Assembly: GCA_913056365.1 (NCBI GenBank)
Contig: CAJXLT010000005.1
Location: 1 to 64,000 of the forward strand
Direction: 5' to 3'
DNA from: an uncultured Paenibacillaceae bacterium
Lineage (GTDB): Bacteria > Bacillota > Bacilli > Paenibacillales > K13
Length of the DNA: 64,000 nt
Below the pieces are notes generated by a model, which saw nothing but the letters and a program-made list of their open reading frames with translations, ran no database searches and had not been told where the DNA came from. Numbering within the stretch: position 1 is the stretch's first letter; the number at the start of each line of letters is the position of its first letter. Both the position numbers and the translations under genes were made by a program. This document shows, one piece after another, positions 1 to 64,000 of this stretch.

Positions 1-77
1 ATCCGAGCTACACGGGGACTTGGCTCCTCCCGCGACCGGACTTTCACCAGCTAGAAGATGCGTGCCTCTGGGCACGC
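1..77 (-). mobile_element. 5' end of a group IIC (bacterial class C) intron, cut by the window edge
   Basis: Read on the minus strand from about 77 leftward, the sequence starts GCGTGCCC, closes a short hairpin with GGCACGC, then has a second stem containing GGTGAAAGTCC and later GCCAAGT and TAGC. From memory, the domain I start of the Oceanobacillus group IIC intron has the same order: GUGUGCCC, a GGGUGAGAGUCCC stem, then GGCAGAAGU and UUAGC. Insertion just after the T-tract of an intrinsic terminator (metK, 86-134) is the usual class C target choice. The reverse transcriptase, domain V and 3' end would lie off the left edge, so this could be a full intron or a fragment. The first base pair region reads GCGTG rather than GTGYG. 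Confidence 0.55.
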
Positions 78-85
78 TAATAACG

Positions 86-134
86 AAAAAACCCGCTTAT
101 GATCGAATGCCATCATTCCATCATAAGCGGGTTT
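86..134 (-). terminator. Intrinsic terminator of metK
   Basis: A perfect 15-bp inverted repeat (arms 89-103 and 120-134, core CCCGCTTATGAT) is followed on the minus strand by six T residues. It sits about 40 bp beyond the metK stop codon. The T-run continues into the presumed group IIC intron insertion site. Confidence 0.87.
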
Positions 135-171
135 GTGCTAGGTCATAATAAGAGCATCAGGTACAGATCGC

Positions 172-1374
172 TTATTGCGCCTTCGCCTTCAACAGCTCAG
201 CCTTATCCGTGCGCTCCCAAGGCACGTCCAGATCGTTGCGGCCGAAGTGCCCATACGCCGCTGTCTGCTTGTAGATCGGACGGCGCAGATCAAGCATCTG
301 AATAATGCCAGTCGGGCGCAGATCGAACAGCTCTCGAATGAGCTCTACGAGCTTCTCCTCGCTCACCTTGCCTGTCCCATACGTATCCACACTAATGGAT
401 ACAGGCTGCGCAACCCCGATCGCATAAGCAAGCTGGATCTCGCACTTCTCAGCCAAGCCTGCAGCGACGATATTCTTCGCCACATAACGTGCGGCATAAG
501 CAGCGGAACGGTCCACCTTCGTCGGATCCTTGCCCGAGAAGGCACCGCCGCCATGGCGGGCATAGCCGCCGTAAGTATCGACAATAATCTTGCGTCCCGT
601 CAGTCCGGCATCGCCTTGCGGTCCGCCGATGACGAAGCGTCCAGTCGGATTAATGAAATAATTCGTCGCTTCATCAAGCAGCTCCTCCGGTACAACCGGC
701 TTAATCACCTGCTCCTTAATGTCGCGTGTGATCGTCTCAAGCGTAATATCTTCGTGGTGCTGTGTCGAGACGACGATCGTATCCACCCGTACCGGCTTGT
801 TGTTCTCATCATATTCAATCGTTACTTGCGTCTTGCCGTCCGGGCGCAGATAATCGAGCGTGCCGTCCTTGCGCACTTCAGATAAGCGGCGAGACAAGCG
901 GTGAGCCAGCGCGATTGGCAGCGGCATCAGCTCAGGCGTCTCATTCACAGCATACCCGAACATCAGGCCCTGATCGCCCGCACCAATATTCGCAGTCTCC
1001 GCAGAAGTATCGCCGTCGCGCGATTCCAGCGCTGCATTCACACCTGCTGCGATATCAGCGGACTGCTCATTCAGCGATGTCAATACGGCGCAAGTATTCG
1101 AGTCGAACCCGTACTTCGCGCGGGTGTATCCAATATCGCGAATCGTCTCGCGAACAATCTTAGGAATATCTACATAATCAGCCTTGCTCGAAATCTCACC
1201 AATGACCAATACCAAACCCGTAGCTACAGACACTTCACATGCTACGCGAGCATGAGGGTCTTCCTTCAAGAACGCGTCCAACACAGCATCCGAAATCTGA
1301 TCGCAAATCTTGTCCGGATGACCTTCTGTAACCGATTCCGACGTAAATAGACGACGTGTGCGCTGCAAAGCCAT
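172..1374 (-). CDS. metK: S-adenosylmethionine synthetase MetK
   Basis: Makes S-adenosylmethionine from methionine and ATP in the cytosol, releasing phosphate and pyrophosphate. The 400-residue product has the usual family length. Visible signatures are HPDK near residue 19, [12 protein letters not shown] at about 131-142 and the [16 protein letters not shown] phosphate loop at about 275-289. The frame stays open 25 codons further upstream, but the ATG at 1374 is preferred: GGAGG lies about 9 nt before it and the protein then begins [15 protein letters not shown] as in homologues. It has its own promoter (1456-1484), a leader hairpin and a strong terminator, so it looks monocistronic. I see no S-box-like folded leader; the leader is only about 75 nt. 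Confidence 0.98.
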
Positions 1375-1406
1375 AAGTCCTAACCTCCTATACAGAACAA
1401 AAAATG

Positions 1407-1431
1407 AACCTTTTCCGCTCTGGAAAAGGTT
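1407..1431 (-). promoter_or_regulatory. Terminator-like hairpin in the metK leader
   Basis: Arms AACCTTTTCC (1422-1431 read on minus) and GGAAAAGGTT (1407-1416) form a perfect 10-bp stem with a 5-nt loop. Six Ts follow a few bases later on the minus strand. It lies between the presumed transcription start (about 1449) and the metK ribosome binding site, so it could act as an early attenuator or a 5' stabilising hairpin. No competing antiterminator fold was found by eye. Confidence 0.4.
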
Positions 1432-1455
1432 GACACATGCTATCTTCAACTTATA

Positions 1456-1484
1456 ATGTTACTGTATTTATCGAGGAAAGTCAA
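1456..1484 (-). promoter_or_regulatory. Probable sigma-A promoter of metK
   Basis: On the minus strand TTGACT (1479-1484) is followed after exactly 17 bp by TAACAT (1456-1461). This predicts a start near 1449 and a leader of about 75 nt ahead of the metK ATG at 1374. The assignment rests on spacing and consensus match only. Confidence 0.5.
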
Positions 1485-1549
1485 TGAATGCCCGATACGC
1501 ACGAATGATGCAACAATATGGTGGAAATGCTAATCGAGATGATCGCGTG

Positions 1550-1837
1550 CTACCCGTTCAACAACGTCTCTTCGGCACGCTGCACCAGACGGGCTGTAAT
1601 CGACCCGCCTACGAACCCGGCGTCTCTGCTGGCGATGTGGCCCCAGTAATCTTCCTTCATCTGCCCTTGCGGAATCGCGCCAAGCTCTGTCGCGAATTCT
1701 GTATCCGCACCAACAGCACCGGCCGCATACGAACCGACCGGCAGCCCAAGCTCTGCCGCAATCTCATACTTCAGTTGATCGATCGCCGCGTGGCATTCCG
1801 GTACGATCTTCGTACGTCCTGATTGCCCTCTACCCAT
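1550..1837 (-). CDS. Small acid-soluble spore protein, alpha/beta type
   Basis: A 95-residue member of the alpha/beta SASP family, which coats and protects DNA in the dormant spore and is degraded at germination. The two family blocks are visible: KYEIAAELGL (about residues 24-33) and GGSITARLVQRAEETL near the C-terminus. The start at 1837 (MGRGQSGRTK) is chosen because GGAGGTGA lies 5 nt upstream; the frame is open for 14 further codons without such a site. It is flanked by metK and an unrelated small gene, so it is probably expressed alone in the forespore. A CACACTA word about 40 bp upstream resembles a sigma-G -10 element, but no convincing -35 accompanies it. Confidence 0.95.
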   Translation of the reverse strand: MGRGQSGRTKIVPECHAAIDQLKYEIAAELGLPVGSYAAGAVGADTEFATELGAIPQGQMKEDYWGHIASRDAGFVGGSITARLVQRAEETLLNG

Positions 1838-1978
1838 AGGTGTCACCTCCTCATTGTCGATGTAGGAATAGTGTGCCACCTAGCCAGCGCCTCAACCGTA
1901 TAAGAAGTTAGCAGTCCATAGAGATGCTGTTAATGCGGGCAATATCATGCAGGAAGCGTACTTCAGTGCTACACAACG

Positions 1979-2101
1979 CTACAACCACCAATACCAGACC
2001 GCAGCAAGCATCGTCAGCCATAGCAATCCGCCCAAGCATACCCCCCAGATCATGCCGCGCACAACGCCTAGCGGGTCCTCCCTGTCCGATTCATGAAGCA
2101 T
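1979..2101 (-). CDS. Small single-span membrane protein (40 aa)
   Basis: This tiny reading frame encodes a charged N-terminus (MLHESDREDP), then one hydrophobic segment of about 22 residues ending WYWWL. I do not recognise the family. The start at 2101 is preferred to longer versions because a TATAAT box at 2121-2126 (minus strand) would place transcription initiation around 2114, and the purine-rich run GGGGGCGAGGGG directly precedes this ATG. The gene stands alone between a SASP gene and an exported protein gene. It could be a small sporulation or envelope peptide. Its coding status rests on the membrane segment and the site spacing only. Confidence 0.4.
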   Translation of the reverse strand: MLHESDREDPLGVVRGMIWGVCLGGLLWLTMLAAVWYWWL

Positions 2102-2290
2102 AACCCCTCGCCCCCTGTACATTATATTCTTACGTACAAGGTTGCCACATTGTTGATCGAATAAACCTCTAGCTTGCCGGCAAGAGTAAGAACAAGGTCG
2201 CGAACGAGTGGATAACATATAAAAAAATCCCGAAGAACAGCATGTCCGCCATTCCCCAGGATCCGTTGAGTGTATCCTAACTGAAACCTT

Positions 2291-2806
2291 TTACTCCACA
2301 GTATTACCATCCGCGTCCACCTTCAAGTACCCGCCGCGAACCATCAGGATAACCTGCACTGCCTCGCGGTCACTGTGCTGCAGACCTCGCCCTTCGCGCG
2401 GATTGACGAGCAGATGATTCAGCTCCACCGCACTGCCCGGCTTCACATCTACCCCAGACGTGACGTCTGGAATGCCGTCCACCGTGCCGCTTACCACCTG
2501 CGTCTGGCCTACGCGAACGATCATCTCTGTACCCGCTCCGGCATACAGCGTCTGGCCTGCCGCGAGCGTCACAACCTCCAGCGAAGCAGAGCCGCCGACC
2601 GTGCCACCCACATTCTCGAACTCTTCTTTCACCAGCTGACTGAGCTTCTCATCTACATAACTCTTAGAAACTAGCGGATCATCCGCCGAGCCCGGCTGAT
2701 TCGGATTAATCACACTATCCGCCCACGTCACAGCGTACGAGCCTCCCCAAGTTCCGCCTGCAAGCAAGGCAACTGCAAGCAGGATGCGCATCCATTTGTT
2801 GTTCAA
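2291..2806 (-). CDS. Exported protein of unknown function
   Basis: A 171-residue protein with an N-terminal hydrophobic signal or anchor segment (about residues 7-25, ending near YAVTWADS). A mostly beta-rich, Gly/Val-rich extracellular part follows, including YAGAGTEMIVRVGQT and DVKPGSAVELNHLL. I do not recognise a named domain. The start is TTG at 2806 with GGAGGAGA about 7 nt upstream, which is the only good ribosome binding site in the frame. The gene sits between the glycan locus and metK. The C-terminal half, with repeated short strands and NPREGRGL, suggests a small beta-barrel or jelly-roll fold, which is inference. Confidence 0.72.
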   Translation of the reverse strand: MNNKWMRILLAVALLAGGTWGGSYAVTWADSVINPNQPGSADDPLVSKSYVDEKLSQLVKEEFENVGGTVGGSASLEVVTLAAGQTLYAGAGTEMIVRVGQTQVVSGTVDGIPDVTSGVDVKPGSAVELNHLLVNPREGRGLQHSDREAVQVILMVRGGYLKVDADGNTVE

Positions 2807-2946
2807 AGCTTATTCTCCTCCCATGCATGCGTGCTGCCGCCTGCGCTTCCGCCGCATCCGGCACAACCGATTCTCTTGCTACTTCTTCTATGATAGCTTA
2901 CTAGATTAGACGTCGGCAAGGGGGAGAAAGTTGTGGGGATGCGGAG

Positions 2947-3738
2947 TTACATGTCCGCAGTAATACGCTGATCGGACACCACAATAAAGTAATCGTTCTT
3001 CAAGTTTTCCTTATTATACGTCAACCTTGTTCCGTCCAGCTTCAACATCAGACCGCCTGCAGCCTCCACAACAGCTTGTCCGGCAGCTGTGTCCCATTCC
3101 ATCGTCGGTCCCATTCGCGGATAAATATGCGCACTACCTTCAGCAACCGCGCATATCTTCAACGAGCTTCCCCGCTGAATTCTTCGTATATCGGAGAACC
3201 TGGTTTGAAGCTTGACTAGTAGAGATTCCAGTTCAGGACTTGGATGGGAACGACTTTCCACCAATGTTAATGCATCATCGAGTGCAAACTGAACATGAAT
3301 AGGCTCTTTTGTACCTTCTCGATCTATTTTATATGCCCCTTCTCCAGAGACCCCGACATATACAATTCCTTCGACTGGCACACTGACTACACCTAGGACC
3401 GGAACTCCCTGTTCGATTAATGCGATGTTCACTGTGAAGTCGCCATTTCGCTTCACGAATTCCTTCGTTCCATCCAGCGGATCCACTAACCAGAATCGTT
3501 CCCAATGCTTGCGCTCATCGTATGACAGATGCTTCCCTTCCTCCGATAGAATCGGAATGTCCGGATACAACTGTGCCAGTCGTGATTGAATGACCGTATG
3601 GGAAGCTTTGTCTGCAGCCGTTAATGGAGACTCGTCCTCCTTCGTTTCCACAGTAAAATCCGTTTCATACACTTCCATAATTTTGTCTCCAGCGTCTTGG
3701 ACAACAGCAATCAATTGCTTGACATCAATTCCGTGCAT
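2947..3738 (-). CDS. cysQ: 3'(2'),5'-bisphosphate nucleotidase (CysQ-type PAP phosphatase)
   Basis: A member of the inositol monophosphatase superfamily that most likely hydrolyses 3'-phosphoadenosine 5'-phosphate (PAP), the inhibitory by-product of PAPS-dependent sulfotransfer. Metal-site motifs are present in order: EDESPLT (34-40), SEEGKH (65-70), DPLDGT (86-91) and WDTAAG (215-220). The 263-residue length is typical. AGGAGGGACTT precedes the ATG and overlaps the end of cysC, 9 bp upstream, so the two are translationally linked. Pairing with cysC and with two sulfotransferase genes in the same locus argues for a role in sulfation turnover rather than inositol metabolism. Family assignment is firm; substrate is inferred from context. 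Confidence 0.92.
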   Translation of the reverse strand: MHGIDVKQLIAVVQDAGDKIMEVYETDFTVETKEDESPLTAADKASHTVIQSRLAQLYPDIPILSEEGKHLSYDERKHWERFWLVDPLDGTKEFVKRNGDFTVNIALIEQGVPVLGVVSVPVEGIVYVGVSGEGAYKIDREGTKEPIHVQFALDDALTLVESRSHPSPELESLLVKLQTRFSDIRRIQRGSSLKICAVAEGSAHIYPRMGPTMEWDTAAGQAVVEAAGGLMLKLDGTRLTYNKENLKNDYFIVVSDQRITADM

Positions 3739-3747
3739 AAGTCCCTC

Positions 3748-4362
3748 CTACTCCTCGTCTTGTATATAACCCTGATCCTTCAAGTAATTGATAATTTGTG
3801 CAACTGATTCATCGATGGATTGGCTTTCCGAATTCACGATAATTTCTGCAGTCAACGGCTCCTCATATGGAGCAGAAACGCCGGTAAATTGCTTGATTTC
3901 TCCACGCATTGCTTTCTCATAGAGTCCCTTAGGGTCTCTTCGAGCACACTCATCCACCGAGCATCGTACATACACCTCGATGAACTCACCATCAGCAAAT
4001 CGTGAGCGTACCATATCACGGTCTTCACGATATGGGGAGATGAAAGCGCTCAGCGCAAATAGCCCTGCGTCTACAAACAGTTTGGATACTTCACCGATTC
4101 TACGGATGTTTTCCTTGCGATCCTCGGGACTGAAGCCTAGATTGTTATTCAAACCATGCCTTATATTATCCCCATCTAATACGTAGGAGCGAATACCACG
4201 GTTATACAGTTCTCTCTCCACTGCTGTTGACAAAGTAGACTTCCCCGCACCGGATAATCCTGTGAACCATAGCACACAACTTCTATGTTGATTCAGCTCG
4301 TGCCTCTCTTCTCGGCTCACATGATTATGATGCCAGACAATATTCTCAGACTTCACCTTCAT
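3748..4362 (-). CDS. cysC: Adenylylsulfate (APS) kinase
   Basis: Phosphorylates adenosine 5'-phosphosulfate to PAPS, the sulfate donor for sulfotransferases. The P-loop GLSGAGKS lies at about residues 35-42, the APS-binding ISPYR at 108-112, DPKGLYEKA follows, and FTGVSAPYE is at 159-167. Length (204 aa) fits stand-alone CysC. The ATG at 4362 is preferred over a GTG four codons earlier because AAAGGTGG lies 8 nt upstream. It is followed by cysQ in an operon-like pair. No ATP sulfurylase is visible here, so APS must come from elsewhere in the genome. The neighbourhood (two sulfotransferases upstream in the same glycan locus) suggests the PAPS is used for polymer sulfation. Confidence 0.97.
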
Positions 4363-4524
4363 GAACTGATCCACCTTTCGAGATATCTACCATCCTACTA
4401 TGATAACCGAAACGGTTACAAGCATATAGTGTACATTTATTGGAACCCAATCGCAATACCATTATAACCGAACAAATCGATTACTTCGATGATTCTTCTT
4501 CATTTCCTCTACAGCTGAGTATAC

Positions 4525-4998
4525 TCAGTTACCAGACGCTCGCAATGCCTTGTAGACTCTTCGCATCAAGCTCACAGATGCATAGAGACCAATACCGACT
4601 ATTGCACCTATACTGTCGATCCAGACATCGCGGATTTCCGGTCCACGACCGGGGACAAATTGCTGATGCCACTCATCCGACACCGCGTAAGTTATGCAGA
4701 TCAGTAGAGAGTACACCACACACTTCTGCCACGCAATACTGAATCTTCTCATTGCCTGAATCACTAGTATGCCGAGAATGAGGTAGGCGATAAAATGTGC
4801 GTTCTTACGAACCACACGATTGAGATGAAGAATATTCATATCCTCGCTCGCACTCACATATTCAACAGTGTAGGCGACATGTTCCGTTACCCCTGTGCTT
4901 AACCGGTTCGAATCAGTGGAGGTCTGTGAGGACAAATAAAAAATAACCGCCATCCATATGATGACGGCTAGCCAAGATACAGTGCGAATCACCCTCAT
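4525..4998 (-). CDS. VanZ-like family membrane protein
   Basis: A 157-residue integral membrane protein of the VanZ-like family. Diagnostic blocks are RKNAHFIAYLILG in the middle and SDEWHQQFVPGRGPEIRD with a following IDSIGA segment near the C-terminus. About four membrane spans are visible, the first near the N-terminus (TVSWLAVIIWMAVIFYL). The ATG at 4998 lies 4 bp after the ugd stop, so translation is probably coupled; a TTG 13 codons earlier inside ugd has no ribosome binding site. VanZ-like proteins recur in exopolysaccharide clusters of Firmicutes, but their function in that setting is not established. No terminator separates it clearly from cysC. Confidence 0.87.
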   Translation of the reverse strand: MRVIRTVSWLAVIIWMAVIFYLSSQTSTDSNRLSTGVTEHVAYTVEYVSASEDMNILHLNRVVRKNAHFIAYLILGILVIQAMRRFSIAWQKCVVYSLLICITYAVSDEWHQQFVPGRGPEIRDVWIDSIGAIVGIGLYASVSLMRRVYKALRASGN

Positions 4999-5002
4999 AC
5001 TA

Positions 5003-6325
5003 CTAATTATCTTCAACCGTAACCACCGGTCGTCCAATAGAATGATAGATAAAACCTGATTCCCTCATCAGTTCCAGGGAGAAGCAATTTCTGCCGTCTA
5101 CGATGATTGGTGCAGACATAAGCTGTTTGGCTTTCGCCAGATCAAGCAACTTCACTTGGTCCCATTCGGTAAGGATCACCGCAGCATCTGCATTCAGCAA
5201 GCACTCTTCAACATCCTCAGTATAGAGAACGCGATCACCAAAGTGGACCCTTGCTTCAGATAATGCAATTGGATCATAACACTTCAATGAAGCCCCCTGC
5301 CTCAATAGAGCAGGAATAATTTGCAGAGATGGAGCATCACGCATATCATCTGTATTCGGCTTAAATGCCAAGCCTAGAATCGCAATTGTTCTTCCCTTTA
5401 AGTCCCCAAGTACTTGTTCCAATTTGTTCACCACTACTAGCTTTTGCGCATCATTAGCAGCAATAACAGACTTCAGTAATCGGAAATTATAACCAACTGA
5501 ATCGGCTATATAGGCAAGGGCATGTGTATCTTTCGGGAAGCAAGATCCGCCATAACCAATTCCTGCTTGCAGAAACCGACTGCCGATACGCGAATCCATG
5601 CCCATACCTTTTGCTACTGATGTTACATCTGCACCCACTCGCTCACATACATTAGCAATAGCATTGATATAGGAAATTTTTGTAGCTAAGAAACAATTAG
5701 AAGCATATTTGATCATTTCAGCACTTTCCAGATCGGTGATTAGAAGATCCGTATCGAATGGTTCATGCAAGTCAGCTATGATTTGTGCTGCCTTATCGCT
5801 CGTTGCCCCGATAACAGCTCGCTCCATATTCATGCAATCAGACAATGCCGAGCCTTCTCGCAGAAATTCTGGATTCGACACAACATCAAACACAATTGAA
5901 GAATCGCGTAGATTCTCTCGAATCAATCGTTGTACCATACGCCCTGTACCTACTGGCACAGTACTCTTATTCACAATCACTTTGTAACTGTTCAAATGTT
6001 CGCCGATCGACTCCGCAACACCAATCACATAACGTAAATCTGCCTCTCCTGTGATTGTCATTGGCGTTCCTACTGCAATATAGATAATCTCTGCATCTTG
6101 AATAGCGGAAGGAATATCAGTCGTAAATGTGAGTCGACCTGCTTCCTTATTGCGTCGTACCATCTCTTCCAAGCCAGGTTCATAAATCGGAATTACACCA
6201 TTGTTTAGCTTTTTGATCTTTGAATTGTCAATATCACAACACACAACTTGATTCCCTATTTCCGCAAAGCAAGTGCCTGACACAAGTCCGACATAGCCCG
6301 TACCTATCACAGTAATTTTACTCAT
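5003..6325 (-). CDS. ugd: UDP-glucose 6-dehydrogenase
   Basis: Oxidises UDP-glucose to UDP-glucuronate with two NAD+. Visible elements are the Rossmann motif GTGYVG at about residues 8-13, TVPVGTG near 123, the substrate block NPEFLREG near 151 and the catalytic cysteine in GGSCFPKD at about residue 262. Length (440 aa) is normal. The ATG at 6325 is used because GGTGAT precedes it by 6 nt. The gene lies directly downstream of a UDP-glucuronate 4-epimerase gene, so together they can supply UDP-glucuronate and UDP-galacturonate to the glycan locus. UDP-glucose itself must be made by enzymes outside this window. Confidence 0.98.
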   Translation of the reverse strand: MSKITVIGTGYVGLVSGTCFAEIGNQVVCCDIDNSKIKKLNNGVIPIYEPGLEEMVRRNKEAGRLTFTTDIPSAIQDAEIIYIAVGTPMTITGEADLRYVIGVAESIGEHLNSYKVIVNKSTVPVGTGRMVQRLIRENLRDSSIVFDVVSNPEFLREGSALSDCMNMERAVIGATSDKAAQIIADLHEPFDTDLLITDLESAEMIKYASNCFLATKISYINAIANVCERVGADVTSVAKGMGMDSRIGSRFLQAGIGYGGSCFPKDTHALAYIADSVGYNFRLLKSVIAANDAQKLVVVNKLEQVLGDLKGRTIAILGLAFKPNTDDMRDAPSLQIIPALLRQGASLKCYDPIALSEARVHFGDRVLYTEDVEECLLNADAAVILTEWDQVKLLDLAKAKQLMSAPIIVDGRNCFSLELMRESGFIYHSIGRPVVTVEDN

Positions 6326-6398
6326 TTTTGTATCACCCAATCTTAGTGATAATCTTGGTCAATCGACCGATGAAATGTCACGGTCATCCCCAGATTTA

Positions 6399-7403
6399 TT
6401 ATTTTAACTTATAATAGTCTACATACCAGTCTGCGAATCGCTGTAAGCCTTCACTAATACTCGTTTTCGGACTGAAACCCGTAACTTCCTCCAATCGTTC
6501 TGTTGAGGCGTAGGTAGCTGGTACATCGCCAGGTTTCATGGGTTCATATTGTTTTTGAAAAACAACGGTCTTGCCCATCGCTCTACTGAACGAAAGTTCT
6601 AATGCTTCGATGAAGTCCATCAATTTAACAGGCGTATTGTTCCCTATATTATACACCTTGTGAAATGGCTCTTCGCTCGAAGAATGTTCCATTAACTTAA
6701 CGATCCCTGAAATAATATCATCAATATAAGTAAAATCTCGGTATAAGTCATTCTCAAAGTCACCATTATTAAAGATCCGAATGGCTTTTCCTTCAAAATG
6801 TTGCTGAGCAAAAGAGAAATAAGCCATATCTGGCCTCCCCCATGGGCCATATACGGTAAAGAATCGAAGTCCAGAAGCCGGAATTTGATATAGGTGACTG
6901 TATGAATGAGCCATTAACTCATTTGATTTCTTCGTAGCTGCATATAGGGATACCGGATGATCTACATGATCACTTTCTTCGAATGGTACTTTCTTATTCG
7001 CACCGTATACCGAACTGGATGAAGCATAGATCAAATGTATTACAGGATACCGTCTACAAGCTTCGAGAATATGAAAAGTGCCAACGAGATTACTTTGAAT
7101 ATATGCATCAGGATTCTCGATCGAATACCTCACACCAGCTTGAGCGGCTAGATGAACTACGTATTGAGGACTGTGCAATTGAAACAAGGACATCAATACA
7201 TCTTTATTCGCTAGATCAGTCTCCGTAAAATGAAATTTATCATACATGTCAAGTTGTGATAGCCGATCTTTCTTCAGTTGTACTTCGTAGTAATCGTTTA
7301 GATTATCTAATCCGATAACCTGATAACCATGTTCAAGTAAACTACGGGATAAATGAAAGCCTATAAATCCCGCTGCTCCTGTAACCAAACATACCTTCAT
7401 CAT
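6399..7403 (-). CDS. UDP-glucuronate 4-epimerase-like NAD-dependent epimerase
   Basis: An extended short-chain dehydrogenase/reductase of 334 residues. It shows the NAD motif TGAAGFIG (8-15), the catalytic Ser at about 129 in YASSSSVYG, and the YxxxK pair at about 154/158. The LDNLNDYYE segment and FTVYGPWGRPDMA are typical of the CapI/LpsL-type enzymes that interconvert UDP-glucuronate and UDP-galacturonate. Adjacent ugd supplies the substrate. Two ATGs in tandem follow a GGGGGA ribosome binding site; the first is taken as the start. A related UDP-glucose or dTDP-sugar specificity cannot be excluded by sequence reading alone, but the ugd pairing supports the uronate reaction. Confidence 0.92.
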   Translation of the reverse strand: MMKVCLVTGAAGFIGFHLSRSLLEHGYQVIGLDNLNDYYEVQLKKDRLSQLDMYDKFHFTETDLANKDVLMSLFQLHSPQYVVHLAAQAGVRYSIENPDAYIQSNLVGTFHILEACRRYPVIHLIYASSSSVYGANKKVPFEESDHVDHPVSLYAATKKSNELMAHSYSHLYQIPASGLRFFTVYGPWGRPDMAYFSFAQQHFEGKAIRIFNNGDFENDLYRDFTYIDDIISGIVKLMEHSSSEEPFHKVYNIGNNTPVKLMDFIEALELSFSRAMGKTVVFQKQYEPMKPGDVPATYASTERLEEVTGFSPKTSISEGLQRFADWYVDYYKLK

Positions 7404-7428
7404 AAACTTCCCCCAAGCAATTCATTCG

Positions 7429-8589
7429 TCATTCTAATATAAACTTACCACTCTGAAGTACAGACTCCAAATTAATAAGAACTTTTTCTTGTTCATCTTC
7501 ACTTAGATTAGAACCTGATGGTAGGCATAATCCTCTAGCAAACAAGGTATCGGATATACTTTCATGTTCAATGTGCGGATAGTATTCACAATTCTTAAAC
7601 AATGGCTGTAAATGTAACGGCTTCCATACTGGACGAGTCTCTATATTCTGTAGCTCTAACTTATCTATAATTTCATATGGTGAGATTGCATGGATGGTGG
7701 GATCGATTGTCATTGCCGTCAACCAACGAGTGGCTTTACCATAAGAAGCCTCCGGCATAAACTCAACCCCCTCGATCTTCGCAAGTCTTTCCACATAGGA
7801 TTGGAACACTTTCCTTCTTGCATCTACGCGATCTCCCAGCACTCGCAGCTGTCCCCTGCCAATCCCCGCTAGTACATTACTCATTCGATAATTGTAACCC
7901 TGCTCCTGGTGTTGATAATGCTTTGCCGGTTCCCGAGCTTGCGTGGACCAGAAGCGCGCCTTATCCAATGCATCCAGATCATCCGAAATCAAGGCACCAC
8001 CGCCTGAAGTTGTAATGATCTTATTTCCATTGAAAGAGTAAATTCCCAATTTACCCATTGCACCGCTCTGCTTCTCCTTATAAGTAGCGCCTAACGATTC
8101 CGCTGCATCCTCAATAACTGGTACTTGATAATGATTGCAAATTTCCATTATTGGATCCATGTCAGCACTTTGGCCATATAAATTGACTACAATTACAGCT
8201 TTCGGCAACTTTTCTGATCGTTTCGCCTCGGCAAATGCTCTTTCCAGCGCAAGAGGCGACATATTCCATGTCTCCGGTTCGGAATCAATAAAGACCGGGT
8301 TTGCGCCCTGATATAAGATAGGATTTGCACTTGCTACGAATGTAAGTGTAGAACAAAAGACATAATCTCCTGGCTGGACATCCAACAAACGCAAAGCCAA
8401 ATGGATGGCTGCTGTACCAGAGGAAAGAACAACAGCGCCAGCTGCACCTGAATATTGTGCCAGTTCTTTTTCAAATGCGTCAACGTTAGGACCTAATGGT
8501 GCAACCCAATTTGTTGAAAATGCTTCTTCCACAAATGTTCGTTCATACTCTCCTAAATGAGGAGCTGATAGATGTATCTTATTTGACAA
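7429..8589 (-). CDS. epsN: DegT/DnrJ/EryC1-family sugar aminotransferase (EpsN/PglE-like)
   Basis: A PLP-dependent aminotransferase acting on UDP-4-keto-sugars, expected to make the 4-amino sugar intermediate of UDP-N,N'-diacetylbacillosamine. The PLP lysine lies at about residue 190 in SFNGNKIITTSGGG; SSGTAAIHLAL (56-66) and EDAAESLGA (160-168) are the other cofactor-binding blocks. Length (386 aa) is standard. It lies next to the acetyltransferase and initiating transferase genes in the order epsL-epsM-epsN as transcribed. A matching 4,6-dehydratase is encoded at 19600-21531 in the same locus, completing the pathway. The reaction is inferred from this gene set; other 4-keto sugar substrates are possible. 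Confidence 0.94.
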   Translation of the reverse strand: MSNKIHLSAPHLGEYERTFVEEAFSTNWVAPLGPNVDAFEKELAQYSGAAGAVVLSSGTAAIHLALRLLDVQPGDYVFCSTLTFVASANPILYQGANPVFIDSEPETWNMSPLALERAFAEAKRSEKLPKAVIVVNLYGQSADMDPIMEICNHYQVPVIEDAAESLGATYKEKQSGAMGKLGIYSFNGNKIITTSGGGALISDDLDALDKARFWSTQAREPAKHYQHQEQGYNYRMSNVLAGIGRGQLRVLGDRVDARRKVFQSYVERLAKIEGVEFMPEASYGKATRWLTAMTIDPTIHAISPYEIIDKLELQNIETRPVWKPLHLQPLFKNCEYYPHIEHESISDTLFARGLCLPSGSNLSEDEQEKVLINLESVLQSGKFILE

Positions 8590-8611
8590 ATTCCGTTACC
8601 TCCAAGGGATT

Positions 8612-9247
8612 CTATTTTATACACTTTGCCGGAACACCCGCCACAGTTTTTGAAGCTGCCACGTCATCAAGGACCACACTGCCTGCTCCAACTATAGAAT
8701 ATCTTCCAGCATATAACCGGGGTAATATTCTTGCCCCACTTCCCAAGAAAACCCCTTCAGATAGATGGACTCCCCCTGTTATATCGCAATGATTACTTAC
8801 TGTCACTCCATCTTCTAAAATAGCGTCATGAGCTACTGTAGAGTGTAAATTAACAATCACATGATTTCCAATTATCGTATTAGTAGAAACTATGGAGTAT
8901 GGACTCATAATAATTCCTTGGCCAAGCTTGGAATCTGAACAAATAATACTAGTAGGATGGATAATATTAGTAAATTTAGCTCCGCGTTGAGCTAAACTTC
9001 TACATATTGTTAGTCTTATTTTAGGATTGGCAATCGCGCATACAAACAGATCATCTTGATCTGGAATATATTTGGTGATAGTTGAGATTACAGGTGTGTT
9101 TATCTTATATTTGTTAAGTGTGCTGATTTTATCATCAATAAAGCCTTTTATTCTCCAATTTCTTTCACTAATCGGAATATCATTAGCCCAATGAAGTAAC
9201 TCTCTCCCAAGATCCCCCGCACCTATAATAACAAGTCCCTTACACAA
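8612..9247 (-). CDS. epsM: NeuD/PglD-family sugar O- or N-acetyltransferase (EpsM-like)
   Basis: An N-terminal nucleotide-sugar-binding half (VIIGAGDLGREL near residues 6-17) is followed by a left-handed beta-helix of hexapeptide repeats with GNHVIVNLHSTVAHD and GSGARILP. This is the layout of PglD/NeuD acetyltransferases. Expected role is acetylation of the 4-amino sugar made by the neighbouring aminotransferase. The start is TTG at 9247 with GGGGGTGAT close upstream; no ATG is suitably placed. The 211-residue length is typical. The presumed catalytic His lies in the STVAHDAIL segment. It is tightly packed between epsL and epsN, with 22-bp spacers on both sides. Confidence 0.92.
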   Translation of the reverse strand: MCKGLVIIGAGDLGRELLHWANDIPISERNWRIKGFIDDKISTLNKYKINTPVISTITKYIPDQDDLFVCAIANPKIRLTICRSLAQRGAKFTNIIHPTSIICSDSKLGQGIIMSPYSIVSTNTIIGNHVIVNLHSTVAHDAILEDGVTVSNHCDITGGVHLSEGVFLGSGARILPRLYAGRYSIVGAGSVVLDDVAASKTVAGVPAKCIK

Positions 9248-9269
9248 ATACGATCACCCCCTCAACTGT

Positions 9270-9878
9270 TTATTCCATTTCTTTTTGGACATTACTTCCC
9301 TTGAATTCTTCCATTGTAACATGGTTTTCATGGCTAATATTTTCTGATCTAAGCACTTTAAGAACAGTGAACCACAAAATTTTCACATCTAACCAAAAAC
9401 TCCGATTATCTACATACCAAACATCTAATTCAAACTTTTTCTCCCATGAAATTGCATTACGTCCATTCACTTGCGCCCAGCCTGTTATTCCAGGCTTCAC
9501 TTCATGTCTTCTTGCCTGTTCTGGTGTATACCGGTTTAAATATTGCACTAGAAGCGCCCTCGGCCCAACAAGGCTCAAATCACCTTTCAATACATTTAGT
9601 AGTTGTGGCAATTCATCTAAACTATATTTTCTTAATAATACACCGATAATAGTCATTCTATCGATATCTGGCAATAACTCTCCATTTTGATCTCTTTCAT
9701 CAGTCATTGTTCGGAATTTATATATAGAGAATACTTTCCCTTTGTATCCAGGCCTCTCTTGTTTGAAAAATACTGGATTCCCTATTTTAATCAACACTAG
9801 AATATATATAACTATTAGTAACGGGCATAATAACAACAACAATATCCCTGAAACTATAACATCAAATAGTCGTTTCAA
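9270..9878 (-). CDS. epsL: Undecaprenyl-phosphate sugar phosphotransferase (EpsL/PglC-like)
   Basis: A monotopic phosphoglycosyl transferase that starts glycan assembly by moving sugar-1-phosphate onto undecaprenyl phosphate. One N-terminal membrane segment (about 10-30) is followed by FKQERPGYKGKVFSIYKFRTM, split here only for reading, and by DELPQLLNVLKGD, LVGPRAL and PGITGWAQVNGRN, the conserved catalytic blocks. Length (202 aa) marks the short PglC-type. The start codon is TTG at 9878, with AAGGTGAT very close upstream. A TATAAT box at 9909-9914 on the minus strand could give the epsL-M-N group its own start, though no -35 is evident. The 208-bp spacer to the flippase gene holds nothing else that I recognise. 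Confidence 0.95.
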   Translation of the reverse strand: MKRLFDVIVSGILLLLLCPLLIVIYILVLIKIGNPVFFKQERPGYKGKVFSIYKFRTMTDERDQNGELLPDIDRMTIIGVLLRKYSLDELPQLLNVLKGDLSLVGPRALLVQYLNRYTPEQARRHEVKPGITGWAQVNGRNAISWEKKFELDVWYVDNRSFWLDVKILWFTVLKVLRSENISHENHVTMEEFKGSNVQKEME

Positions 9879-10086
9879 CTTATCACCTTTTTAAAAATGA
9901 TTTAATATATTATACTATAAGTTATCACGCACTTATACTCACTTTTAATAAAATTACAGGTTAAAGCTGCCATCTTACTATTTCGATCTTGCTATTCAGT
10001 CATTCAGCACAACCCAAACATTCGAGATAGATGGTACGGGTTTCCCTTGATTGTCTCATGTTTCTCGGTCCTTTAATCGCATACGC

Positions 10087-11601
10087 TCAAAATTTCACTT
10101 TATTTGCAATTCCACTTTTTATTTTATAGATGATTAGTTTTATCTTCAACTTCTCTTCTCTTGAACATACAAGATAATATGTGCACGTCACAAAAACAGT
10201 TATAATTGTAAAGCTTATTATAGTAAACTGAAGGAGAAAATTTTGCATAATCATCTGGCTAAGTAAATACCCCAAACATGTTGCCAGCGAAAATGGAATA
10301 AACACTTTCACAAATGGAATACTATATGGATGTATCTTCAACTGATAGTACACTAGGATCAATCGAATGACATTCGAAATGAGTAATGAAACCGCTGTCG
10401 CAATTGCCGCCCCACTGATACCCATAATTGGGATTAACCACATGTTAAGTGCGATATTTATTATAATTGCACTTAAATTCGCATACAAGTTATATCTTGG
10501 GCGCCCTGTCATAGAATTTATAGTTCCAACAGGTCCTACTATTGAATTGAATACTTGACCGAGAGCAATGAGCACTAACGCTTGAGATCCCAAAATGTAC
10601 TCCTGACTAACTAACCCCATAATTTCTTCACTCAATACTAATAGGATACTAAATACTAAAAGGCTAAAGAGCATAACCCACTTCGTGCTCTGCTGGAAGA
10701 CAGTCTTTAATTCATCTACCTTTTTACTATGGTACAATTTTGTAGTGATAGCAGGGAAGATGGAATTCAAGGAAAGAAGTGCAAACATGGCAACATTCCC
10801 AAAAGTCATAGCTAGCTTGTATATTCCAACTTCAATGCTATTATGAAAGTATCCAATCATGTAAATATCAATATTATTAATTAATACAATCATTATTCCG
10901 TTAAATAATAGTGGAATGGAGTATATGAACAACCTCTTGCTTTCCTGATAATATCCACTATTCCATGTAAATCGCCAATGCACTCTGATAATTTGGTAAA
11001 ACAAATATAGAATTGTTAATATCAATCCTATATAATAAGCAGATACAAGAGTGAATATAGATTCTCCAATAACAATAAAAAGTAGAAGAAAAACAATAAA
11101 TTCAACAACATGCCTTACTACATTTGAGCTTATGACATATACCTTTATTTTTTTTAGTGCTCGAAAAATACCCAGCAAAACATTTGAGATATTAATGATA
11201 ATTATGGTTGGTAATAATATTACCATTAATAATTCATATTTATTGTCTAAAAGTATATATTCTGTGATTACATGAATATTTAAATATAACACAAATATTA
11301 TAAGCAGATTAATAATGAATACTAATGTGATGGCAAAGGAGATAATTGCATTCCTCTTTAGTTTTTCGGCCTTTGAATATTTCGGGATAAATGCTATAAC
11401 ACCAGTTGGTAGACCAAGATTGCCAATTACCAAAACAATGGCCAGAACACTAACAACAAAAGTAAATTCGCCAAATAATTCTGGTCCTAATATTCTTGCG
11501 AAAATAATACCATTTATCAAAACAAAAATTTTCCCAACAATATTGCCGATAAACGATATTAATGACTTGCTGCCAATTTCATTCATCATATTCACTTTCA
11601 T
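10087..11601 (-). CDS. wzx: Wzx-type polysaccharide flippase
   Basis: An integral membrane protein of 504 residues with about 12-14 predicted spans, of the MOP/oligosaccharidyl-lipid flippase superfamily. It would move the undecaprenyl-linked repeat unit across the membrane. The N-terminal SKSLISFIGNIVGKIF and ARILGPELFGEF segments are typical. Its ATG overlaps the stop of the upstream sulfotransferase gene by 4 bp (ATGA), so translation is coupled; AGGTGA abuts the ATG, and a second ATG pair five codons later is an alternative start. Base composition is markedly AT-rich compared with flanking genes, like the whole 10-17 kb segment. Confidence 0.93.
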   Translation of the reverse strand: MKVNMMNEIGSKSLISFIGNIVGKIFVLINGIIFARILGPELFGEFTFVVSVLAIVLVIGNLGLPTGVIAFIPKYSKAEKLKRNAIISFAITLVFIINLLIIFVLYLNIHVITEYILLDNKYELLMVILLPTIIIINISNVLLGIFRALKKIKVYVISSNVVRHVVEFIVFLLLFIVIGESIFTLVSAYYIGLILTILYLFYQIIRVHWRFTWNSGYYQESKRLFIYSIPLLFNGIMIVLINNIDIYMIGYFHNSIEVGIYKLAMTFGNVAMFALLSLNSIFPAITTKLYHSKKVDELKTVFQQSTKWVMLFSLLVFSILLVLSEEIMGLVSQEYILGSQALVLIALGQVFNSIVGPVGTINSMTGRPRYNLYANLSAIIINIALNMWLIPIMGISGAAIATAVSLLISNVIRLILVYYQLKIHPYSIPFVKVFIPFSLATCLGYLLSQMIMQNFLLQFTIISFTIITVFVTCTYYLVCSREEKLKIKLIIYKIKSGIANKVKF

Positions 11602-12452
11602 TCACCTGAGTAATAAATCGACAAATCTTTGTCTATAAGACTTTCCAGTGATTTCAGATCATTCTTATAATAGCTCTTCAGATACACACGAAAATCATTG
11701 TCAATAGGTTCTTTTTTCAATTCTTTCCTATTAAATATTCTATAATATTTGGATAAACTTCCTCTAAGAACAGGTGGGATGAACTTCTTGATCTTATCTT
11801 TGTGATTATAAAACAATTTGTTCATATTTTTATTCTTCGCCAAATAACCTTTGTTTGAATGCATCTTAGTTATAGGAATATGACTGATTCCTGCAAAGTC
11901 ACAAAATTCATCTACGATTCCTTGTTGATTATTAACAAATTCCTCAAACAAAATAATGAGAATGTTCTCCTTAGGAAATAACTCATACACTTTTTTCACT
12001 TGAGAATAATACTTGCCACGCTCAAAATAGCTATTTTCTCTATACTTCAAATCATTTAATTGCATTCTTTCCCTTTCTTTATAAAAACTTTCCTTAAAAG
12101 AAAGGTTGTCTCTACCTTTCAATAAGCTCATATAATAATGGGACTCAGCTCGTTTTATAGGATCTCTCAATAAAATTATAAGTTTAGTATTTTCAACAGG
12201 TAATGTCTTTGCAATCTTATCCATTGTATCTTTATAAAAAATATATGAAGGGGTAACATCAAATTTAATTCTGCTTTTACCATTAAACAGACTAAGATAC
12301 TCTTGAAGACTTGGTTCATTTGTATAATCAAAGTAATGCAATTCTTTATTCTTACCTATATCTAATGATTGATGCTTTGATAGCAAATCATATAATAAAG
12401 TAGTACCTGCTTTTTGAACTCCAATTCCTAAAATAAAATTATCATATTTCAT
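11598..12452 (-). CDS. PAPS-dependent sulfotransferase (first of two)
   Basis: A 284-residue sulfotransferase of the heparan-sulfate/nodulation type. The 5'-phosphosulfate loop GVQKAGTTLLYDLL spans residues 11-24 and the 3'-phosphate-binding LLRDPIKRAESHYY spans about 94-107, with Arg96 and Ser104 in the expected places. No signal peptide or membrane span is visible, so it should act in the cytosol on a nucleotide- or lipid-linked sugar. It overlaps both neighbours by 4 bp (ATGA junctions), which puts it firmly in the operon. PAPS synthesis and PAP removal genes (cysC, cysQ) lie downstream in the same locus. The acceptor sugar is unknown. Confidence 0.94.
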   Translation of the reverse strand: MKYDNFILGIGVQKAGTTLLYDLLSKHQSLDIGKNKELHYFDYTNEPSLQEYLSLFNGKSRIKFDVTPSYIFYKDTMDKIAKTLPVENTKLIILLRDPIKRAESHYYMSLLKGRDNLSFKESFYKERERMQLNDLKYRENSYFERGKYYSQVKKVYELFPKENILIILFEEFVNNQQGIVDEFCDFAGISHIPITKMHSNKGYLAKNKNMNKLFYNHKDKIKKFIPPVLRGSLSKYYRIFNRKELKKEPIDNDFRVYLKSYYKNDLKSLESLIDKDLSIYYSGE

Positions 12453-13402
12453 GAATTATTCACCTTCCGTTTCCTTCTGCTGTGTTTGAACCTGTCAATT
12501 CCTCTTAGAATAAACTCCTTTGCATAAATAGCAAGTTTTTGATTGAGGCTCAAATCCAAGCTAACATCTGGATACTTCAACTCATAGCCTAGATAAATCA
12601 AAAGATCATTAGTCATTTCTTCAAAAATTTGAATTTCACGCTCTGAAAGATCAGTTTCCCATAAATTAATTCTTGATTGACTAATTTCTTTCCCGACAAG
12701 CTGATGTTGCTTTTTTGTATACACCGGCACTTTAAACCCGCTTCCATCAAAATCCCTTTCATCATATTCAATTCCGATAAAACTACAAATTCTATGAAGT
12801 TCTTCATTAGGACGTAAAATGATATCTTCATATCTTGTTTGCATGAAACTTGAATTAGGCAAGAATTTTTCTAATGCCAAACCATACGCAATATGCTCCA
12901 TCCAGTACTTGGATGTAAACATTGTTGAATTGCCACCCCAAGATACTTTCTTTAGGGAATTAGCTATTGCTCTTCCATCCCTAACAATGTGTATAAACTT
13001 ACAGTTATCAAAATGATTGTATAGTGAGATCGCATTTTTAATATTTTCCGGTGTGTGATCGATCCAGTATCTATAGTTTTTGACTTCATTAGCTTTATTA
13101 TACTCATCCAATAAATATCGAATGATAGTTTGATGATTATATTGTGTGAGTTGAAGATTTTCATACAATTCGTCTCGGTTTACTGCAATATCCCAAATAT
13201 TAAATCTGAAATTCTTTTCGAGATAATTAATTATATTTATTAAATCTTCCTTATGTCTTATAGGAAAGCTGTTTATTAGTTTTTCCTTAAATTGAGACTC
13301 GGGTGTTACCAAAATTGAGTGATGTTTTCCTAACAAAGATGCAAGCATAGTTGTACCACTTCTTGGACAACCTCCGATAAAAACTGGCACCACTTTCCCC
13401 AT
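12449..13402 (-). CDS. PAPS-dependent sulfotransferase (second of two)
   Basis: A 317-residue sulfotransferase that is clearly different from its neighbour. It has CPRSGTTML near residues 12-20 as the 5'-phosphosulfate loop and IHIVRDGRAIANSLKK at about 137-152 as the 3'-phosphate site (Arg141, Ser149). The ATG at 13402 with GAGGTGG 5 nt upstream is preferred to a GTG three codons earlier. It ends in a basic tail. Overlap with the next gene is ATGA-type. Two distinct sulfotransferases suggest two acceptor positions in the repeat unit, which is inference. Some proteins in this broad family act on protein tyrosine, so a protein acceptor cannot be excluded. Confidence 0.89.
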   Translation of the reverse strand: MGKVVPVFIGGCPRSGTTMLASLLGKHHSILVTPESQFKEKLINSFPIRHKEDLINIINYLEKNFRFNIWDIAVNRDELYENLQLTQYNHQTIIRYLLDEYNKANEVKNYRYWIDHTPENIKNAISLYNHFDNCKFIHIVRDGRAIANSLKKVSWGGNSTMFTSKYWMEHIAYGLALEKFLPNSSFMQTRYEDIILRPNEELHRICSFIGIEYDERDFDGSGFKVPVYTKKQHQLVGKEISQSRINLWETDLSEREIQIFEEMTNDLLIYLGYELKYPDVSLDLSLNQKLAIYAKEFILRGIDRFKHSRRKRKVNNS

Positions 13403-13428
13403 ACATTCCACCTCACATTATAAAAACT

Positions 13429-14484
13429 TTATATCTTTAATTTCTCAATCAGTATATTGACTACTCTTTCTTCAGAGTATCTTTCTGATTCCACAAGACA
13501 ATTTTCGCTGTAAAATTCGATTAGTTCAGGATGATTTATTACGCTCTCCAGTTTCTCAATCATATCATGATAGTTCATCGCCTCAAAAATCTTACCATGG
13601 AAATTGTCTTTTATAATTTCTGAGTTATATTTCCAATCAGATGAAATTACCGGCAATCCCGCCGTCATTGCATCTAACAATACACCCGGGAACCCTTCTC
13701 CTTCATAAAATGTTGGAAATAGCAGTACATGATACTGTGACAACGTTATTAAAATATTGTCAGGATCTAGCTTACCTTTATATGAAACTGTCTTTGACAG
13801 ATTAACTAATCGGTAAAAACTTTCCGTATAGCTAGACCCAATAGGTCCATATATATCAAGGTGAAGCCCATAACCATGTTTATTATTTAGCTCTTCTATT
13901 GCCCGAATAGCATACTCCACACCCTTTTCTCTTATCACTCGTGAGTAAAACACAACTTTGTAAACTTTATTTGTTTTAACTACACCATATATCTTGTGTT
14001 TATAAATACGATAATTGGGAAATAAAATGACATTATCCAACGGAATCTCGTCCAATCTAGCTTTCAATGAATTAGTTTGAACATAAACCCTATCTGCTTT
14101 TTTGATATATTTTGAATACCTAGGGTTCTTACTCAAAAATTCATATAACCATCCACCTATTGCTACAAAATGGACCTTTTTGCTCAAAATAACCCCACAT
14201 ATATGCATTAGAAAACACATATACTTTATAGCACCTTGGGCCGGCATAAAAATTAGTATTTTTGATCGTAACACATGAAATATAGCTCGCACCAAACAAT
14301 TTAACCACTCAATACTTAAGCTGTTACGTTTCAATAATGAGGTATCCAAATAATCAATTGTATATTCATCCATATATTTTTCAACTGATTCTAATACAGT
14401 TCTTGTACGCATTGTCTGTCCGTTCAAATCATTCGACGCATAACCAAAATTCCCTATAATACAAACATTCCTCTTGCTACTCAT
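13429..14484 (-). CDS. Glycosyltransferase family 4-like
   Basis: A 351-residue GT-B fold glycosyltransferase. The C-terminal donor-binding domain shows VVFYSRVIREKGVEYAIRA near residue 190 and the EX7E-like block FPTFYEGEGFPGVLLDAM near residue 265, followed by AGLPVISSDW. It probably transfers one sugar in repeat-unit assembly at the inner membrane face. It starts inside the last 8 bases of the upstream polymerase gene, with GGAGATG before its ATG. Composition is AT-rich like its neighbours. Donor and acceptor cannot be read from the sequence. Confidence 0.92.
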   Translation of the reverse strand: MSSKRNVCIIGNFGYASNDLNGQTMRTRTVLESVEKYMDEYTIDYLDTSLLKRNSLSIEWLNCLVRAIFHVLRSKILIFMPAQGAIKYMCFLMHICGVILSKKVHFVAIGGWLYEFLSKNPRYSKYIKKADRVYVQTNSLKARLDEIPLDNVILFPNYRIYKHKIYGVVKTNKVYKVVFYSRVIREKGVEYAIRAIEELNNKHGYGLHLDIYGPIGSSYTESFYRLVNLSKTVSYKGKLDPDNILITLSQYHVLLFPTFYEGEGFPGVLLDAMTAGLPVISSDWKYNSEIIKDNFHGKIFEAMNYHDMIEKLESVINHPELIEFYSENCLVESERYSEERVVNILIEKLKI

Positions 14485-15811
14485 TCTCTTGCATCTCCAG
14501 TATTTTTTTAGTAAACACTATCCTTAAACATAAACTAGTAATAACAATTGTAAAAGTACAACTAATTATAAAGGGAGTAAAACCGTTCTTAAATAATGTA
14601 ATAAGATTTGAGAATATCACAAAAGAATATACATTTTGTAGATAATCATTGGAATAGTAATATTTTTTATAAAAAAATCCAACTATAGCACCAAATATCA
14701 AGCTTAATAGAATAGCTATACATCCAAAATTGACTATCATTTCGTTAACATAAAAAAAAGAAGGATTTCCTGGTAGATTCATCTTCGCTTCGATTAGCTC
14801 TGGAACCACCGAGGGTTTATCACTCATCATACTTCTTGGTATGGCACTGAAAATCAAAAATTTAACACTATATCCCCAAGGAATACTGAAGTTACTTAAA
14901 TAATCTTGTATTAATAACAATGTTTTGAATCCTGTAGCGGGGCTTGCAAAAATTAATTCCAGGAATCCTCTCAACTCCCAAGGTGCAGTTATCTCTGAAC
15001 CCCGTTGTATTTGCGTGAACAGAGACCTACCCCACCACATTATAGGAATCATGACTAAAGCAGTCACTCCAATAGAATATATTTTTTTTCTTTTTAGTCG
15101 ACTTTTTACATACCACGCCAAATTTTGTTTGATCTTTATGTGTGACATGAATATAAATAAAAATATTAAAAAATTAATAGTTTCTCTTCTTTGTCCTGTT
15201 GTGAAGTACGCTAAGAAACTCAACAGTATTAAAAATAGTGTAAACACACTTAATTTTCTTTTTGTAAATCTATCTTTCAGAACAAATAGAACCACTAACA
15301 AATTTGGTATCAAAGTATACAGCGATTCAATGTAAGCCGAGTCGAATATCCCCTCTTTCCTAGATGGTGAGAAGAACAATAGTATATTATTATAATTTTC
15401 TTTGAAATTCATAAATCCTATAAATAATGTTACTAACCAGACACCAATCAGAACACTGGTTAAAATTTTAAACTTACTCTTCAATATTGTGTATTCAAAG
15501 TAATTACTGTTTGTAAACCAATTCACTCTTACTAGATTATATCCGATCATAAAAACCAACATAATTAAAGTCGTCAAAAAAATAAGTTTCAAGCCATAAG
15601 TTGATGTTGGAATAGTTAAATTGTAATCAAGTAATTGTTTATTGAATAGCCCCCATTCCATGACAAAATCCCATGCTGGAAATGCATAAAATACAACATA
15701 GAGAAGGGACAGGATTGCACTAATATCGAATTGTTTCTTATAAAGTAATAGAATTGATGTAAGTGCCATTATTACGTGCAACAACATCAACATTCCCACG
15801 GCAAGGTACAT
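14477..15811 (-). CDS. wzy: Wzy-like oligosaccharide repeat-unit polymerase
   Basis: A 444-residue polytopic membrane protein with about 12 hydrophobic segments and a large polar loop around residues 260-345 (LFTQIQRGSEITAPWE, SMMSDKPSVVPELIE). The layout fits the O-antigen polymerase/oligosaccharide repeat unit polymerase families, whose sequences are otherwise poorly conserved. It would join repeat units on the outer face of the membrane under control of Wzz. AAGGGTGGACC precedes the ATG. It is flanked by glycosyltransferases in an AT-rich cassette. The function is inferred from topology and context; the locus also holds a ligase-family protein (17117-19465), and either could be the polymerase. 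Confidence 0.86.
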   Translation of the reverse strand: MYLAVGMLMLLHVIMALTSILLLYKKQFDISAILSLLYVVFYAFPAWDFVMEWGLFNKQLLDYNLTIPTSTYGLKLIFLTTLIMLVFMIGYNLVRVNWFTNSNYFEYTILKSKFKILTSVLIGVWLVTLFIGFMNFKENYNNILLFFSPSRKEGIFDSAYIESLYTLIPNLLVVLFVLKDRFTKRKLSVFTLFLILLSFLAYFTTGQRRETINFLIFLFIFMSHIKIKQNLAWYVKSRLKRKKIYSIGVTALVMIPIMWWGRSLFTQIQRGSEITAPWELRGFLELIFASPATGFKTLLLIQDYLSNFSIPWGYSVKFLIFSAIPRSMMSDKPSVVPELIEAKMNLPGNPSFFYVNEMIVNFGCIAILLSLIFGAIVGFFYKKYYYSNDYLQNVYSFVIFSNLITLFKNGFTPFIISCTFTIVITSLCLRIVFTKKILEMQENE

Positions 15812-15838
15812 GATGGTCCACCCTTCAAATTTTACTAA

Positions 15839-17002
15839 CTATCTTGTACTCTCTGCTTTTTCCCAGTACGGCTTAGTCTTCCCAGTAATAATATTATAAA
15901 CACCAACCCATTGTGCAAGAATTGTCATACAATAGTAGTTGATTAATCGTAAATATCTATTGTCAGACTGCAACTTAAATTGTATGCCTCCAAGCAAAAA
16001 GAAAGTGATTTGGAAAAGAATGACAAATAAAAACATGTACCCGTATTGTAGAAGGGGGATATTTGAAATCAGTAAGGTTAAATGGGCTGCCCATAGCAAA
16101 TATCTACAAGTCCTATGCCCTATATAAAAAAATGTGTACCATCGATATTTAAAAACATTCAGAATTCGAATATCAGGCATAATGTCCATGAGTATTCCTC
16201 TATTCATTCGAACTTTTCTCTTAAATTCATCTTCTAATATCTCTCCTGCTTTTTCATAGGCAATTGCATCGGGATTATACAATGCTCTTTTATTTTTCAA
16301 AGCATAGAATCTAGGCATTTGACTATCATGACATTTTATAGGGTCAAAATCATGATATTCTGAGTTTCTACATGCGTATAATGCTCCATTACCGGCTGTT
16401 ATAGTTTGAATATCACTTTCTATATTTCTAAGTTTTGTGTCAGCATCCCAATAGGTACTTTCCATTTCTGAAACTCCAACATTTGCATTATGATACATCA
16501 GCCGACCACTTACATAGCTAATGTTTTCATCAGCAAATGCAGCAACCAGTTCCATAACCGAATTTTTATCTAACATTGAATTTGCGTCAGTCATAACTAA
16601 CATCTCTGAATTAACGATCTTCTGAGCTTCATTCTGCGCATTAGTTTTTCCTTTTCGTTCCTTTACTTCATACAAACATATATTAGTTTGAGAATGTGAT
16701 TTTATAAAGTTTTTTACAATTACATTTGTCTTATCTGTGCTATGATCTGATGCAACAATATAATTCAACTTCTCATTTGGATAATTAATTTCGAGCAGAT
16801 TTTTCAGCTTTTTCTCTATCACTTTTTCCTCATTATGCGCTACTACCATAACTGTGACTGTAGGTTGATAATTGTAATCCTTATTTAATTTTCTAGTGCT
16901 ATAAAAAATTCTCAACAACTTCATAAAAATAGGATATCCTACCATTGCCCAAAATATAACAAAACCACTTATAATATAAAAACTTAAAGCAATACTATGC
17001 AT
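15839..17002 (-). CDS. Glycosyltransferase family 2, membrane-anchored
   Basis: A 387-residue processive-type GT2 protein. An N-terminal membrane segment (about 5-27) leads into the GT-A domain with VMVVAHNEEKVIEKKL near residue 52, the DxD-like TDANS near 138 and a C-terminal QMPRF block. Two or three membrane spans follow (about 280-375). This architecture is shared with EpsO/hyaluronan-synthase-like transferases. GAGGTGAAAAA precedes the ATG. A strong hairpin (17051-17081) lies just upstream, between this gene and the ligase-like gene. Donor sugar is unknown. Confidence 0.93.
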   Translation of the reverse strand: MHSIALSFYIISGFVIFWAMVGYPIFMKLLRIFYSTRKLNKDYNYQPTVTVMVVAHNEEKVIEKKLKNLLEINYPNEKLNYIVASDHSTDKTNVIVKNFIKSHSQTNICLYEVKERKGKTNAQNEAQKIVNSEMLVMTDANSMLDKNSVMELVAAFADENISYVSGRLMYHNANVGVSEMESTYWDADTKLRNIESDIQTITAGNGALYACRNSEYHDFDPIKCHDSQMPRFYALKNKRALYNPDAIAYEKAGEILEDEFKRKVRMNRGILMDIMPDIRILNVFKYRWYTFFYIGHRTCRYLLWAAHLTLLISNIPLLQYGYMFLFVILFQITFFLLGGIQFKLQSDNRYLRLINYYCMTILAQWVGVYNIITGKTKPYWEKAESTR

Positions 17003-17050
17003 TTTTTCACCTCATTTATGTGATCCATCTTCATTCTTTCCTGTTAAAAT

Positions 17051-17081
17051 ATTCCTATTATTCATAGGGTATAATAGGAAT
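17051..17081 (-). promoter_or_regulatory. Perfect 11-bp hairpin upstream of the GT2 gene
   Basis: Arms 17051-17061 and 17071-17081 (ATTCCTATTAT and its complement) enclose a 9-nt loop. On the minus strand it is followed by ATTTTAAC, so it might terminate weakly or act as a processing or stability element inside the operon. It sits in the 114-bp spacer between the ligase-like gene and the GT2 gene. Confidence 0.4.
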
Positions 17082-17116
17082 TACATTGTGATTAAACATT
17101 GGGTTGAATTTCAAGG

Positions 17117-19465
17117 TCAATAAGTCAAAAGTTCTTGTATCTTACTTTCCTCGTAAGGATATTCGTTTATCAATGCTTCGAAATATCGTTTATTGTTTCT
17201 TCCTTGTTTCTTCAATGCTGCCAAATACCATCTAGCAATTTCTCGGTTTATCTGAGCATCAAAGTTCCATGACGTATTTTCTTGCAATGATTCGATTGAC
17301 AATTCATATTCGCCTAACATATAGTATATCCTCCCAATATCAAGCGAAATCTTTCTACTTACCTTGAGTTGTTTAGTTTCTTGTAATTTATTATTCCAAG
17401 CTTGAATTTGATCATAGTACCCTATGGCTTGATTCCAGAAACGATACATTTCCACCTTATTACCTTGTTCACTTGTTTGAGATCCAAGTTTATAGTAAAA
17501 ATTTATTGCTTTTTCATACAATAGCATGTCCAAAGGGGTTTTTTTCAAATTCTCGTCAATCCATTCGATCGCTCGAGTCTGCTTATCTTGGGCAATTAAG
17601 AATGAGTATTTTGGTTGAATCAATTGTTTATAATATGGATCCGACTTTATTAACTTACCAAAGACTACATCCGCTTCTTCTAAAAATCTTTCATCATGAG
17701 TCTGTGAATATAGCTGAAAAAGTAGACTGTACTTATATAGATTATACTCAGGATGATTAGCTTCAATTTCTAATGCTCTATTCAAAGGTCTAACGATTTC
17801 ATTATAGTTATTACTAGATTTAGCCACTTCTAACGCCTCCGAAAATAATACATTGGCGCGATATGACTGTAAAGAGTTAAAAATTAAGATCACAGCCAAA
17901 ATCATAATGAAAGAAGCATATAGTTTTCTAAAAACCTGCATTTTCTTCTTGCTCATATATACATATAGGTTTGAATTTTCATTTGAAATCATCATACCTA
18001 TACCCAGAAATACCAAGGCGGATAGATACACAAATGACATGTCGAAGTCTATTGCACTATGAACGATAATATTTAGTACGAGTACTGGAAACATCCACTT
18101 CAATTCATTCTCTTCTGAAAAGCTGGTTTGTTTTATTATTCGCAGATAAACGAACAAAATATATCCGATAAAAAAAACAAACAGAATAAACCCGGTAATA
18201 CCTGTTTCTATCAGTAGCTTCATATAGAATGTGTGTGTTTGAGTACTTGTGTATGGGTAACTTTGATATTGCTCATAAAGTCTAGACCACGCCCCACCCC
18301 CTGCACCCATTGCGGGATAGTCTCGAATCATATTTACTGCATCTTGGATATATATGAATCTATCATTAGTAAATAACGAATCTATCGAAATTCTCCTTTC
18401 TAGATTATCCGGTAATATATCTAATACAATGTTACTTGAAAGAAGAATAACACTTCCAATCACAGTAATTAAAATTAAAATAGCTGGCAGAATCCAGCTT
18501 TGCTTTTGCATTGTTCGTACTTGTGAATTATTATTCCACACACTAAATATGAACGTTTGACAAACATAAATCAATCCACACACTAATATTGAACCTAGAA
18601 TTAAAAATACCCAGCCCTTAAGGGATACTAATGAATCATATTGTCGCGATAATTGATCTTGGAGCTGCACCATTCGATTCGTTAAGTACAAGGACACTCC
18701 CAACGAAACTATGACATAGAATAGTACGAAAAATTGCTTGCGCCAATTTAAAAATACAAGAAATAGTATAAAAACAATAATAAAACTTACAAGCCCCCCC
18801 CTTGATAGTGTCAGAATAAATGAACAGGCAATTGGAAGTACCATCATTGCATGTGCTATCAACACATACCATTTTCTTGTGTTTAGTATAAAAAGCATGT
18901 TAATCATCAACATCGCAGCGACGTATGCAGCATAGGCATTGGGATATTGAAAGACACCTGCCATACGTCCATTCAAAACTGCATCTTGATAATTTGCATT
19001 TCCTAACCAATTCATCCAACCGTATATGATTACAATATACCCCGATATTAGAAATCCATACTGAATCACTGCAGTTCGTTTCTTATTATTGGCAGTATAA
19101 GCACCTATTAAGAAAAAAACCACACAGAATATTTGAATAAACAGTTCATTTGTAGCTAAATGAAGTGAAACCGAGTTCAACGTAGATAAGAAGTAACTTA
19201 AAGGAATCAGCCAGATCATGATGGATAACACATCTCGATGTGACCTCAACCTCCAATGCTTAAACAAATAGACCGCTAGTAGGAATAATGCAATTCCTCC
19301 CCATAGTAGCGCTGTATAGATCGGACGTTCGAAGGAGTAATTATTCCCGTTAAATAAACCTCTCTGAAATGGAGCAATAAACATAAAGGTCAGTACAAAA
19401 CTAATTACCAACCAATATAAAATCGATTGACGATCTTCGCTTTTTTGATTCTTTGTTTTGACCAT
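17117..19465 (-). CDS. O-antigen ligase-family membrane protein with C-terminal TPR region
   Basis: A 782-residue protein with roughly 12 membrane spans in its first 480 residues. A Wzy_C/O-antigen-ligase core includes a loop with DAVNMIRDYPAMGAGGGAW and the conserved TQTHTFYMKLLIETG (His-containing). A C-terminal soluble part of about 270 residues is rich in TPR-like helices (RPLNRALEIEANHPEYNLY). Gram-positive cells have no lipid A acceptor, so it may act as a polymerase, a wall ligase or an O-oligosaccharyl:protein transferase. Size and layout recall, from memory, WsfB of Paenibacillus alvei S-layer glycosylation. AAAGGAG lies 12 nt before the ATG. Family is firm; acceptor is open. Confidence 0.9.
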   Translation of the reverse strand: MVKTKNQKSEDRQSILYWLVISFVLTFMFIAPFQRGLFNGNNYSFERPIYTALLWGGIALFLLAVYLFKHWRLRSHRDVLSIMIWLIPLSYFLSTLNSVSLHLATNELFIQIFCVVFFLIGAYTANNKKRTAVIQYGFLISGYIVIIYGWMNWLGNANYQDAVLNGRMAGVFQYPNAYAAYVAAMLMINMLFILNTRKWYVLIAHAMMVLPIACSFILTLSRGGLVSFIIVFILFLVFLNWRKQFFVLFYVIVSLGVSLYLTNRMVQLQDQLSRQYDSLVSLKGWVFLILGSILVCGLIYVCQTFIFSVWNNNSQVRTMQKQSWILPAILILITVIGSVILLSSNIVLDILPDNLERRISIDSLFTNDRFIYIQDAVNMIRDYPAMGAGGGAWSRLYEQYQSYPYTSTQTHTFYMKLLIETGITGFILFVFFIGYILFVYLRIIKQTSFSEENELKWMFPVLVLNIIVHSAIDFDMSFVYLSALVFLGIGMMISNENSNLYVYMSKKKMQVFRKLYASFIMILAVILIFNSLQSYRANVLFSEALEVAKSSNNYNEIVRPLNRALEIEANHPEYNLYKYSLLFQLYSQTHDERFLEEADVVFGKLIKSDPYYKQLIQPKYSFLIAQDKQTRAIEWIDENLKKTPLDMLLYEKAINFYYKLGSQTSEQGNKVEMYRFWNQAIGYYDQIQAWNNKLQETKQLKVSRKISLDIGRIYYMLGEYELSIESLQENTSWNFDAQINREIARWYLAALKKQGRNNKRYFEALINEYPYEESKIQELLTY

Positions 19466-19599
19466 TTGAGAATATGCTCCTTTAAATCAGTTTAGTGCAC
19501 ATTAACTATTATCCCGATATAGATACTATCCTTCAACACCTTCACATTATCAAAGATCAGTACCACCAGTATAAACGTAATCTTTTAAAATTTTCTATA

Positions 19600-21531
19600 C
19601 TAGTTTAATTTCCGTTCTAGTGTAGCGACAACCTCCATTGACGCTTTGATTTTTTCCTGTATTTGAATATGATTCAATTTCGATTCACTGATACTGCTTT
19701 GATAAGATGGGATCATCTCTTGCAAAACTACTTTCATCTCAGATTGCTTTAGTTGATCACCGCTCTTAACACTTACTTCTATAGCATTGATATTCCTCTC
19801 AAACTTGCTTTGTATAATCTCTCCATGTTTCCCCACAAATATCCGATCATGCTTCGTAGCAATTGCCCCTTCTTCATTCGTCAATAGTTCTTCATACAAC
19901 TTCTCACCTGGACGCATACCCGTAAATTGCACCTCAATGTCTTTGCCTGGTTCTAATCCCGACAAGCGAATCAGATCATGAGCTAGATCGGCGATTTTGA
20001 CCGGCTTGCCCATATCCAGAATGAAGGTCTCTCCGCCCTCCGTATAGGCTCCTGCCTGTATAACGAGCTGTACTGCTTCCGGAATCGTCATGAAATAGCG
20101 AATCATCTCAGGATGCGTTACAGTTACGGGCCCGCCTTGAGCAATTTGCTTCTTGAATAACGGAATAACACTCCCTCTACTGCCCAGTACGTTGCCAAAT
20201 CGAACGGCTGCATATGATGTCTTGCTCTTAGCATTCATGTTCTGTATGACCATCTCTGCAACCCTTTTGGTTGCTCCCATCACGCTAGTCGGATTGACTG
20301 CTTTGTCAGTAGATATCAGGACAAACCTGTCAGTTCCGATTGCATCCGCACATTCTGCCACATGTTTCGTACCCAATATATTATTCTTGACTGCTTCTAC
20401 TGGATTCTGCTCCATCAGCGGCACGTGCTTATGTGCTGCAGCATGAAATACTACATCAGGCTTGTGCGTAGCGAAGATATCCTCCAGACGTGCTCTGTCT
20501 TGAACATCGGCAATCATTGGATATATAGATAATTGAGGAAAATCCCTCTTCAATTCCATCTCAATCTGATAGATACTGTTCTCTCCATGCCCTAACAGGA
20601 TTAACTTGTTAGGTTCCACATTCGCTACTTGTCGACAGATCTCCGAACCAATCGAACCTCCAGCGCCAGTTACAAGTACTGCCTTCTCTCTTAGATATCC
20701 TGTTATCCCATCCATGTCCACCTTAACAGGTTCTCTTCCAAGCAGATCTTCCACACTAACATCCCGAATCATGTTCACAGTGAATTTGCCATGAATGAGA
20801 TCATTCACTCTCGGTATGATTTTGATCTGAGCATTCGTTTCCTTACAGATATTAATAATTTCCGCAATATCCGTACGTGAAGACGAAGGAAGTGCAATGA
20901 TGATGTCTTGGATTTCATATTTCTTCACTATTTGAGGAATATGTTGTCTAGTTCCTACGATTGGAACACCCATTGCTTCGCTCTTCTGTTTCTGCAGGTC
21001 ATCATCTATGAAGGCTACCGGATAAAGATCCGCTTGGTTATGCTTAAGCTCCCTTACAACTAGTACCCCTGCTTCTCCCGCCCCAACAATTAATGCTCTG
21101 CGATGATGAGGCTGTATCTTCATGTAATTATCTCTGAATATTCTCCATAGAAAGCGGGAACCGCCAACTGACATGAAAACAAGAATCGTTGTTAGCAAAT
21201 ATATACTTCTCGGAACTACGATGTGTCCATAGAAGTATTGCACTATGAATTGATGAATCGTATAGAAGAATACAGATCCTAATAAGGCACCCTTCAAGAT
21301 CGAAATCAAGTCTCCAACACTTGCATACTGCCAGATACGCTTATAAATCTTGAAGGAATAGAAGCTGATTAGCATAAGTGCAATGTAGATTGTTATGACA
21401 TAAGGCAGCACCTGAAAGTATCTTTCGCTAATTTGAAAATCAAACCTTAACAAATACGCGACATATACTGAACCTGTAACTAGTATTGCATCAATAAACA
21501 TGAGTATTATCGTCTTACTTATCTTCGTCAT
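19600..21531 (-). CDS. epsC: UDP-GlcNAc 4,6-dehydratase, membrane-bound (EpsC/CapD/PglF-like)
   Basis: A 643-residue polysaccharide biosynthesis protein. Four N-terminal membrane spans (about 1-120) are followed by a CoA-binding-like Rossmann domain (about 135-260, IVGAGEAGVLVVREL) and a short-chain dehydrogenase domain starting VLVTGAGGSIGSEICR near 285. The catalytic segment STDKAVNPTSVMGATKR carries Met where most SDRs have Tyr, as is normal for this family. It should make UDP-4-keto-6-deoxy-GlcNAc, the first step toward bacillosamine-type sugars; epsN, epsM and epsL in the same locus supply the remaining steps. The gene follows wzz after a 69-bp spacer containing a terminator-like hairpin. 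Confidence 0.95.
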   Translation of the reverse strand: MTKISKTIILMFIDAILVTGSVYVAYLLRFDFQISERYFQVLPYVITIYIALMLISFYSFKIYKRIWQYASVGDLISILKGALLGSVFFYTIHQFIVQYFYGHIVVPRSIYLLTTILVFMSVGGSRFLWRIFRDNYMKIQPHHRRALIVGAGEAGVLVVRELKHNQADLYPVAFIDDDLQKQKSEAMGVPIVGTRQHIPQIVKKYEIQDIIIALPSSSRTDIAEIINICKETNAQIKIIPRVNDLIHGKFTVNMIRDVSVEDLLGREPVKVDMDGITGYLREKAVLVTGAGGSIGSEICRQVANVEPNKLILLGHGENSIYQIEMELKRDFPQLSIYPMIADVQDRARLEDIFATHKPDVVFHAAAHKHVPLMEQNPVEAVKNNILGTKHVAECADAIGTDRFVLISTDKAVNPTSVMGATKRVAEMVIQNMNAKSKTSYAAVRFGNVLGSRGSVIPLFKKQIAQGGPVTVTHPEMIRYFMTIPEAVQLVIQAGAYTEGGETFILDMGKPVKIADLAHDLIRLSGLEPGKDIEVQFTGMRPGEKLYEELLTNEEGAIATKHDRIFVGKHGEIIQSKFERNINAIEVSVKSGDQLKQSEMKVVLQEMIPSYQSSISESKLNHIQIQEKIKASMEVVATLERKLN

Positions 21532-21551
21532 CCTTCGATGCCCCCTAAAGC

Positions 21552-21590
21552 AAAAAACTCATCACATTCCACTTGTGAAAGTAATGAGTT
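21552..21590 (-). terminator. Terminator-like hairpin inside the glycan operon, between wzz and epsC
   Basis: Arms AACTCAT (21584-21590 read on minus) and ATGAGTT (21556-21562), with additional CACTT/AAGTG pairing inside, are followed by a run of Ts on the minus strand. It begins about 10 bp after the wzz stop. If functional it would limit transcription of the whole downstream 17-kb locus unless read through or antiterminated. Confidence 0.6.
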
Positions 21591-21600
21591 ATGGAGTTCT

Positions 21601-22632
21601 TCAGTTCGTTTCTATCGTCTTCTGATTATTAACGGGCGCACTGCTGCTCATATAGTGTCTGAACAAGTTAGTGAACACCCCAATCATAGCACCAAGGACG
21701 AACGCTATTGCCAGGTTGAGAACATTGTTCGGCGCAATCGGATCATTCGGTTCCATCGCCGGTGCGATGAATACAGCATTGAAGCCACTAAGCATCCGTT
21801 CCGAGTTAATCATATTCAATTCATCCTTCAAGATTTGCTGTTCCAAATTCGCTATAATCTCGTTGTCTTCCATTATTTCTTGCTCATAGTTTAACTTATT
21901 CGATTCTTGTCTAGTTAGTTCCAGCGTGATCTCAGAAATCTTGGTCATGAGACTTGTATAGAGTGGATTAATTTCCTCACTCTCTAATTGTAACGCCCCT
22001 AACTCACGTTCGTTAGCTGCAGTTCCTTCACTTATGACTGCACTTAAGTATGCTTCATCTGATAGACTCTTCTTAGTCGTTAACTTCTCCGGTGTCTCTG
22101 CTAGTTGTTTCTTCGCTTCCTGTAATTCATTGTCATTCACTTTGATTGAATCTTCCAATGACTCGAGGGATTTACGCGCACTTACAATTCTCTTCGAGCG
22201 ATCGGATATTTCTATTCTGGCGCCGAGTTCGAAGGCCATGAGGTTCGATATATCTGTAATGACACCTGCTTCTTGGCCACTTACTCGAATGTTCATATTA
22301 TTCGTATTCTCTACAACTTCAACATTAATACTGTTACGAATTGAATTTATCGAATAATGATCACGTGACAGTCCTAGCTTATTAATAATGCGGTTCATGG
22401 TCACATCTGTCTTCAGTGATTCTGCGAATGAATTCAAATATTGCTCTTGGTCTACAGTTTCCATATCAGAAAGTTCAACACGAACTGTTGAAACTGCCTC
22501 ATAGGTCGGAGACACTATGAAGAAGCTGAATATCCCTGTAATAGCTACAGCTATCGCTGTAATCGTGGCAATAATCCATTTCCCATCCCAAATAACCTTA
22601 ATAATCTCCCTCAAACTAATCTCTTCTTGCAC
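21601..22632 (-). CDS. Wzz/YveK-type chain-length determinant
   Basis: A 343-residue polysaccharide co-polymerase. An N-terminal Wzz domain (ISLREIIKVIWDGKW) leads into a membrane span at about 18-40. An extracytoplasmic coiled-coil-rich region follows (about 150-290), then a second span near 303-325 with the usual ASPAMEPNDPIAPN-like stretch before it (here AMEPNDPIAPNNVLN). It should set glycan chain length together with Wzy. The start is GTG at 22632 with GAGGAGAGA upstream. It is the first gene after the operon promoter. No tyrosine kinase domain or separate CapB/EpsB-type kinase gene is present in the locus, which is unusual for Gram-positive Wzz proteins. Confidence 0.93.
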   Translation of the reverse strand: MQEEISLREIIKVIWDGKWIIATITAIAVAITGIFSFFIVSPTYEAVSTVRVELSDMETVDQEQYLNSFAESLKTDVTMNRIINKLGLSRDHYSINSIRNSINVEVVENTNNMNIRVSGQEAGVITDISNLMAFELGARIEISDRSKRIVSARKSLESLEDSIKVNDNELQEAKKQLAETPEKLTTKKSLSDEAYLSAVISEGTAANERELGALQLESEEINPLYTSLMTKISEITLELTRQESNKLNYEQEIMEDNEIIANLEQQILKDELNMINSERMLSGFNAVFIAPAMEPNDPIAPNNVLNLAIAFVLGAMIGVFTNLFRHYMSSSAPVNNQKTIETN

Positions 22633-22693
22633 TACAATCTCTCCTCTATATCAATAAAATCTAGCATTCAACAATTTTTGCAAATCCAATATT

Positions 22694-22722
22694 ATTATAC
22701 CCTCTCAGGATTTGATTCACAA
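22694..22722 (-). promoter_or_regulatory. Promoter of the glycan (eps-like) locus
   Basis: On the minus strand TTGTGA (22717-22722) and TATAAT (22694-22699) are separated by exactly 17 bp, giving a start near 22687 and a 55-nt leader before the wzz GTG. The 304-bp spacer 22633-22936 is shared with the divergent gene at 22937, for which only a -10-like TAAAAT near 22897 is seen. Confidence 0.6.
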
Positions 22723-22936
22723 CCATATGTATACGAGCGGTTCATTCCACTGGGATCAATATTATCCAATCGATTTCATTGCGTTGAATACTATCATCAA
22801 TCTATTAGTTATAGACGCATTACCTGTACTAATAGTTGCATAATAATCCGGATAATCTCATTAATTTTTAATTCACTATACCGAATATTAACTTCATGGT
22901 AAAATAAACATATGCACACAGATTGGAGGCAATCGC

Positions 22937-23881
22937 ATGCAGTGCAAGATGATTATAAAAGTTGCAACGGCAGTCTGTATACTCGCAACAACTTTCACAG
23001 CAGGTATATATGCGTCTGAGGGACTAACGAAGGTGGAGGCTTTCCTGCGAGGAGATTTCATTATTAAGGTGAATGGGGAAGCAACGGAGTTCTCATCACC
23101 GCCGCTCGTCTATCAGAATAAGACGTATCTTCCTGTAGCAGATGTTGGCGAAGCGCTAAAGGTAGATGTCGAATGGGATGGACCTACTAAGACGATCTAC
23201 ATTAACCCTCGACTGTATGAGATTCAGCCCGATGTGGAATCATCTGAACTCGGAGAGATTGAAATTTCGTTGCTCAAAGGGATGAATGCAACCTATATGG
23301 GAAGAGATTATTCCATATTAGTCAACGACACTTACGGAGGCAAGCGGTATTTGCGCGAGAAGGATATGAAGCGCATGGGCGTGAATACTAGCGGGCTGGT
23401 CCGAGTGCAAGAGAAGTGGACGCAGGAAATTTATATCGCTGAGGAAGAAGCTAAGAAGGCATGGAAAGAACAGCCTACAATAACTTATTCGTATAACTCG
23501 AGGACAGCTGTGACGGAATCGAATGAAGAGAAGGCAGATGTTCTGCGAAGCTTCCGTCCATGGAACCCGCTCATTCCCGGTCTGCCGGTTATCGATGAGG
23601 AAGAAGAGGAAACTTACTACTACAGTCGCTCCCAAACTCAATTCGATATGGGTACATTATACTCCGTTGATCCGATTCCAGGTGAAGAGAACACGTATCT
23701 GGCCCTGTTCTTCCATGATAACAAGTATTATCACTACACGCTTACTCTGACTCCGCATGAAGTGAACAAGAGTTCTGGCGGGAAATCTGTCAAGGAAACA
23801 GAATGGTACGTGAGTAAGTATTCCAGTGAGATATTATACGACGTAGAAGAACAATATCGAAAAGACTATTTTCCTTATTAA
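22937..23881 (+). CDS. Exported protein with a copper amine oxidase-like (stalk) N-terminal domain
   Basis: The only confident plus-strand gene in the window. A signal peptide (about residues 1-26, cut near IYASEG) is followed by a stalk-type domain with FIIKVNGEATEF, VYQNKTYLPVADVGEAL and VEWDGPTKTIYI, the common beta-hairpin module called copper amine oxidase-like N-terminal domain in spore-formers. The C-terminal half (about 190-314) is charged, Tyr-rich and unrecognised. GGAGG lies 7 nt before the ATG. It is divergent from the glycan operon and convergent with another stalk-domain gene, sharing a terminator. No metal- or amine-oxidase active site is present, so the domain name does not imply that enzyme activity. 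Confidence 0.86.
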   Translation: MQCKMIIKVATAVCILATTFTAGIYASEGLTKVEAFLRGDFIIKVNGEATEFSSPPLVYQNKTYLPVADVGEALKVDVEWDGPTKTIYINPRLYEIQPDVESSELGEIEISLLKGMNATYMGRDYSILVNDTYGGKRYLREKDMKRMGVNTSGLVRVQEKWTQEIYIAEEEAKKAWKEQPTITYSYNSRTAVTESNEEKADVLRSFRPWNPLIPGLPVIDEEEEETYYYSRSQTQFDMGTLYSVDPIPGEENTYLALFFHDNKYYHYTLTLTPHEVNKSSGGKSVKETEWYVSKYSSEILYDVEEQYRKDYFPY

Positions 23882-23893
23882 ATCAGCATACGA

Positions 23894-23950
23894 AAAGACC
23901 GCTTATTCACAATGTTGCGATCTGGCAACATGCTGAATCTAGCGGTCTTT
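23894..23950. terminator. Bidirectional terminator between convergent stalk-domain genes
   Basis: Outer arms AAAGACCGCT (23894-23903) and AGCGGTCTTT (23941-23950) are perfectly complementary, with an inner stem TGTTGC/GCAACA (23913-23918 and 23925-23930). T-rich flanks are found on both sides, so it can serve the plus-strand gene ending at 23881 and the minus-strand gene ending at 23968. Confidence 0.82.
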
Positions 23951-23967
23951 GTCTGTTTGCATCTTCA

Positions 23968-24750
23968 TTACTTTATATTGTCCTTGAAATATCGATGTAT
24001 GTTAACTTCTAGTTCTTCTAGTTTGTCGTATGCATGCTTTCGTGACATAAGATACAGCTTCAATTGCTCTTGATCTTGGTCGCTTGCATACCTGTCCAAG
24101 CTCTGGACAGACAGCTGATATTGATCCAATACATCCTTCAACACATTAATACTACTGTATACTTCACCCGTCCTCGTTGTATTCTCCGGATACTGCTTCT
24201 CATAGCTTAAGTATTGATCTAGTATATTTCTGTAGCTTTCTATCCGCTCATAGCGCAAGCCTTCAAGGATTCTGATCTGTGCAGTATCTCCCAGCTCTGT
24301 GTAGAACTCCTTCGCTAGCTGCATCTGTTGATCGAATGCGTACAGCTGGTCTTTCAGCAGTTGTATGTCGAGTAACAACTTCGTCGTATCCTGTTCAAAA
24401 ACACGTTCCTCTTCATCAGCATCCGATACATCGTTATTCAATTCGTCTGAGGCTTGTTCAGATTCGTTCTGCTGCTTGCTTCGGATATCCACCGTGCGTG
24501 TATTCTCATTCCACACTACAGTAGCCCCCATCGTCTCTAGAACGGCTCTCAGAGGGACGTAGGTTGTGCCTCCCAGATTCAGCCCTTCAGGACAGCCCTC
24601 TTCTCCACACGTATTGTTCACGGAGACTGTTACTGTGTTAGAACTATTCGTCATTCCATCATTCACTTCAAGCTGTTCATTCGCCTCGCTGATCGGTACA
24701 GATATTAGGATAACCATTACGAATCCAGCAATCAGTGCTCGAAATTTCAT
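23968..24750 (-). CDS. Exported stalk-domain protein with helical C-terminus
   Basis: A 260-residue secreted protein. A signal peptide (about 1-24 of the ATG at 24750) is followed by a short spacer and one copper amine oxidase-like stalk domain: VSVNNTCGEEGCPEG, GTTYVPLRAVLETMGATV and VVWNENTRTVDI. A region of about 150 residues rich in Gln/Glu/Leu then looks like a helical bundle or coiled coil (LLLDIQLLKDQLYAFDQQMQ, split motif). Two Cys in CGEEGC may pair. The ATG at 24750 is preferred to an earlier in-frame start because GAGG lies about 9 nt upstream and the signal peptide then begins at once. Function unknown; a surface or spore-envelope role is inferred. Confidence 0.8.
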   Translation of the reverse strand: MKFRALIAGFVMVILISVPISEANEQLEVNDGMTNSSNTVTVSVNNTCGEEGCPEGLNLGGTTYVPLRAVLETMGATVVWNENTRTVDIRSKQQNESEQASDELNNDVSDADEEERVFEQDTTKLLLDIQLLKDQLYAFDQQMQLAKEFYTELGDTAQIRILEGLRYERIESYRNILDQYLSYEKQYPENTTRTGEVYSSINVLKDVLDQYQLSVQSLDRYASDQDQEQLKLYLMSRKHAYDKLEELEVNIHRYFKDNIK

Positions 24751-24774
24751 TCCTCTCTTCCTCTCTGTAAGACA

Positions 24775-24803
24775 AGAGGGCCTCAATTACTTGAGTGCCC
24801 TCT
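24775..24803 (-). terminator. Hairpin between the 721-aa exoprotein gene and the stalk-domain gene
   Basis: Arms AGAGGGC (24775-24781) and GCCCTCT (24797-24803) enclose a CTCAA/TTGAG stem. The T-tract after it on the minus strand is poor (TTGTCTT), so termination may be partial and the downstream gene could be co-transcribed. Confidence 0.5.
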
Positions 24804-24821
24804 CGTTGTTATCCTTATTGA

Positions 24822-26987
24822 TTAATCCAATGAACGATTTACTAGCCAAGGAATTTCTGTTGTTGCGATAAGCTTTTTATATCCTGGCTGAATTTCCGTG
24901 TAAATATTGAAATCAAATTCCTTCAACGTTTGGATATTAAGGACGAGCTTCTCGTCTGTCCACTGGTCTCTTAATGTGTTCTCACCAATCTCCAGTATGT
25001 GAGAACCGCCTTCTTGACCGACACCTGCTATTGCATATTCTCTGCTAAACTTCGATTTCTTGCCGTGATCCACCAGTTCAATAATAACCTTCTGATCTTC
25101 GAAGTTCGTCTTAGCAAGAAGATCTTGGTCTAACGTATAGTCTAGATCAAGAATGATTGTGTCTTGCTCATACCGAATCTGCGTAGCAATATTGTCGATA
25201 GATAAAGTATACGGGTACATGTCGATGCTTTGCATATTGTTCTGAGGTTCTTCTTCCTCAGGCATTTGGAAGATATGAGGCTCCACATAGCCAATCAGTT
25301 GACTCTGTCCTTCTTCTCCCGATGCTTCTTGAACAGCCTTGCCTAATACGAGCTTCATATCAGACGCTTGAAGCGTTCTCGGAACAGAAGTCCATGCATA
25401 CATTACTGCCTTGCCATTCGGAGAAAGTTTGTGCTCCAATTGCTCTATTGTCGCTTGATACACAGAACCATCCTCTGCTTCGAAATATCCAGCTAAGGAT
25501 TGCACTTCTGCTAACCGCTTCTCCATGTTCAAGACATTCAATTGCGCTGCAACAATATTCGCAGTTTTCCCTTCGAATGTCATCAACTCTCGAATCGATA
25601 CTTCAGATCGATAGCCAAGATCATCAATGACGTAAGTTTCTTGTGCATTGACCACTGGAATTTCATGAAACTCGCCATTATAAGTAAACTCGACAAGATC
25701 CAATGTGTCCTGTTGTTGACCATCGTTATCTAGAAGTTGCAACACTAGATTCACTTTTGAAACACTTGTAGTATAAGGTATGGAGCTAACCGCTTGTATA
25801 TTCGTAGTGTCTCCAGGCGCGAGCGATATAATTTTATTATTCCCGCTTACTTTCGATGATATTTCAAGATTGTCGTTAAAAGTGTACTCACCAGTTAATG
25901 CAGGAACGGGAATCGTATCTGTGCTGTTGTTGCGCACTGTCATGTTCGCCACAATAAGATCCTGATCTTCGATCGGCAATCGATTGATGGAGTCTAACCT
26001 TACGTCATAGACGCCGTCAGCTGTAGAGAACGTGTAGAATACACCTAAATCATCAGCTTGATCTACAGTTTCACTTGGCAAGTCGAACAAGGCAAGTGGA
26101 ATTTGGCTTGCACCTTCATTCACTGGGAGCACAGCAGCCAGCTTCCAACCTTCAGATTCAACTTCAATTGGAATAGACGCATTCAAACGGAATTCTTCCT
26201 CAGCTAACGGATTGAGCTTAGTTCCTTGCAAGCTGCTCGAAGTTAATGGATATAGCAATCCTGCCTCAGTAATGATAGCGAAGCTGTAATCCGGGAGTAC
26301 AGTAGACTGCTTCCCTTCATTCGTGATTGTAAGCTTCAGATTGGGTCTGTAGTACTTCTCAGATTGCCCAATATGGACACGGTCTAAGCCAATAGCCAGT
26401 CTCGTATTATCTGCACTTATTACTCGGTTGAAGCCTTCAGCCGTAACTGGCGAATAACCTTCCGGCACAGTAATGGTTCCTAACACCTTCGTAAAGGTTG
26501 AAGTATTGCTGAAATCCCATTCCACCACTCTCACGACAAGATCTTCAAGAGATACATCCTTACCGACTTGGCTATAGAAAATAATATCCTTAGTAGATTT
26601 CGCAGATATGGCATCTAAGTCGGGACTTGTTGTGTTAATCGAAAATGTTGCACCATCCTTCGAAGCTAGTTCTACCCAATAATCCAAGAAACTAAGCTCC
26701 GTGTTACTGTTGTTATGTACCGTCAAGGTAAAGCCAACCATCTGGCCATTATCCGACGGAATAAGAACTAGATTGTTAATCTCTGCGCTCACATTAGCCC
26801 TTATACTGACTTCATCCAGCTTCTGCGGCTGCAGCGTCTCATTCTCCTTGTCCACTTGTTGAGGGGCAGACTGTTGCTCTGCATCTACAGGGGCAGCCTC
26901 TTCTGCAGTGACTGGCAGTACTAGCAGTGACGATAGTAACGATGCGCACAATAAGGTCTGCATCCACTTACTCTTTATTCCATTCAT
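24822..26987 (-). CDS. Large exported protein of unknown function (721 aa)
   Basis: A signal peptide of about 28 residues (LLCASLLSSLLVLPVTAEE) is followed by an acidic linker and a long beta-rich body. The phrase pattern of LTVHNNSNTELSFLDYWVELASKDG recurs in variants such as MTVRNNSTDTIPVPALTGEY, which suggests several related Ig-like or DUF4352-like beta-sandwich modules (about 60-180, 190-300, 310-430 and 450-560). No SLH, LPXTG or membrane anchor is seen at the C-terminus. GGAGAATGA precedes the ATG. The gene lies just downstream of the S-layer gene and upstream of a stalk-domain gene, so a cell-surface or matrix role is likely but unproven. Confidence 0.77.
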   Translation of the reverse strand: MNGIKSKWMQTLLCASLLSSLLVLPVTAEEAAPVDAEQQSAPQQVDKENETLQPQKLDEVSIRANVSAEINNLVLIPSDNGQMVGFTLTVHNNSNTELSFLDYWVELASKDGATFSINTTSPDLDAISAKSTKDIIFYSQVGKDVSLEDLVVRVVEWDFSNTSTFTKVLGTITVPEGYSPVTAEGFNRVISADNTRLAIGLDRVHIGQSEKYYRPNLKLTITNEGKQSTVLPDYSFAIITEAGLLYPLTSSSLQGTKLNPLAEEEFRLNASIPIEVESEGWKLAAVLPVNEGASQIPLALFDLPSETVDQADDLGVFYTFSTADGVYDVRLDSINRLPIEDQDLIVANMTVRNNSTDTIPVPALTGEYTFNDNLEISSKVSGNNKIISLAPGDTTNIQAVSSIPYTTSVSKVNLVLQLLDNDGQQQDTLDLVEFTYNGEFHEIPVVNAQETYVIDDLGYRSEVSIRELMTFEGKTANIVAAQLNVLNMEKRLAEVQSLAGYFEAEDGSVYQATIEQLEHKLSPNGKAVMYAWTSVPRTLQASDMKLVLGKAVQEASGEEGQSQLIGYVEPHIFQMPEEEEPQNNMQSIDMYPYTLSIDNIATQIRYEQDTIILDLDYTLDQDLLAKTNFEDQKVIIELVDHGKKSKFSREYAIAGVGQEGGSHILEIGENTLRDQWTDEKLVLNIQTLKEFDFNIYTEIQPGYKKLIATTEIPWLVNRSLD

Positions 26988-27093
26988 TCATTCTCCATCC
27001 TTCCGAAAGTTGTCGTCATTAATATAACGTTAGAAAGCAGCAAAAAGTTTCGGATTTTTCCTGGATCGATATTATTTATTTTAGTATTGAAAA

Positions 27094-27127
27094 AGAACCG
27101 CCCCCGAAAATATTCAGGGGCGGTTCT
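27094..27127 (-). terminator. Strong intrinsic terminator of the S-layer gene
   Basis: An 11-bp GC-rich stem (AGAACCGCCCC at 27094-27104 and its complement at 27117-27127) is followed on the minus strand by TTTTT. It lies about 35 bp beyond the stop of the S-layer gene. High stability fits a highly expressed transcript. Confidence 0.9.
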
Positions 27128-27162
27128 TCAATCAAATAAGTCTTATAATCTTAGATTAGTTC

Positions 27163-30153
27163 TTAATCCAAAATTACTGTGCTAGCTACAACTTCACCTT
27201 GACGGTTAACTGCATTAATAACAAAGCTTGTTACATCAGCACCAATCACGAATTCGAAACCATTAGGAGTTTCATTCAGAGATACTTGATTAAGTGCGCC
27301 GTCATCAGTGATGTCAGAGATTGTGTAACGAAGACCCAACAGTTCATCATACTCATAGATCTCAGTGTTCTCATACTCAACACCATACTGATCTTTAACT
27401 TTCAGGTCAATGTGTGCGGAAACCTCTGCTCCGTTTGCACCAGTAAGTGGTGCTTCTTCCTCTGCTTCACCGCTCTCAAGCTGTACGAGATCAGCCTTGA
27501 CAGTTACCGGAGTAGTCAGGGACTTCGTAGTACCGTCAGCAGCATCAACAATAACAGTTACATTCGTTGTTCCTGCTTTGTTACCGAGAACAAACGCTTG
27601 TGAACCATTCACTTCTACTTGTGCAATTGTAGAAGCTCCAGAAGTTACAGATACAATGGAATTCGGATATGCAACTTCATCGCCGGAAGCATCCTTGACA
27701 ACGAGTTTCACTTCCTTATTCACTGCACTTCCAGCAACATCCCATACAGTACCAACTAGATCAACATCATCAATTAGCTCACTGTCGATTGCAGCGTACA
27801 TGTCACCAAGGGACTCAAGTGAATAGTACAGTCTAGCATCATTCTTGATTGCTTCAGTTTGTGCAGTTGTTTTGTCTACTTCTTTATAAGAACCGCCATC
27901 GGCTGGATCCCATTTATAAAGCGTAGCAGTGAGAATTGCTTCTCCTACATCACCGTTCACATTGTTGAATGTGAATCCTTCGTTAAATGCTGCAAAGTCA
28001 TAATCCGCAGCCGCGCCTCTACCATACACTACAGCATTGTTCTCATCATTGGCTGCACTGATAGTTGCATTAGCAGTACCATCTTGAGGTGTTACAGTAG
28101 TTCCCATAGTGTCACCATAAGTGGCAGCAGTAACAGACATAGTTACTTCTACTCTGTAATCACTTTGGTGAGAACTGATGTCATCTCCATACTGATCCTG
28201 CACTTCAATTTCAATGTCAGAATTGGAGTTAAGAACCATCTTCTCATGAGGATGATCCGTAATAACTACCGAATCAACATGGCGAGCATCATCGATCTTA
28301 AACTGTCTGTTGTCATGGCTGTTCGTATTAGGTGTAATAATCTGTGCTGTGACGAATGCATAGCTGTCAGCTGCACCAGTTACTTCTTCAACACGAACTT
28401 TACCTTTGTTAACACCATATTGAACAATTGAAGTGTCAACTGTTTTGCTGTCACCAACATCAACAGTGAAATCTGCAAGGGTCAGACCACCGGAAGCCGA
28501 TACGCGAATGCGCTCTACATTGTCCACAATCTCTTGTGGTGTAAGCTCTTCACCGTCTGGACCAGTAACATGCAAGGTAATATACTTTCTGTCAGTGTCG
28601 CCGGAAGCAAGAACACTGTCAACATCGCCTACACGCACATCCATAGCTACGTTACCAACACTTACAGCAACATCAGTGGATGCGGATGCAGAACCGGCAT
28701 AGATTGTCAGGCTCAATGTTTCATTCTTCTCAATCTTACCATTGTCATCAACTGAAACCTGAACAATATACTGATCTTCAGCTTCGTCAACCTTATCGTC
28801 CAGTTCAATTTCAGTGTTGTAAGGTGTGATGTAATGGCTAATGTTCACATTCAAGCCATCTTCATCAACCTGGTCAGGCGTTACAGGATTGCCATACTGA
28901 TCGAAGAGCGTCAACGCTACTTCTGCAGTATCTCCAGGAGCAGACAAGCTCTCTTGCTCTTCAGCATATTCTACATCGCCCAGCTCGAGACCGGATACGA
29001 ATGGCTCAGTTCCGATTGTGAACGTCTTCTGAGCAGTTACACGGTTGTCGTCAAAGTAAACATAGATTGGTACTACGCTTACATTAGTCAACAGATTAGG
29101 ATCAGAAGTATCCAAAGTCACAACAAGGTATCCCTCGTCGTCCTTGCGGAGACCATCGTTAAGATCCAATGCGTTAACTGTGAAGTAAGAAGCACTGAAG
29201 GAAGACAGTTCGCCGTATTGGTTCTCAGCTCTCAGTCTTACTTTCGCTTGCTTGGACTTCGCAATTGTGTCGCTGGATGTTACGAACTCAATGGATTCAA
29301 CTGTTTCATCTTCAGCTTCGAAGGATGCTTCAGCAGTGCCAACTTGGTCGTCTTCAAGACCGCCCAATGTTACTGTGTAGCTACCTTCTCTGATCTTGGA
29401 TTCCAGAGCGATTGTTGCTGTCTTGGAATCTTCTGACCAAGTTACATCACCAGTATCCACGCTAGCGGAATTGCGCTCAACTGTGAACTCGATATCAGCA
29501 GTTTCAACAGTCTTATCTAGCGTTACTGTAACTTCTTTCACGCCTGTAGGTTCAGCAGATACTACAGAAACCTGTTCAGGCTCAAGAACGCCAACTTTAG
29601 CAGCTACTTCATAAGAAACAGTTGCCAATTGTGCACGAATTGCGTTAGCAGTGAAGTCAGCGTCAGCTGCGATCAATCCAGCGTCTACTGCTGCTTCCAC
29701 ATACTTCTGTGCCCATTCAGATGCGCCTTCAACTTCTGCTTCTTCGTCTACTGCTAGACCAAGAGCGTCAACATACACGCGAGCCATCTGCTCGATTGTG
29801 ATGTTGTCCTTGTCGCCGAATACAGTCTCGCTGTAACCGCTCATAAGCTCAGCGTGATGTACAGCTTCAACTTCTTCGAACGCCCAATGTCCCGGTTGTA
29901 CATCGCTGAACGATGCAGTTGCCGGAGGGTTGTTCAGGTCAAGTTCCATCAATAGGGATACAACACGCGCGAATTGCGCACGAGTCATATCTTGGTCAAG
30001 AGCCTTGTCACCGTCAATGCCGGCGAAAATTCCCTTTGCTTCTAGTGCGTCATATTTCTGTTCAGCAGTCATTTCATCTGCGGCGGATGCAACGGATGCA
30101 AACATCGAGAACACCATTGCGATCGCGAGCAGTAGGGATAAACTTTTTTTCAT
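27163..30153 (-). CDS. S-layer protein with N-terminal SLH domains
   Basis: A 996-residue exported protein. The signal peptide MKKSLSLLLAIAM... ends near ASVASA (residue 24) and is followed by three SLH-type repeats in about the first 190 residues (TRAQFARVVSLLMEL, FSDVQPGHWAFEEV, MARVYVDALGLA). The rest is a long acidic, Thr/Val-rich body of bacterial Ig-like modules. SLH repeats bind pyruvylated secondary cell wall polymer; csaB at 41.5 kb supplies that modification. The ATG at 30153 has AAGGAGG 13 nt upstream; a second in-frame ATG with a better placed site is at 30231. A promoter, long leader and strong terminator suggest high, independent expression. Confidence 0.95.
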   Translation of the reverse strand: MKKSLSLLLAIAMVFSMFASVASAADEMTAEQKYDALEAKGIFAGIDGDKALDQDMTRAQFARVVSLLMELDLNNPPATASFSDVQPGHWAFEEVEAVHHAELMSGYSETVFGDKDNITIEQMARVYVDALGLAVDEEAEVEGASEWAQKYVEAAVDAGLIAADADFTANAIRAQLATVSYEVAAKVGVLEPEQVSVVSAEPTGVKEVTVTLDKTVETADIEFTVERNSASVDTGDVTWSEDSKTATIALESKIREGSYTVTLGGLEDDQVGTAEASFEAEDETVESIEFVTSSDTIAKSKQAKVRLRAENQYGELSSFSASYFTVNALDLNDGLRKDDEGYLVVTLDTSDPNLLTNVSVVPIYVYFDDNRVTAQKTFTIGTEPFVSGLELGDVEYAEEQESLSAPGDTAEVALTLFDQYGNPVTPDQVDEDGLNVNISHYITPYNTEIELDDKVDEAEDQYIVQVSVDDNGKIEKNETLSLTIYAGSASASTDVAVSVGNVAMDVRVGDVDSVLASGDTDRKYITLHVTGPDGEELTPQEIVDNVERIRVSASGGLTLADFTVDVGDSKTVDTSIVQYGVNKGKVRVEEVTGAADSYAFVTAQIITPNTNSHDNRQFKIDDARHVDSVVITDHPHEKMVLNSNSDIEIEVQDQYGDDISSHQSDYRVEVTMSVTAATYGDTMGTTVTPQDGTANATISAANDENNAVVYGRGAAADYDFAAFNEGFTFNNVNGDVGEAILTATLYKWDPADGGSYKEVDKTTAQTEAIKNDARLYYSLESLGDMYAAIDSELIDDVDLVGTVWDVAGSAVNKEVKLVVKDASGDEVAYPNSIVSVTSGASTIAQVEVNGSQAFVLGNKAGTTNVTVIVDAADGTTKSLTTPVTVKADLVQLESGEAEEEAPLTGANGAEVSAHIDLKVKDQYGVEYENTEIYEYDELLGLRYTISDITDDGALNQVSLNETPNGFEFVIGADVTSFVINAVNRQGEVVASTVILD

Positions 30154-30338
30154 ACCCTTTCTTTCTCCTCCTTGATATTTCGGTGTGTGAGAGTGTTGTT
30201 TCTTAATAAAAGTAGAGCTCGATTCTCTCATAGCCGATTCACCCCCTTCCCAGAGTTGAGCAAATTTCTTATAGATAATGCTCTGCGACACGAGGCCACA
30301 GAAACTAGTTAACAAATGATAGAAACACAAAAGACTAC
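30154..30338 (-). promoter_or_regulatory. Long S-layer leader with an upstream in-frame start
   Basis: The predicted transcript start near 30338 leaves a leader of about 185 nt. Inside it an ATG at 30231, with AAGGGGGTGA 7 nt upstream, is in frame with the signal-peptide ATG at 30153 and 26 codons before it. Translation from it would add a polar, basic N-terminal extension (MRESSSTFIKKQ...). Either start could be used. Confidence 0.55.
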
Positions 30339-30344
30339 TTTAAT

Positions 30345-30373
30345 ATTATACATGTTCAGCCTATCTGCGTAAA
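30345..30373 (-). promoter_or_regulatory. Promoter of the S-layer gene
   Basis: On the minus strand TTTACG (30368-30373) is followed after 17 bp by a consensus TATAAT (30345-30350). The remaining spacer to the next gene (30374-30655) contains no ORF or fold that I can support. Confidence 0.6.
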
Positions 30374-30655
30374 GCGTAAATTGAGAAATGATACCAACAA
30401 TCGCTTGGCTTGCTAGGTTATGTGTTATTGAATCACAAATGTTCATCACTCAATCATATTAAACGCATGGTTTCGTTAAAAGTTGCGTTCTATACAGAAA
30501 AAAATATTTGGACCGATTCGAGTGAATTCTACTATATTCGCAATCCATATGCGGTGATGGATCCGTGTCTATCAGACATTGATGTACCGCCCATCCACAT
30601 GACCTAGTATATAATGATTCATCTCTTGCGTCATTGTCAAAGTTTTTCCATGTTA

Positions 30656-30692
30656 GAAGCCGCAGTCCGAATCACTTCGGAAGTGCGGCTTC
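30656..30692 (-). terminator. Hairpin after the large SLH protein gene
   Basis: Nine-bp arms GAAGCCGCA (30656-30664) and TGCGGCTTC (30684-30692) with an inner CCGAA/TTCGG stem form a stable hairpin 13 bp after the stop. No clear T-tract follows on the minus strand, so it may stabilise the 3' end rather than terminate. Confidence 0.5.
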
Positions 30693-30704
30693 CTCTATCA
30701 TGGC

Positions 30705-33700
30705 TTAGTAAATGTCCGGCAGCATCTTCTCATCGGCCAGCATCTTGGCAATGATTATCGCTGCATCAGCACGTGTCAGATTAGCCTTAGGCTCGAACAC
30801 GTAGCCTGCCTTCGGATCGGTTGGATCGATCGGCGAGCCAGAGATATACCCTTCCTTGGCAATCGCAGCGATTGCAGGTTGGAAGTAGTAGGCGAACGTG
30901 GTATCGCTGAAGTCTTGGAACGTCTTAGCGAGTGTCGCCTTCACCTTCTCTGTATTAGTATCCATCTTCATATCTAATGAAACAGCTAGAATGTATGCAG
31001 CCTGTTCTCTAGTCAGATAAGAGCCTGGTTCAAACACTCTAGGTCTTGTACCGTTGATAATTCCTCTGCGCGCTGCTGTCTCTATATAACGGAAGTCCCA
31101 CAATGCATCCGGATTGATAATATTCGGCACATCATCAAAGTGGAAGTTGCCTCCGTCGTAATCAAGCGGAATATCTAACGCCTTCACCAGCATGGTGGTA
31201 AACTCACCGCGTGTGACGTAATAGTCCGTTCCGAATTCGCCGAAGCTGATCGGATTCATGACGCCCTTGGCAAATATAGCTTCTGTAAAGTTACGCGCGT
31301 AATGATGCTGTGTAATGTCAATGAATGAATAATCCAGCTTCCCTACGACATAATAACCGAAGCGGTCGAATGGAATTTCGATTGTATTGTTCTTTGCATC
31401 CACAATTCCACCGAGATTTTCCCAGTACTTGGATACTGGATCATAGCGGAATACCGTCACAGTAGCACCTGCTGCTTGTCTAGTATCTGCATTGTACGCC
31501 AAGGTCAATGTTCCTCGTATAGACGGGATCAATTCCCTGTTCGCCGGACGATCATCATAGGACGGAATGTTCGAGCTTGCGAATTGATACGGGTCTGCTC
31601 CGATCGTGATCGGATCATATGCCCCGCTGTCAGGATCGTCCGCTAAGCCTGCATCAATCCAATAGACGGAGCTTGCCTTGCTGAATCTGTTCGGGAATGA
31701 GGCGCGGAACCGTGCGCCGAAGCCTGCGATCTGCTGATCATAGTTGGCCGGCACATTCTCGAATTCATGCCGGTCTACAACGCCGTCATGCGGATTCGCA
31801 ATCGCCATTAATATCTTATGCCCGCTGAACACCTGATTCTTCAGCTGTTCCGGCACATTGAAATCGCGTCGGATTAATGTCGTTCCACGCTCGAAATCGA
31901 GTTCAATAGCATCATCGAATGCTTCGAAGCCGTTGCCCATCTCTTCCATGTATTGCGCGCCTGGAATATTGGTCGGCTCATAGCGAACGCTTATGGAGTC
32001 GGTTATTTCCTCATCCTCGCGTATGATGGTGAACTCAATCTCGGTATCTCGATTCTCTCTCAAATCTGTTACGACATATCTGAATGCCCCGTTATAATTG
32101 GTGACACCGTCTACATAGTTAATCTTCTCTGCTTCTTCGCCGTCCACCAGCATACTGTCAGCACCGTTAGCATGGACGATCAACTCCACGAAGTTAGAAT
32201 TGACGATTCGCTTCTCAGGAAGCAATGGACGCACTAACGTATACGCTATTGCGGTCGGATCGACTTCGAGGCGATAGGTCGCTCTTGGCCCGCCAAGTCC
32301 GTTGTTGTATACGCTTATGTTATAAATCTTCGTACTGCCGTCCTCCGGAATATCCTGATCCAGCAAGCGGAATGTGAAATATTCACCGTCCGGTACATAA
32401 GTCACATTCAAGTTCGGTGGTGTGCCGCGGCCATTATTAATCGTCGCGCCCTCGCTCACGAACTGATTGTCCAACGACCATGTCACATCATAATCATTGG
32501 ATACGATGCGCAAGATGTAGTTCTGCTTAGCTGCTTCATCCATTGCGCCAATCTTCGCAGTAGGGTTGGAGCCCAAGTCTATGAAGTCGAACGTGCCGAA
32601 CACATTCATCTTGCTCTGACGAGTCGTGTAGATGCCGCCATTCAATGTAAAGTTAGGATCATTCGGATTAGGGACCGTTGCATTAAAGCTGTATGGAAAT
32701 ACCCCGTCCGTGTTCGGTGCCGGAATTTGCGGCAGGTTCGTCGGAATCAGGTACACACGCAGTGTCTTCTCGTACAAGTTATTGCTCGTACGGAAGTAGA
32801 AGCGGAACGTATTCTCACCGCTGACGAGTGCGTCAAAAGCCCGCTCCTTCATTGCAACAGTTTGTTCGATGATAAAATCACCTTTGCTGGAACCCGCTGC
32901 CGGGTTTTGCTGCAAATCAATTTGCGTGTTATTAATATAGAAGGAAACCGAACGCAAAGTAGACAGAGCCGGATTATCTTCGTAAGTGATCTGATCCTGA
33001 TTGGTGACGTTCGTCAAGCTTCCTTCGAATTCCTTGAACGTCGTATCAATCAACCGCGTAAGTCGATCTGACTGTGCTTGTGTCGTATCATCTTGAATCC
33101 GCATGCCGTCGTACAGTCCGGAGAATTGCGCGAACGGTCCATATACGAGGGACAAGCTCACTTCCCGTTGTTCATTGCTTACTTGGCCCAGTACAGTCGA
33201 ATTATCCGACAATGTAGGGTCAGTCAATTCAAAGGTCAGCTCTTGTGTCCCTGTGTTAGGCAGCTTCGTAATCTCCAGGATGACGCGCAAGAACTGCTGC
33301 GTCTGACCATTGACCGTTCTCGTAACGACAGGCCACTTCTCATTCGTATTCGGCAATATATTCGCACTATACTCATAAGTATTATTCGGCGAGCCCTCCG
33401 TGTATGTGTGTACGATTCCGTTGACATCAACGACTCTGCTAATTTCCACTAATTCAGATATGTGCAAGCTCGCATCAGCAGGCTGGATCTGATCAGCATT
33501 GCCGATCAACACTTCAACCCCGATCGGCATCGAGAAGATATCGGCTCCGTCCATCTCCCGTCCGGTCTGATTGTCGAAGTACCCGTCTGCCACTGGTGTT
33601 GCGGAAGGACTCGAGTATCCTGGCAAGTATTGAACATCATGAATATAAGCTTGGTTCGCATTGCGGAGCGAGAACGTCAAATCCCCGACATCTGTTCCTT

Positions 33701-34868
33701 CTATCTGGTTGCCTGTATTCAAGTATACATTGACATGGTTGTCGGATGACAAGGAAAGCTCATACACCTCGTCATAATCGAGTGTCGACGGTACGTCAAT
33801 CGTATAATCGAAGATGAAGAATGGATCTTCGTCTTCGTAGCTCATACCGGCAATCTGAGCAGCGTATACCGTTCCAGTGACGGATGTATCCCCTTCGAAA
33901 GCATAGTCGATCGCATAATTGGTCGGATCTGGGTGCAGTGAATCATTGTAGTATTGCGCCGCATTCGGCACTACTACGCGACCATTGATTTCAAGAATGT
34001 TCACATCCGACACAGAATAGTTCGGGTGATATTCCAAACTGGCCGGATTATCGCCAGGTTGAATTCCACCATCAAGTGGATCTTCATCTTGGTAAATCTG
34101 CACATCATAGTAAGTAACCTGACCGTTGTAGAAGGTGAGCTCGCGAGTCGTCTCTACAACTTGGTTCGCATTCGTCACACTGATCGTAACGAGATTCTTG
34201 CCTCTCTCCACCGTAATTGGTGAAGCGAAGAATTGATAGCCGTTGGAGCTGTTTACTGGAAACGTCCACGAATTTCCATTTACATTGACAGTTACATTTT
34301 GCGAGTTCGGCGCTGTACCGCTGATGCTAATATTCGCATCGTCGTCTCCGTTCGTAGTCGGCGAATATACGACCGTCGATTCTTCTTCCTTCAACGGGAA
34401 GTTATTGCCGTCCAGTGAAGCCGTCAGATTGTAGAGCACCGGACCGTCCCGATACTCAATATAATACGTGCTGTACACTTCTTGGTAGCCTTGTGTGCCT
34501 TTGAAAGTAATTCTGTTCATGCCAGGGAACAATTGCAGATTGAAGATAGAAATATTGCTTCCATCAATATACACATTGTTGCTCACATCTGTTCTAGAGT
34601 TCCCGATATTGCCTGGTGTAACCTCTTGTGCAGGGTCGAGAATTTGTTCGATTGTATATGTAATCTCGCTCCCCTGAACATTCAATGTTCCTTCCAAATT
34701 AACCAGTTCATCCGTCGTAATGCGGGCAGAGTCCATCGTCGTTCCTTCGTTCTGGAATACGAACGGTTCATAACTGACGTCCGCCGCCTGCGTCTCGCCT
34801 TGCGGGATCACGATAATACTAAGCGCCATAGCTATAACAGTAATAACGGCTACTAACTTCCTTGCCAC
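30705..34868 (-). CDS. Very large SLH-anchored surface protein
   Basis: An exported protein of about 1387 residues. A signal peptide ending near GETQA is followed by more than 1100 residues of beta-rich, Asn/Asp/Tyr-rich repeats resembling bacterial Ig or cadherin-like modules (for example ISISGTAPNSQNVTVNVNG). Three SLH domains sit at the C-terminus (GEFTTMLVKALDIPL, REQAAYILAVSLDM, RADAAIIIAKMLADE). The GTG at 34868 is proposed as the start because GGAGG lies 7 nt upstream; the ATGs 3 and 6 codons earlier overlap or abut that site. TTGACG at 34909-34914 could be a -35 element. It would attach to pyruvylated wall polymer; the function of the body is unknown. Confidence 0.93.
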   Translation of the reverse strand: MARKLVAVITVIAMALSIIVIPQGETQAADVSYEPFVFQNEGTTMDSARITTDELVNLEGTLNVQGSEITYTIEQILDPAQEVTPGNIGNSRTDVSNNVYIDGSNISIFNLQLFPGMNRITFKGTQGYQEVYSTYYIEYRDGPVLYNLTASLDGNNFPLKEEESTVVYSPTTNGDDDANISISGTAPNSQNVTVNVNGNSWTFPVNSSNGYQFFASPITVERGKNLVTISVTNANQVVETTRELTFYNGQVTYYDVQIYQDEDPLDGGIQPGDNPASLEYHPNYSVSDVNILEINGRVVVPNAAQYYNDSLHPDPTNYAIDYAFEGDTSVTGTVYAAQIAGMSYEDEDPFFIFDYTIDVPSTLDYDEVYELSLSSDNHVNVYLNTGNQIEGTDVGDLTFSLRNANQAYIHDVQYLPGYSSPSATPVADGYFDNQTGREMDGADIFSMPIGVEVLIGNADQIQPADASLHISELVEISRVVDVNGIVHTYTEGSPNNTYEYSANILPNTNEKWPVVTRTVNGQTQQFLRVILEITKLPNTGTQELTFELTDPTLSDNSTVLGQVSNEQREVSLSLVYGPFAQFSGLYDGMRIQDDTTQAQSDRLTRLIDTTFKEFEGSLTNVTNQDQITYEDNPALSTLRSVSFYINNTQIDLQQNPAAGSSKGDFIIEQTVAMKERAFDALVSGENTFRFYFRTSNNLYEKTLRVYLIPTNLPQIPAPNTDGVFPYSFNATVPNPNDPNFTLNGGIYTTRQSKMNVFGTFDFIDLGSNPTAKIGAMDEAAKQNYILRIVSNDYDVTWSLDNQFVSEGATINNGRGTPPNLNVTYVPDGEYFTFRLLDQDIPEDGSTKIYNISVYNNGLGGPRATYRLEVDPTAIAYTLVRPLLPEKRIVNSNFVELIVHANGADSMLVDGEEAEKINYVDGVTNYNGAFRYVVTDLRENRDTEIEFTIIREDEEITDSISVRYEPTNIPGAQYMEEMGNGFEAFDDAIELDFERGTTLIRRDFNVPEQLKNQVFSGHKILMAIANPHDGVVDRHEFENVPANYDQQIAGFGARFRASFPNRFSKASSVYWIDAGLADDPDSGAYDPITIGADPYQFASSNIPSYDDRPANRELIPSIRGTLTLAYNADTRQAAGATVTVFRYDPVSKYWENLGGIVDAKNNTIEIPFDRFGYYVVGKLDYSFIDITQHHYARNFTEAIFAKGVMNPISFGEFGTDYYVTRGEFTTMLVKALDIPLDYDGGNFHFDDVPNIINPDALWDFRYIETAARRGIINGTRPRVFEPGSYLTREQAAYILAVSLDMKMDTNTEKVKATLAKTFQDFSDTTFAYYFQPAIAAIAKEGYISGSPIDPTDPKAGYVFEPKANLTRADAAIIIAKMLADEKMLPDIY

Positions 34869-35065
34869 GTCCATTCCTCCCATGTATAGTGTTGAATTTC
34901 TCTGTATTCGTCAAATCATTGTTCATCCGTCTACTTAGGCAAGCCACCGACATCTCGTCTAGCAGTCGCATCCACTCCCTCAGCAAATCTCGTATTCTAT
35001 TTATCGGCACGTTACGACTTGTTTTAAAGAGAGATTGACAAAAAAGGACTGCAAGCGACACTTAT

Positions 35066-36259
35066 TTACAGACCTGTCTGCAAACCCAGCCATCGGCGCG
35101 CAACCTCACGGCTGACCTTCTCTGCTCCTTCCGTGCTGACATGGTTCGTATCGCGGAAATCCGTCTCCGGATCAAGCCCTTCGTTCGACATGACGGTGAA
35201 CGCGGCGCCGTGCGCATCGGCGAAGCGTTGCACAATGTCCACATATTCCTGACGCTGCTCCTCATACTTGGCAGACACCGCTTGCTCGAAGAACGGGGTT
35301 CGCGGAATTTGCACAATCGTCACTTCCACTCCCCGCTCGCTCAGCTCGCGTATGAGCTTGCCAAGCGCATCCGTCCGCACCCCGTCGGTTACATACGGAT
35401 CGAACCAGCGATCAGCTACTTCCACTGCGTGCTCATACGTCTTGTCTGTCTTAGGTGACCAGGTTAACGGCTTGATTCCGCCGGGATAAGCAGGGATCGC
35501 TTCGCGCAGCTGCTTCGGCTCATCGGGGTGATCGCGGTCGTGCCGATATTTGTCCAGCATCATGATCCAAACCTCGCGCATCTCGTAGCCCTTCCACGCC
35601 CAACCTAACAGCAATTCCCCGTAATTGTCCGCATTCATCACTTGCAGGCGTTCATTCAAATTGGCATAAAACTTGAACTTAATGTCCTTGGCCGCCTCTG
35701 CATTGTTAATCTGGTGCTCGTTCACGACGACAATCGCATGCTCCAGCGCAGGCAACTGGGATTCGTACGACTTGTATGTCTTATACATGTCGAAGGCAGA
35801 GCCGCCGGACAAGCTGAAGTTGAACACCGTTCCGCGGGGTAAGCCCGCTTCCTCCTCCATAATGTCGGGACGCAGCGCATCCAGACTCATCGAATCGCCG
35901 AAGATCGCCACCTTGATCTGCTCCGGCTCCTCCTGCGCGAAGGACGCCTTCAACTCACCAAGCTGTCCGATAAATCCAGGCGAATAGCCATAGAAGTCCA
36001 CATTGCGAAACACAAGCGTCTCCAGCAGGATGAGAATCGCCAGCATCGCTGCCAAGCCGAGACCTAAATAACGTCTCTTCGACCGCTGCTCGCCTGCTTC
36101 TTCTCGGCGTTCGGCACGCTGCGGCAGCGGTTGCTCGCGCACGCTCTCCTCAATCGGTCCGCCAATCGAAGGATCGCTCTCCGCATGGCTACCCATTACA
36201 ACTGCCTGCTGCTCCAGATCGTCTGTCGGATGATCAGAATTGGAAGTATATGAAGTCAT
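35066..36259 (-). CDS. SGNH-hydrolase-like membrane protein, partner of the MBOAT protein
   Basis: A 397-residue protein with a cytoplasmic polar tail, one membrane span at about 66-84 and an extracellular SGNH/GDSL-like domain. Block I is FGDSMSLDALRP with Ser at about 123, and the C-terminal Asp-x-x-His site is DTNHVSTEG near 372. Such proteins (DltD, PatB, AlgJ/X and relatives) work with an MBOAT acyltransferase to O-acylate extracellular polymers. Its ATG lies 26 bp inside the end of the MBOAT gene, with GAGGGGAGA upstream, so the two are co-translated. The acceptor may be the secondary cell wall polymer or the exopolysaccharide; context does not decide. Confidence 0.88.
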   Translation of the reverse strand: MTSYTSNSDHPTDDLEQQAVVMGSHAESDPSIGGPIEESVREQPLPQRAERREEAGEQRSKRRYLGLGLAAMLAILILLETLVFRNVDFYGYSPGFIGQLGELKASFAQEEPEQIKVAIFGDSMSLDALRPDIMEEEAGLPRGTVFNFSLSGGSAFDMYKTYKSYESQLPALEHAIVVVNEHQINNAEAAKDIKFKFYANLNERLQVMNADNYGELLLGWAWKGYEMREVWIMMLDKYRHDRDHPDEPKQLREAIPAYPGGIKPLTWSPKTDKTYEHAVEVADRWFDPYVTDGVRTDALGKLIRELSERGVEVTIVQIPRTPFFEQAVSAKYEEQRQEYVDIVQRFADAHGAAFTVMSNEGLDPETDFRDTNHVSTEGAEKVSREVARRWLGLQTGL

Positions 36260-37649
36260 AAGTCTCCCCTCTCAGCATGTATAGAATGGCAAAGACGAAC
36301 GCTGTATAGACGCCGCCGCGAATCGGAAAAGGCACCCAATGCCACACTCGCGAAAACCAGCCTTCCTTCGTTCGCAAGCCGTATTCCAGCACGTGCAGAC
36401 CGTACAAGCCTGCCATGAGCAAGAACAGCGGCGCCTGCCAGAGCTCCAGCCAATTCACGGTTAGCATCTTCTGCGTCATCTCGATCGCTAGTCCGAAGTC
36501 CTGTGCGCGGAAGAACACCCACGTCCATGTTACGATGTGGAAGAACACCGCCACGGCAGCGATGCGGTACAGAAAGCTTGAGCGAATCGAAGCAATCCAC
36601 TGCCACCGGTTCAGCTTCAACGTTAGCTTATGCACAATGAGCAGCAGCCCATGCAGACCGCCCCAGAGCACGAATGTCCACATCGCACCGTGCCACAAGC
36701 CGGATATGAGCATCGCCGCAAGCAGATGCAGATGTGTTCTAGCCGCGCCCTTGCGGTTGCCGCCTAATCCGATGTAGACGTAATCGCGAATCCAGCGCGA
36801 CAGCGAGATGTGCCAGCGGCGCCAAAACTCACTCGGATCCGCACTAATATACGGGGACCGGAAGTTCTCAATCAGCCGGAAGCCGAGCATCCAGCCGAGA
36901 CCAATCGCCATGTCGCTGTACGCAGAGAAGTCGAAGTAAATCTGAAAGCCGAAGCCGTAAGCAGCCAGCCACGCATCCGTAGCGGACATCGCCGCGCCTT
37001 GGGCGAACCATTCGTTCACCTCGAGCGACAGCGGATCAGCGATCCATATTTTTTTCGCCAGCCCGATGAAGAATAAGTACATCCCGTATTTGATATCTTG
37101 CCACGGAATCGTCCTGTCTCGAATGCTGTCTACCTGCGGCATCAGCTCCTTGCCCCGCATAATCGGCCCTGCGATCAGCTGCGGGAACAGCGAGATGAAC
37201 ACCCAGAACCGGAACAACGAACGAGTCGGCGCAAGCTCCCCACGGCGCACATCGATCAAGTAAGCCAATAGCTGAAAGGTGTAGAACGAAATCCCTACCG
37301 GCAGCACAAGACTCGATGCATATTGCTCCAGCGGCGCAAGCGGCCAGCCCGTGAGGGACGTCCAGGTTTCCAGCAGCAGCACCGTATACTTGAAGAACAC
37401 GAGATTCAGAACAGGTACGGCTAGCCCTACTATGTATAACCACCGAAATCCCGGACGCTTCATACCGTGAACAGCCACGAATACGACTGTGGTCACTATC
37501 GCGAATACGAGCAGCATACCTAGTCCCGATGAACCGTAGAACCAGATATTCCCTACCGCCAGTATCGCCAGCCGCCATCTTTTTACGAATACGAAGAGGA
37601 TCAGGAGCAATCCTAGAAACACAAGAAAGTTAGGAGAATGAAAAACCAT
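36234..37649 (-). CDS. MBOAT-family O-acyltransferase (AlgI/DltB-like)
   Basis: A 471-residue polytopic membrane protein of the membrane-bound O-acyltransferase family. Conserved blocks are FDFSAYSDMAIGLGWMLGF, SEFWRRWHISLSRWIRDYVYIGLGG (here cited in parts) and SGLWHGAMWTFVLWGG, with the catalytic His in the last. The start at 37649 (MVFHSPNFLVFL) is used because AGGTGGAG lies about 9 nt upstream and the length then matches AlgI; the open frame runs 41 codons further. It passes an acyl group across the membrane to the SGNH partner encoded immediately downstream. Acetyl is the usual donor group for such pairs outside dlt operons; no D-alanine genes are nearby. Confidence 0.95.
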   Translation of the reverse strand: MVFHSPNFLVFLGLLLILFVFVKRWRLAILAVGNIWFYGSSGLGMLLVFAIVTTVVFVAVHGMKRPGFRWLYIVGLAVPVLNLVFFKYTVLLLETWTSLTGWPLAPLEQYASSLVLPVGISFYTFQLLAYLIDVRRGELAPTRSLFRFWVFISLFPQLIAGPIMRGKELMPQVDSIRDRTIPWQDIKYGMYLFFIGLAKKIWIADPLSLEVNEWFAQGAAMSATDAWLAAYGFGFQIYFDFSAYSDMAIGLGWMLGFRLIENFRSPYISADPSEFWRRWHISLSRWIRDYVYIGLGGNRKGAARTHLHLLAAMLISGLWHGAMWTFVLWGGLHGLLLIVHKLTLKLNRWQWIASIRSSFLYRIAAVAVFFHIVTWTWVFFRAQDFGLAIEMTQKMLTVNWLELWQAPLFLLMAGLYGLHVLEYGLRTKEGWFSRVWHWVPFPIRGGVYTAFVFAILYMLRGETYDFIYFQF

Positions 37650-37964
37650 GAGCGCGCGCTCCACCTTTTTTTCTATATAATGATAGTCTGTTGCTCTGCC
37701 TAAGCGTTTCCCCATTACACATAACCTGCGTTTGCACATGCCGGGAAGCAAGGAAATTGTCGAGCCCTGCATCTACAGTAGTATGCCACAGGTGACAGGA
37801 AGCGCATGCCATATGTACCATTAGACGAAGTTCAGCGGAAAAAGTTTCCCTATTACGTTCAGCAAGTCGGTTCGTGAAAAGAATTTGTCGGAAAGTATCT
37901 GCTGCTCTGCAACTGGTCATTCGTTCTAATGGGTTCATTCTATATGCGTTATATGGCTTCGCCC
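37650..37964. other. Intergenic spacer without recognised features
   Basis: A 315-bp spacer upstream of the MBOAT gene and downstream of the nuclease-fold/HTH gene. It must contain the MBOAT promoter on the minus strand, but I find no convincing -35/-10 pair, terminator or RNA fold. Confidence 0.5.
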
Positions 37965-38642
37965 TCATAGCACGGATTGTACTGCTGCCGGATTCACCGT
38001 GTACGCATGGATTCTCTTGTCCGTCCCCGCTGCATTCGCCGGTTGAATTAACTGCTTGCTTCGCAATTGCTGCAAAATACGTCGAGCCGTCTGCCTACTA
38101 ATTCGGAAAGCGTCGGCAACATCTTGCGCGCGAACAGGACCCGAGTGGTTAATCATATAACGCAGCGTTTCCTTCTCCCTCAGTGCCGCTTCGTCCAGTT
38201 GCATGGACGCACCAAGAAATCTTCCCATAACAAGCTGCAGCAAAAATCGGCATTGCTCCGGATCGCTCTCCAGATCGTCGTATGCGAAGGGACATATGTG
38301 CCAACCCATCCCGAGTAAAAAAGCCGTTCGCTTCCGCTCATCTGCGAATCGCCATCTACTCACATCTCGGCCGTGCGGACCGTAGCCTTCTATTTCGAAG
38401 CCGAGCTTGATAGGCTCCGTCACATAGGCGAAATCCAAGTATCTTGGCTTGCCCTGATGATCCGTCACCTCATACTCTGGATGCAATTGCTCGAAACTGC
38501 CTCGAACGGGGTACCACACCTCGCGCAGAAATTTCATTTCACCGTGACCTAGTCCGTGACGAATCCTGTTCTTCCCTTCCCCTTTCCTCGCTTGAACATG
38601 CCGCTCCAGCCACACCTGACATTCACGTTCAAATGTTGCCAT
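37965..38642 (-). CDS. Putative DUF559/Vsr-like nuclease-fold protein with C-terminal HTH
   Basis: A 225-residue protein that appears to join two modules. Residues about 35-150 resemble the DUF559/very-short-patch-repair endonuclease fold: RYLDFAYV (Asp70), FEIEGYGPHGRD (Glu83, Glu85, His90), then a basic helix and MGWHICPFAYDDL. Residues about 160-210 form a winged helix-turn-helix (AQDVADAFRISRQTARRILQQL), as in DeoR/GntR-like regulators. It may be a DNA-binding protein using a nuclease fold for recognition, or an active nuclease. GGGGGAATAGGGG precedes the ATG. It is a lone gene between the MBOAT pair and a repeat-rich spacer. The module reading is by motif only. Confidence 0.6.
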   Translation of the reverse strand: MATFERECQVWLERHVQARKGEGKNRIRHGLGHGEMKFLREVWYPVRGSFEQLHPEYEVTDHQGKPRYLDFAYVTEPIKLGFEIEGYGPHGRDVSRWRFADERKRTAFLLGMGWHICPFAYDDLESDPEQCRFLLQLVMGRFLGASMQLDEAALREKETLRYMINHSGPVRAQDVADAFRISRQTARRILQQLRSKQLIQPANAAGTDKRIHAYTVNPAAVQSVL

Positions 38643-38997
38643 CCCCTATTCCCCCTTCTCATTGTTCTTGATCGCTGCTTTTATTCGCTACTACTCATCT
38701 TCATGCCATTCTCCTGCATCGTAGCTGACCGATCTAACTGAACCGTGCCTCTATCAGTCATCCACATTTCAGCCTACTAACTGCACCGTTTCGCCAATCT
38801 CATCTTTCATCTTCACCATTCCCTCATCTGATGTGTATATGCTCCGTATCCCGGTCTAACTTCCATCTCGTCGTTCCCTCCTATGATGCGTATCGCACCG
38901 CTCCCTAACATTTCAATCTTCTGCACCTCCACTCTCTCACGCACCCCGCACTCCTGCTTCTCCTTCGCCTTGCGCAACCACTTCCCCGTCACAAAAA
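38643..38997. other. Upstream spacer of the nuclease-fold/HTH gene
   Basis: A pyrimidine-rich (plus strand) 355-bp stretch. It contains only short unsupported reading frames and no clear promoter, repeat or RNA fold that I can point to. Confidence 0.4.
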
Positions 38998-39045
38998 AAC
39001 ACGCCCCAGCCCCCGAGTTCGTCCCTCGGATCAGCTTGGCGTGTT
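38998..39045 (-). terminator. Intrinsic terminator far downstream of the tagO-like gene
   Basis: Outer arms AACACGCC/GGCGTGTT (38998-39005 and 39038-39045) and an inner CCGAG/CTCGG stem are followed on the minus strand by seven Ts. It faces leftward transcription but lies about 480 bp beyond the tagO-like stop. It would therefore end either a long 3' UTR or a separate transcript covering the repeat array 39139-39329. Confidence 0.85.
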
Positions 39046-39138
39046 CTTCACGACCATATTCGAACCATAATCATGTTATATTGTGATGATGAGCCTCGTC
39101 CACTTGTAGAAAGCCTTGTGAATGAGGGGCATTTGACC

Positions 39139-39329
39139 AATTAGTGATCATTTGTGATCTTAATTTGTGCGATTTGCGTGCATCTGGCTAATTAGTGATC
39201 ATTTATGATCTTAATCCGGTCATTTCGGCGCTTTCCCGGCTTATGGTATCAATTAGTGACCAGATTTGATCACTAAATGGATGTTCAGCGGCAATCCGCC
39301 AAATTAGTGACCAAGTTTGATTACTAATT
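39139..39329. repeat. Four spaced palindromic/direct repeats (AATTAGTGA boxes)
   Basis: Four boxes of 26-28 bp begin AATTAGTGA at 39139, 39190, 39251 and 39302, spaced 51, 61 and 51 bp. Boxes 1 and 2 are nearly identical and contain GTGATCATTT/GTGATC direct repeats. Boxes 3 and 4 are imperfect inverted repeats with TCACTAAAT or TTACTAATT as the right arm. The sequence between boxes is unrelated. They lie in the spacer between the tagO-like gene and the nuclease-fold/HTH gene. They look like an array of protein-binding sites or a degenerate repeat family. Confidence 0.85.
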
Positions 39330-39526
39330 GCTTCGACGCGCCGTGCTGTGACGGATGGACCGGATATGCACGGGGTTCCAACAGGCATATAGTGGTCTAG
39401 CCGCGTCGAGCTCATTCAATATGCGTGGCTATGTGCTGCTGTTGAGCGTGCATCGATCTACTTCAATCGAGCAGCACACTTGCTCGCGTGTCGAGCTGCT
39501 CCACGTTGCACACACCGTCACCGCAG

Positions 39527-40639
39527 CTACTTCAACATACGCGCGCCGAGGAAGCGGGCTGTCTTCACCTGAGCTTTGCGCAGGAAGTGCAGCACGGGCT
39601 TCTTGCCCTGGCTAATGATACCGATCGCTTCGGCGCCGATTTCGAGCATAATGAGCAGCAAGGCGACGATCAGAATCGTCAGCCACAGCGCTGTCGTCTG
39701 CGACAGCAGGACGGCAACGCCTCCGAAGGATGCAGCAATGCCGTATATGACCAGCACGGTCATGCGGTGGCTGAAGCCGAGCTGCAAGATGCAGTGATGC
39801 AGATGACTCTTGTCAGCGACAGAAATCGGTGTGCGGTTGACCAAGCGGCGGACGATCGCGAAGAAAGTGTCCGACAGCGGTACGCCGAGCATCGCCAATG
39901 GCACGATGTAGGAGACGAACACCGCTTGCTTAAATCCAAGCACCGACAGCACGGCGAGGCTGAAGCCAAGGAACAATGCGCCGGAATCGCCCATGAAGAT
40001 CTTCGCTGGATGGAAATTGAAGAACAAGAAGCCAATGATGCTTCCAAGCAATATCGTACTGAGCAAAATAACTGTCACGTTGCCCATCATAATCGCGAGC
40101 ACGAGCATCGTCGCAATCGCGATTGCCGATACGCCGGCGGCTAATCCATCCAAGCCGTCAATCAGATTCAGCGCATTCGTCACGCCGACGATCCAGAAGA
40201 TCGTAATCGCAATACTGAGCCATTCCATACTAATACTCATCGACTCGCCGAACGGCAGGTTCAGCAAGTTGACGCGGAGATCGAATCCGACTACGGCAAT
40301 GACTGCTGCGATCAACTGACCGAGCAGCTTCACCTTCGGCGACAGCTGGAAGCGATCATCCAATGCGCCTACTAGCACGACGATCGAACCGCCGACAACG
40401 AGCGCCCAAGCGGCATTTTGCTTATAATTGTCCAGTACCGGAGAAATCATAAAGAAGGCAGCAATGAATGCGATAAAAATCGCCAAACCGCCCAGTCGCG
40501 GCATAATGCGCGTATGCACTTTGCGATGATTCGGGGCATCAACTGCGCCAACCCAGACGGCGAAGTACTTCACCGCTGGCGTCAAGACCAATGCGATCAC
40601 GAGTGCGGCTGCGAATGCCAAGCTATATAAATAGATCAT
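39527..40639 (-). CDS. tagO: Undecaprenyl-phosphate GlcNAc-1-phosphate transferase (TagO/WecA-like)
   Basis: A polytopic (about 10-11 spans) 370-residue member of the MraY/WecA family. It loads GlcNAc-1-phosphate on undecaprenyl phosphate to start wall polymer synthesis. Conserved blocks are DAPNHRKVHTRIMPRLGG near residue 35, NLIDGLDGLAAGVSAIA near 155 and FHPAKIFMGDSGALFLGF near 203. GAGGTGG precedes the ATG. It is transcribed after tagA-like and csaB genes with a 130-bp gap, so it is part of a secondary cell wall polymer set rather than the exopolysaccharide locus, which has its own initiating enzyme. The C-terminus ends in a basic tail. Confidence 0.95.
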   Translation of the reverse strand: MIYLYSLAFAAALVIALVLTPAVKYFAVWVGAVDAPNHRKVHTRIMPRLGGLAIFIAFIAAFFMISPVLDNYKQNAAWALVVGGSIVVLVGALDDRFQLSPKVKLLGQLIAAVIAVVGFDLRVNLLNLPFGESMSISMEWLSIAITIFWIVGVTNALNLIDGLDGLAAGVSAIAIATMLVLAIMMGNVTVILLSTILLGSIIGFLFFNFHPAKIFMGDSGALFLGFSLAVLSVLGFKQAVFVSYIVPLAMLGVPLSDTFFAIVRRLVNRTPISVADKSHLHHCILQLGFSHRMTVLVIYGIAASFGGVAVLLSQTTALWLTILIVALLLIMLEIGAEAIGIISQGKKPVLHFLRKAQVKTARFLGARMLK

Positions 40640-40769
40640 TTACTCTTATCCACCTCTTCTGTGTGACTAAACCAATTACTCATTATACACAGCGGATTGA
40701 AAAAACACCAACGAATTTTCCCAGATGTGAGTGAATGTGTGTCAGATTCGCCGCATGCCCCTTATCAGA

Positions 40770-41519
40770 TCACACCCGCCGCTTCGTTCGCAGCACTAGC
40801 CACGCGAACTTCGGCAGCGCCAGCATTCTGCGCCAGCGCGAAGGCTCCTTGAGCAGTCTGTACAGCCATTCCAACCGCAGCCGAATCCACAGCTCCGGCG
40901 CGCGCTTGTTCTTGCCCGCTATCGCATCGAAGCTTCCGCCGACGCCCATCATGATGGGTACATGCAGCTCATCCTTATACTTGCCAATCCACGGCTCCTG
41001 ATTCTTAGCAGATCTCGCCACGAACAGCAGATCAGGCTGCTGTGCGCGAATATCGGCAATCACTTCACGATCTTCATCATCTGTGAAGTAACCGTCACGC
41101 TCACCTACAATCTGAATGCCCGGATACATCTCCCGTATTCGTGCAGCTGCAATACGGATCACTTCCGGTTCTGCACCTAGCAGGTATGCTTTCCAGCCTA
41201 GTGGAGCGCCCTCGCGCAACAGCTCATGCAGCAGATCGTAACCAGCTACACGCTCAGCGACCGGCTTGTCGAGCCGAGAGGCAGCCCAGACGACACCAGT
41301 CCCGTCGGGAACAATCAGCTCTGCCTGTTGCATCACTGACATGTATGCAGCATCTTCCAAAGCAGCCATCACAATGATCGGATTCGCGGTAATAACCTGA
41401 TGCACACACTTCGTGCGAATCGCTTCTGACAAGTATTCGACTGTTTCGCGCATGCTCATGACTGATATCGGAATATCAAATATGTTCGTTGTTCGAGAAG
41501 ACAAGGATTGCTGGTTCAT
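40770..41519 (-). CDS. tagA: WecG/TagA/CpsF-family glycosyltransferase (TagA-like)
   Basis: A 249-residue GT26-family enzyme, expected to add N-acetylmannosamine to undecaprenyl-PP-GlcNAc, the second step in wall polymer linkage or backbone synthesis. Typical blocks are ITANPIIVMAALEDAAYM near 40, VPDGTGVVWAASRLDKP near 71 and LFVARSAKNQEPWIGKY near 165, ending with a basic RLRLEWLYRLLKEPSRWRR tail (given in part). GGGTGAGG precedes the ATG. It follows csaB by 12 bp, in one operon with DUF5693 and csaB. Paired with the TagO-like gene it supports GlcNAc-ManNAc polymer synthesis, the usual ligand for SLH domains. Confidence 0.95.
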   Translation of the reverse strand: MNQQSLSSRTTNIFDIPISVMSMRETVEYLSEAIRTKCVHQVITANPIIVMAALEDAAYMSVMQQAELIVPDGTGVVWAASRLDKPVAERVAGYDLLHELLREGAPLGWKAYLLGAEPEVIRIAAARIREMYPGIQIVGERDGYFTDDEDREVIADIRAQQPDLLFVARSAKNQEPWIGKYKDELHVPIMMGVGGSFDAIAGKNKRAPELWIRLRLEWLYRLLKEPSRWRRMLALPKFAWLVLRTKRRV

Positions 41520-41531
41520 TTTACCTCACCC

Positions 41532-42761
41532 TTATATTTGACGCAGCAGCGCTGTAATTTGTTGCGCCGGTTGCTGTGATTTTTTGATCAAGCTGTCGAT
41601 TGGTGCAGTATGCGCTCGCTTCCAAGCCTCGCCATCTGCCAACAACCGTTCTATAGATAAAATCGCATTGTTCTGATCGATTGCGTCCGTCGAACCAACC
41701 GGAGCCGACTCGATCTGAGCAAGAAAGCGGTCAATCTTCGGATCGTAGCTAATTCCGGCGACCGGTACACGCTGCGATGCGGCATAGATGAGCGCATGCA
41801 GTCTCATCCCGAGCAACACCTTACAGCCAGCAACTTGCTGCAGCATCGTCAATGGGTGCGGCGCTGGTGGCGCAACCTCTGCACGGGCTGCGGCTACCGA
41901 ACTCATGCGCGCGATCACCCACTCGGACGCTTCACGGTCATGCGGCTCGTGGAACGGCAAGAACAGAAGCTTCGCGTGATGCGCTTCCGCTATACGCGAC
42001 AGCAAGTCCGCGATCTGCTGCAGATCAGCCCGATCCTCACGCCAGAAGCGCACAGACACACCGATGACAGGAACCTCTCCATCCTTATCTGCATCACGCT
42101 CAGGAAGTCTCGAATTCACTTCCCCTTCCGCGCGCATGCCCATCACTGGATCAGGTACGACTTCCACTTCACGGCGCACGCCATCCTTATCTGCATCACA
42201 CTCAGGAAGCTTCGAAGCCGCTTCCCCCTCCGCGCGCATGCCCATCACTGGATCGGGCACGACCTCTACTTCCCGGCGTACTCCATATTGCCGGAGCATC
42301 GAGGCCGAATCTGTATCGCGCACCGATATATAATCCGTTCGGTTGAACACCGATGCGATCAGCTTCTGGAACAGCGGTCGGTTAACTGGACCGATTCCTT
42401 GTGAGTATATGAAGGTCGGCTTGCCAAGCCATTGCGCCAGCTTCACCACTCCGAGATAGTACGGGATGCTGCCATTACCGGTCACATCCTGCAATAAGCT
42501 GCCGCCCCCGCTAATCAAGCCGGAGCTGCTGCGAATCGCGGACAGCAGCGCGGCAGGCTTCATACGCGGAATGGCGCGCACGCCGTACATCGCTTCGGTC
42601 TCTGCCGGATTGGCAGACAAGATGACTGGCTCTACTTCGCGTCCAGCCTCCTGCGCGGCAAGCTTCAGCGCTTGAACGATCGAGAGCAGCACGGCTTCAT
42701 CTCCACTGTTGCCGAAGCCGTAATAGCCGGATATTAATATACGCGAAGCAGATGCGCCCAT
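41532..42761 (-). CDS. csaB: Polysaccharide pyruvyltransferase CsaB
   Basis: Adds a ketal-linked pyruvate to the secondary cell wall polymer, creating the ligand for SLH domains of surface proteins. The N-terminus shows ISGYYGFGNSGDEAVLLSI near residue 10, followed by GGGSLLQD and a C-terminal GMRLHALIYA block, as in the family. The 409-residue length is above the usual 360-380 because a 34-residue segment starting GVRREVEVVPDPVM is present twice in tandem around residues 160-227. The frame is kept. AAGGAG precedes the ATG, which lies 28 bp inside the DUF5693 gene. Three SLH proteins in this window are its expected beneficiaries. Confidence 0.95.
   Translation of the reverse strand: MGASASRILISGYYGFGNSGDEAVLLSIVQALKLAAQEAGREVEPVILSANPAETEAMYGVRAIPRMKPAALLSAIRSSSGLISGGGSLLQDVTGNGSIPYYLGVVKLAQWLGKPTFIYSQGIGPVNRPLFQKLIASVFNRTDYISVRDTDSASMLRQYGVRREVEVVPDPVMGMRAEGEAASKLPECDADKDGVRREVEVVPDPVMGMRAEGEVNSRLPERDADKDGEVPVIGVSVRFWREDRADLQQIADLLSRIAEAHHAKLLFLPFHEPHDREASEWVIARMSSVAAARAEVAPPAPHPLTMLQQVAGCKVLLGMRLHALIYAASQRVPVAGISYDPKIDRFLAQIESAPVGSTDAIDQNNAILSIERLLADGEAWKRAHTAPIDSLIKKSQQPAQQITALLRQI
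42080..42283. repeat. In-frame 102-bp tandem duplication inside csaB
   Basis: Two copies start CATCCTTATCTGCATCAC at 42080 and 42182, exactly 102 bp apart, and differ at scattered positions, many synonymous or conservative. Each encodes 34 residues of csaB, from GVRREVEVV through DADKD. The divergence shows it is not a fresh sequencing duplication. Confidence 0.95.
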
Positions 42762-44860
42762 CTTCTCCAGCTCCTTATCAGCACTTCACATACGGCAGCG
42801 AACCCGATACTGACGAGCATGCCGAACACAATGCCGTACGTAATACGCAGTAATGAAATATCGATCGGTGTATGAATGTGCGTGAATGTGTTGACCATTG
42901 TCAGCTGTCCAATGACGCCTAATGCGACGAACAGCAGACCCTTGCGATATCGCAGACACACATACGCCCCGGCAATGAACAACGGATGTCCGATCAGAAA
43001 TTCCTGCGTTCGCGGTCTGACGCCGAGCGTATTTTCCAAGAATGCGCGGAACGCACGTTCATAAGGCAGTGTAGTTCCCGCATTGCCGGCACGCGACAAG
43101 TAATACAGCCCGACGATGCCCAGCACAGCTAACGCCACAACATAGATAACCTTAATGTTGGCAAGCAGAATCGCCCGCAACCGAGATGCTACGCGATCGA
43201 CAGGAAGTTCATCACGGAACAGCACATAGTAGAGCACGACAATACCGATCGGGGCAAGCTTGAGCAAGCTGACGCCGCGGAACAGATCAATTGCAAGAAT
43301 ATAGGTGATCGTGTGCAGCAGACCGACAACATATACGATGCCGATCAAGGTAATCCCTACCGTTCGCAGCAGTAAGCCGGCAGCGCCGAGCCATGCCGAC
43401 AGCATGCCCTTCTCCGGTCCGCCAATGAGCAGCCAGCCCGCGACACCGACGGAGCCACCCTGCTGCTCCACTACCCCTTCACGGCTAGAGCTGTAGCCTT
43501 GCTCACGTCCATAGCGCCGCATTAGTGTGCGAATAGCTAGGATTACCGCTAAGCTAGGCGCGCTGATCGCAGCGAGCAAGGCGGCAGCCTGCAGCAGCAA
43601 GCCAGAAGATAACACATATAGCCCTGCTCCGCCAACCAGTCCACCTGCGAACACAAGCAATGACGACCATGGGAAGAACATCCCTGCCAGCAACGCCGCC
43701 AACGCGAAGCTACCTATAATAATGATAAGCTTCAGCACATTCACAGCTGGCACAAATTGCGAGACCGAATACGTCTCCGCTTCGCCCACCTGGAATCCTT
43801 CGTCCTGAAGACGCTGGACAGCGCCATCTGGACCGTTCAAGCTTTCCCTCATATTGAACAATGTGTTCTTCATGAAGGCCGTATCGGTATCGCGCTGAAT
43901 GTTGGCGTTCAGATAGATCATCCGAATGTTGCGGTCCGTCACCGCCAATACGATCCGATCAGACAAGGTAGCGGGCGATTGCGACATCTCGCCTTCTGTG
44001 ATTGAATGTAGCCGAACCGCGTCATAGTCTGTCAGGTATGCAAGCTTCGCCGCTCCCTTCTGCTGCGGCTTCGACGGATCGGTCTCAATAATGGCAATGC
44101 GCATGCCGTATTGCTTCATCAAGTCGGCCATTGCAGTCAGCGTATGGTGCTCGGCATCATTGCTATAGCCCGTAACGGCTTGTCCGGCGAACACCAGCGT
44201 ATGAACCCCGTAGGATTGGAGCCGCTCCAGCGTCTCCTCCGTTTGTGCGATATCTACCTGCGGTCGGTCGCTTAACCGGGCAGCGAGCTGGAAGCCCATG
44301 CCGTGCAGCTTGTCCAGCAGCAGCGGGTTCGGCTCCATCGGCAGCTGCTGCGCGGCATTCTGAGACATCTCGATCTCTAGACCTTGCCGATCGTCTACGT
44401 TCCACGTGCGAACAGCCACATCAAGCTGTGTATAAAACTGTTCAATAATCGGCTGCAACGCTGCCTGCTCCTGCTCACCGCTGAACAGCAAATATGTGTA
44501 GCGGCTCTCAGGATCTGCCCAGGTTCTGCCTTCCAGCAGCGCCGCCTCAAGCGGTGAGAACAGCTTAATATGTCCGGTCTGCTGCATCTCTGCCAAAGTA
44601 GCCTCGTACACGGCAATCGTCGTAATTCCCGCATGCTGCATAGCTGTCAACTCTTGATCGAGAAAGGTTTGCGGCTCAGACTCGAATTCGGACAGCACGA
44701 GCAAATCCGCGAAGTCGAATACCATTTCCACACCATCGGACGATTGCTCTGTCTGCCAGCGCTCCGCTGTCATCGGCAAGCTGGCAAGCACACCAACCGC
44801 TACAATCAGCCACAGCACACGCTGCATCCTTCTGTTCCATCTCAAGTATGAGGCCAACAC
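42734..44860 (-). CDS. DUF5693 family membrane protein
   Basis: A protein of about 708 residues with one N-terminal span, a large extracytoplasmic domain (about 35-370) rich in Gln/Glu and resembling a TIM-barrel-like region (FADLLVLSEFES, TTIAVYEATLAEM), then about 10 C-terminal spans. It belongs to the DUF5693 family that sits beside csaB in many SLH-bearing Firmicutes; the role is unknown, perhaps polymer assembly or export. The frame is open from a TTG 24 codons earlier. I prefer GTG at 44860 because AAGGAG lies 8 nt upstream and the extra codons would run through the terminator palindrome at 44885-44912. csaB follows with a short overlap. Confidence 0.85.
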   Translation of the reverse strand: MLASYLRWNRRMQRVLWLIVAVGVLASLPMTAERWQTEQSSDGVEMVFDFADLLVLSEFESEPQTFLDQELTAMQHAGITTIAVYEATLAEMQQTGHIKLFSPLEAALLEGRTWADPESRYTYLLFSGEQEQAALQPIIEQFYTQLDVAVRTWNVDDRQGLEIEMSQNAAQQLPMEPNPLLLDKLHGMGFQLAARLSDRPQVDIAQTEETLERLQSYGVHTLVFAGQAVTGYSNDAEHHTLTAMADLMKQYGMRIAIIETDPSKPQQKGAAKLAYLTDYDAVRLHSITEGEMSQSPATLSDRIVLAVTDRNIRMIYLNANIQRDTDTAFMKNTLFNMRESLNGPDGAVQRLQDEGFQVGEAETYSVSQFVPAVNVLKLIIIIGSFALAALLAGMFFPWSSLLVFAGGLVGGAGLYVLSSGLLLQAAALLAAISAPSLAVILAIRTLMRRYGREQGYSSSREGVVEQQGGSVGVAGWLLIGGPEKGMLSAWLGAAGLLLRTVGITLIGIVYVVGLLHTITYILAIDLFRGVSLLKLAPIGIVVLYYVLFRDELPVDRVASRLRAILLANIKVIYVVALAVLGIVGLYYLSRAGNAGTTLPYERAFRAFLENTLGVRPRTQEFLIGHPLFIAGAYVCLRYRKGLLFVALGVIGQLTMVNTFTHIHTPIDISLLRITYGIVFGMLVSIGFAAVCEVLIRSWRRWAHLLRVY

Positions 44861-44884
44861 ATCATTCACTCCTTGTAAAAGTTC

Positions 44885-44912
44885 TGCCTCTTCGGACGCG
44901 TCCGAAGAGGCA
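44885..44912 (-). terminator. 28-bp perfect palindrome, probable terminator of the phosphohexomutase gene
   Basis: TGCCTCTTCGGAC and its exact complement meet around GCG, about 30 bp after the phosphohexomutase stop; a short T-run (CTTTT) follows a few bases later on the minus strand. Its position supports the shorter start for the DUF5693 gene. Confidence 0.6.
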
Positions 44913-44941
44913 CTCTTGTATCTTTTATCCAATTCATGCTT

Positions 44942-46651
44942 CTAAGCTTCTATCTCGTCCACACGCGCCATTACTTCCTGCACAAGCGCCTGTAACGCTT
45001 GTTGCGAAGCTTCGCCGGAATCACGACATACAGCGAAATACACTTTAATCTTCGGCTCCGTTCCCGAAGGGCGCAAGCAAAACCAAGAGCCGTCGTCCAG
45101 CATGTACTTCAGTACATTTTCACTCGGTAATCCATCTATTCCTTCGGAATAATCGAGTAGCTGCTGCACCTTCACGCCAGCAATCTCGGTCGGCGGCTGT
45201 GCGCGCCAATCTTCCATTATAGCGGCAATGCGCTCCATGCCGGTCTTGCCTTTCATCGTCCGCGACGCCAATGCTTCCAGGAAGTAACCGAATTGAGCAT
45301 ACAGCTCGTCAAGTACCTCGGTTAAGCTTTGTCCCTGACTCTTGTACCATGCAGCCGCTTCACAAATCAACATACTGGCAACTACGGCATCCTTGTCGCG
45401 GGCATAGTCTCCTGCCAAGTAACCATAGCTCTCCTCATAACCGAACAGGAATGTATGCTTACCCGTCCGAGCAAATTCCGTCATCCGTTCGCCGATATAC
45501 TTGAAGCCTGTCAACGTATTCAATACGGTCATACCGAAGCTCTCCGCAATACGCGCACCCATCTCGCTTGTGACGATTGTTTTGATTACGACACCGTTCG
45601 CAGGCAGTGTGTCTTCAGCCTTCATACGGCTAAGCAAGTAATGTGCGATAATCGCGCCTGATTGATTGCCGGTGAGCACCGCATATTGTCCGCTCCGATC
45701 CAGCACTACAGCACCCATTCGATCCGCGTCCGGATCTGTACCGATGATGATATCTGCTCCGATCGCTTCCGCCTTCTGAATCGCCAGCTTGAACGCATCC
45801 CGCTCCTCCGGATTCGGTGAAGTCACCGTAGAGAAGTTCGGGTCCGGCAGCTCCTGCTCCGCCACGACATGCACATGCTTGACGCCAATCGCTTGAAGGG
45901 CATCCCGCACCGGCTTATTGCCTGTACCATGCAACGGTGTGAAGACGACTTGGAAATCATCCGGCACCGTAAACTTACTGCTGAAGCTAACCTCGCTCAA
46001 CGCTTGAATGAACGCCTCATCCACGCTCTCATCCAGCCATACGAGCAGCCCTTGCTGCTCCGCCTCCTGCCGTTCGATACGCTTAATCGCATCGAATGAC
46101 GGCAGCTTCCGAATCTCGCCGATAACTTGCTCCGCCTCTGCCGGCACCAGCTGTCCGCCGTCTGCGCCATATACCTTATAGCCATTGTATTCAGGCGGAT
46201 TATGGCTTGCCGTTATGACGATGCCTGCCATCGCCTTCAGATGTCTGACCGCGAAGGACAGCTCCGGCGTCGGACGCAGCTCGGGAAATACATAGGCGCG
46301 AACACCGTTCGCTGCCAGCACCAGAGCCGCCTCCAATGCGAATTCAGGCGACTGATGCCGGGAATCGTAAGCGATCGCCACCGCCGGCTGTTCACCAGCA
46401 GCCCGCAAGACATAGTGCGCCAGTCCTTGCGTCGCCTTGCCAACGATATATCGATTGATCCGGTTCGTCCCTGCGCCGATCACACCGCGCAAGCCGCCGG
46501 TTCCGAATGCCAGCTCGCGGAAGAACCGATCTTCAATCTCCTGCGGATCATCCGCGATTGCGCGCAGCTCCTCCTTCGTAGCTTCATCTATATTCGGATC
46601 AGCCAACCATGCTCTATATTGGTCCATTGCTACTATTTGCGTTTCCGCCAT
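44942..46651 (-). CDS. pgcA: Phosphoglucomutase/phosphomannomutase (alpha-D-phosphohexomutase)
   Basis: Interconverts hexose 1- and 6-phosphates, supplying glucose-1-phosphate for UDP-glucose and hence the wall and capsule sugars of this region. The phosphoserine lies at about 149 in ITASHNPPEYNGYK. The metal site is GTDPDADRMG in the middle domain, the sugar site FGYEESYGYLAGD follows, and the C-terminal phosphate loop is FCLRPSGTEPKIK. The ATG at 46651 gives 569 residues, the usual size of the Bacillus PgcA type, and has GAGAGG about 9 nt upstream; the frame opens 17 codons earlier without a site. It probably forms its own transcription unit ending at the palindrome 44885-44912. Confidence 0.95.
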   Translation of the reverse strand: MAETQIVAMDQYRAWLADPNIDEATKEELRAIADDPQEIEDRFFRELAFGTGGLRGVIGAGTNRINRYIVGKATQGLAHYVLRAAGEQPAVAIAYDSRHQSPEFALEAALVLAANGVRAYVFPELRPTPELSFAVRHLKAMAGIVITASHNPPEYNGYKVYGADGGQLVPAEAEQVIGEIRKLPSFDAIKRIERQEAEQQGLLVWLDESVDEAFIQALSEVSFSSKFTVPDDFQVVFTPLHGTGNKPVRDALQAIGVKHVHVVAEQELPDPNFSTVTSPNPEERDAFKLAIQKAEAIGADIIIGTDPDADRMGAVVLDRSGQYAVLTGNQSGAIIAHYLLSRMKAEDTLPANGVVIKTIVTSEMGARIAESFGMTVLNTLTGFKYIGERMTEFARTGKHTFLFGYEESYGYLAGDYARDKDAVVASMLICEAAAWYKSQGQSLTEVLDELYAQFGYFLEALASRTMKGKTGMERIAAIMEDWRAQPPTEIAGVKVQQLLDYSEGIDGLPSENVLKYMLDDGSWFCLRPSGTEPKIKVYFAVCRDSGEASQQALQALVQEVMARVDEIEA

Positions 46652-46729
46652 TCCTGATTTCCTCTCCCTTATCCAGTTTAATTTAGAAAGAAGACCTAAC
46701 ATCGTTCCCTCATATGGACGTGCGATTGC

Positions 46730-47167
46730 CTACTGCGGATCGGACAAAGCAAACATCAATTCACCTTCAGCCACTACCTTGTCCTCGACTGTAGCAACTG
46801 CCCTGCCCTTGCCTACAGGTCCCTTCAGACGGGTAATCTCCACTTCCAGCTTCAGCGTATCGCCTGGCTTCACCTGATCACGGAAGCGGAAGCCGTCGAT
46901 CCCTGCGAAAAATCCTAATTTCCCTTTATTCTGTTCGACCATCAGCATCGCTACAGAGCCGACCTGGGCCAGCGCTTCGACAATTAGAACACCCGGCATA
47001 ACAGGATAGCCCGGAAAGTGTCCGGCAAAATGCGGCTCATTCATCGTTACATTTTTCAATCCGACTGCGCGAACGCCTGGCTCCACCTCGATAATACGGT
47101 CAATGAGCAAAAACGGCGGACGGTGCGGAATAATGTCTTGAATTTGGCGAATATCTAATGTTGTCAT
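46730..47167 (-). CDS. fabZ: 3-hydroxyacyl-ACP dehydratase FabZ
   Basis: Dehydrates 3-hydroxyacyl-ACP in fatty acid elongation. The hot-dog fold signatures are [14 protein letters not shown] (12-25) and [19 protein letters not shown] with catalytic His at about 50 and Glu at about 64. Length is 145 aa, normal for FabZ. The ATG at 47167 follows AAAGGAG by 10 nt; longer in-frame starts lack a site. In Bacillus relatives fabZ also lies close to flhO/flhP, so this placement is conserved. It is separated from pgsA by a spacer with a hairpin (47292-47355). Confidence 0.98.
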
Positions 47168-47291
47168 CTGTATCATTCTCCTTTGGCTCCAAATTAGCAC
47201 AATGTTCATGTACTCGTATAAAATCACATTCGAGTAGTCACACTATAGAATGTCCCCCTCGTGAGCTGCAGTAGCGGGGGTTGATATAAGA

Positions 47292-47355
47292 GAGCATGCT
47301 TGCCGAGAGTGCCGACACCGCAGATGGGGATCGGACAGACGGGCAAGCATGTTCT
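47292..47355 (-). terminator. Hairpin between pgsA and fabZ
   Basis: Arms GCATGCTTGCC (47294-47304) and GGCAAGCATGT (47342-47352) pair with one mismatch across a 37-nt loop that itself can fold (GTGCCGACAC region). The minus-strand tail CTCTTATAT is only weakly T-rich; the plus-strand tail TTCTTTT is better. It probably ends pgsA transcription. Confidence 0.45.
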
Positions 47356-47374
47356 TTTCTACGCTTCTCGACTA

Positions 47375-47899
47375 TCATGAGGCTCCATGACGCGCCATAT
47401 TGTTAAGCATCCGAAACTTCCATATGTAATAGAGCGATGTTCCCGACGACAACAACAGTACGAGCCACAACGCCGGAATCGCATACGGCAGTTCAAAAAA
47501 GACAAGCATAAGCACAACATAATACAAGGTAGTCGTCAGCTTGCCCATCCAATTGGCAGGAACCATCTTCTGACCGCGAAAATGAAACACCGCCGAGCCC
47601 ACAATCATCGCCACATCCCTTAGCAACAAAATTAGCGCAAGCTGCCACGGAATCATACCGGCTGCCAGCAGCGTAATGATGACAGCAAGCATCATCGTCT
47701 TGTCTGCGAGCGGATCGAGCATGCTGCCTACCTCTGTCACTAGACCCCGGGAGCGAGCAATGTAGCCGTCCAGCACATCCGTTGCACCGGCAAGTACTAA
47801 CACGGCGAAGGCAGTCACATGCTGGCCTGCAGCGAACACGGCTATGTACACAGGCACCAAGAGAAAGCGGCAAATTGTAAGCATATTCGGCACATTCAC
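47375..47899 (-). CDS. pgsA: CDP-alcohol phosphatidyltransferase, PgsA-like
   Basis: A small integral membrane enzyme that makes phosphatidylglycerophosphate, or a related phospholipid, from CDP-diacylglycerol. The diagnostic motif is present as DVLDGYIARSRG...GSMLDPLADK (D-G-x2-A-R-x8-G-x3-D-x3-D), and about five spans are visible. I propose GTG at 47899 (MNVPNMLTICRFLLVPVY), which matches the usual PgsA N-terminus and has GGGAG 9 nt upstream; earlier in-frame starts add residues read from repeat sequence. This gives 174 residues. It is isolated from its neighbours by hairpins and a repeat-bearing spacer. A second pgsA elsewhere is likely, so the exact product is uncertain. Confidence 0.92.
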   Translation of the reverse strand: MNVPNMLTICRFLLVPVYIAVFAAGQHVTAFAVLVLAGATDVLDGYIARSRGLVTEVGSMLDPLADKTMMLAVIITLLAAGMIPWQLALILLLRDVAMIVGSAVFHFRGQKMVPANWMGKLTTTLYYVVLMLVFFELPYAIPALWLVLLLSSGTSLYYIWKFRMLNNMARHGAS

Positions 47900-47975
47900 G
47901 CGCGTCATCTCCCTATCCGGCATTTCCACATCCATTATACCTTGCTTAAGGCAAAAAGAAAACTTTGTCATCTGA

Positions 47976-48200
47976 ACCAATTCTATAAGTACGAAGTAAC
48001 TATAGGATTGGTTCATCTGAGCCAATTCATAAGTGTTATACAACTATGGAATTGGTTCACCTGAGGGAATTTCATAAGTACAATGTAGCTATGGAATTGG
48101 CTCATCCGAGGGAATTTCATTCGTATGAAGGAACCACGGGATTAGCTCTCCTGAGTAAAGTACATAATATTATCCACGGGACTGCCTCTTTTGAAGCAAC
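47976..48200. repeat. Five degenerate 45-bp tandem repeats upstream of pgsA
   Basis: Units begin at 47976, 48021, 48066, 48111 and 48156, each exactly 45 bp apart, with the shared words CCAATTCATAAGT, CTATGGAATTGG and TCACCTGAG in degraded form. The middle units are most alike; the last is poorly conserved. The 45-bp period equals 15 codons, and short open stretches exist on both strands, but no start or ribosome site supports a gene. Confidence 0.88.
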
Positions 48201-48246
48201 TACAGATGTACCCCTTAACCACGCACGAACCTACCACTACCCGATA

Positions 48247-48430
48247 CATGAAGTAAAGTTACTGCGAAAGTGCAGGCTTGGTGCATACATCATGAGCGTT
48301 TTTCCGAAATACCTGCGAATCTGCATCTTGGCATACGGAATATTGGCCATTCTGGCGGTCTGCGCTTCAAAAGGATGTAGATTCGCAGGCAATCGCTAAT
48401 TCAAACTAATTCGCGAGGAAAAGCCTGCAC
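48247..48430. repeat. Dispersed intergenic element, copy 1
   Basis: Colinear with 60453-60642. Shared landmarks in order are CATGAARTAAAGT, CTGCGA...TGCAGGCTT (48262), CTGCGA...TGCATCTT (48313, 51 bp later), CGGAATAT and a terminal AAGCCTGCA. Hand alignment of the first 51 bp after 48262 gives 34 matches. Copy 1 also holds a 16-bp inverted repeat with one mismatch (48312-48327 and 48374-48389). It lies between pgsA and the EpuA-like gene. The rest of the spacer shows nothing further. Confidence 0.75.
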
Positions 48431-48569
48431 ATTCGTAGAAATCTCCTTACTGGACCGTGCTGGGGCTGGACTGGGGCCGTGCTGGCTTCCCATTGACTTG
48501 CCTGATCGCAGGAATCTTCTTATTGCGATGAGCGGATCGGGGCAATACGAACGTCTACCTATACAAGAA

Positions 48570-48613
48570 AGCCCCTGCCCCACTCGTCAATACAACAAGT
48601 GGTGGCAGAGGCT
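48570..48613 (-). terminator. Terminator of the mbl-flhO-flhP-EpuA group
   Basis: Arms GCCCCTGCC (48571-48579) and GGCAGAGGC (48604-48612), with further CACT/AGTG pairing, form a long stem 11 bp after the EpuA-like stop. The minus-strand tail is CTTTCTT. Confidence 0.75.
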
Positions 48614-48623
48614 CCTTGCGACT

Positions 48624-48923
48624 CTATTCTTTGGCAAATACCAAGTCGTATACATGCTTCCATGTTTCTAGCTTCCATATATCTCCTGCACTCTGATCTC
48701 CCAACGTGACGTATCCTACATACAACCCTACATACAAAGCGATGACGCAGGCTACCGGCACAATGAGAAAGCGCAGAATGCGCAGTGTGATCCGCAGCCA
48801 AGGAGGCAGCTTGCTCTTCTTGGCCTTCGACTTGCTGTCGGATGCTGCTGGCTTGGCGCTTGTCCGATTCAATTGTTCCGCCTCTTGCGGCGGGCGTCTG
48901 CTTTCTGTTTCGTGATCCTGCAT
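48624..48923 (-). CDS. EpuA-like small membrane protein (often annotated RNA polymerase beta-like)
   Basis: A 99-residue protein with a polar, Lys-rich N-terminal half (SKSKAKKSKLPPWLR), one membrane span at about 50-75 (FLIVPVACVIALYVGLYVGYVTLG) and a short tail WKHVYDLVFAKE. These features match the EpuA family (PF11772), which is commonly but misleadingly named DNA-directed RNA polymerase subunit beta and sits after flagellar rod genes in Bacillales. The span is given here as description. No RNA polymerase motif is present. It follows flhP by 30 bp and probably belongs to that operon. Ribosome binding site is distant (GGGGAA 13 nt upstream), so translation may be weak. Confidence 0.75.
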   Translation of the reverse strand: MQDHETESRRPPQEAEQLNRTSAKPAASDSKSKAKKSKLPPWLRITLRILRFLIVPVACVIALYVGLYVGYVTLGDQSAGDIWKLETWKHVYDLVFAKE

Positions 48924-48953
48924 GTCCGCACTAGTTCCCCTTTTGATTACTTA

Positions 48954-49862
48954 TTAACCGCGCAGGCTGTTAGCCATCTCACTCAGGCGATCCGCACTGG
49001 TCAGCGCTCGCGCATTCAGCTGATAAGCACGCTGAACCGCGATCAATTCCGTCATCTGCTCAGTCATGTTCACATTCGATTGCTCGATGAAGCCCTGGCG
49101 CACTTGTATGTCTCTGGTAGCTGCTGTACGTGGATCATTCAGGTCAATCGCTTCCATCACCTCAGCATTGTCTATCGCGCTGTCCGCGATCCGGAACAAG
49201 TTGTTCCCCGCATTGTCCAGCAGTTCAGGACGCTTCACCTGATGCAGAGGCAGTGTGCCCATCACAGTCGGCAGCTCATCGTCTACTTGATCGTTATATA
49301 CACTAATGTTGCCGTTCGTGTCAATGACCACCCGATGATTAAGCGGAATGATGACTGGCGCAAGCTCGCCTTCGAAGTTGACGTTGCGGATGAGATGCCC
49401 GTCCTGCGTAGCCAGATAGGCATTCTCGCTGCCGGGTTCAGTCTGCACGAGCTTAAGCGATCCGCCGCGTGTGAAGAAGCGGTCCAGCAGCGGCTGTCCG
49501 TCCTCACCGAGCAACGGCTCACCGTCAGGTCCGCGCTGCACCTCGAACAGCTCGATCATCGCATTGCCTTCCAGCGCAATATCCAGCGGCTGCTCGGTGT
49601 TCTTCAACGATCCTTGCTCGAAGTTGATCTGCACCGAACTCGTACGCGATCCCCATGCTTCGGTAATACCCATCGGTGTGCGGCGACCAGGCAGCTCGAA
49701 TTCCTCAGGCTGCTGCTTCACCGCAGTGAGCACATCCTGAAAGGACATCTCGCGCCGCTTGTAGCCAGTCGTATTCACATTCGCTATATTGTTGGCTAGC
49801 ATGTCCAGCTTTTGCTGAAGCGCATGCATCGATACAGACGCATTCACAATGGAATTGTTCAT
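48954..49862 (-). CDS. flhP: Flagellar hook-basal body protein FlhP/FlgG-like
   Basis: A 302-residue distal-rod or hook-family protein, exported through the flagellar type III system. The N-terminal rod domain has MLANNIANVNTTGYKRR near residue 20. The C-terminal block ends QSNVNMTEQMTELIAVQRAYQLNARAL (cited in part) and SADRLSEMANSLRG, typical of FlgG-like proteins. No signal peptide is expected. GAGGTGAAG precedes the ATG. It follows its paralogue flhO by 31 bp and mbl before that, the order found in Bacillus subtilis. It may include an added loop around residues 60-130 that is rich in Glu and Pro. Confidence 0.93.
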   Translation of the reverse strand: MNNSIVNASVSMHALQQKLDMLANNIANVNTTGYKRREMSFQDVLTAVKQQPEEFELPGRRTPMGITEAWGSRTSSVQINFEQGSLKNTEQPLDIALEGNAMIELFEVQRGPDGEPLLGEDGQPLLDRFFTRGGSLKLVQTEPGSENAYLATQDGHLIRNVNFEGELAPVIIPLNHRVVIDTNGNISVYNDQVDDELPTVMGTLPLHQVKRPELLDNAGNNLFRIADSAIDNAEVMEAIDLNDPRTAATRDIQVRQGFIEQSNVNMTEQMTELIAVQRAYQLNARALTSADRLSEMANSLRG

Positions 49863-49893
49863 TCCGTCTTCACCTCAAGTTCTTATCCGCCTG

Positions 49894-50841
49894 TTATAAT
49901 CGACCGATCTCATTCACGGCCTTCTCCAGACTGCGATCGTAATATTGTACCATCCGCTGATTCGCTTCATAAGCCCGCTGCGCCGCCATAAGATCAATCA
50001 TCGATTGCGTTGCGTCCACATTCGAGCGTTCGATGAAGCCTTGCTCGATGGAAATTTGGGCTAGATTCGGCACCTGCTCGGGCGGATTGTCCTCTGGATT
50101 ATCGAGTCGATAGTTGCCGCTGCCTTCACGGATTAACCGATTAGGGTTATCGACCTGCGCGATGCGCAGGGCAATCGGATTGCCGGCTGCATCCACAATC
50201 GGCAAGCCCGTGCCCGCATCATACATACTGCCGTCCGCTCCCACTCTCACCTGATCGAGCGAGATGACATTCGGCTGCTCCACCTCCGGAGGCAAGCCAG
50301 CGATCGAGGCGCCCTCGAAGCTGATCGGCTGTTCGTCGCGGCCAATCAGACGGTCTCCGTTCAGCGTAACGAGCTCGCCCTCGCCGTTAACCATAAACTT
50401 GCCGATGCGCGTGTATCGCTCTTCTCCCGCTTCATTCTGCAGCGTGAAGAAGGCTTGCGGCTGATACACGATGTCACCGTCTTGGTTCACCCCTTTGCCC
50501 GACTCGTCGAAGGGAATCTCCACCAGCTCGCCGTCCACTTCCTCAGCTACCCGAATATTAGAGACAATCGCCAAATCACCGCTATTCGCCGTCTCGATCA
50601 AGTCCCCTTGCGTGAACAGCGGCAAGCTCTCCTCGATGAAGACGCCGGTATTGATCCGACCGATCGACTTCGCATCCTCCCCTTGTGTCAATGCAATAAG
50701 CATCTCAGGGAAGGAACGCGCTACAGGGGTCACCTGCTTGAACCCGGGCGTGTTCATATTCGCAATGTTGTTCGTCAGCGTATCATGCCTGCGCTGATTC
50801 GCAGTTAGGCCGGATGCTGCCGTATATAATCCTCTTAACAT
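49894..50841 (-). CDS. flhO: Flagellar hook-basal body protein FlhO/FlgF-like
   Basis: A 315-residue rod-family protein. The N-terminus MLRGLYTAASGLTANQRRHD with TLTNNIANMNTPGFKQ is the flagellar basal-body rod domain (split for citation), and the C-terminus has ERSNVDATQSMIDLMAAQRAYE and a coiled NEIGRL end. The ATG at 50841 follows AGGAGG by 11 nt; a longer open frame upstream runs back into mbl. The gene starts 17 bp after the mbl stop, so it is likely in one operon with mbl and flhP. Its product would form part of the flagellar rod. Confidence 0.93.
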   Translation of the reverse strand: MLRGLYTAASGLTANQRRHDTLTNNIANMNTPGFKQVTPVARSFPEMLIALTQGEDAKSIGRINTGVFIEESLPLFTQGDLIETANSGDLAIVSNIRVAEEVDGELVEIPFDESGKGVNQDGDIVYQPQAFFTLQNEAGEERYTRIGKFMVNGEGELVTLNGDRLIGRDEQPISFEGASIAGLPPEVEQPNVISLDQVRVGADGSMYDAGTGLPIVDAAGNPIALRIAQVDNPNRLIREGSGNYRLDNPEDNPPEQVPNLAQISIEQGFIERSNVDATQSMIDLMAAQRAYEANQRMVQYYDRSLEKAVNEIGRL

Positions 50842-50858
50842 GGGATCATGGCCTCCTG

Positions 50859-51857
50859 TTACAATTTCTTCTTCGCAACGCGGTCGAGGTTGTCCAGCAT
50901 AATGCCTGTCCCCTTGACCACACAATGCATCGGATCTTCCGCTACCAGCACCGGCACCTTCAGCTCCTCTGCCATCAGCTGATCCAGTCCGTGCAGCATG
51001 GCGCCGCCGCCCGTCAGAATGACGCCGCGGTCAATAATGTCTGCCGATAGCTCCGGCGGCGTCCGTTCCAGTACGGATTTCGCCGAGGCAATAATGGCAG
51101 ATACGGAATCCCACAGCGCTTCGCGAACTTCCCAAGACTCGATCGTTACCGTGAGGGGCAGTCCGGTAACCATATCCCGCCCGCGAATGTCCAACTGCTC
51201 GTCCCGTCCGCCAGCCAGCACTGTACCGATTTGCAGCTTAATCTCCTCTGCCGTGCGCTCGCCGATCAGCAGCTTGTACTTGTCCTTAATATACTTGGAG
51301 ATCGCGATATCGAACTTGTCCCCCGCGACTTTAATAGAAGAGGCGGTGACCACGTCCCCCATGGACAGGACAGCTACGTCGGTCGTTCCGCCGCCTATAT
51401 CCACTACCATATTGCCGCTAGGCTGAAAGATATCCATGCCTGCGCCGATGGCAGCAGCCTTCGGTTCCTCTTCCAAGAATACTTCCTTCGCACCGCTGCG
51501 CTCAGCAGCTTCTCGAATCGCCTTCTGTTCCACAGAAGTGATGTTCGTAGGGGCGCAGATCAGAATGCGCGGATGGGCGTACCATTGCTTGCCGCCCACT
51601 CTGCCGATGAAGTGCTTCAGCATCACTTCTGTAATTTCGAAGTCGGCGATAACACCGTCCTTCAACGGACGAATAGCGACGATATTGCCCGGTGTTCGCC
51701 CGACCATTCGTCTTGCCTCTTCGCCTACTGCCAGCACGCGCTTCGTCTCGCTTTCGATAGCGACAACGGAAGGCTCATTCAAGACAACGCCGCGCCCCTT
51801 GACGTGAATTAGTACATTTGCTGTTCCCAGATCGATACCGATATCTTTGCCGAACAT
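50859..51857 (-). CDS. mbl: MreB-like cell-shape protein Mbl
   Basis: A 332-residue bacterial actin that guides lateral wall synthesis from the inner membrane face. Phosphate-binding loops are IGIDLGTANVLIHVKG near residue 6 and VVDIGGGTTDVAVLSMG near 160; the adenosine site is ILTGGGAMLHGLDQLM near 290. The length and position next to flhO, flhP and spoIIID identify it as Mbl rather than MreB. TAGGAGCTC precedes the ATG. The 258-bp spacer to spoIIID holds its promoter region but no clear consensus pair. Confidence 0.98.
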   Translation of the reverse strand: MFGKDIGIDLGTANVLIHVKGRGVVLNEPSVVAIESETKRVLAVGEEARRMVGRTPGNIVAIRPLKDGVIADFEITEVMLKHFIGRVGGKQWYAHPRILICAPTNITSVEQKAIREAAERSGAKEVFLEEEPKAAAIGAGMDIFQPSGNMVVDIGGGTTDVAVLSMGDVVTASSIKVAGDKFDIAISKYIKDKYKLLIGERTAEEIKLQIGTVLAGGRDEQLDIRGRDMVTGLPLTVTIESWEVREALWDSVSAIIASAKSVLERTPPELSADIIDRGVILTGGGAMLHGLDQLMAEELKVPVLVAEDPMHCVVKGTGIMLDNLDRVAKKKL

Positions 51858-52115
51858 GAGCTCCTAAATCCTCCCCGACGAGTCAATTTCATAATGCGAT
51901 AAGTAGCAGATTTCATTACCAGATATAGCACTATACCTATGCATGTGAACTAGATCTAGTGACGGAAGCTGCAGAAGTGATCATGATGAAAGTGACTCCG
52001 ACTGCAGCCGTTATATTCCGAACGATTAGTTGATGATATAGCTCCTACGCTAAAATTCGACATCGATCTGAGAAATCCTTTTTTTCTCGGGGAAAAATCG
52101 ATCAAGCGCTTACGA

Positions 52116-52400
52116 TTACTGCAAAACCAGTGTCTCTGATTCCGATTCGTCCTTCTGCTTGCTGTACTTCATCTTAGTCGCTTCCCCGCCGCGAAGATGG
52201 CGAATCGATTTGTGATACTCCAGAATGGTCTTCACCTGGTTAGCCAGTTCTGGGTTGATCTCGGGCAATCGCTCTGTCAAATCTTTGTGCACCGTGCTCT
52301 TGGATACCCCGAACTGCTTCGCAATCATACGGACCGTGTTGCGCGATTCGACCAGACTGCGACCGATCTTGATCGTTCTCTCCTTGATGTAATCGTGCAC
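52116..52400 (-). CDS. spoIIID: Sporulation transcription factor SpoIIID
   Basis: A 94-residue DNA-binding regulator that tunes mother-cell sigma-E genes. It begins MHDYIKERTIKIGRSLVESR, essentially as in Bacillus subtilis, with the helix-turn-helix MIAKQFGVSKSTVHKDL and the C-terminal basic KSIRHLRGGEATKMKY. The start is GTG at 52400, read as Met, with GGGAGG 8 nt upstream; the open frame extends 12 codons further but homologues begin here. It lies between spoIIQ and mbl, the order found in Bacillus. Confidence 0.98.
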   Translation of the reverse strand: MHDYIKERTIKIGRSLVESRNTVRMIAKQFGVSKSTVHKDLTERLPEINPELANQVKTILEYHKSIRHLRGGEATKMKYSKQKDESESETLVLQ

Positions 52401-52607
52401 GCCCCTCGCCTCCCTACTCGAGATAGTTTGGTACATTATATGAGTGGTCGGCCTATATATGCGTTGTTTCCAAGCGTGACAGGCTCTATCCGCACGAAAC
52501 TTGTGCCAAGCGCGCTCATTCTCGTGATTTCGCTGTAAGCCGAATATCCTTGCCCGGTCTGGCTTGCAGGCACCTGTGCAACGAGAGGACGAGCGGCGTA
52601 TCCGTCA

Positions 52608-52656
52608 GGCAAAAATAAATAAGCAGCCCGGGCCGCGAAAACGGCTCAAGCTGCTT
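52608..52656 (-). terminator. Terminator of spoIIQ
   Basis: Arms AAGCAGC (52621-52627) and GCTGCTT (52650-52656) with an inner GCCG/CGGC stem are followed on the minus strand by ATTTATTTTT. It lies about 25 bp beyond the spoIIQ stop. Confidence 0.85.
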
Positions 52657-52680
52657 GTACAAGGTTAGGCTATAGACGAT

Positions 52681-53619
52681 CTAGTCTGCTTCCGTAGTGG
52701 AGGACTCAGGCTGAGTATTATCCTCAGGTGCTTCTTCTGTTGAAGAATCGTTAGATGGACTTGTCTCGGACGATCCTTCAGACGTTGCCGCATCATCGGG
52801 AACAATACCTGTAGATCCCTCTGCTTCTGCCTCCGGTTCGTCCAGCTCCATGCCGCGCAGTGCCGGCAAGTACGATTCCGGATTCACCAATTCCTCATTG
52901 TCCTGCACTTCAAAATGCAGATGTACGCCGAGATCCCTATGCAGTTCATTACGTCCGGCTGTACCAATCACCATGCCTTGTGTGACACGATCGTTCTGCT
53001 TCACCTTCATCTCGCCCAAGCTCTGGTAGACGGTCTTCAATCCGTCTTCGTGAGTAATCTCCACGACATTGCCGATCAGCGGCAGCTGCTCTGCCCGCGT
53101 CACTGTACCACTCAATGCCGCCAATACCTCGAACGCCTCTTCATTCTGGTGGGCCAGCGCCAATCCGGTGTTGAACATGAATGTATTGTTGTACTGGATC
53201 GTCGCCGCCTGTTTCGTTGCCGCGTCTGCTGTCTCCTCATAGAACGGCATGATCACATCCATCGCTGCATCGTCGGCGAACGGCCATTGCATGCTCTCAG
53301 CAGGCACCGTTACAGGCAGCGCATCGTCGCCACTCACCGAATCGGTTACAGAAGGATTCTCGCTGTCTGCGATCAATCCGCCTCCTGTCAATTCCGCATC
53401 GGTCAACGCGTTCTGCTCTGGCTCTGAACCTTGATAGGCCCACATTAAGCTTAGGATGATTGCTGCCGCTGCCATATAAGCCGCTGGGAATACCCATTTT
53501 TTCCGAAGCAGCTTCTTCCACGATGATGTCGTACCTGCAGCAGTCTCACGCCTGGTCGTTACCTGTTCCTGATGAGAACCGGAATCTGGTTTGTGTTGAT
53601 TGTTATTTTCTTGGCTCAT
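52681..53619 (-). CDS. spoIIQ: SpoIIQ-like M23/LytM-domain sporulation protein
   Basis: A 312-residue forespore membrane protein. One span near residues 43-63 is preceded by a polar tail, then a LytM/M23 domain at about 130-255 ends in HLHFEVQDNEELVNPESYL. In Bacillus SpoIIQ binds SpoIIIAH to build the channel between forespore and mother cell. The domain looks catalytically degenerate: the usual HxxxD metal motif is replaced by NTGLALA, while the HLH motif is kept. The C-terminal 45 residues are acidic and Ser/Thr-rich. GAGGTGATG precedes the ATG. It lies between spoIID and spoIIID, its conserved position. Confidence 0.9.
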   Translation of the reverse strand: MSQENNNQHKPDSGSHQEQVTTRRETAAGTTSSWKKLLRKKWVFPAAYMAAAAIILSLMWAYQGSEPEQNALTDAELTGGGLIADSENPSVTDSVSGDDALPVTVPAESMQWPFADDAAMDVIMPFYEETADAATKQAATIQYNNTFMFNTGLALAHQNEEAFEVLAALSGTVTRAEQLPLIGNVVEITHEDGLKTVYQSLGEMKVKQNDRVTQGMVIGTAGRNELHRDLGVHLHFEVQDNEELVNPESYLPALRGMELDEPEAEAEGSTGIVPDDAATSEGSSETSPSNDSSTEEAPEDNTQPESSTTEAD

Positions 53620-53714
53620 CTTCCATCACCTCAGCAACCATTGTTGCCAGATGATAGAGTCTTTTATACGTAGTCTCGAAAAAAATTGCTGTGCAACAAG
53701 ATCCAGACTACCAC

Positions 53715-54986
53715 TCACTTCTCTGTTCTAGCGACTAGCAGCTCCTCTTCTTCTAATTGTACGGCATGCTCCTCCAACAGAGAGATACCCAACTGATCGA
53801 CGGTCTCAATCTGGATGCCGGAATAGTAATGCTTCAGAATTTGCTCTGCAGTGTAGCCTTCCTTCGCCATCCCTTGCGCGCCATACTGACTCATGCCTAC
53901 CCCATGTCCGTAGCCGTAGCTCGTAATGTGAACATCCTCTGCTTGCAGTGATAGGGTAAAATGCGACGAAGGAAGCGCCAACAGCTCGCGCACTTCTCTG
54001 CCGGTGAACGATTGTCCGGCGATCTGGATCTTCTTCACCCGCTTGCCGCTCGTCCATGACAGTGTACGCGCACTTGCCTGCGCACTGACAGGCTGAACAC
54101 CTGCAATCTTCAGCTTGCTGAACAGGTCTTCATAGCTAATGCGCGTCTCTTGCTTATACTTGGGCGATACAGCCTCATCCCACGGACTTGTGACACTGCG
54201 CAAGTAAGGGACATATGTCTGCCAATATTCTTCGGCATTCTCGGTATACCCGTTACTAGTGGAAAAGAATGTCGCCTCGATCGGTTGTCCCTCATACGTA
54301 GCTACTTGTCCTCTTGTCTCATTCACTGCGCGGTTCAGTTTGTCCAGATTCGCGCCATAGCGAAGCCAGCCCCACTGGTCGCGCAGGCTGTCCACATCGG
54401 TATACGCTTGATGCTGGATCGTATCCGTCACCCAAGCTTGCTGCGGCACATCCTCGAAATTCCCAATTGCCGCACGCCTAATGAGATACGTTCGGGCAGC
54501 AATCGCTTGTGCCTTCAGCGCCTCCAGCTCGAACGCAACCGGCATCTCTGCGGCCACGACCCCGCGCACATAAGCTTCCAGCGTCACTTCCTCTACCTTA
54601 CCGGTCTCACTGCGATAGACTGGGACCATCCAAGTATGCACACTCTCCTGCAAGGAAGTAGCGGGATTGGGCTGCCAGCGCAACCAGCTCGAGCCGCTCC
54701 CGCTGTCAGGGAACACTAGCGGCTTCACCAGCAGTCCGGGCAGGGCAACAGCAAGCAGTGTAAGCAGGACGACGCAAGCTGCCATACCGATGCCGAAACG
54801 GTGATGAGACAACCGCGCAAGACGACGAACTGTGCGGCGTCTCCCGCTTAACCTTCGTCGGCGAACCGTTCGACTTCGCTTGTCCGTCTGTACGTTGAAC
54901 CTTGCTATGCGGCCTGCGAACCTTCTTCCTCTGCGGCGTAACGGGTACAATGTCTGCTTCCGCTCCGGCCTGCGCCTTCTGTTCAT
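53715..54986 (-). CDS. spoIID: Stage II sporulation protein D (SpoIID), lytic transglycosylase
   Basis: A peptidoglycan-cleaving enzyme of the engulfment machinery. After a membrane span (about residues 68-88, ACVVLLTLLAVALPGLL) the SpoIID domain has LEAYVRGVVAAEMPVAFELEALKAQAIAARTY (cited as YVRGVVAAEMP and LKAQAIAARTY), with the presumed catalytic Glu in AAEMP, and ends GYGHGVGMSQYGAQGMA. The ATG at 54986 follows GGAGGAGG by about 9 nt. The 65 residues before the span are unusually basic, with many Arg pairs. It follows murA after a 650-bp repeat-rich spacer and precedes spoIIQ. Confidence 0.95.
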   Translation of the reverse strand: MNRRRRPERKQTLYPLRRRGRRFAGRIARFNVQTDKRSRTVRRRRLSGRRRTVRRLARLSHHRFGIGMAACVVLLTLLAVALPGLLVKPLVFPDSGSGSSWLRWQPNPATSLQESVHTWMVPVYRSETGKVEEVTLEAYVRGVVAAEMPVAFELEALKAQAIAARTYLIRRAAIGNFEDVPQQAWVTDTIQHQAYTDVDSLRDQWGWLRYGANLDKLNRAVNETRGQVATYEGQPIEATFFSTSNGYTENAEEYWQTYVPYLRSVTSPWDEAVSPKYKQETRISYEDLFSKLKIAGVQPVSAQASARTLSWTSGKRVKKIQIAGQSFTGREVRELLALPSSHFTLSLQAEDVHITSYGYGHGVGMSQYGAQGMAKEGYTAEQILKHYYSGIQIETVDQLGISLLEEHAVQLEEEELLVARTEK

Positions 54987-55140
54987 GGTGCCTATCCTCC
55001 TCCGCAAGGTCGTCCAGGACTGTCCCTGGTAAGACTACTATATGAGGAGCGGCAAATTGATAGAACCGAGAGGGGGAAGGAGATTAGATGAAGGATGCAG
55101 GTCGTACTGTGGAGTCACAGTGGATGTATTGGGGGTTAAT

Positions 55141-55216
55141 GGGTGCAGTGGGAGTGATAGTTGTAGTGCTGGGTGCAGTGGGAGTGATAGTTGTAGTGCT
55201 GGGTGCAGTGGGAGTG
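55141..55216. repeat. Perfect 30-bp tandem repeat, 2.5 copies
   Basis: Two identical 30-bp units (55141-55170, 55171-55200) starting GGGTGCAGTGGGAGTG are followed by 16 bp of a third. Surrounding sequence contains related GTAGTG and CAGTGG words, so a larger low-complexity tract extends over about 55100-55260. Reading frames through it encode Val/Gly/Ser or Thr/Ser/Pro runs and lack ribosome sites. Confidence 0.95.
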
Positions 55217-55382
55217 GATGGCGCAGTAGTGGTGGATAGTTGTAGTGCAGATACAGTGGTGGTTCTGATGAAGGTTGCTAGCGAGGGTTGCAGCACGGTG
55301 CAGGGGATTGCGAATCAATAGTCCAGCGTCACATCGGCTTCACATCCGACATCACATCCGGTATTAAATTGAGGGAAAAAGT

Positions 55383-55539
55383 GGACTTATCTCGCAGCAA
55401 TCTGCAAGAGCGAGCAACTTAGCGGGAGATAATGGACTTATTTCGGCATCTGAGCCAGTCACATAGGTAAAATATAGCGAATAAGACCAGATAAGTCCGC
55501 TATATGTTCCTGTGACATCCTATGCTGCGAGATAAGTCC
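55383..55539. repeat. Intergenic palindromic repeat element (GGACTTAT boxes)
   Basis: A perfect 17-bp inverted repeat (GGACTTATCTCGCAGCA at 55383-55399 and its complement at 55523-55539) encloses further boxes: direct GGACTTAT at 55434 (51 bp after the first) and inverted ATAAGTCC at 55491-55498. It could fold into a long nested hairpin. It lies between murA and spoIID, starting about 95 bp beyond the murA stop. No strong T-tract is seen on the minus side, so it is not a simple terminator. Confidence 0.88.
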
Positions 55540-55632
55540 TATTCCTCCCGTTATTTCGCTTCGTTGTTGCCGCGCACGAGCTGCTTGGTCTGCTTCACAT
55601 GCTTGATCTGCACGAGCTGCTTGGCATGTACT

Positions 55633-56991
55633 TCAAGCACGGGCAAATCCAGTTTGCATCGGGAGTATCGGGAATTCAGAAGCGTCCTCGGTCTGCTCGG
55701 CTTGCGGAATCTGCTTCGGCTTCGCCTCAGCTTGCTCGCTCAGCCTATAGATCGTAGCGCCGAGTCTGGCGAGCTTCTCTGCGATGCCTACATACCCGCG
55801 GTCGATGTGATGCACGCCGCTAACCTCTGTTTCCCCTTCTGCTGCCAGCCCTGCCAATATCATAGCAGCTCCGGCGCGCAGATCTGTCGCACACACTTTA
55901 CCTCCCTTGAGCTTGGCCTTGCCTGTCACAATCGCCGACCGGCCCTCGACCTTAATCTGCGCATTCAAGTTGCGCAGCTCGGCGACATGCATGAAGCGAT
56001 TTTCGAACACGGTCTCGGTCACGATGCTAGTGCCGTCCGCTACAAGCTGAAGCGCCATCATTTGCGCTTGCATGTCTGTCGGGAATCCGGGATGCGGAAG
56101 GGTTTTCACATCGACGCCGACTAACGGCTTCTCCACAGATACGTAGATACCGTTCTCATCCGGTTCAATCGTCACACCCATCTCCTGCATCTTAGAGATG
56201 ACCGGCTTCAAGTGATCCTCGATCGCGCCTTCCACATACACTTGCCCGCCGGTAATTGCTGCTGCGATCATGTATGTACCTGCCTCAACTCGATCTGGAA
56301 TAACGGTATGGACTGCGCCGCGCATGCTGTCCACGCCATGGATGCGGATGACACCTGTCCCTGCACCGCGCACCTTGCCCCCCATCGCGTTCAAGTAGTT
56401 GGCAAGATCGACGATTTCCGGTTCACGTGCGGCATTTTCAATAATCGTCGTTCCTTCCGCCAGTGCAGCCGCCATCATAATATTCTCTGTTGCGCCGACA
56501 CTTGGCACATCGAGATAGATCTTCGCTCCTTGCAGCCGTCCCGCAGCCTTCGCTTCAATACAGCCCTGTCCCAGATTAATCTCTGCGCCCATTGCCTCGA
56601 AGCCCTTCAAGTGCTGGTCAATCGGCCGCGTGCCGATCGCACAGCCACCCGGCAACGGAATCGTCGCCTCGCCACAGCGGGCAAGAAGCGGTCCCATCAC
56701 CAAGAACGAGGCTCTCATCTTACGCACAGCATCATAGGGCGCATCATAGCAGGAGATGTGCGCTGCATTAATACGTACAGTCTCCCCTTCATATTCCAAC
56801 TGAACACCAAGCGCCCTCAGCACTTCGCTAATCGTCATCACATCGTCCAAGGGCGGAGCCTCATGAATGACACTCTCACCCTCAGTCGCTAATATCGATG
56901 CTGCGATAACGGGTAGTACGGCGTTCTTGGCGCCGCTTACTTTGACTTTGCCCGACAATTTACTGCCGCCGCGGACTACGATTTTGCTCAT
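55633..56991 (-). CDS. murA: UDP-N-acetylglucosamine 1-carboxyvinyltransferase MurA
   Basis: Catalyses the first committed step of peptidoglycan synthesis, transferring enolpyruvate from PEP to UDP-GlcNAc. Lys22 in SGAKNAVLP and the PEP-binding, fosfomycin-reactive Cys at about 117 in [14 protein letters not shown] are present, as are [10 protein letters not shown] and [13 protein letters not shown]. At 452 residues it is longer than usual because of a polar C-terminal tail of about 30 residues ([14 protein letters not shown]...). CGGAGGTAA precedes the ATG. Its neighbours, DUF1146 upstream and spoIID downstream, are as in Bacillus. Confidence 0.98.
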
Positions 56992-57138
56992 CTTTGATTT
57001 ACCTCCGCGTAATTATTGGGGCCGACACATGCCGGGCCGCCTCTTGGTCCCGTGCTTCTCTGGTCTGACCATAGGGTTCGCATTCCGTTCATGTATTCAG
57101 TGGGTACTAGTATCCATTGTGAACATCTCGTGCCCATG

Positions 57139-57396
57139 TTATTCGAAAAACAGTCTTAGCATTGATGACCAATTCGCATAATCGTACAGAAAACGGGCAA
57201 GCTGATACCCGAGTACGATAGCCAATATAATTTGCAGCATGATCGCCTGCGGACTTCGGACTGATTTCAGCCATAAGTCAAACCGCACAGATTGCAGCGC
57301 CCACCATGCAGCTGTCATGCAAACTAACGTCACCGTGATCTGAATCAATCCAGATACGCCCACAGACTGATAGAAACTGTCTGGCACATTGTCCAT
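57139..57396 (-). CDS. DUF1146 family small membrane protein (YwzB-like)
   Basis: An 85-residue protein with two membrane spans (about 15-34 and 50-70) and the pattern WWALQSVRFDLWLK between them, ending ANWSSMLRLFFE. It fits the DUF1146 family, of which Bacillus YwzB is a member located upstream of murA. Function is unknown. It starts 8 bp after the stop of the subtilisin gene, so it may be read from that transcript. A ribosome binding site is weak (AAGGA next to the ATG). The 147-bp spacer to murA should contain a murA promoter; no ywmB-like gene is present there. Confidence 0.88.
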   Translation of the reverse strand: MDNVPDSFYQSVGVSGLIQITVTLVCMTAAWWALQSVRFDLWLKSVRSPQAIMLQIILAIVLGYQLARFLYDYANWSSMLRLFFE

Positions 57397-57403
57397 TCCT
57401 TAC

Positions 57404-60217
57404 TCACTTCTTTCTATTCACCAAGTTGTACAGCATCGAAACGAACTCAGCTCTAGTCGAAGTGCCGTCCGGCCGGAACGTATTGTCATCGTACCCAGTA
57501 ATCCAGCCGACCCGCTTCAGCGCACGTACGCGATCCGCTCCCCACTGGCTGGCATCGACATCCTTGAACGGTGAACTAGTGCCTGCACGGGCATCAAGCT
57601 CCATAGCTTGCGCAAGCAGCACCGCCATCTCCATACGAGTGAGCAGCTGGTTCGGCGCAAAGCTGCCGTCCGGGTAACCGGATATCCAGCCTTGAGCAGC
57701 CGCCTGAGCAATCGCCACATACGCCCAATGATTGCTATTGACATCCTTGAATCCCGGTGAATCGTTCGTCTTAGCTGGCGCAAGCGCCTGTACTAGCATA
57801 TAGGTAGCTTCCGCGCGAGTCAACTTGCCATTCGGGGCAAAGCGGAAATCCGGATAACCGGACACTATATTCTTGTTCGCCAGATCGACGATATATTCCT
57901 CTGCCCAATGCCCTTGAATATCACGAAAGCCGGATACTAGCTTCGTCAAGGTCGTACGCAACCGATACGTTTGGGTATCGAATGCCTGATTCGCCTGCAA
58001 GCGTACATAATACGTGCCCTTCGCTAAGTACATGCCATGAGAAATCTCGGTTACCGCTTCATCGTTCACATACACAGCAAGCTGCTTCAGACTGCTGTTC
58101 AGCACAGCAAGCGACATTGTCCGATCCTTCGGGATATTGTCGAGGAGAATGGAAGCATAGCTGTCTTGCGTCACATTGAAGACGAACCAGTCGACATCGT
58201 CATTGGCGTGCATCACGCCAGCATAAGTTCGGCCTGACAGCATCGTAGTAGCCTGATACGTCTTGTCGTTCGGCTCATTCGGATCCTCATAAGTTTGCAA
58301 GTATTGGATCGTTAGCTTGTATTCTCCCTTGACCGGATAAGCATCACTCTGGTAATTCAGATTGCGCACCCGAATGTAGTAATACCCCGGTTCAACCTTC
58401 AAGTTCGGAGAATATTCCGCTTCTCCCTCTTCTGTATAATTGTACGGCCTTCCCGTCTCTCCCATGCGGTGTACCATCAGCTCCAGATCCATCCGGTACG
58501 TATCAGGCTCTGCCTTCACCTTCAATGTGCCCGGCTCCTCCACATGGAACATGTACCAGTCCACATCATTCACCTGATGGAACGTACCTGTGAGCTCATG
58601 GTTTCGAGGTGACAGAGAGTAAGCCAAGTATTGCTTGTCATTATTCTCGAATGCATCACGGTAAATATGAAAGGAGCTTTCCAACCTGTAGGCGAATCCG
58701 TCAATGTTCGCGGAATCGTGAAGTCTGAATCGGAGCAACACAGTTCCGGGCTCGACAGAGAACCTTACTCCCTTAGTCACATCGGCGATTTCCTCACGCT
58801 TCACACCATCGACATAGATTTCCAGGACGATCGAAGCCAATTGTTCCTGTGTCACGCCGGGGAACGTTATCGCCATTGTTCCCTTATAAGGGATTTCGAC
58901 ACTGTACCAATCCACATCGGCAGCGCTGGAGAATGATGCTGATAGCTGTGTATCCAGTGGGAACGGATTAGCCTGGAGCGAGCGGTCATTCGGTTCGTAG
59001 ATATCCTGCTCTGGCGTAACCGTTAACGCTTCATCTACGCGAAGCAATCCGTAGCCCGTCTTCGCATTCCAGCCAGGCTCACCTAGATCACGCGCGCTTT
59101 GTCGCAATAAGCTTCGCACTTGATGAGGTGCCATATCGGGATATTGCCTCCAGATGAGCGCCGCTGCTCCAGCGACTTGCGGAGCTGCCATCGACGTTCC
59201 TTCATCTACACCGTATCCGCCGCCTAACGTCGTTGTGAACACGCGATAGGGTGCAACTAGATCGAGCTCTGGACCGCTGTTCGAATTCGGCTCTGCCTGA
59301 TTGTCCGAGCGGACGCCCCCTACTGCTATTACACTCGGATACGCTGCCGGATACTTAACCGATTGCCCTTCGTTACCCGTTGCGGCTACTAACAAAACAC
59401 CCTTGCTCTCGGCATAGTCCACGATTTCCTTCAAGAACTGAGAATACTTGAACAGACCGAGAGACAGGACAACAATCTGCGCCCCTTCATCGACCGCATA
59501 TTTGATCCCTTCACCAAGCATCATCTCATCACCGGAGCCATTCTTGTCCATGACTTTAACCGGCATGATGCGAGCATTCCACAACACGCCGCTGCCTCCA
59601 GTCTGATTATTGCCGGCAGCTGCGAGCACACCGGCCACATTCGTGCCGTGGCCGTTGTCATCCTGAGGGGGCAACTTGTCATTCAGCAAGTTCGCGCCGC
59701 TGATCAACTGATCCTTCAGATCAGGATGACTCAAATCTACACCCGTGTCTACTACTGCGATCACGATATCCGTGTTGCTCTGGTGCTCATCCCAAGCTGC
59801 TTCCATACCAATCTGCTTCAGATGGCTCTGATTTGCATATAAAGGGTCGTTCGGCACAGCGGCAAGGTGAACACGTTGATTGTCGTTCAAGTAAGCGACC
59901 TCGCTGTGACGCGACCAGCGGTGCGCCCATTCGTCCGCATCCTGCCCGGGCTTCGGCACGGCTACCACTGCTTGAAGCGCTGCTGATTCCCGCACAATGG
60001 TGCTTTCCTCAGTGAATCGTTCATCCATCTCTTCCAGGGGCACAGCCCACTTCACTATCCAAGAGGGAGCGCTCGAGGCATCGACCATACTATCTAGTTG
60101 TTCCATAGCAGCGAGATCGCTCTCAGCTTGCAAGCCAGGCAGTAAGCCTAGAGCCGCTTGTAGCATGATGCATGCAACGAGCGCTATGGATATACGTCTG
60201 ATCCAATCTGCCTTCAT
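57404..60217 (-). CDS. SLH-anchored S8 subtilisin-like protease with prepeptidase-type domains
   Basis: A 937-residue exported serine protease. Signal peptide (about 1-31), a propeptide-like region, then the S8 catalytic domain with Asp157 (VVDTGVD), His190 (DDNGHGTN), Asn283 (ATGNEG) and Ser343 (GTSMAAP). Three beta-sandwich modules follow at about 415-735, opening with variants of YEPNDRSLQANPFPL and containing DVDWYSVEI or DVDWYMFHV, as in PPC domains. Three SLH domains end the protein (about 745-937, each with LTRAEATYM-type motifs). It should be attached to the pyruvylated wall polymer and act on surface proteins. It lies directly before DUF1146, where Bacillus has no such gene. Confidence 0.96.
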   Translation of the reverse strand: MKADWIRRISIALVACIMLQAALGLLPGLQAESDLAAMEQLDSMVDASSAPSWIVKWAVPLEEMDERFTEESTIVRESAALQAVVAVPKPGQDADEWAHRWSRHSEVAYLNDNQRVHLAAVPNDPLYANQSHLKQIGMEAAWDEHQSNTDIVIAVVDTGVDLSHPDLKDQLISGANLLNDKLPPQDDNGHGTNVAGVLAAAGNNQTGGSGVLWNARIMPVKVMDKNGSGDEMMLGEGIKYAVDEGAQIVVLSLGLFKYSQFLKEIVDYAESKGVLLVAATGNEGQSVKYPAAYPSVIAVGGVRSDNQAEPNSNSGPELDLVAPYRVFTTTLGGGYGVDEGTSMAAPQVAGAAALIWRQYPDMAPHQVRSLLRQSARDLGEPGWNAKTGYGLLRVDEALTVTPEQDIYEPNDRSLQANPFPLDTQLSASFSSAADVDWYSVEIPYKGTMAITFPGVTQEQLASIVLEIYVDGVKREEIADVTKGVRFSVEPGTVLLRFRLHDSANIDGFAYRLESSFHIYRDAFENNDKQYLAYSLSPRNHELTGTFHQVNDVDWYMFHVEEPGTLKVKAEPDTYRMDLELMVHRMGETGRPYNYTEEGEAEYSPNLKVEPGYYYIRVRNLNYQSDAYPVKGEYKLTIQYLQTYEDPNEPNDKTYQATTMLSGRTYAGVMHANDDVDWFVFNVTQDSYASILLDNIPKDRTMSLAVLNSSLKQLAVYVNDEAVTEISHGMYLAKGTYYVRLQANQAFDTQTYRLRTTLTKLVSGFRDIQGHWAEEYIVDLANKNIVSGYPDFRFAPNGKLTRAEATYMLVQALAPAKTNDSPGFKDVNSNHWAYVAIAQAAAQGWISGYPDGSFAPNQLLTRMEMAVLLAQAMELDARAGTSSPFKDVDASQWGADRVRALKRVGWITGYDDNTFRPDGTSTRAEFVSMLYNLVNRKK

Positions 60218-60452
60218 TCTAGTACACGCCTCTTCCCTCTAGTAAAAGTCAATTCTAGTAAATTTCCGCCTGATCTATCGCTCATCGTATCGTTTCTATT
60301 CACATATACCATTCTTGTACGAGATATCATACACATATACGCATAACCAACTTTATTTGACGGATATTGTACGATTCATCGTAGAAATTCACTGCGTTCT
60401 TAACGACCCATGACTTTTTTGTATGAAACTTCGTTACTGCTTACCTGCTGTT

Positions 60453-60642
60453 CATGAAATAAAGTAAGAATGACTGCGATTGTGCAGGCTTTGTATATAT
60501 AGAGTAGACGATTTCCCATAATTCCTGCGATAGTGCATCTTTGCATTCGGAATATCGCTAGTTCAAGCGCTCTGAGCTACAAAAGCCTGTATATCCGCAA
60601 GTATTCATAACCCCAAGGCAGGTTTGAGAAGAAAAGCCTGCA
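60453..60642. repeat. Dispersed intergenic element, copy 2
   Basis: Colinear with 48247-48430, about 12 kb away. Landmarks are CATGAAATAAAGT (60453), CTGCGATTGTGCAGGC (60474), CTGCGATAGTGCATCTT (60525, again 51 bp later), CGGAATATCG and AAGCCTGCA ending at 60642. It fills much of the 749-bp spacer between the subtilisin gene and nuoN. The remaining 60218-60452 and 60643-60886 show no gene or fold that I can support. Confidence 0.75.
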
Positions 60643-60886
60643 TAATGGAGTTAATTTCATCGCTGTACAAGCGGAATACTCATGGCTCCGATCTTGCATA
60701 TTACAATATTGCACTTAGAAAAACCCAATATTCCTTGTATTCGCCAAAATACTACAAAACCCTTTCCCATTCTAGAAAGTGGGTCCTTAGTCACATATAC
60801 ACTGTACCTTACTATTATATAAAAGTTGCGCGGCATTATAAATGGGCTGGGAGACGTGAAATTTTGCCAGTACGAGCTCATGCACA

Positions 60887-60924
60887 TAAAAACCGCCCTC
60901 TGTTCAAGTCTGACAGAAGGCGGT
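60887..60924 (-). terminator. Terminator of the nuo operon
   Basis: Arms CCGCCTTCTGT and ACAGAGGGCGG (minus strand, within 60892-60924) pair with one G-U and are followed by TTTTT. It lies about 45 bp beyond the nuoN stop and marks the end of the complex I operon. Confidence 0.87.
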
Positions 60925-60966
60925 GAATGGTGTTCTAATTCGCTTAGCTGGTTGGTGCAGCCATGT

Positions 60967-62490
60967 CTAGATGAAGAAATCTACGGTCAGGTGGAATATC
61001 TGCTCGATATAGCCGATAATCGGCTTCGGGAATATACCCATCAGGATCGTTGCACCCGCACAGATCCAGACAGTCAGCTGCTGCGCCCAGCCTGCGTGAA
61101 GCCGTTCAGATGGCGCATGACTGCGCATGAACATCTGGCGGATGATGCCGAAGTAATAGTAGAACGAGATAACGCTTGTAATGATCATAATCGCGGCAAG
61201 CCAGTACTTCGCTACAGCAACAGTGCCGAGCAAAATGTAGAACTTCCCGAAGAAGCCGCCGGTAATCGGCAAGCCTGCCAATGACAGCACCAAGATGACC
61301 ATACCTGCTGCTAGCGCTGGATTACGGTAGTACAGCCCGTCGAAGGCTGACATCTCCTCGTGCCCTGCGCTTCGGCTAACCGCTATCAGAGCGGCGAAGG
61401 CGCCGATATTCATGAACAAGTAAGCGGCGAGATAGTAGTACAGCTCGGTAAAGTTCGAATAGTGCATCGGTCCGAACTCAGCTGCCAACGGCACGAGCAA
61501 ATACCCTGCGTTCGCAATGCCTGAATAGGCGAGCAACCGCTTCATATTGTGCTGCTTCAATGCCATCGCATTGCCGAGAATCATCGATGCAGCAGCGATA
61601 ATCGCGATGATGAGGAACAGATCATCGTGAATCGGCGTATCACTGTCTCCCACGTTGAAGTAGACGTTGTAGAGAATGCGGAACAGCAGCGCCAACGCCG
61701 CACCCTTCGACACGACCGCTAAGAATGCCGTAACCGGTGTGTGCGCCCCTTGATACACATCCGGCGCCCATGCGTGGAACGGCGCAGATGCGATCTTGAA
61801 GGCGAAGCCCGCCAGCATCAGGAAGAAGCTCATGTAGACGAGCCCGCTCATCGAAGGGTCGATGAAGCGAAGCTCTGCATTCATCGCTGCCATATTCGTA
61901 GTGCCTGTCACGCCGTACAGGAACGACATGCCGTACAGAATGAAGGCAGTAGAGATACCGCCGAGCACGACATACTTGAATGCCGACTCATTGGACTTCT
62001 GGTCGTTCTTCTTCAAGCCGACCATAATATATGACGTTATGCTGAGCAGCTCGAGACCGACGAACAACGTAATCAGGTCGCCTGAGGAGACCATCACCAT
62101 CGCCCCGAGCGCAGCTGGCAGAAACAAGTAATAATATTCCCCTTGATGCGGAATATCCTCGTCCTTGACCGTCCCGAAGCTCATCAGCACCGTCAGGAAT
62201 GTTCCTGTAAGAATGAACAGCTTCAGCAGATTGCCGAAATCATCAACCCGGTAGCTTTGCGCTAGCAGCTGTATTGCCTCCGCATCCGCCCCGTTGTACA
62301 TCCGCATGGCGATAACTACGAATACTGCGGATACAGCCAAGCTGAGCAGTGTCAATCCGCCAAGCCACGACCGATTGAACCGGCGTGGCACAACAAGATC
62401 GAGCAAAGACAGAAGTATAGCCGCGATCACAAGCGTCAACTCAGGTCCAAGATATCGCAAGTCCGCGAATGCCAGTTGCATCATTTGCAT
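60967..62490 (-). CDS. nuoN: NADH-quinone oxidoreductase subunit N (NuoN)
   Basis: A 507-residue antiporter-like proton-pumping subunit of respiratory complex I, with about 14 membrane spans. Characteristic blocks are ELLSITSYIMVGLKKND near residue 148, FKIASAPFHAWAPDVYQGAHTP near 232 (cited as APFHAWAPDVYQGAHTP) with its pump-channel Lys/His neighbourhood, and LAYSGIANAGYLLVP near 315. The ATG at 62490 follows AGGAGGTTAG by 6 nt and lies 4 bp after nuoM. Position as the last nuo gene before a terminator is standard. The rest of the operon continues off the right edge. Confidence 0.97.
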   Translation of the reverse strand: MQMMQLAFADLRYLGPELTLVIAAILLSLLDLVVPRRFNRSWLGGLTLLSLAVSAVFVVIAMRMYNGADAEAIQLLAQSYRVDDFGNLLKLFILTGTFLTVLMSFGTVKDEDIPHQGEYYYLFLPAALGAMVMVSSGDLITLFVGLELLSITSYIMVGLKKNDQKSNESAFKYVVLGGISTAFILYGMSFLYGVTGTTNMAAMNAELRFIDPSMSGLVYMSFFLMLAGFAFKIASAPFHAWAPDVYQGAHTPVTAFLAVVSKGAALALLFRILYNVYFNVGDSDTPIHDDLFLIIAIIAAASMILGNAMALKQHNMKRLLAYSGIANAGYLLVPLAAEFGPMHYSNFTELYYYLAAYLFMNIGAFAALIAVSRSAGHEEMSAFDGLYYRNPALAAGMVILVLSLAGLPITGGFFGKFYILLGTVAVAKYWLAAIMIITSVISFYYYFGIIRQMFMRSHAPSERLHAGWAQQLTVWICAGATILMGIFPKPIIGYIEQIFHLTVDFFI

Positions 62491-62494
62491 CGCT

Positions 62495-64000
62495 CTAACC
62501 TCCTATCCTTGCAAGCATACTGCTTAATGCGTGGTGCAGCGGTTCACTTAGCACAGACGGGTAAATGCCGAGCAGCACGATGAAGGCTGTCAGTACGATC
62601 ATCGGGATCGCCTCCGTCAACCTCGCATCCCGCAATACCGTACCGTCTTCCTGGAATTTCTCCGGAAGTTGTCCGTACGTAATGGCAAGCACCCCGCGCA
62701 GCACGTACACAGCTGTAATAATGATACCTAAAGCGCCGACGATCGCCAGCACCGGCATCGTCTCGAACAAGCCGAGGAACGCGAGGAATTCGCTGACGAA
62801 TCCACTCATGCCCGGCAAACCTAAGGATGCCAAGCCGCCTACGAGCAGCATGCCGCTCATGAATGGCATCGCCTTCGCCAAGCCGCCGAGGCGATTCAGC
62901 TCGGTCGTATTCGTACGCTCAATGATGCTGCCGACAATAAGGAACAGCAGCGCAGAGATCAAGCCGTGCGAGACGAGCTGGAAGGCCGCCCCTTGCAAGC
63001 CGGTCACATTGAGCGCAGCAATCCCGAGCAGCACGATACCCATATGACTGATGCTGGAATAAGCCAGAATCAATCTAAATTCCTTCTGCACTAGTGCAAG
63101 CACTGCGCCGTACAGAATGTTCACAACCCCGACGATGCCGATCAACAACGCGAAGGTCTGCGCCTGTTCAGGCAGCAGTTCGACACCGAAGCGCAGCAGA
63201 CCGTATGCGCCCATCTTCAGCAAGATGCCGGAGTGAATCATAACGACTGATGGCGGCGCTTCGATATGCACCTTCAGCATCCACGTATGGAACGGGAAGA
63301 TCGGCAGCTTAATGCCGAACGCAATGAGCAGCATGAGGAAGATCCATTCCTTCATCGCCAATCCCATATAGAACGGATTCGCCGTACCGACACGGTCATG
63401 ATGTACATTCGCGTATGAGCCCGGATCTTGCAAGTTCTGATAGATCGTGCCGACATCCCCGCTGTATATAAGCTGTAGCGGTTGTGTCGGGTCTTCCTGC
63501 GGTGTTGAGAATCCCGCTGTGTTGATCAGCATCAGGAAGGCGATCAGCATAATCGCCGAGCCAATCCCGTTATAGATAAGGAACTTGTTCGCCGCTTTCT
63601 CTCTGTCCGAGAAGCCCCATATACCGATTAAGAAGAACATCGGGATGAGTGTAGCCTCGAAGAACAAGAAGAACAAGAACAAGTCACGGGACAGGAACAC
63701 CCCGAACATGCCGATCTGCAAGATCAGAAACCAGAGATAGAAGGTTTTCCAGCGCTTCTTGATATGCACAGATGCGAAGGCAGCCATGCTGCTAATCAGA
63801 GCGGTTAAGAACGCCAGCGCCCCGCTCAATCCATCTGCACCAAGCGAGTAGTTGAACTGATATATCAGTTTCTCCGCAGCGTTCAAGTTAGGCGCCTCTT
63901 GATTCAACGCAATCTCGATCCAAGTCGCCTTCTCTTCATACTGCATGCCTTCCAGGTCATGATCCAGACCAATGAACATCCAGCCAGCCAGCACTAGCGA
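62495..64000 (-). CDS. nuoM: NADH-quinone oxidoreductase subunit M (NuoM), 5' end outside the window
   Basis: The visible 501 codons cover all but roughly the first 20-40 residues of NuoM, the second antiporter-like complex I subunit. Conserved stretches include FFLFFEATLIPMFFLIG with the key Glu near the start, LPIFPFHTWMLKVHIEAPP, AYSSISHMGIVLLG and GMSGFVSEFLAFLG. Many membrane spans are visible. The frame is open to base 64000; the apparent GTG near 63994 lies inside the coding sequence and is not taken as the start. nuoN follows after 4 bp. Partial gene at the right boundary. Confidence 0.96.
   Translation of the reverse strand, partial: SLVLAGWMFIGLDHDLEGMQYEEKATWIEIALNQEAPNLNAAEKLIYQFNYSLGADGLSGALAFLTALISSMAAFASVHIKKRWKTFYLWFLILQIGMFGVFLSRDLFLFFLFFEATLIPMFFLIGIWGFSDREKAANKFLIYNGIGSAIMLIAFLMLINTAGFSTPQEDPTQPLQLIYSGDVGTIYQNLQDPGSYANVHHDRVGTANPFYMGLAMKEWIFLMLLIAFGIKLPIFPFHTWMLKVHIEAPPSVVMIHSGILLKMGAYGLLRFGVELLPEQAQTFALLIGIVGVVNILYGAVLALVQKEFRLILAYSSISHMGIVLLGIAALNVTGLQGAAFQLVSHGLISALLFLIVGSIIERTNTTELNRLGGLAKAMPFMSGMLLVGGLASLGLPGMSGFVSEFLAFLGLFETMPVLAIVGALGIIITAVYVLRGVLAITYGQLPEKFQEDGTVLRDARLTEAIPMIVLTAFIVLLGIYPSVLSEPLHHALSSMLARIGG

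Follow-up and report, generated by a model that had tools for sequence, protein, structure and literature searches.

A predicted WsfB-type ligase in a Paenibacillaceae glycan cluster

The gene at 17117-19465 of the window, by which we mean the whole stretch of 64,000 nucleotides analysed here, is best explained as encoding a WsfB-family ligase that transfers a Wzx/Wzy-built, probably sulfated glycan to a secreted protein anchored through SLH domains. Taking the evidence as a whole, we give this reading a probability of about 0.72. The open reading frame lies on the minus strand, the plus-strand translation of the same region being full of stops, and it begins with an ATG preceded by a Shine-Dalgarno-like AAAGGAGC. 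Homologues are widespread in the order, 52 of 61 genomes giving a match, and because they are so common the frame is not a product of chance. No relative of the protein was found in a scan of viral contigs.

The protein scored well above the curated cut-off for Pfam Wzy_C (7e-13, 49 bits; cut-off 31.7). Residues 13-499 of a predicted model with a mean pLDDT of 80 superposed on the O-antigen ligase WaaL (7tpg) with a Z score of 17.2 and an rmsd of 4.5 over 365 residues, the top match and ranked above the TPR structures, while residues ~506-781 matched TPR proteins and residues 529-781 TPR solenoids. Helical-repeat Z scores near 12 are indecisive by themselves and a TPR call needs the family profile alongside; Pfam TPR was sub-threshold in the single sequence (E 0.099), and the family profile matched TPR structures with E values of 0.0017-0.03. 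Profile and predicted model together support a C-terminal TPR domain. Three residues, R222, R369 and H411, are invariant in all 29 aligned family members and share motifs with R215, R288 and H338 of E. coli WaaL, although the profile alignment behind this correspondence is weak (15% probability, with a single WaaL sequence). We take the three WaaL residues to be catalytic. With its WaaL fold and its Arg, Arg and His, the protein belongs to the Wzy_C/WaaL-fold superfamily, and the sequence-only reading, which had described a ligase-family protein of 782 residues with C-terminal TPR helices, was borne out.

Genes running from 22632 down to 2947 are all co-directional, with overlaps or gaps of at most 150 bp and one exception of 208 bp. 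Their predicted products, in the order of the run, are as follows.

21601-22632, minus strand: Wzz-type chain-length/co-polymerase protein (Wzz 1.4e-12)
19600-21531, minus strand: PglF/EpsC-type UDP-GlcNAc 4,6-dehydratase (Polysacc_synt_2 3.9e-126)
17117-19465, minus strand: predicted WsfB-family glycan-to-protein ligase (O-oligosaccharyltransferase), 782 aa, with a WaaL-fold membrane domain at ~13-499 and a TPR-like solenoid at ~529-781
15839-17002, minus strand: GT2 glycosyltransferase (Glycos_transf_2 1.9e-17)
14477-15811, minus strand: Wzy-like polymerase candidate, separate from the ligase (O-ag_pol_Wzy 2.5e-5 and TIGR04370 1.6e-5, both below curated cut-offs)
13429-14484, minus strand: GT4 glycosyltransferase (Glycos_transf_1 5.7e-24)
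12449-13411, minus strand: sulfotransferase whose nearest solved relatives are protein-tyrosine sulfotransferases (Sulfotransfer_3 5.1e-29; TPST2 5e-10)
11598-12452, minus strand: sulfotransferase whose solved relatives include heparan sulfate 3-O-sulfotransferases (Sulfotransfer_1 2.5e-15; 3rnl 6e-29; heparan sulfate 3-OST 3A1 1.6e-13)
10087-11601, minus strand: Wzx-type flippase (Polysacc_synt 2.6e-25)
9270-9878, minus strand: PglC/EpsL-like phosphoglycosyl transferase, the putative initiating enzyme, assigned from reading the sequence
8612-9247, minus strand: PglD/EpsM-like sugar acetyltransferase (PglD_N 2.9e-9, hexapeptide repeats)
7429-8589, minus strand: DegT aminotransferase, PglE/EpsN-like (DegT_DnrJ_EryC1 7.6e-93)
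6399-7403, minus strand: UDP-sugar epimerase, for a uronic acid donor with UDP-glucose dehydrogenase
5003-6340, minus strand: UDP-glucose dehydrogenase, for the uronic acid donor
3748-4374, minus strand: APS kinase, for PAPS supply (APS_kinase 1.5e-67)
2947-3738, minus strand: CysQ-like PAP phosphatase candidate (Inositol_P 2.3e-57; function by context)

A gene for a VanZ-like protein also lies in the cluster, between those for UDP-glucose dehydrogenase and APS kinase. The eps cluster of Bacillus subtilis carries the same first-sugar gene set (EpsC/L/M/N), but it is not known to have a WsfB-type ligase or sulfotransferases. The separate Wzy-like polymerase that had been proposed to share an operon with the ligase is present as the gene at 14477-15811, recognised by a weak match and situated inside this operon-like run; promoter and terminator scans gave results near shuffle level. 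The GC content of the cluster core is 28-35%, whereas most genes on the far side of the S-layer region have 53-57%, and such a low-GC pattern has been described for S-layer glycan clusters (PMC2943079).

ATP sulfurylase is encoded elsewhere in the window genome and, with the APS kinase, should allow PAPS to be made. Together with the two sulfotransferases, this supply supports the sulfated product that the sequence-only reading had anticipated, and the glycan made by the cluster is likely to carry sulfate. Since the product of 12449-13411 is, among solved structures, nearest to protein-tyrosine sulfotransferases, it may sulfate tyrosine rather than sugar. In another genome (G017, L053:5706-7530), a gene whose 608-aa product matches APS kinase lies ~1.2 kb from the WsfB-type gene, and sulfation may therefore recur with this kind of ligase.

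The window ligase is a full-length homologue of WsfB

WsfB of Paenibacillus alvei combines Wzy_C with a C-terminal TPR region and is described as a predicted or putative S-layer O-oligosaccharyltransferase, which weakens it as a reference, and the S-layer protein SpaA of the same organism is glycosylated on at least two tyrosines (2010 review, PMC2943079). A P. alvei genome was recognised by a 100% match over 161 residues to the solved SLH domains of SpaA (6cwc). The genome with this match holds the published wsf set, namely rml genes, tagD, asparagine synthase (WsfA), Wzt, Wzm, galU and galE, and its wsf locus contains a gene for an 826-aa ligase on the opposite strand. On these grounds of sequence we infer that the genome is that of P. 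alvei and the 826-aa ligase WsfB. P. alvei was not among the 80 named loci listed by a scan of genome contigs.

The window ligase aligned with this presumed WsfB over its full length (29% identity over 821 aa, E 1e-108), and the ligase family profile covered 8-821 of 824. In a tree of 59 sequences WsfB nested inside the family of the window ligase, with WaaL, other Wzy_C/Wzy proteins and the window's own Wzy on outlying branches measuring 3 to 8 changes per column. The outgroup branches are long, and the tree separates the family from WaaL and Wzy and does not fix the place of the window protein within it. A grouping with Wzy polymerases, which was to have counted against a ligase, did not appear. 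From the full-length homology, the grouping and the C-terminal TPR region, we assign the window ligase to the WsfB-type family, and the parallel with WsfB that had earlier been drawn is correct.

The two proteins share the Wzy_C and TPR architecture over their full length, the same conserved motifs and a syntenic S-layer locus. They differ in that WsfB works with the ABC exporter Wzm/Wzt, whereas the window ligase is found with Wzx, Wzy, Wzz and sulfotransferases, and no rml genes were seen in the window cluster. The window ligase resembles WaaL in membrane fold and in its Arg, Arg and His motifs, but WaaL lacks a TPR domain, acts on lipid A core and is only weakly matched to it by sequence profile. 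The protein O-oligosaccharyltransferases PglL and PilO, which we compare by description, are likewise Wzy_C ligases acting on protein, with a TPR motif in PglL (PMC2943079); unlike the window ligase they are Gram-negative.

These comparisons lead us to the following scheme, in which we infer the enzymatic activity, the tyrosine acceptor residue, the identity of the acceptor and the sulfate on the glycan. The cluster would build a lipid-linked repeat unit with a di-N-acetylbacillosamine-type or related first sugar, a uronic acid and probably sulfate. Wzx would flip this unit, and the separate Wzy, together with Wzz, would polymerise it. Outside the membrane, the ligase would take the finished chain from undecaprenyl pyrophosphate and transfer it to a hydroxyl, most likely that of tyrosine, on a secreted SLH-anchored protein, which the extracytoplasmic TPR-like domain may engage. 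Candidate acceptors are a SpaA-like S-layer protein encoded in the window (27163-30153) and a tyrosine-rich SLH protein encoded on another contig (C1).

A SpaA-type S-layer protein is encoded nearby

27163-30153, minus strand: gene for an S-layer protein corresponding to SpaA of P. alvei, a candidate acceptor (SLH region versus 6cwc SpaA 5e-22; 38.7% over 238 aa to SpaA)
30705-34883, minus strand: SlhA-like protein with C-terminal SLH domain(s) (SLH 8e-17; 41% over 1224 aa to the protein encoded upstream of spaA)

SpaA (6cwc) was the best PDB match of the SLH region of the 27163-30153 product, and the TagO, SlhA-like, S-layer and following genes of the window match the neighbourhood of spaA in synteny. 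By its N-terminal SLH trimer and its syntenic locus, we identify this product as a SpaA-type S-layer protein. The product of 30705-34883 is probably SlhA, a protein that P. alvei needs in order to swarm and to form biofilm (PMC3776848). The S-layer gene had been placed a few kilobases from the ligase and is in fact 7.7 kb from its start, with five genes between them: those for the PglF-like protein and Wzz, and three for secreted proteins, one of which is on the plus strand. Because of these intervening genes, one of them on the other strand, we rejected inclusion of the S-layer gene in the ligase operon. Codon bias did not clearly set the S-layer gene apart (Nc 46.5).

No tyrosine-rich segment occurs in the S-layer protein of the window (36 Tyr, of which 4 are preceded by V or T), nor in SpaA. 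By our own estimate, the likelihood that this S-layer protein serves as the main acceptor of the window ligase is roughly one in three; a sulfated S-layer glycoprotein is a reasonable prediction. Elsewhere in the window, 35066-37772 encodes an MBOAT acyltransferase and, after it, a GDSL-like protein, which may serve the O-acetylation of a surface polymer, and 57404-60217 encodes a cell-wall-anchored protease, a subtilase that carries three SLH domains at its C-terminus.

Ligase genes often adjoin genes for tyrosine-rich SLH proteins

Among relatives, the ligase gene often adjoins a gene for a secreted protein of about 550 aa. This protein starts with a segment rich in tyrosine, continues through a glycine-rich linker and a middle domain, and ends in three SLH domains. 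In 29 non-redundant members, tyrosine makes up 11.0% of the N-terminal segment versus 2.5% of the rest of the protein. The dipeptide VY occurs 151 times in these segments, versus 44 in shuffles (maximum 59 in 500 shuffles), and a Tyr-Tyr spacing of 4 is also enriched in the 29 members (57 versus 36, a level reached in 0 of 500 shuffles). Two of the VY tyrosines are nearly invariant across the tyrosine-rich SLH proteins.

For the first 60 relatives, a tyrosine-rich SLH gene lay at most 2 kb from the ligase in 16 genomes. As the profile for these proteins had been built from ligase neighbours, we tested the association on previously unsampled genomes, and found the ligase at most 3 kb from such a gene in 33 of the 51 new genomes with a full-length member, genomes that are related to each other and do not represent 33 independent events. 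At one locus (L049:7711-8436) the ligase adjoins a gene for a 241-aa secreted protein with little beyond a GSVYSDVYTGVY stretch and SLH domains, a possible minimal acceptor. A search of the window genome for the VY pattern in DNA gave a result below its control.

The natural acceptor of the window ligase may be a member of this family, the 643-aa protein on contig C1, rather than the S-layer protein, with the glycan anchored in the manner of a capsule through SLH domains to a wall polymer. This possibility, which we hold only tentatively, is a version of the preferred reading, and the two confidences overlap. It is favoured by the conserved adjacency to WsfB-type genes, by the conservation of the VY positions and by the fact that the window genome has the module just once. 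The sister genome (G001), moreover, has the tyrosine-rich SLH gene inside the ligase cluster, between Wzz and a CuAO-domain gene; at this place the window shows nothing but a gap of 300 bp. Against it, the gene in the window genome (about 197130-199060 of contig C1; L072:7130-9061) is not linked to the ligase; it adjoins another glycan cluster, which encodes a UbiA-family enzyme, a flippase and glycosyltransferases. Most Paenibacillus ligase loci have no such protein nearby, our search of the P. alvei genome found none, and the tyrosine-rich segment could serve otherwise, for example in adhesion. For the ligase family as a whole, tyrosine is plausible as the residue that accepts the glycan.

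More broadly, WsfB-type ligases and tyrosine-rich SLH proteins might be dedicated partners in much of Paenibacillales, a proposal that we rate a little short of even odds. The ligase would load an entire polysaccharide, whether assembled by the ABC or by the Wzy route, on the tyrosines of the VY repeats of a small SLH protein, and the SLH protein would tether it non-covalently to pyruvylated wall polymer. If so, the product would be a capsule anchored through a protein, and the S-layer protein would be a special case among the acceptors. We regard the association of the ligase with the tyrosine-rich SLH protein, which is new, as a more valuable result than the sulfated S-layer step. Literature searches for tyrosine glycosylation of SLH proteins, and for bacterial S-layer glycans that depend on Wzy or carry sulfate, returned nothing matching, which is weak evidence of novelty in each case. 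Tyrosine O-glycosylation of surface proteins is known in a few bacteria, and in the literature surveyed the ligase is only predicted and the acceptor signal not given. With the family in most sampled Paenibacillales genomes and an acceptor candidate linked to it by gene position, there is a direct route to testing enzyme, acceptor and site. A Wzy-built, sulfated version, if true, would mean that the ligase is independent of the chain-assembly route, which would be useful for glycoengineering.

Returning to the preferred reading, in which the acceptor is a protein, the ligase could instead act on peptidoglycan, a secondary wall polymer or a glycolipid, and the wall polymer genes TagO, TagA and CsaB do lie within the window. 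We consider this unlikely, since WsfB is assigned, by prediction, to the S-layer protein (PMC2943079), the conserved gene neighbour of the family encodes a secreted SLH protein, and no gene for a lipid or wall acceptor travels with the ligase in the loci examined.

Family context favours attachment over polymerisation

Chains exported by ABC transporters are complete, that is polymerised, before export, and a polymerase would be idle at loci with Wzm and Wzt. Wzm and Wzt both lie within about 10 kb at 95 of the 128 loci of the ligase family, some of which are present twice, and the window cluster is of a minority type (Wzz/PglF-type). As most members adjoin Wzm/Wzt exporters, attachment should be what the family does in common, and WsfB-type proteins are best read as ligases. 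Nor is the window protein the sole polymerase candidate of its Wzx/Wzy cluster, as a Wzy O-antigen polymerase would be: the cluster has a Wzy-like gene besides, and the clusters that relatives serve use ABC export. The sister genome shows the pattern again, its ligase being accompanied by a flippase and a separate 406-aa Wzy_C protein.

That the protein is a second polymerase or a chain-joining enzyme of Wzy type, linking repeat units or blocks, is thus improbable: Wzy_C proteins do include polymerases and the Wzy assignment of 14477-15811 is weak, but the protein groups with WsfB and away from polymerases, its relatives accompany ABC exporters at most loci, and both this genome and its sister have a separate polymerase candidate.

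The window genome has a second WsfB-type ligase, on contig C6 at 139839-142085 (L037:8822-11128; also L239), adjoining a glycan cluster with an ABC-2 permease, an ABC ATPase and a Sulfotransfer_2 protein. Judged by gene content, one genome runs both the Wzy and the ABC route, each with its own WsfB-type ligase, and the pairing of ligase with acceptor is ambiguous because there are two such ligases. Across genomes, WsfB-type genes are often near groEL (L043, L051 and L059), and in Paenibacillus they are found near a U32-peptidase-like gene (L055 and L056); these neighbourhoods are conserved locations for variable glycan clusters.
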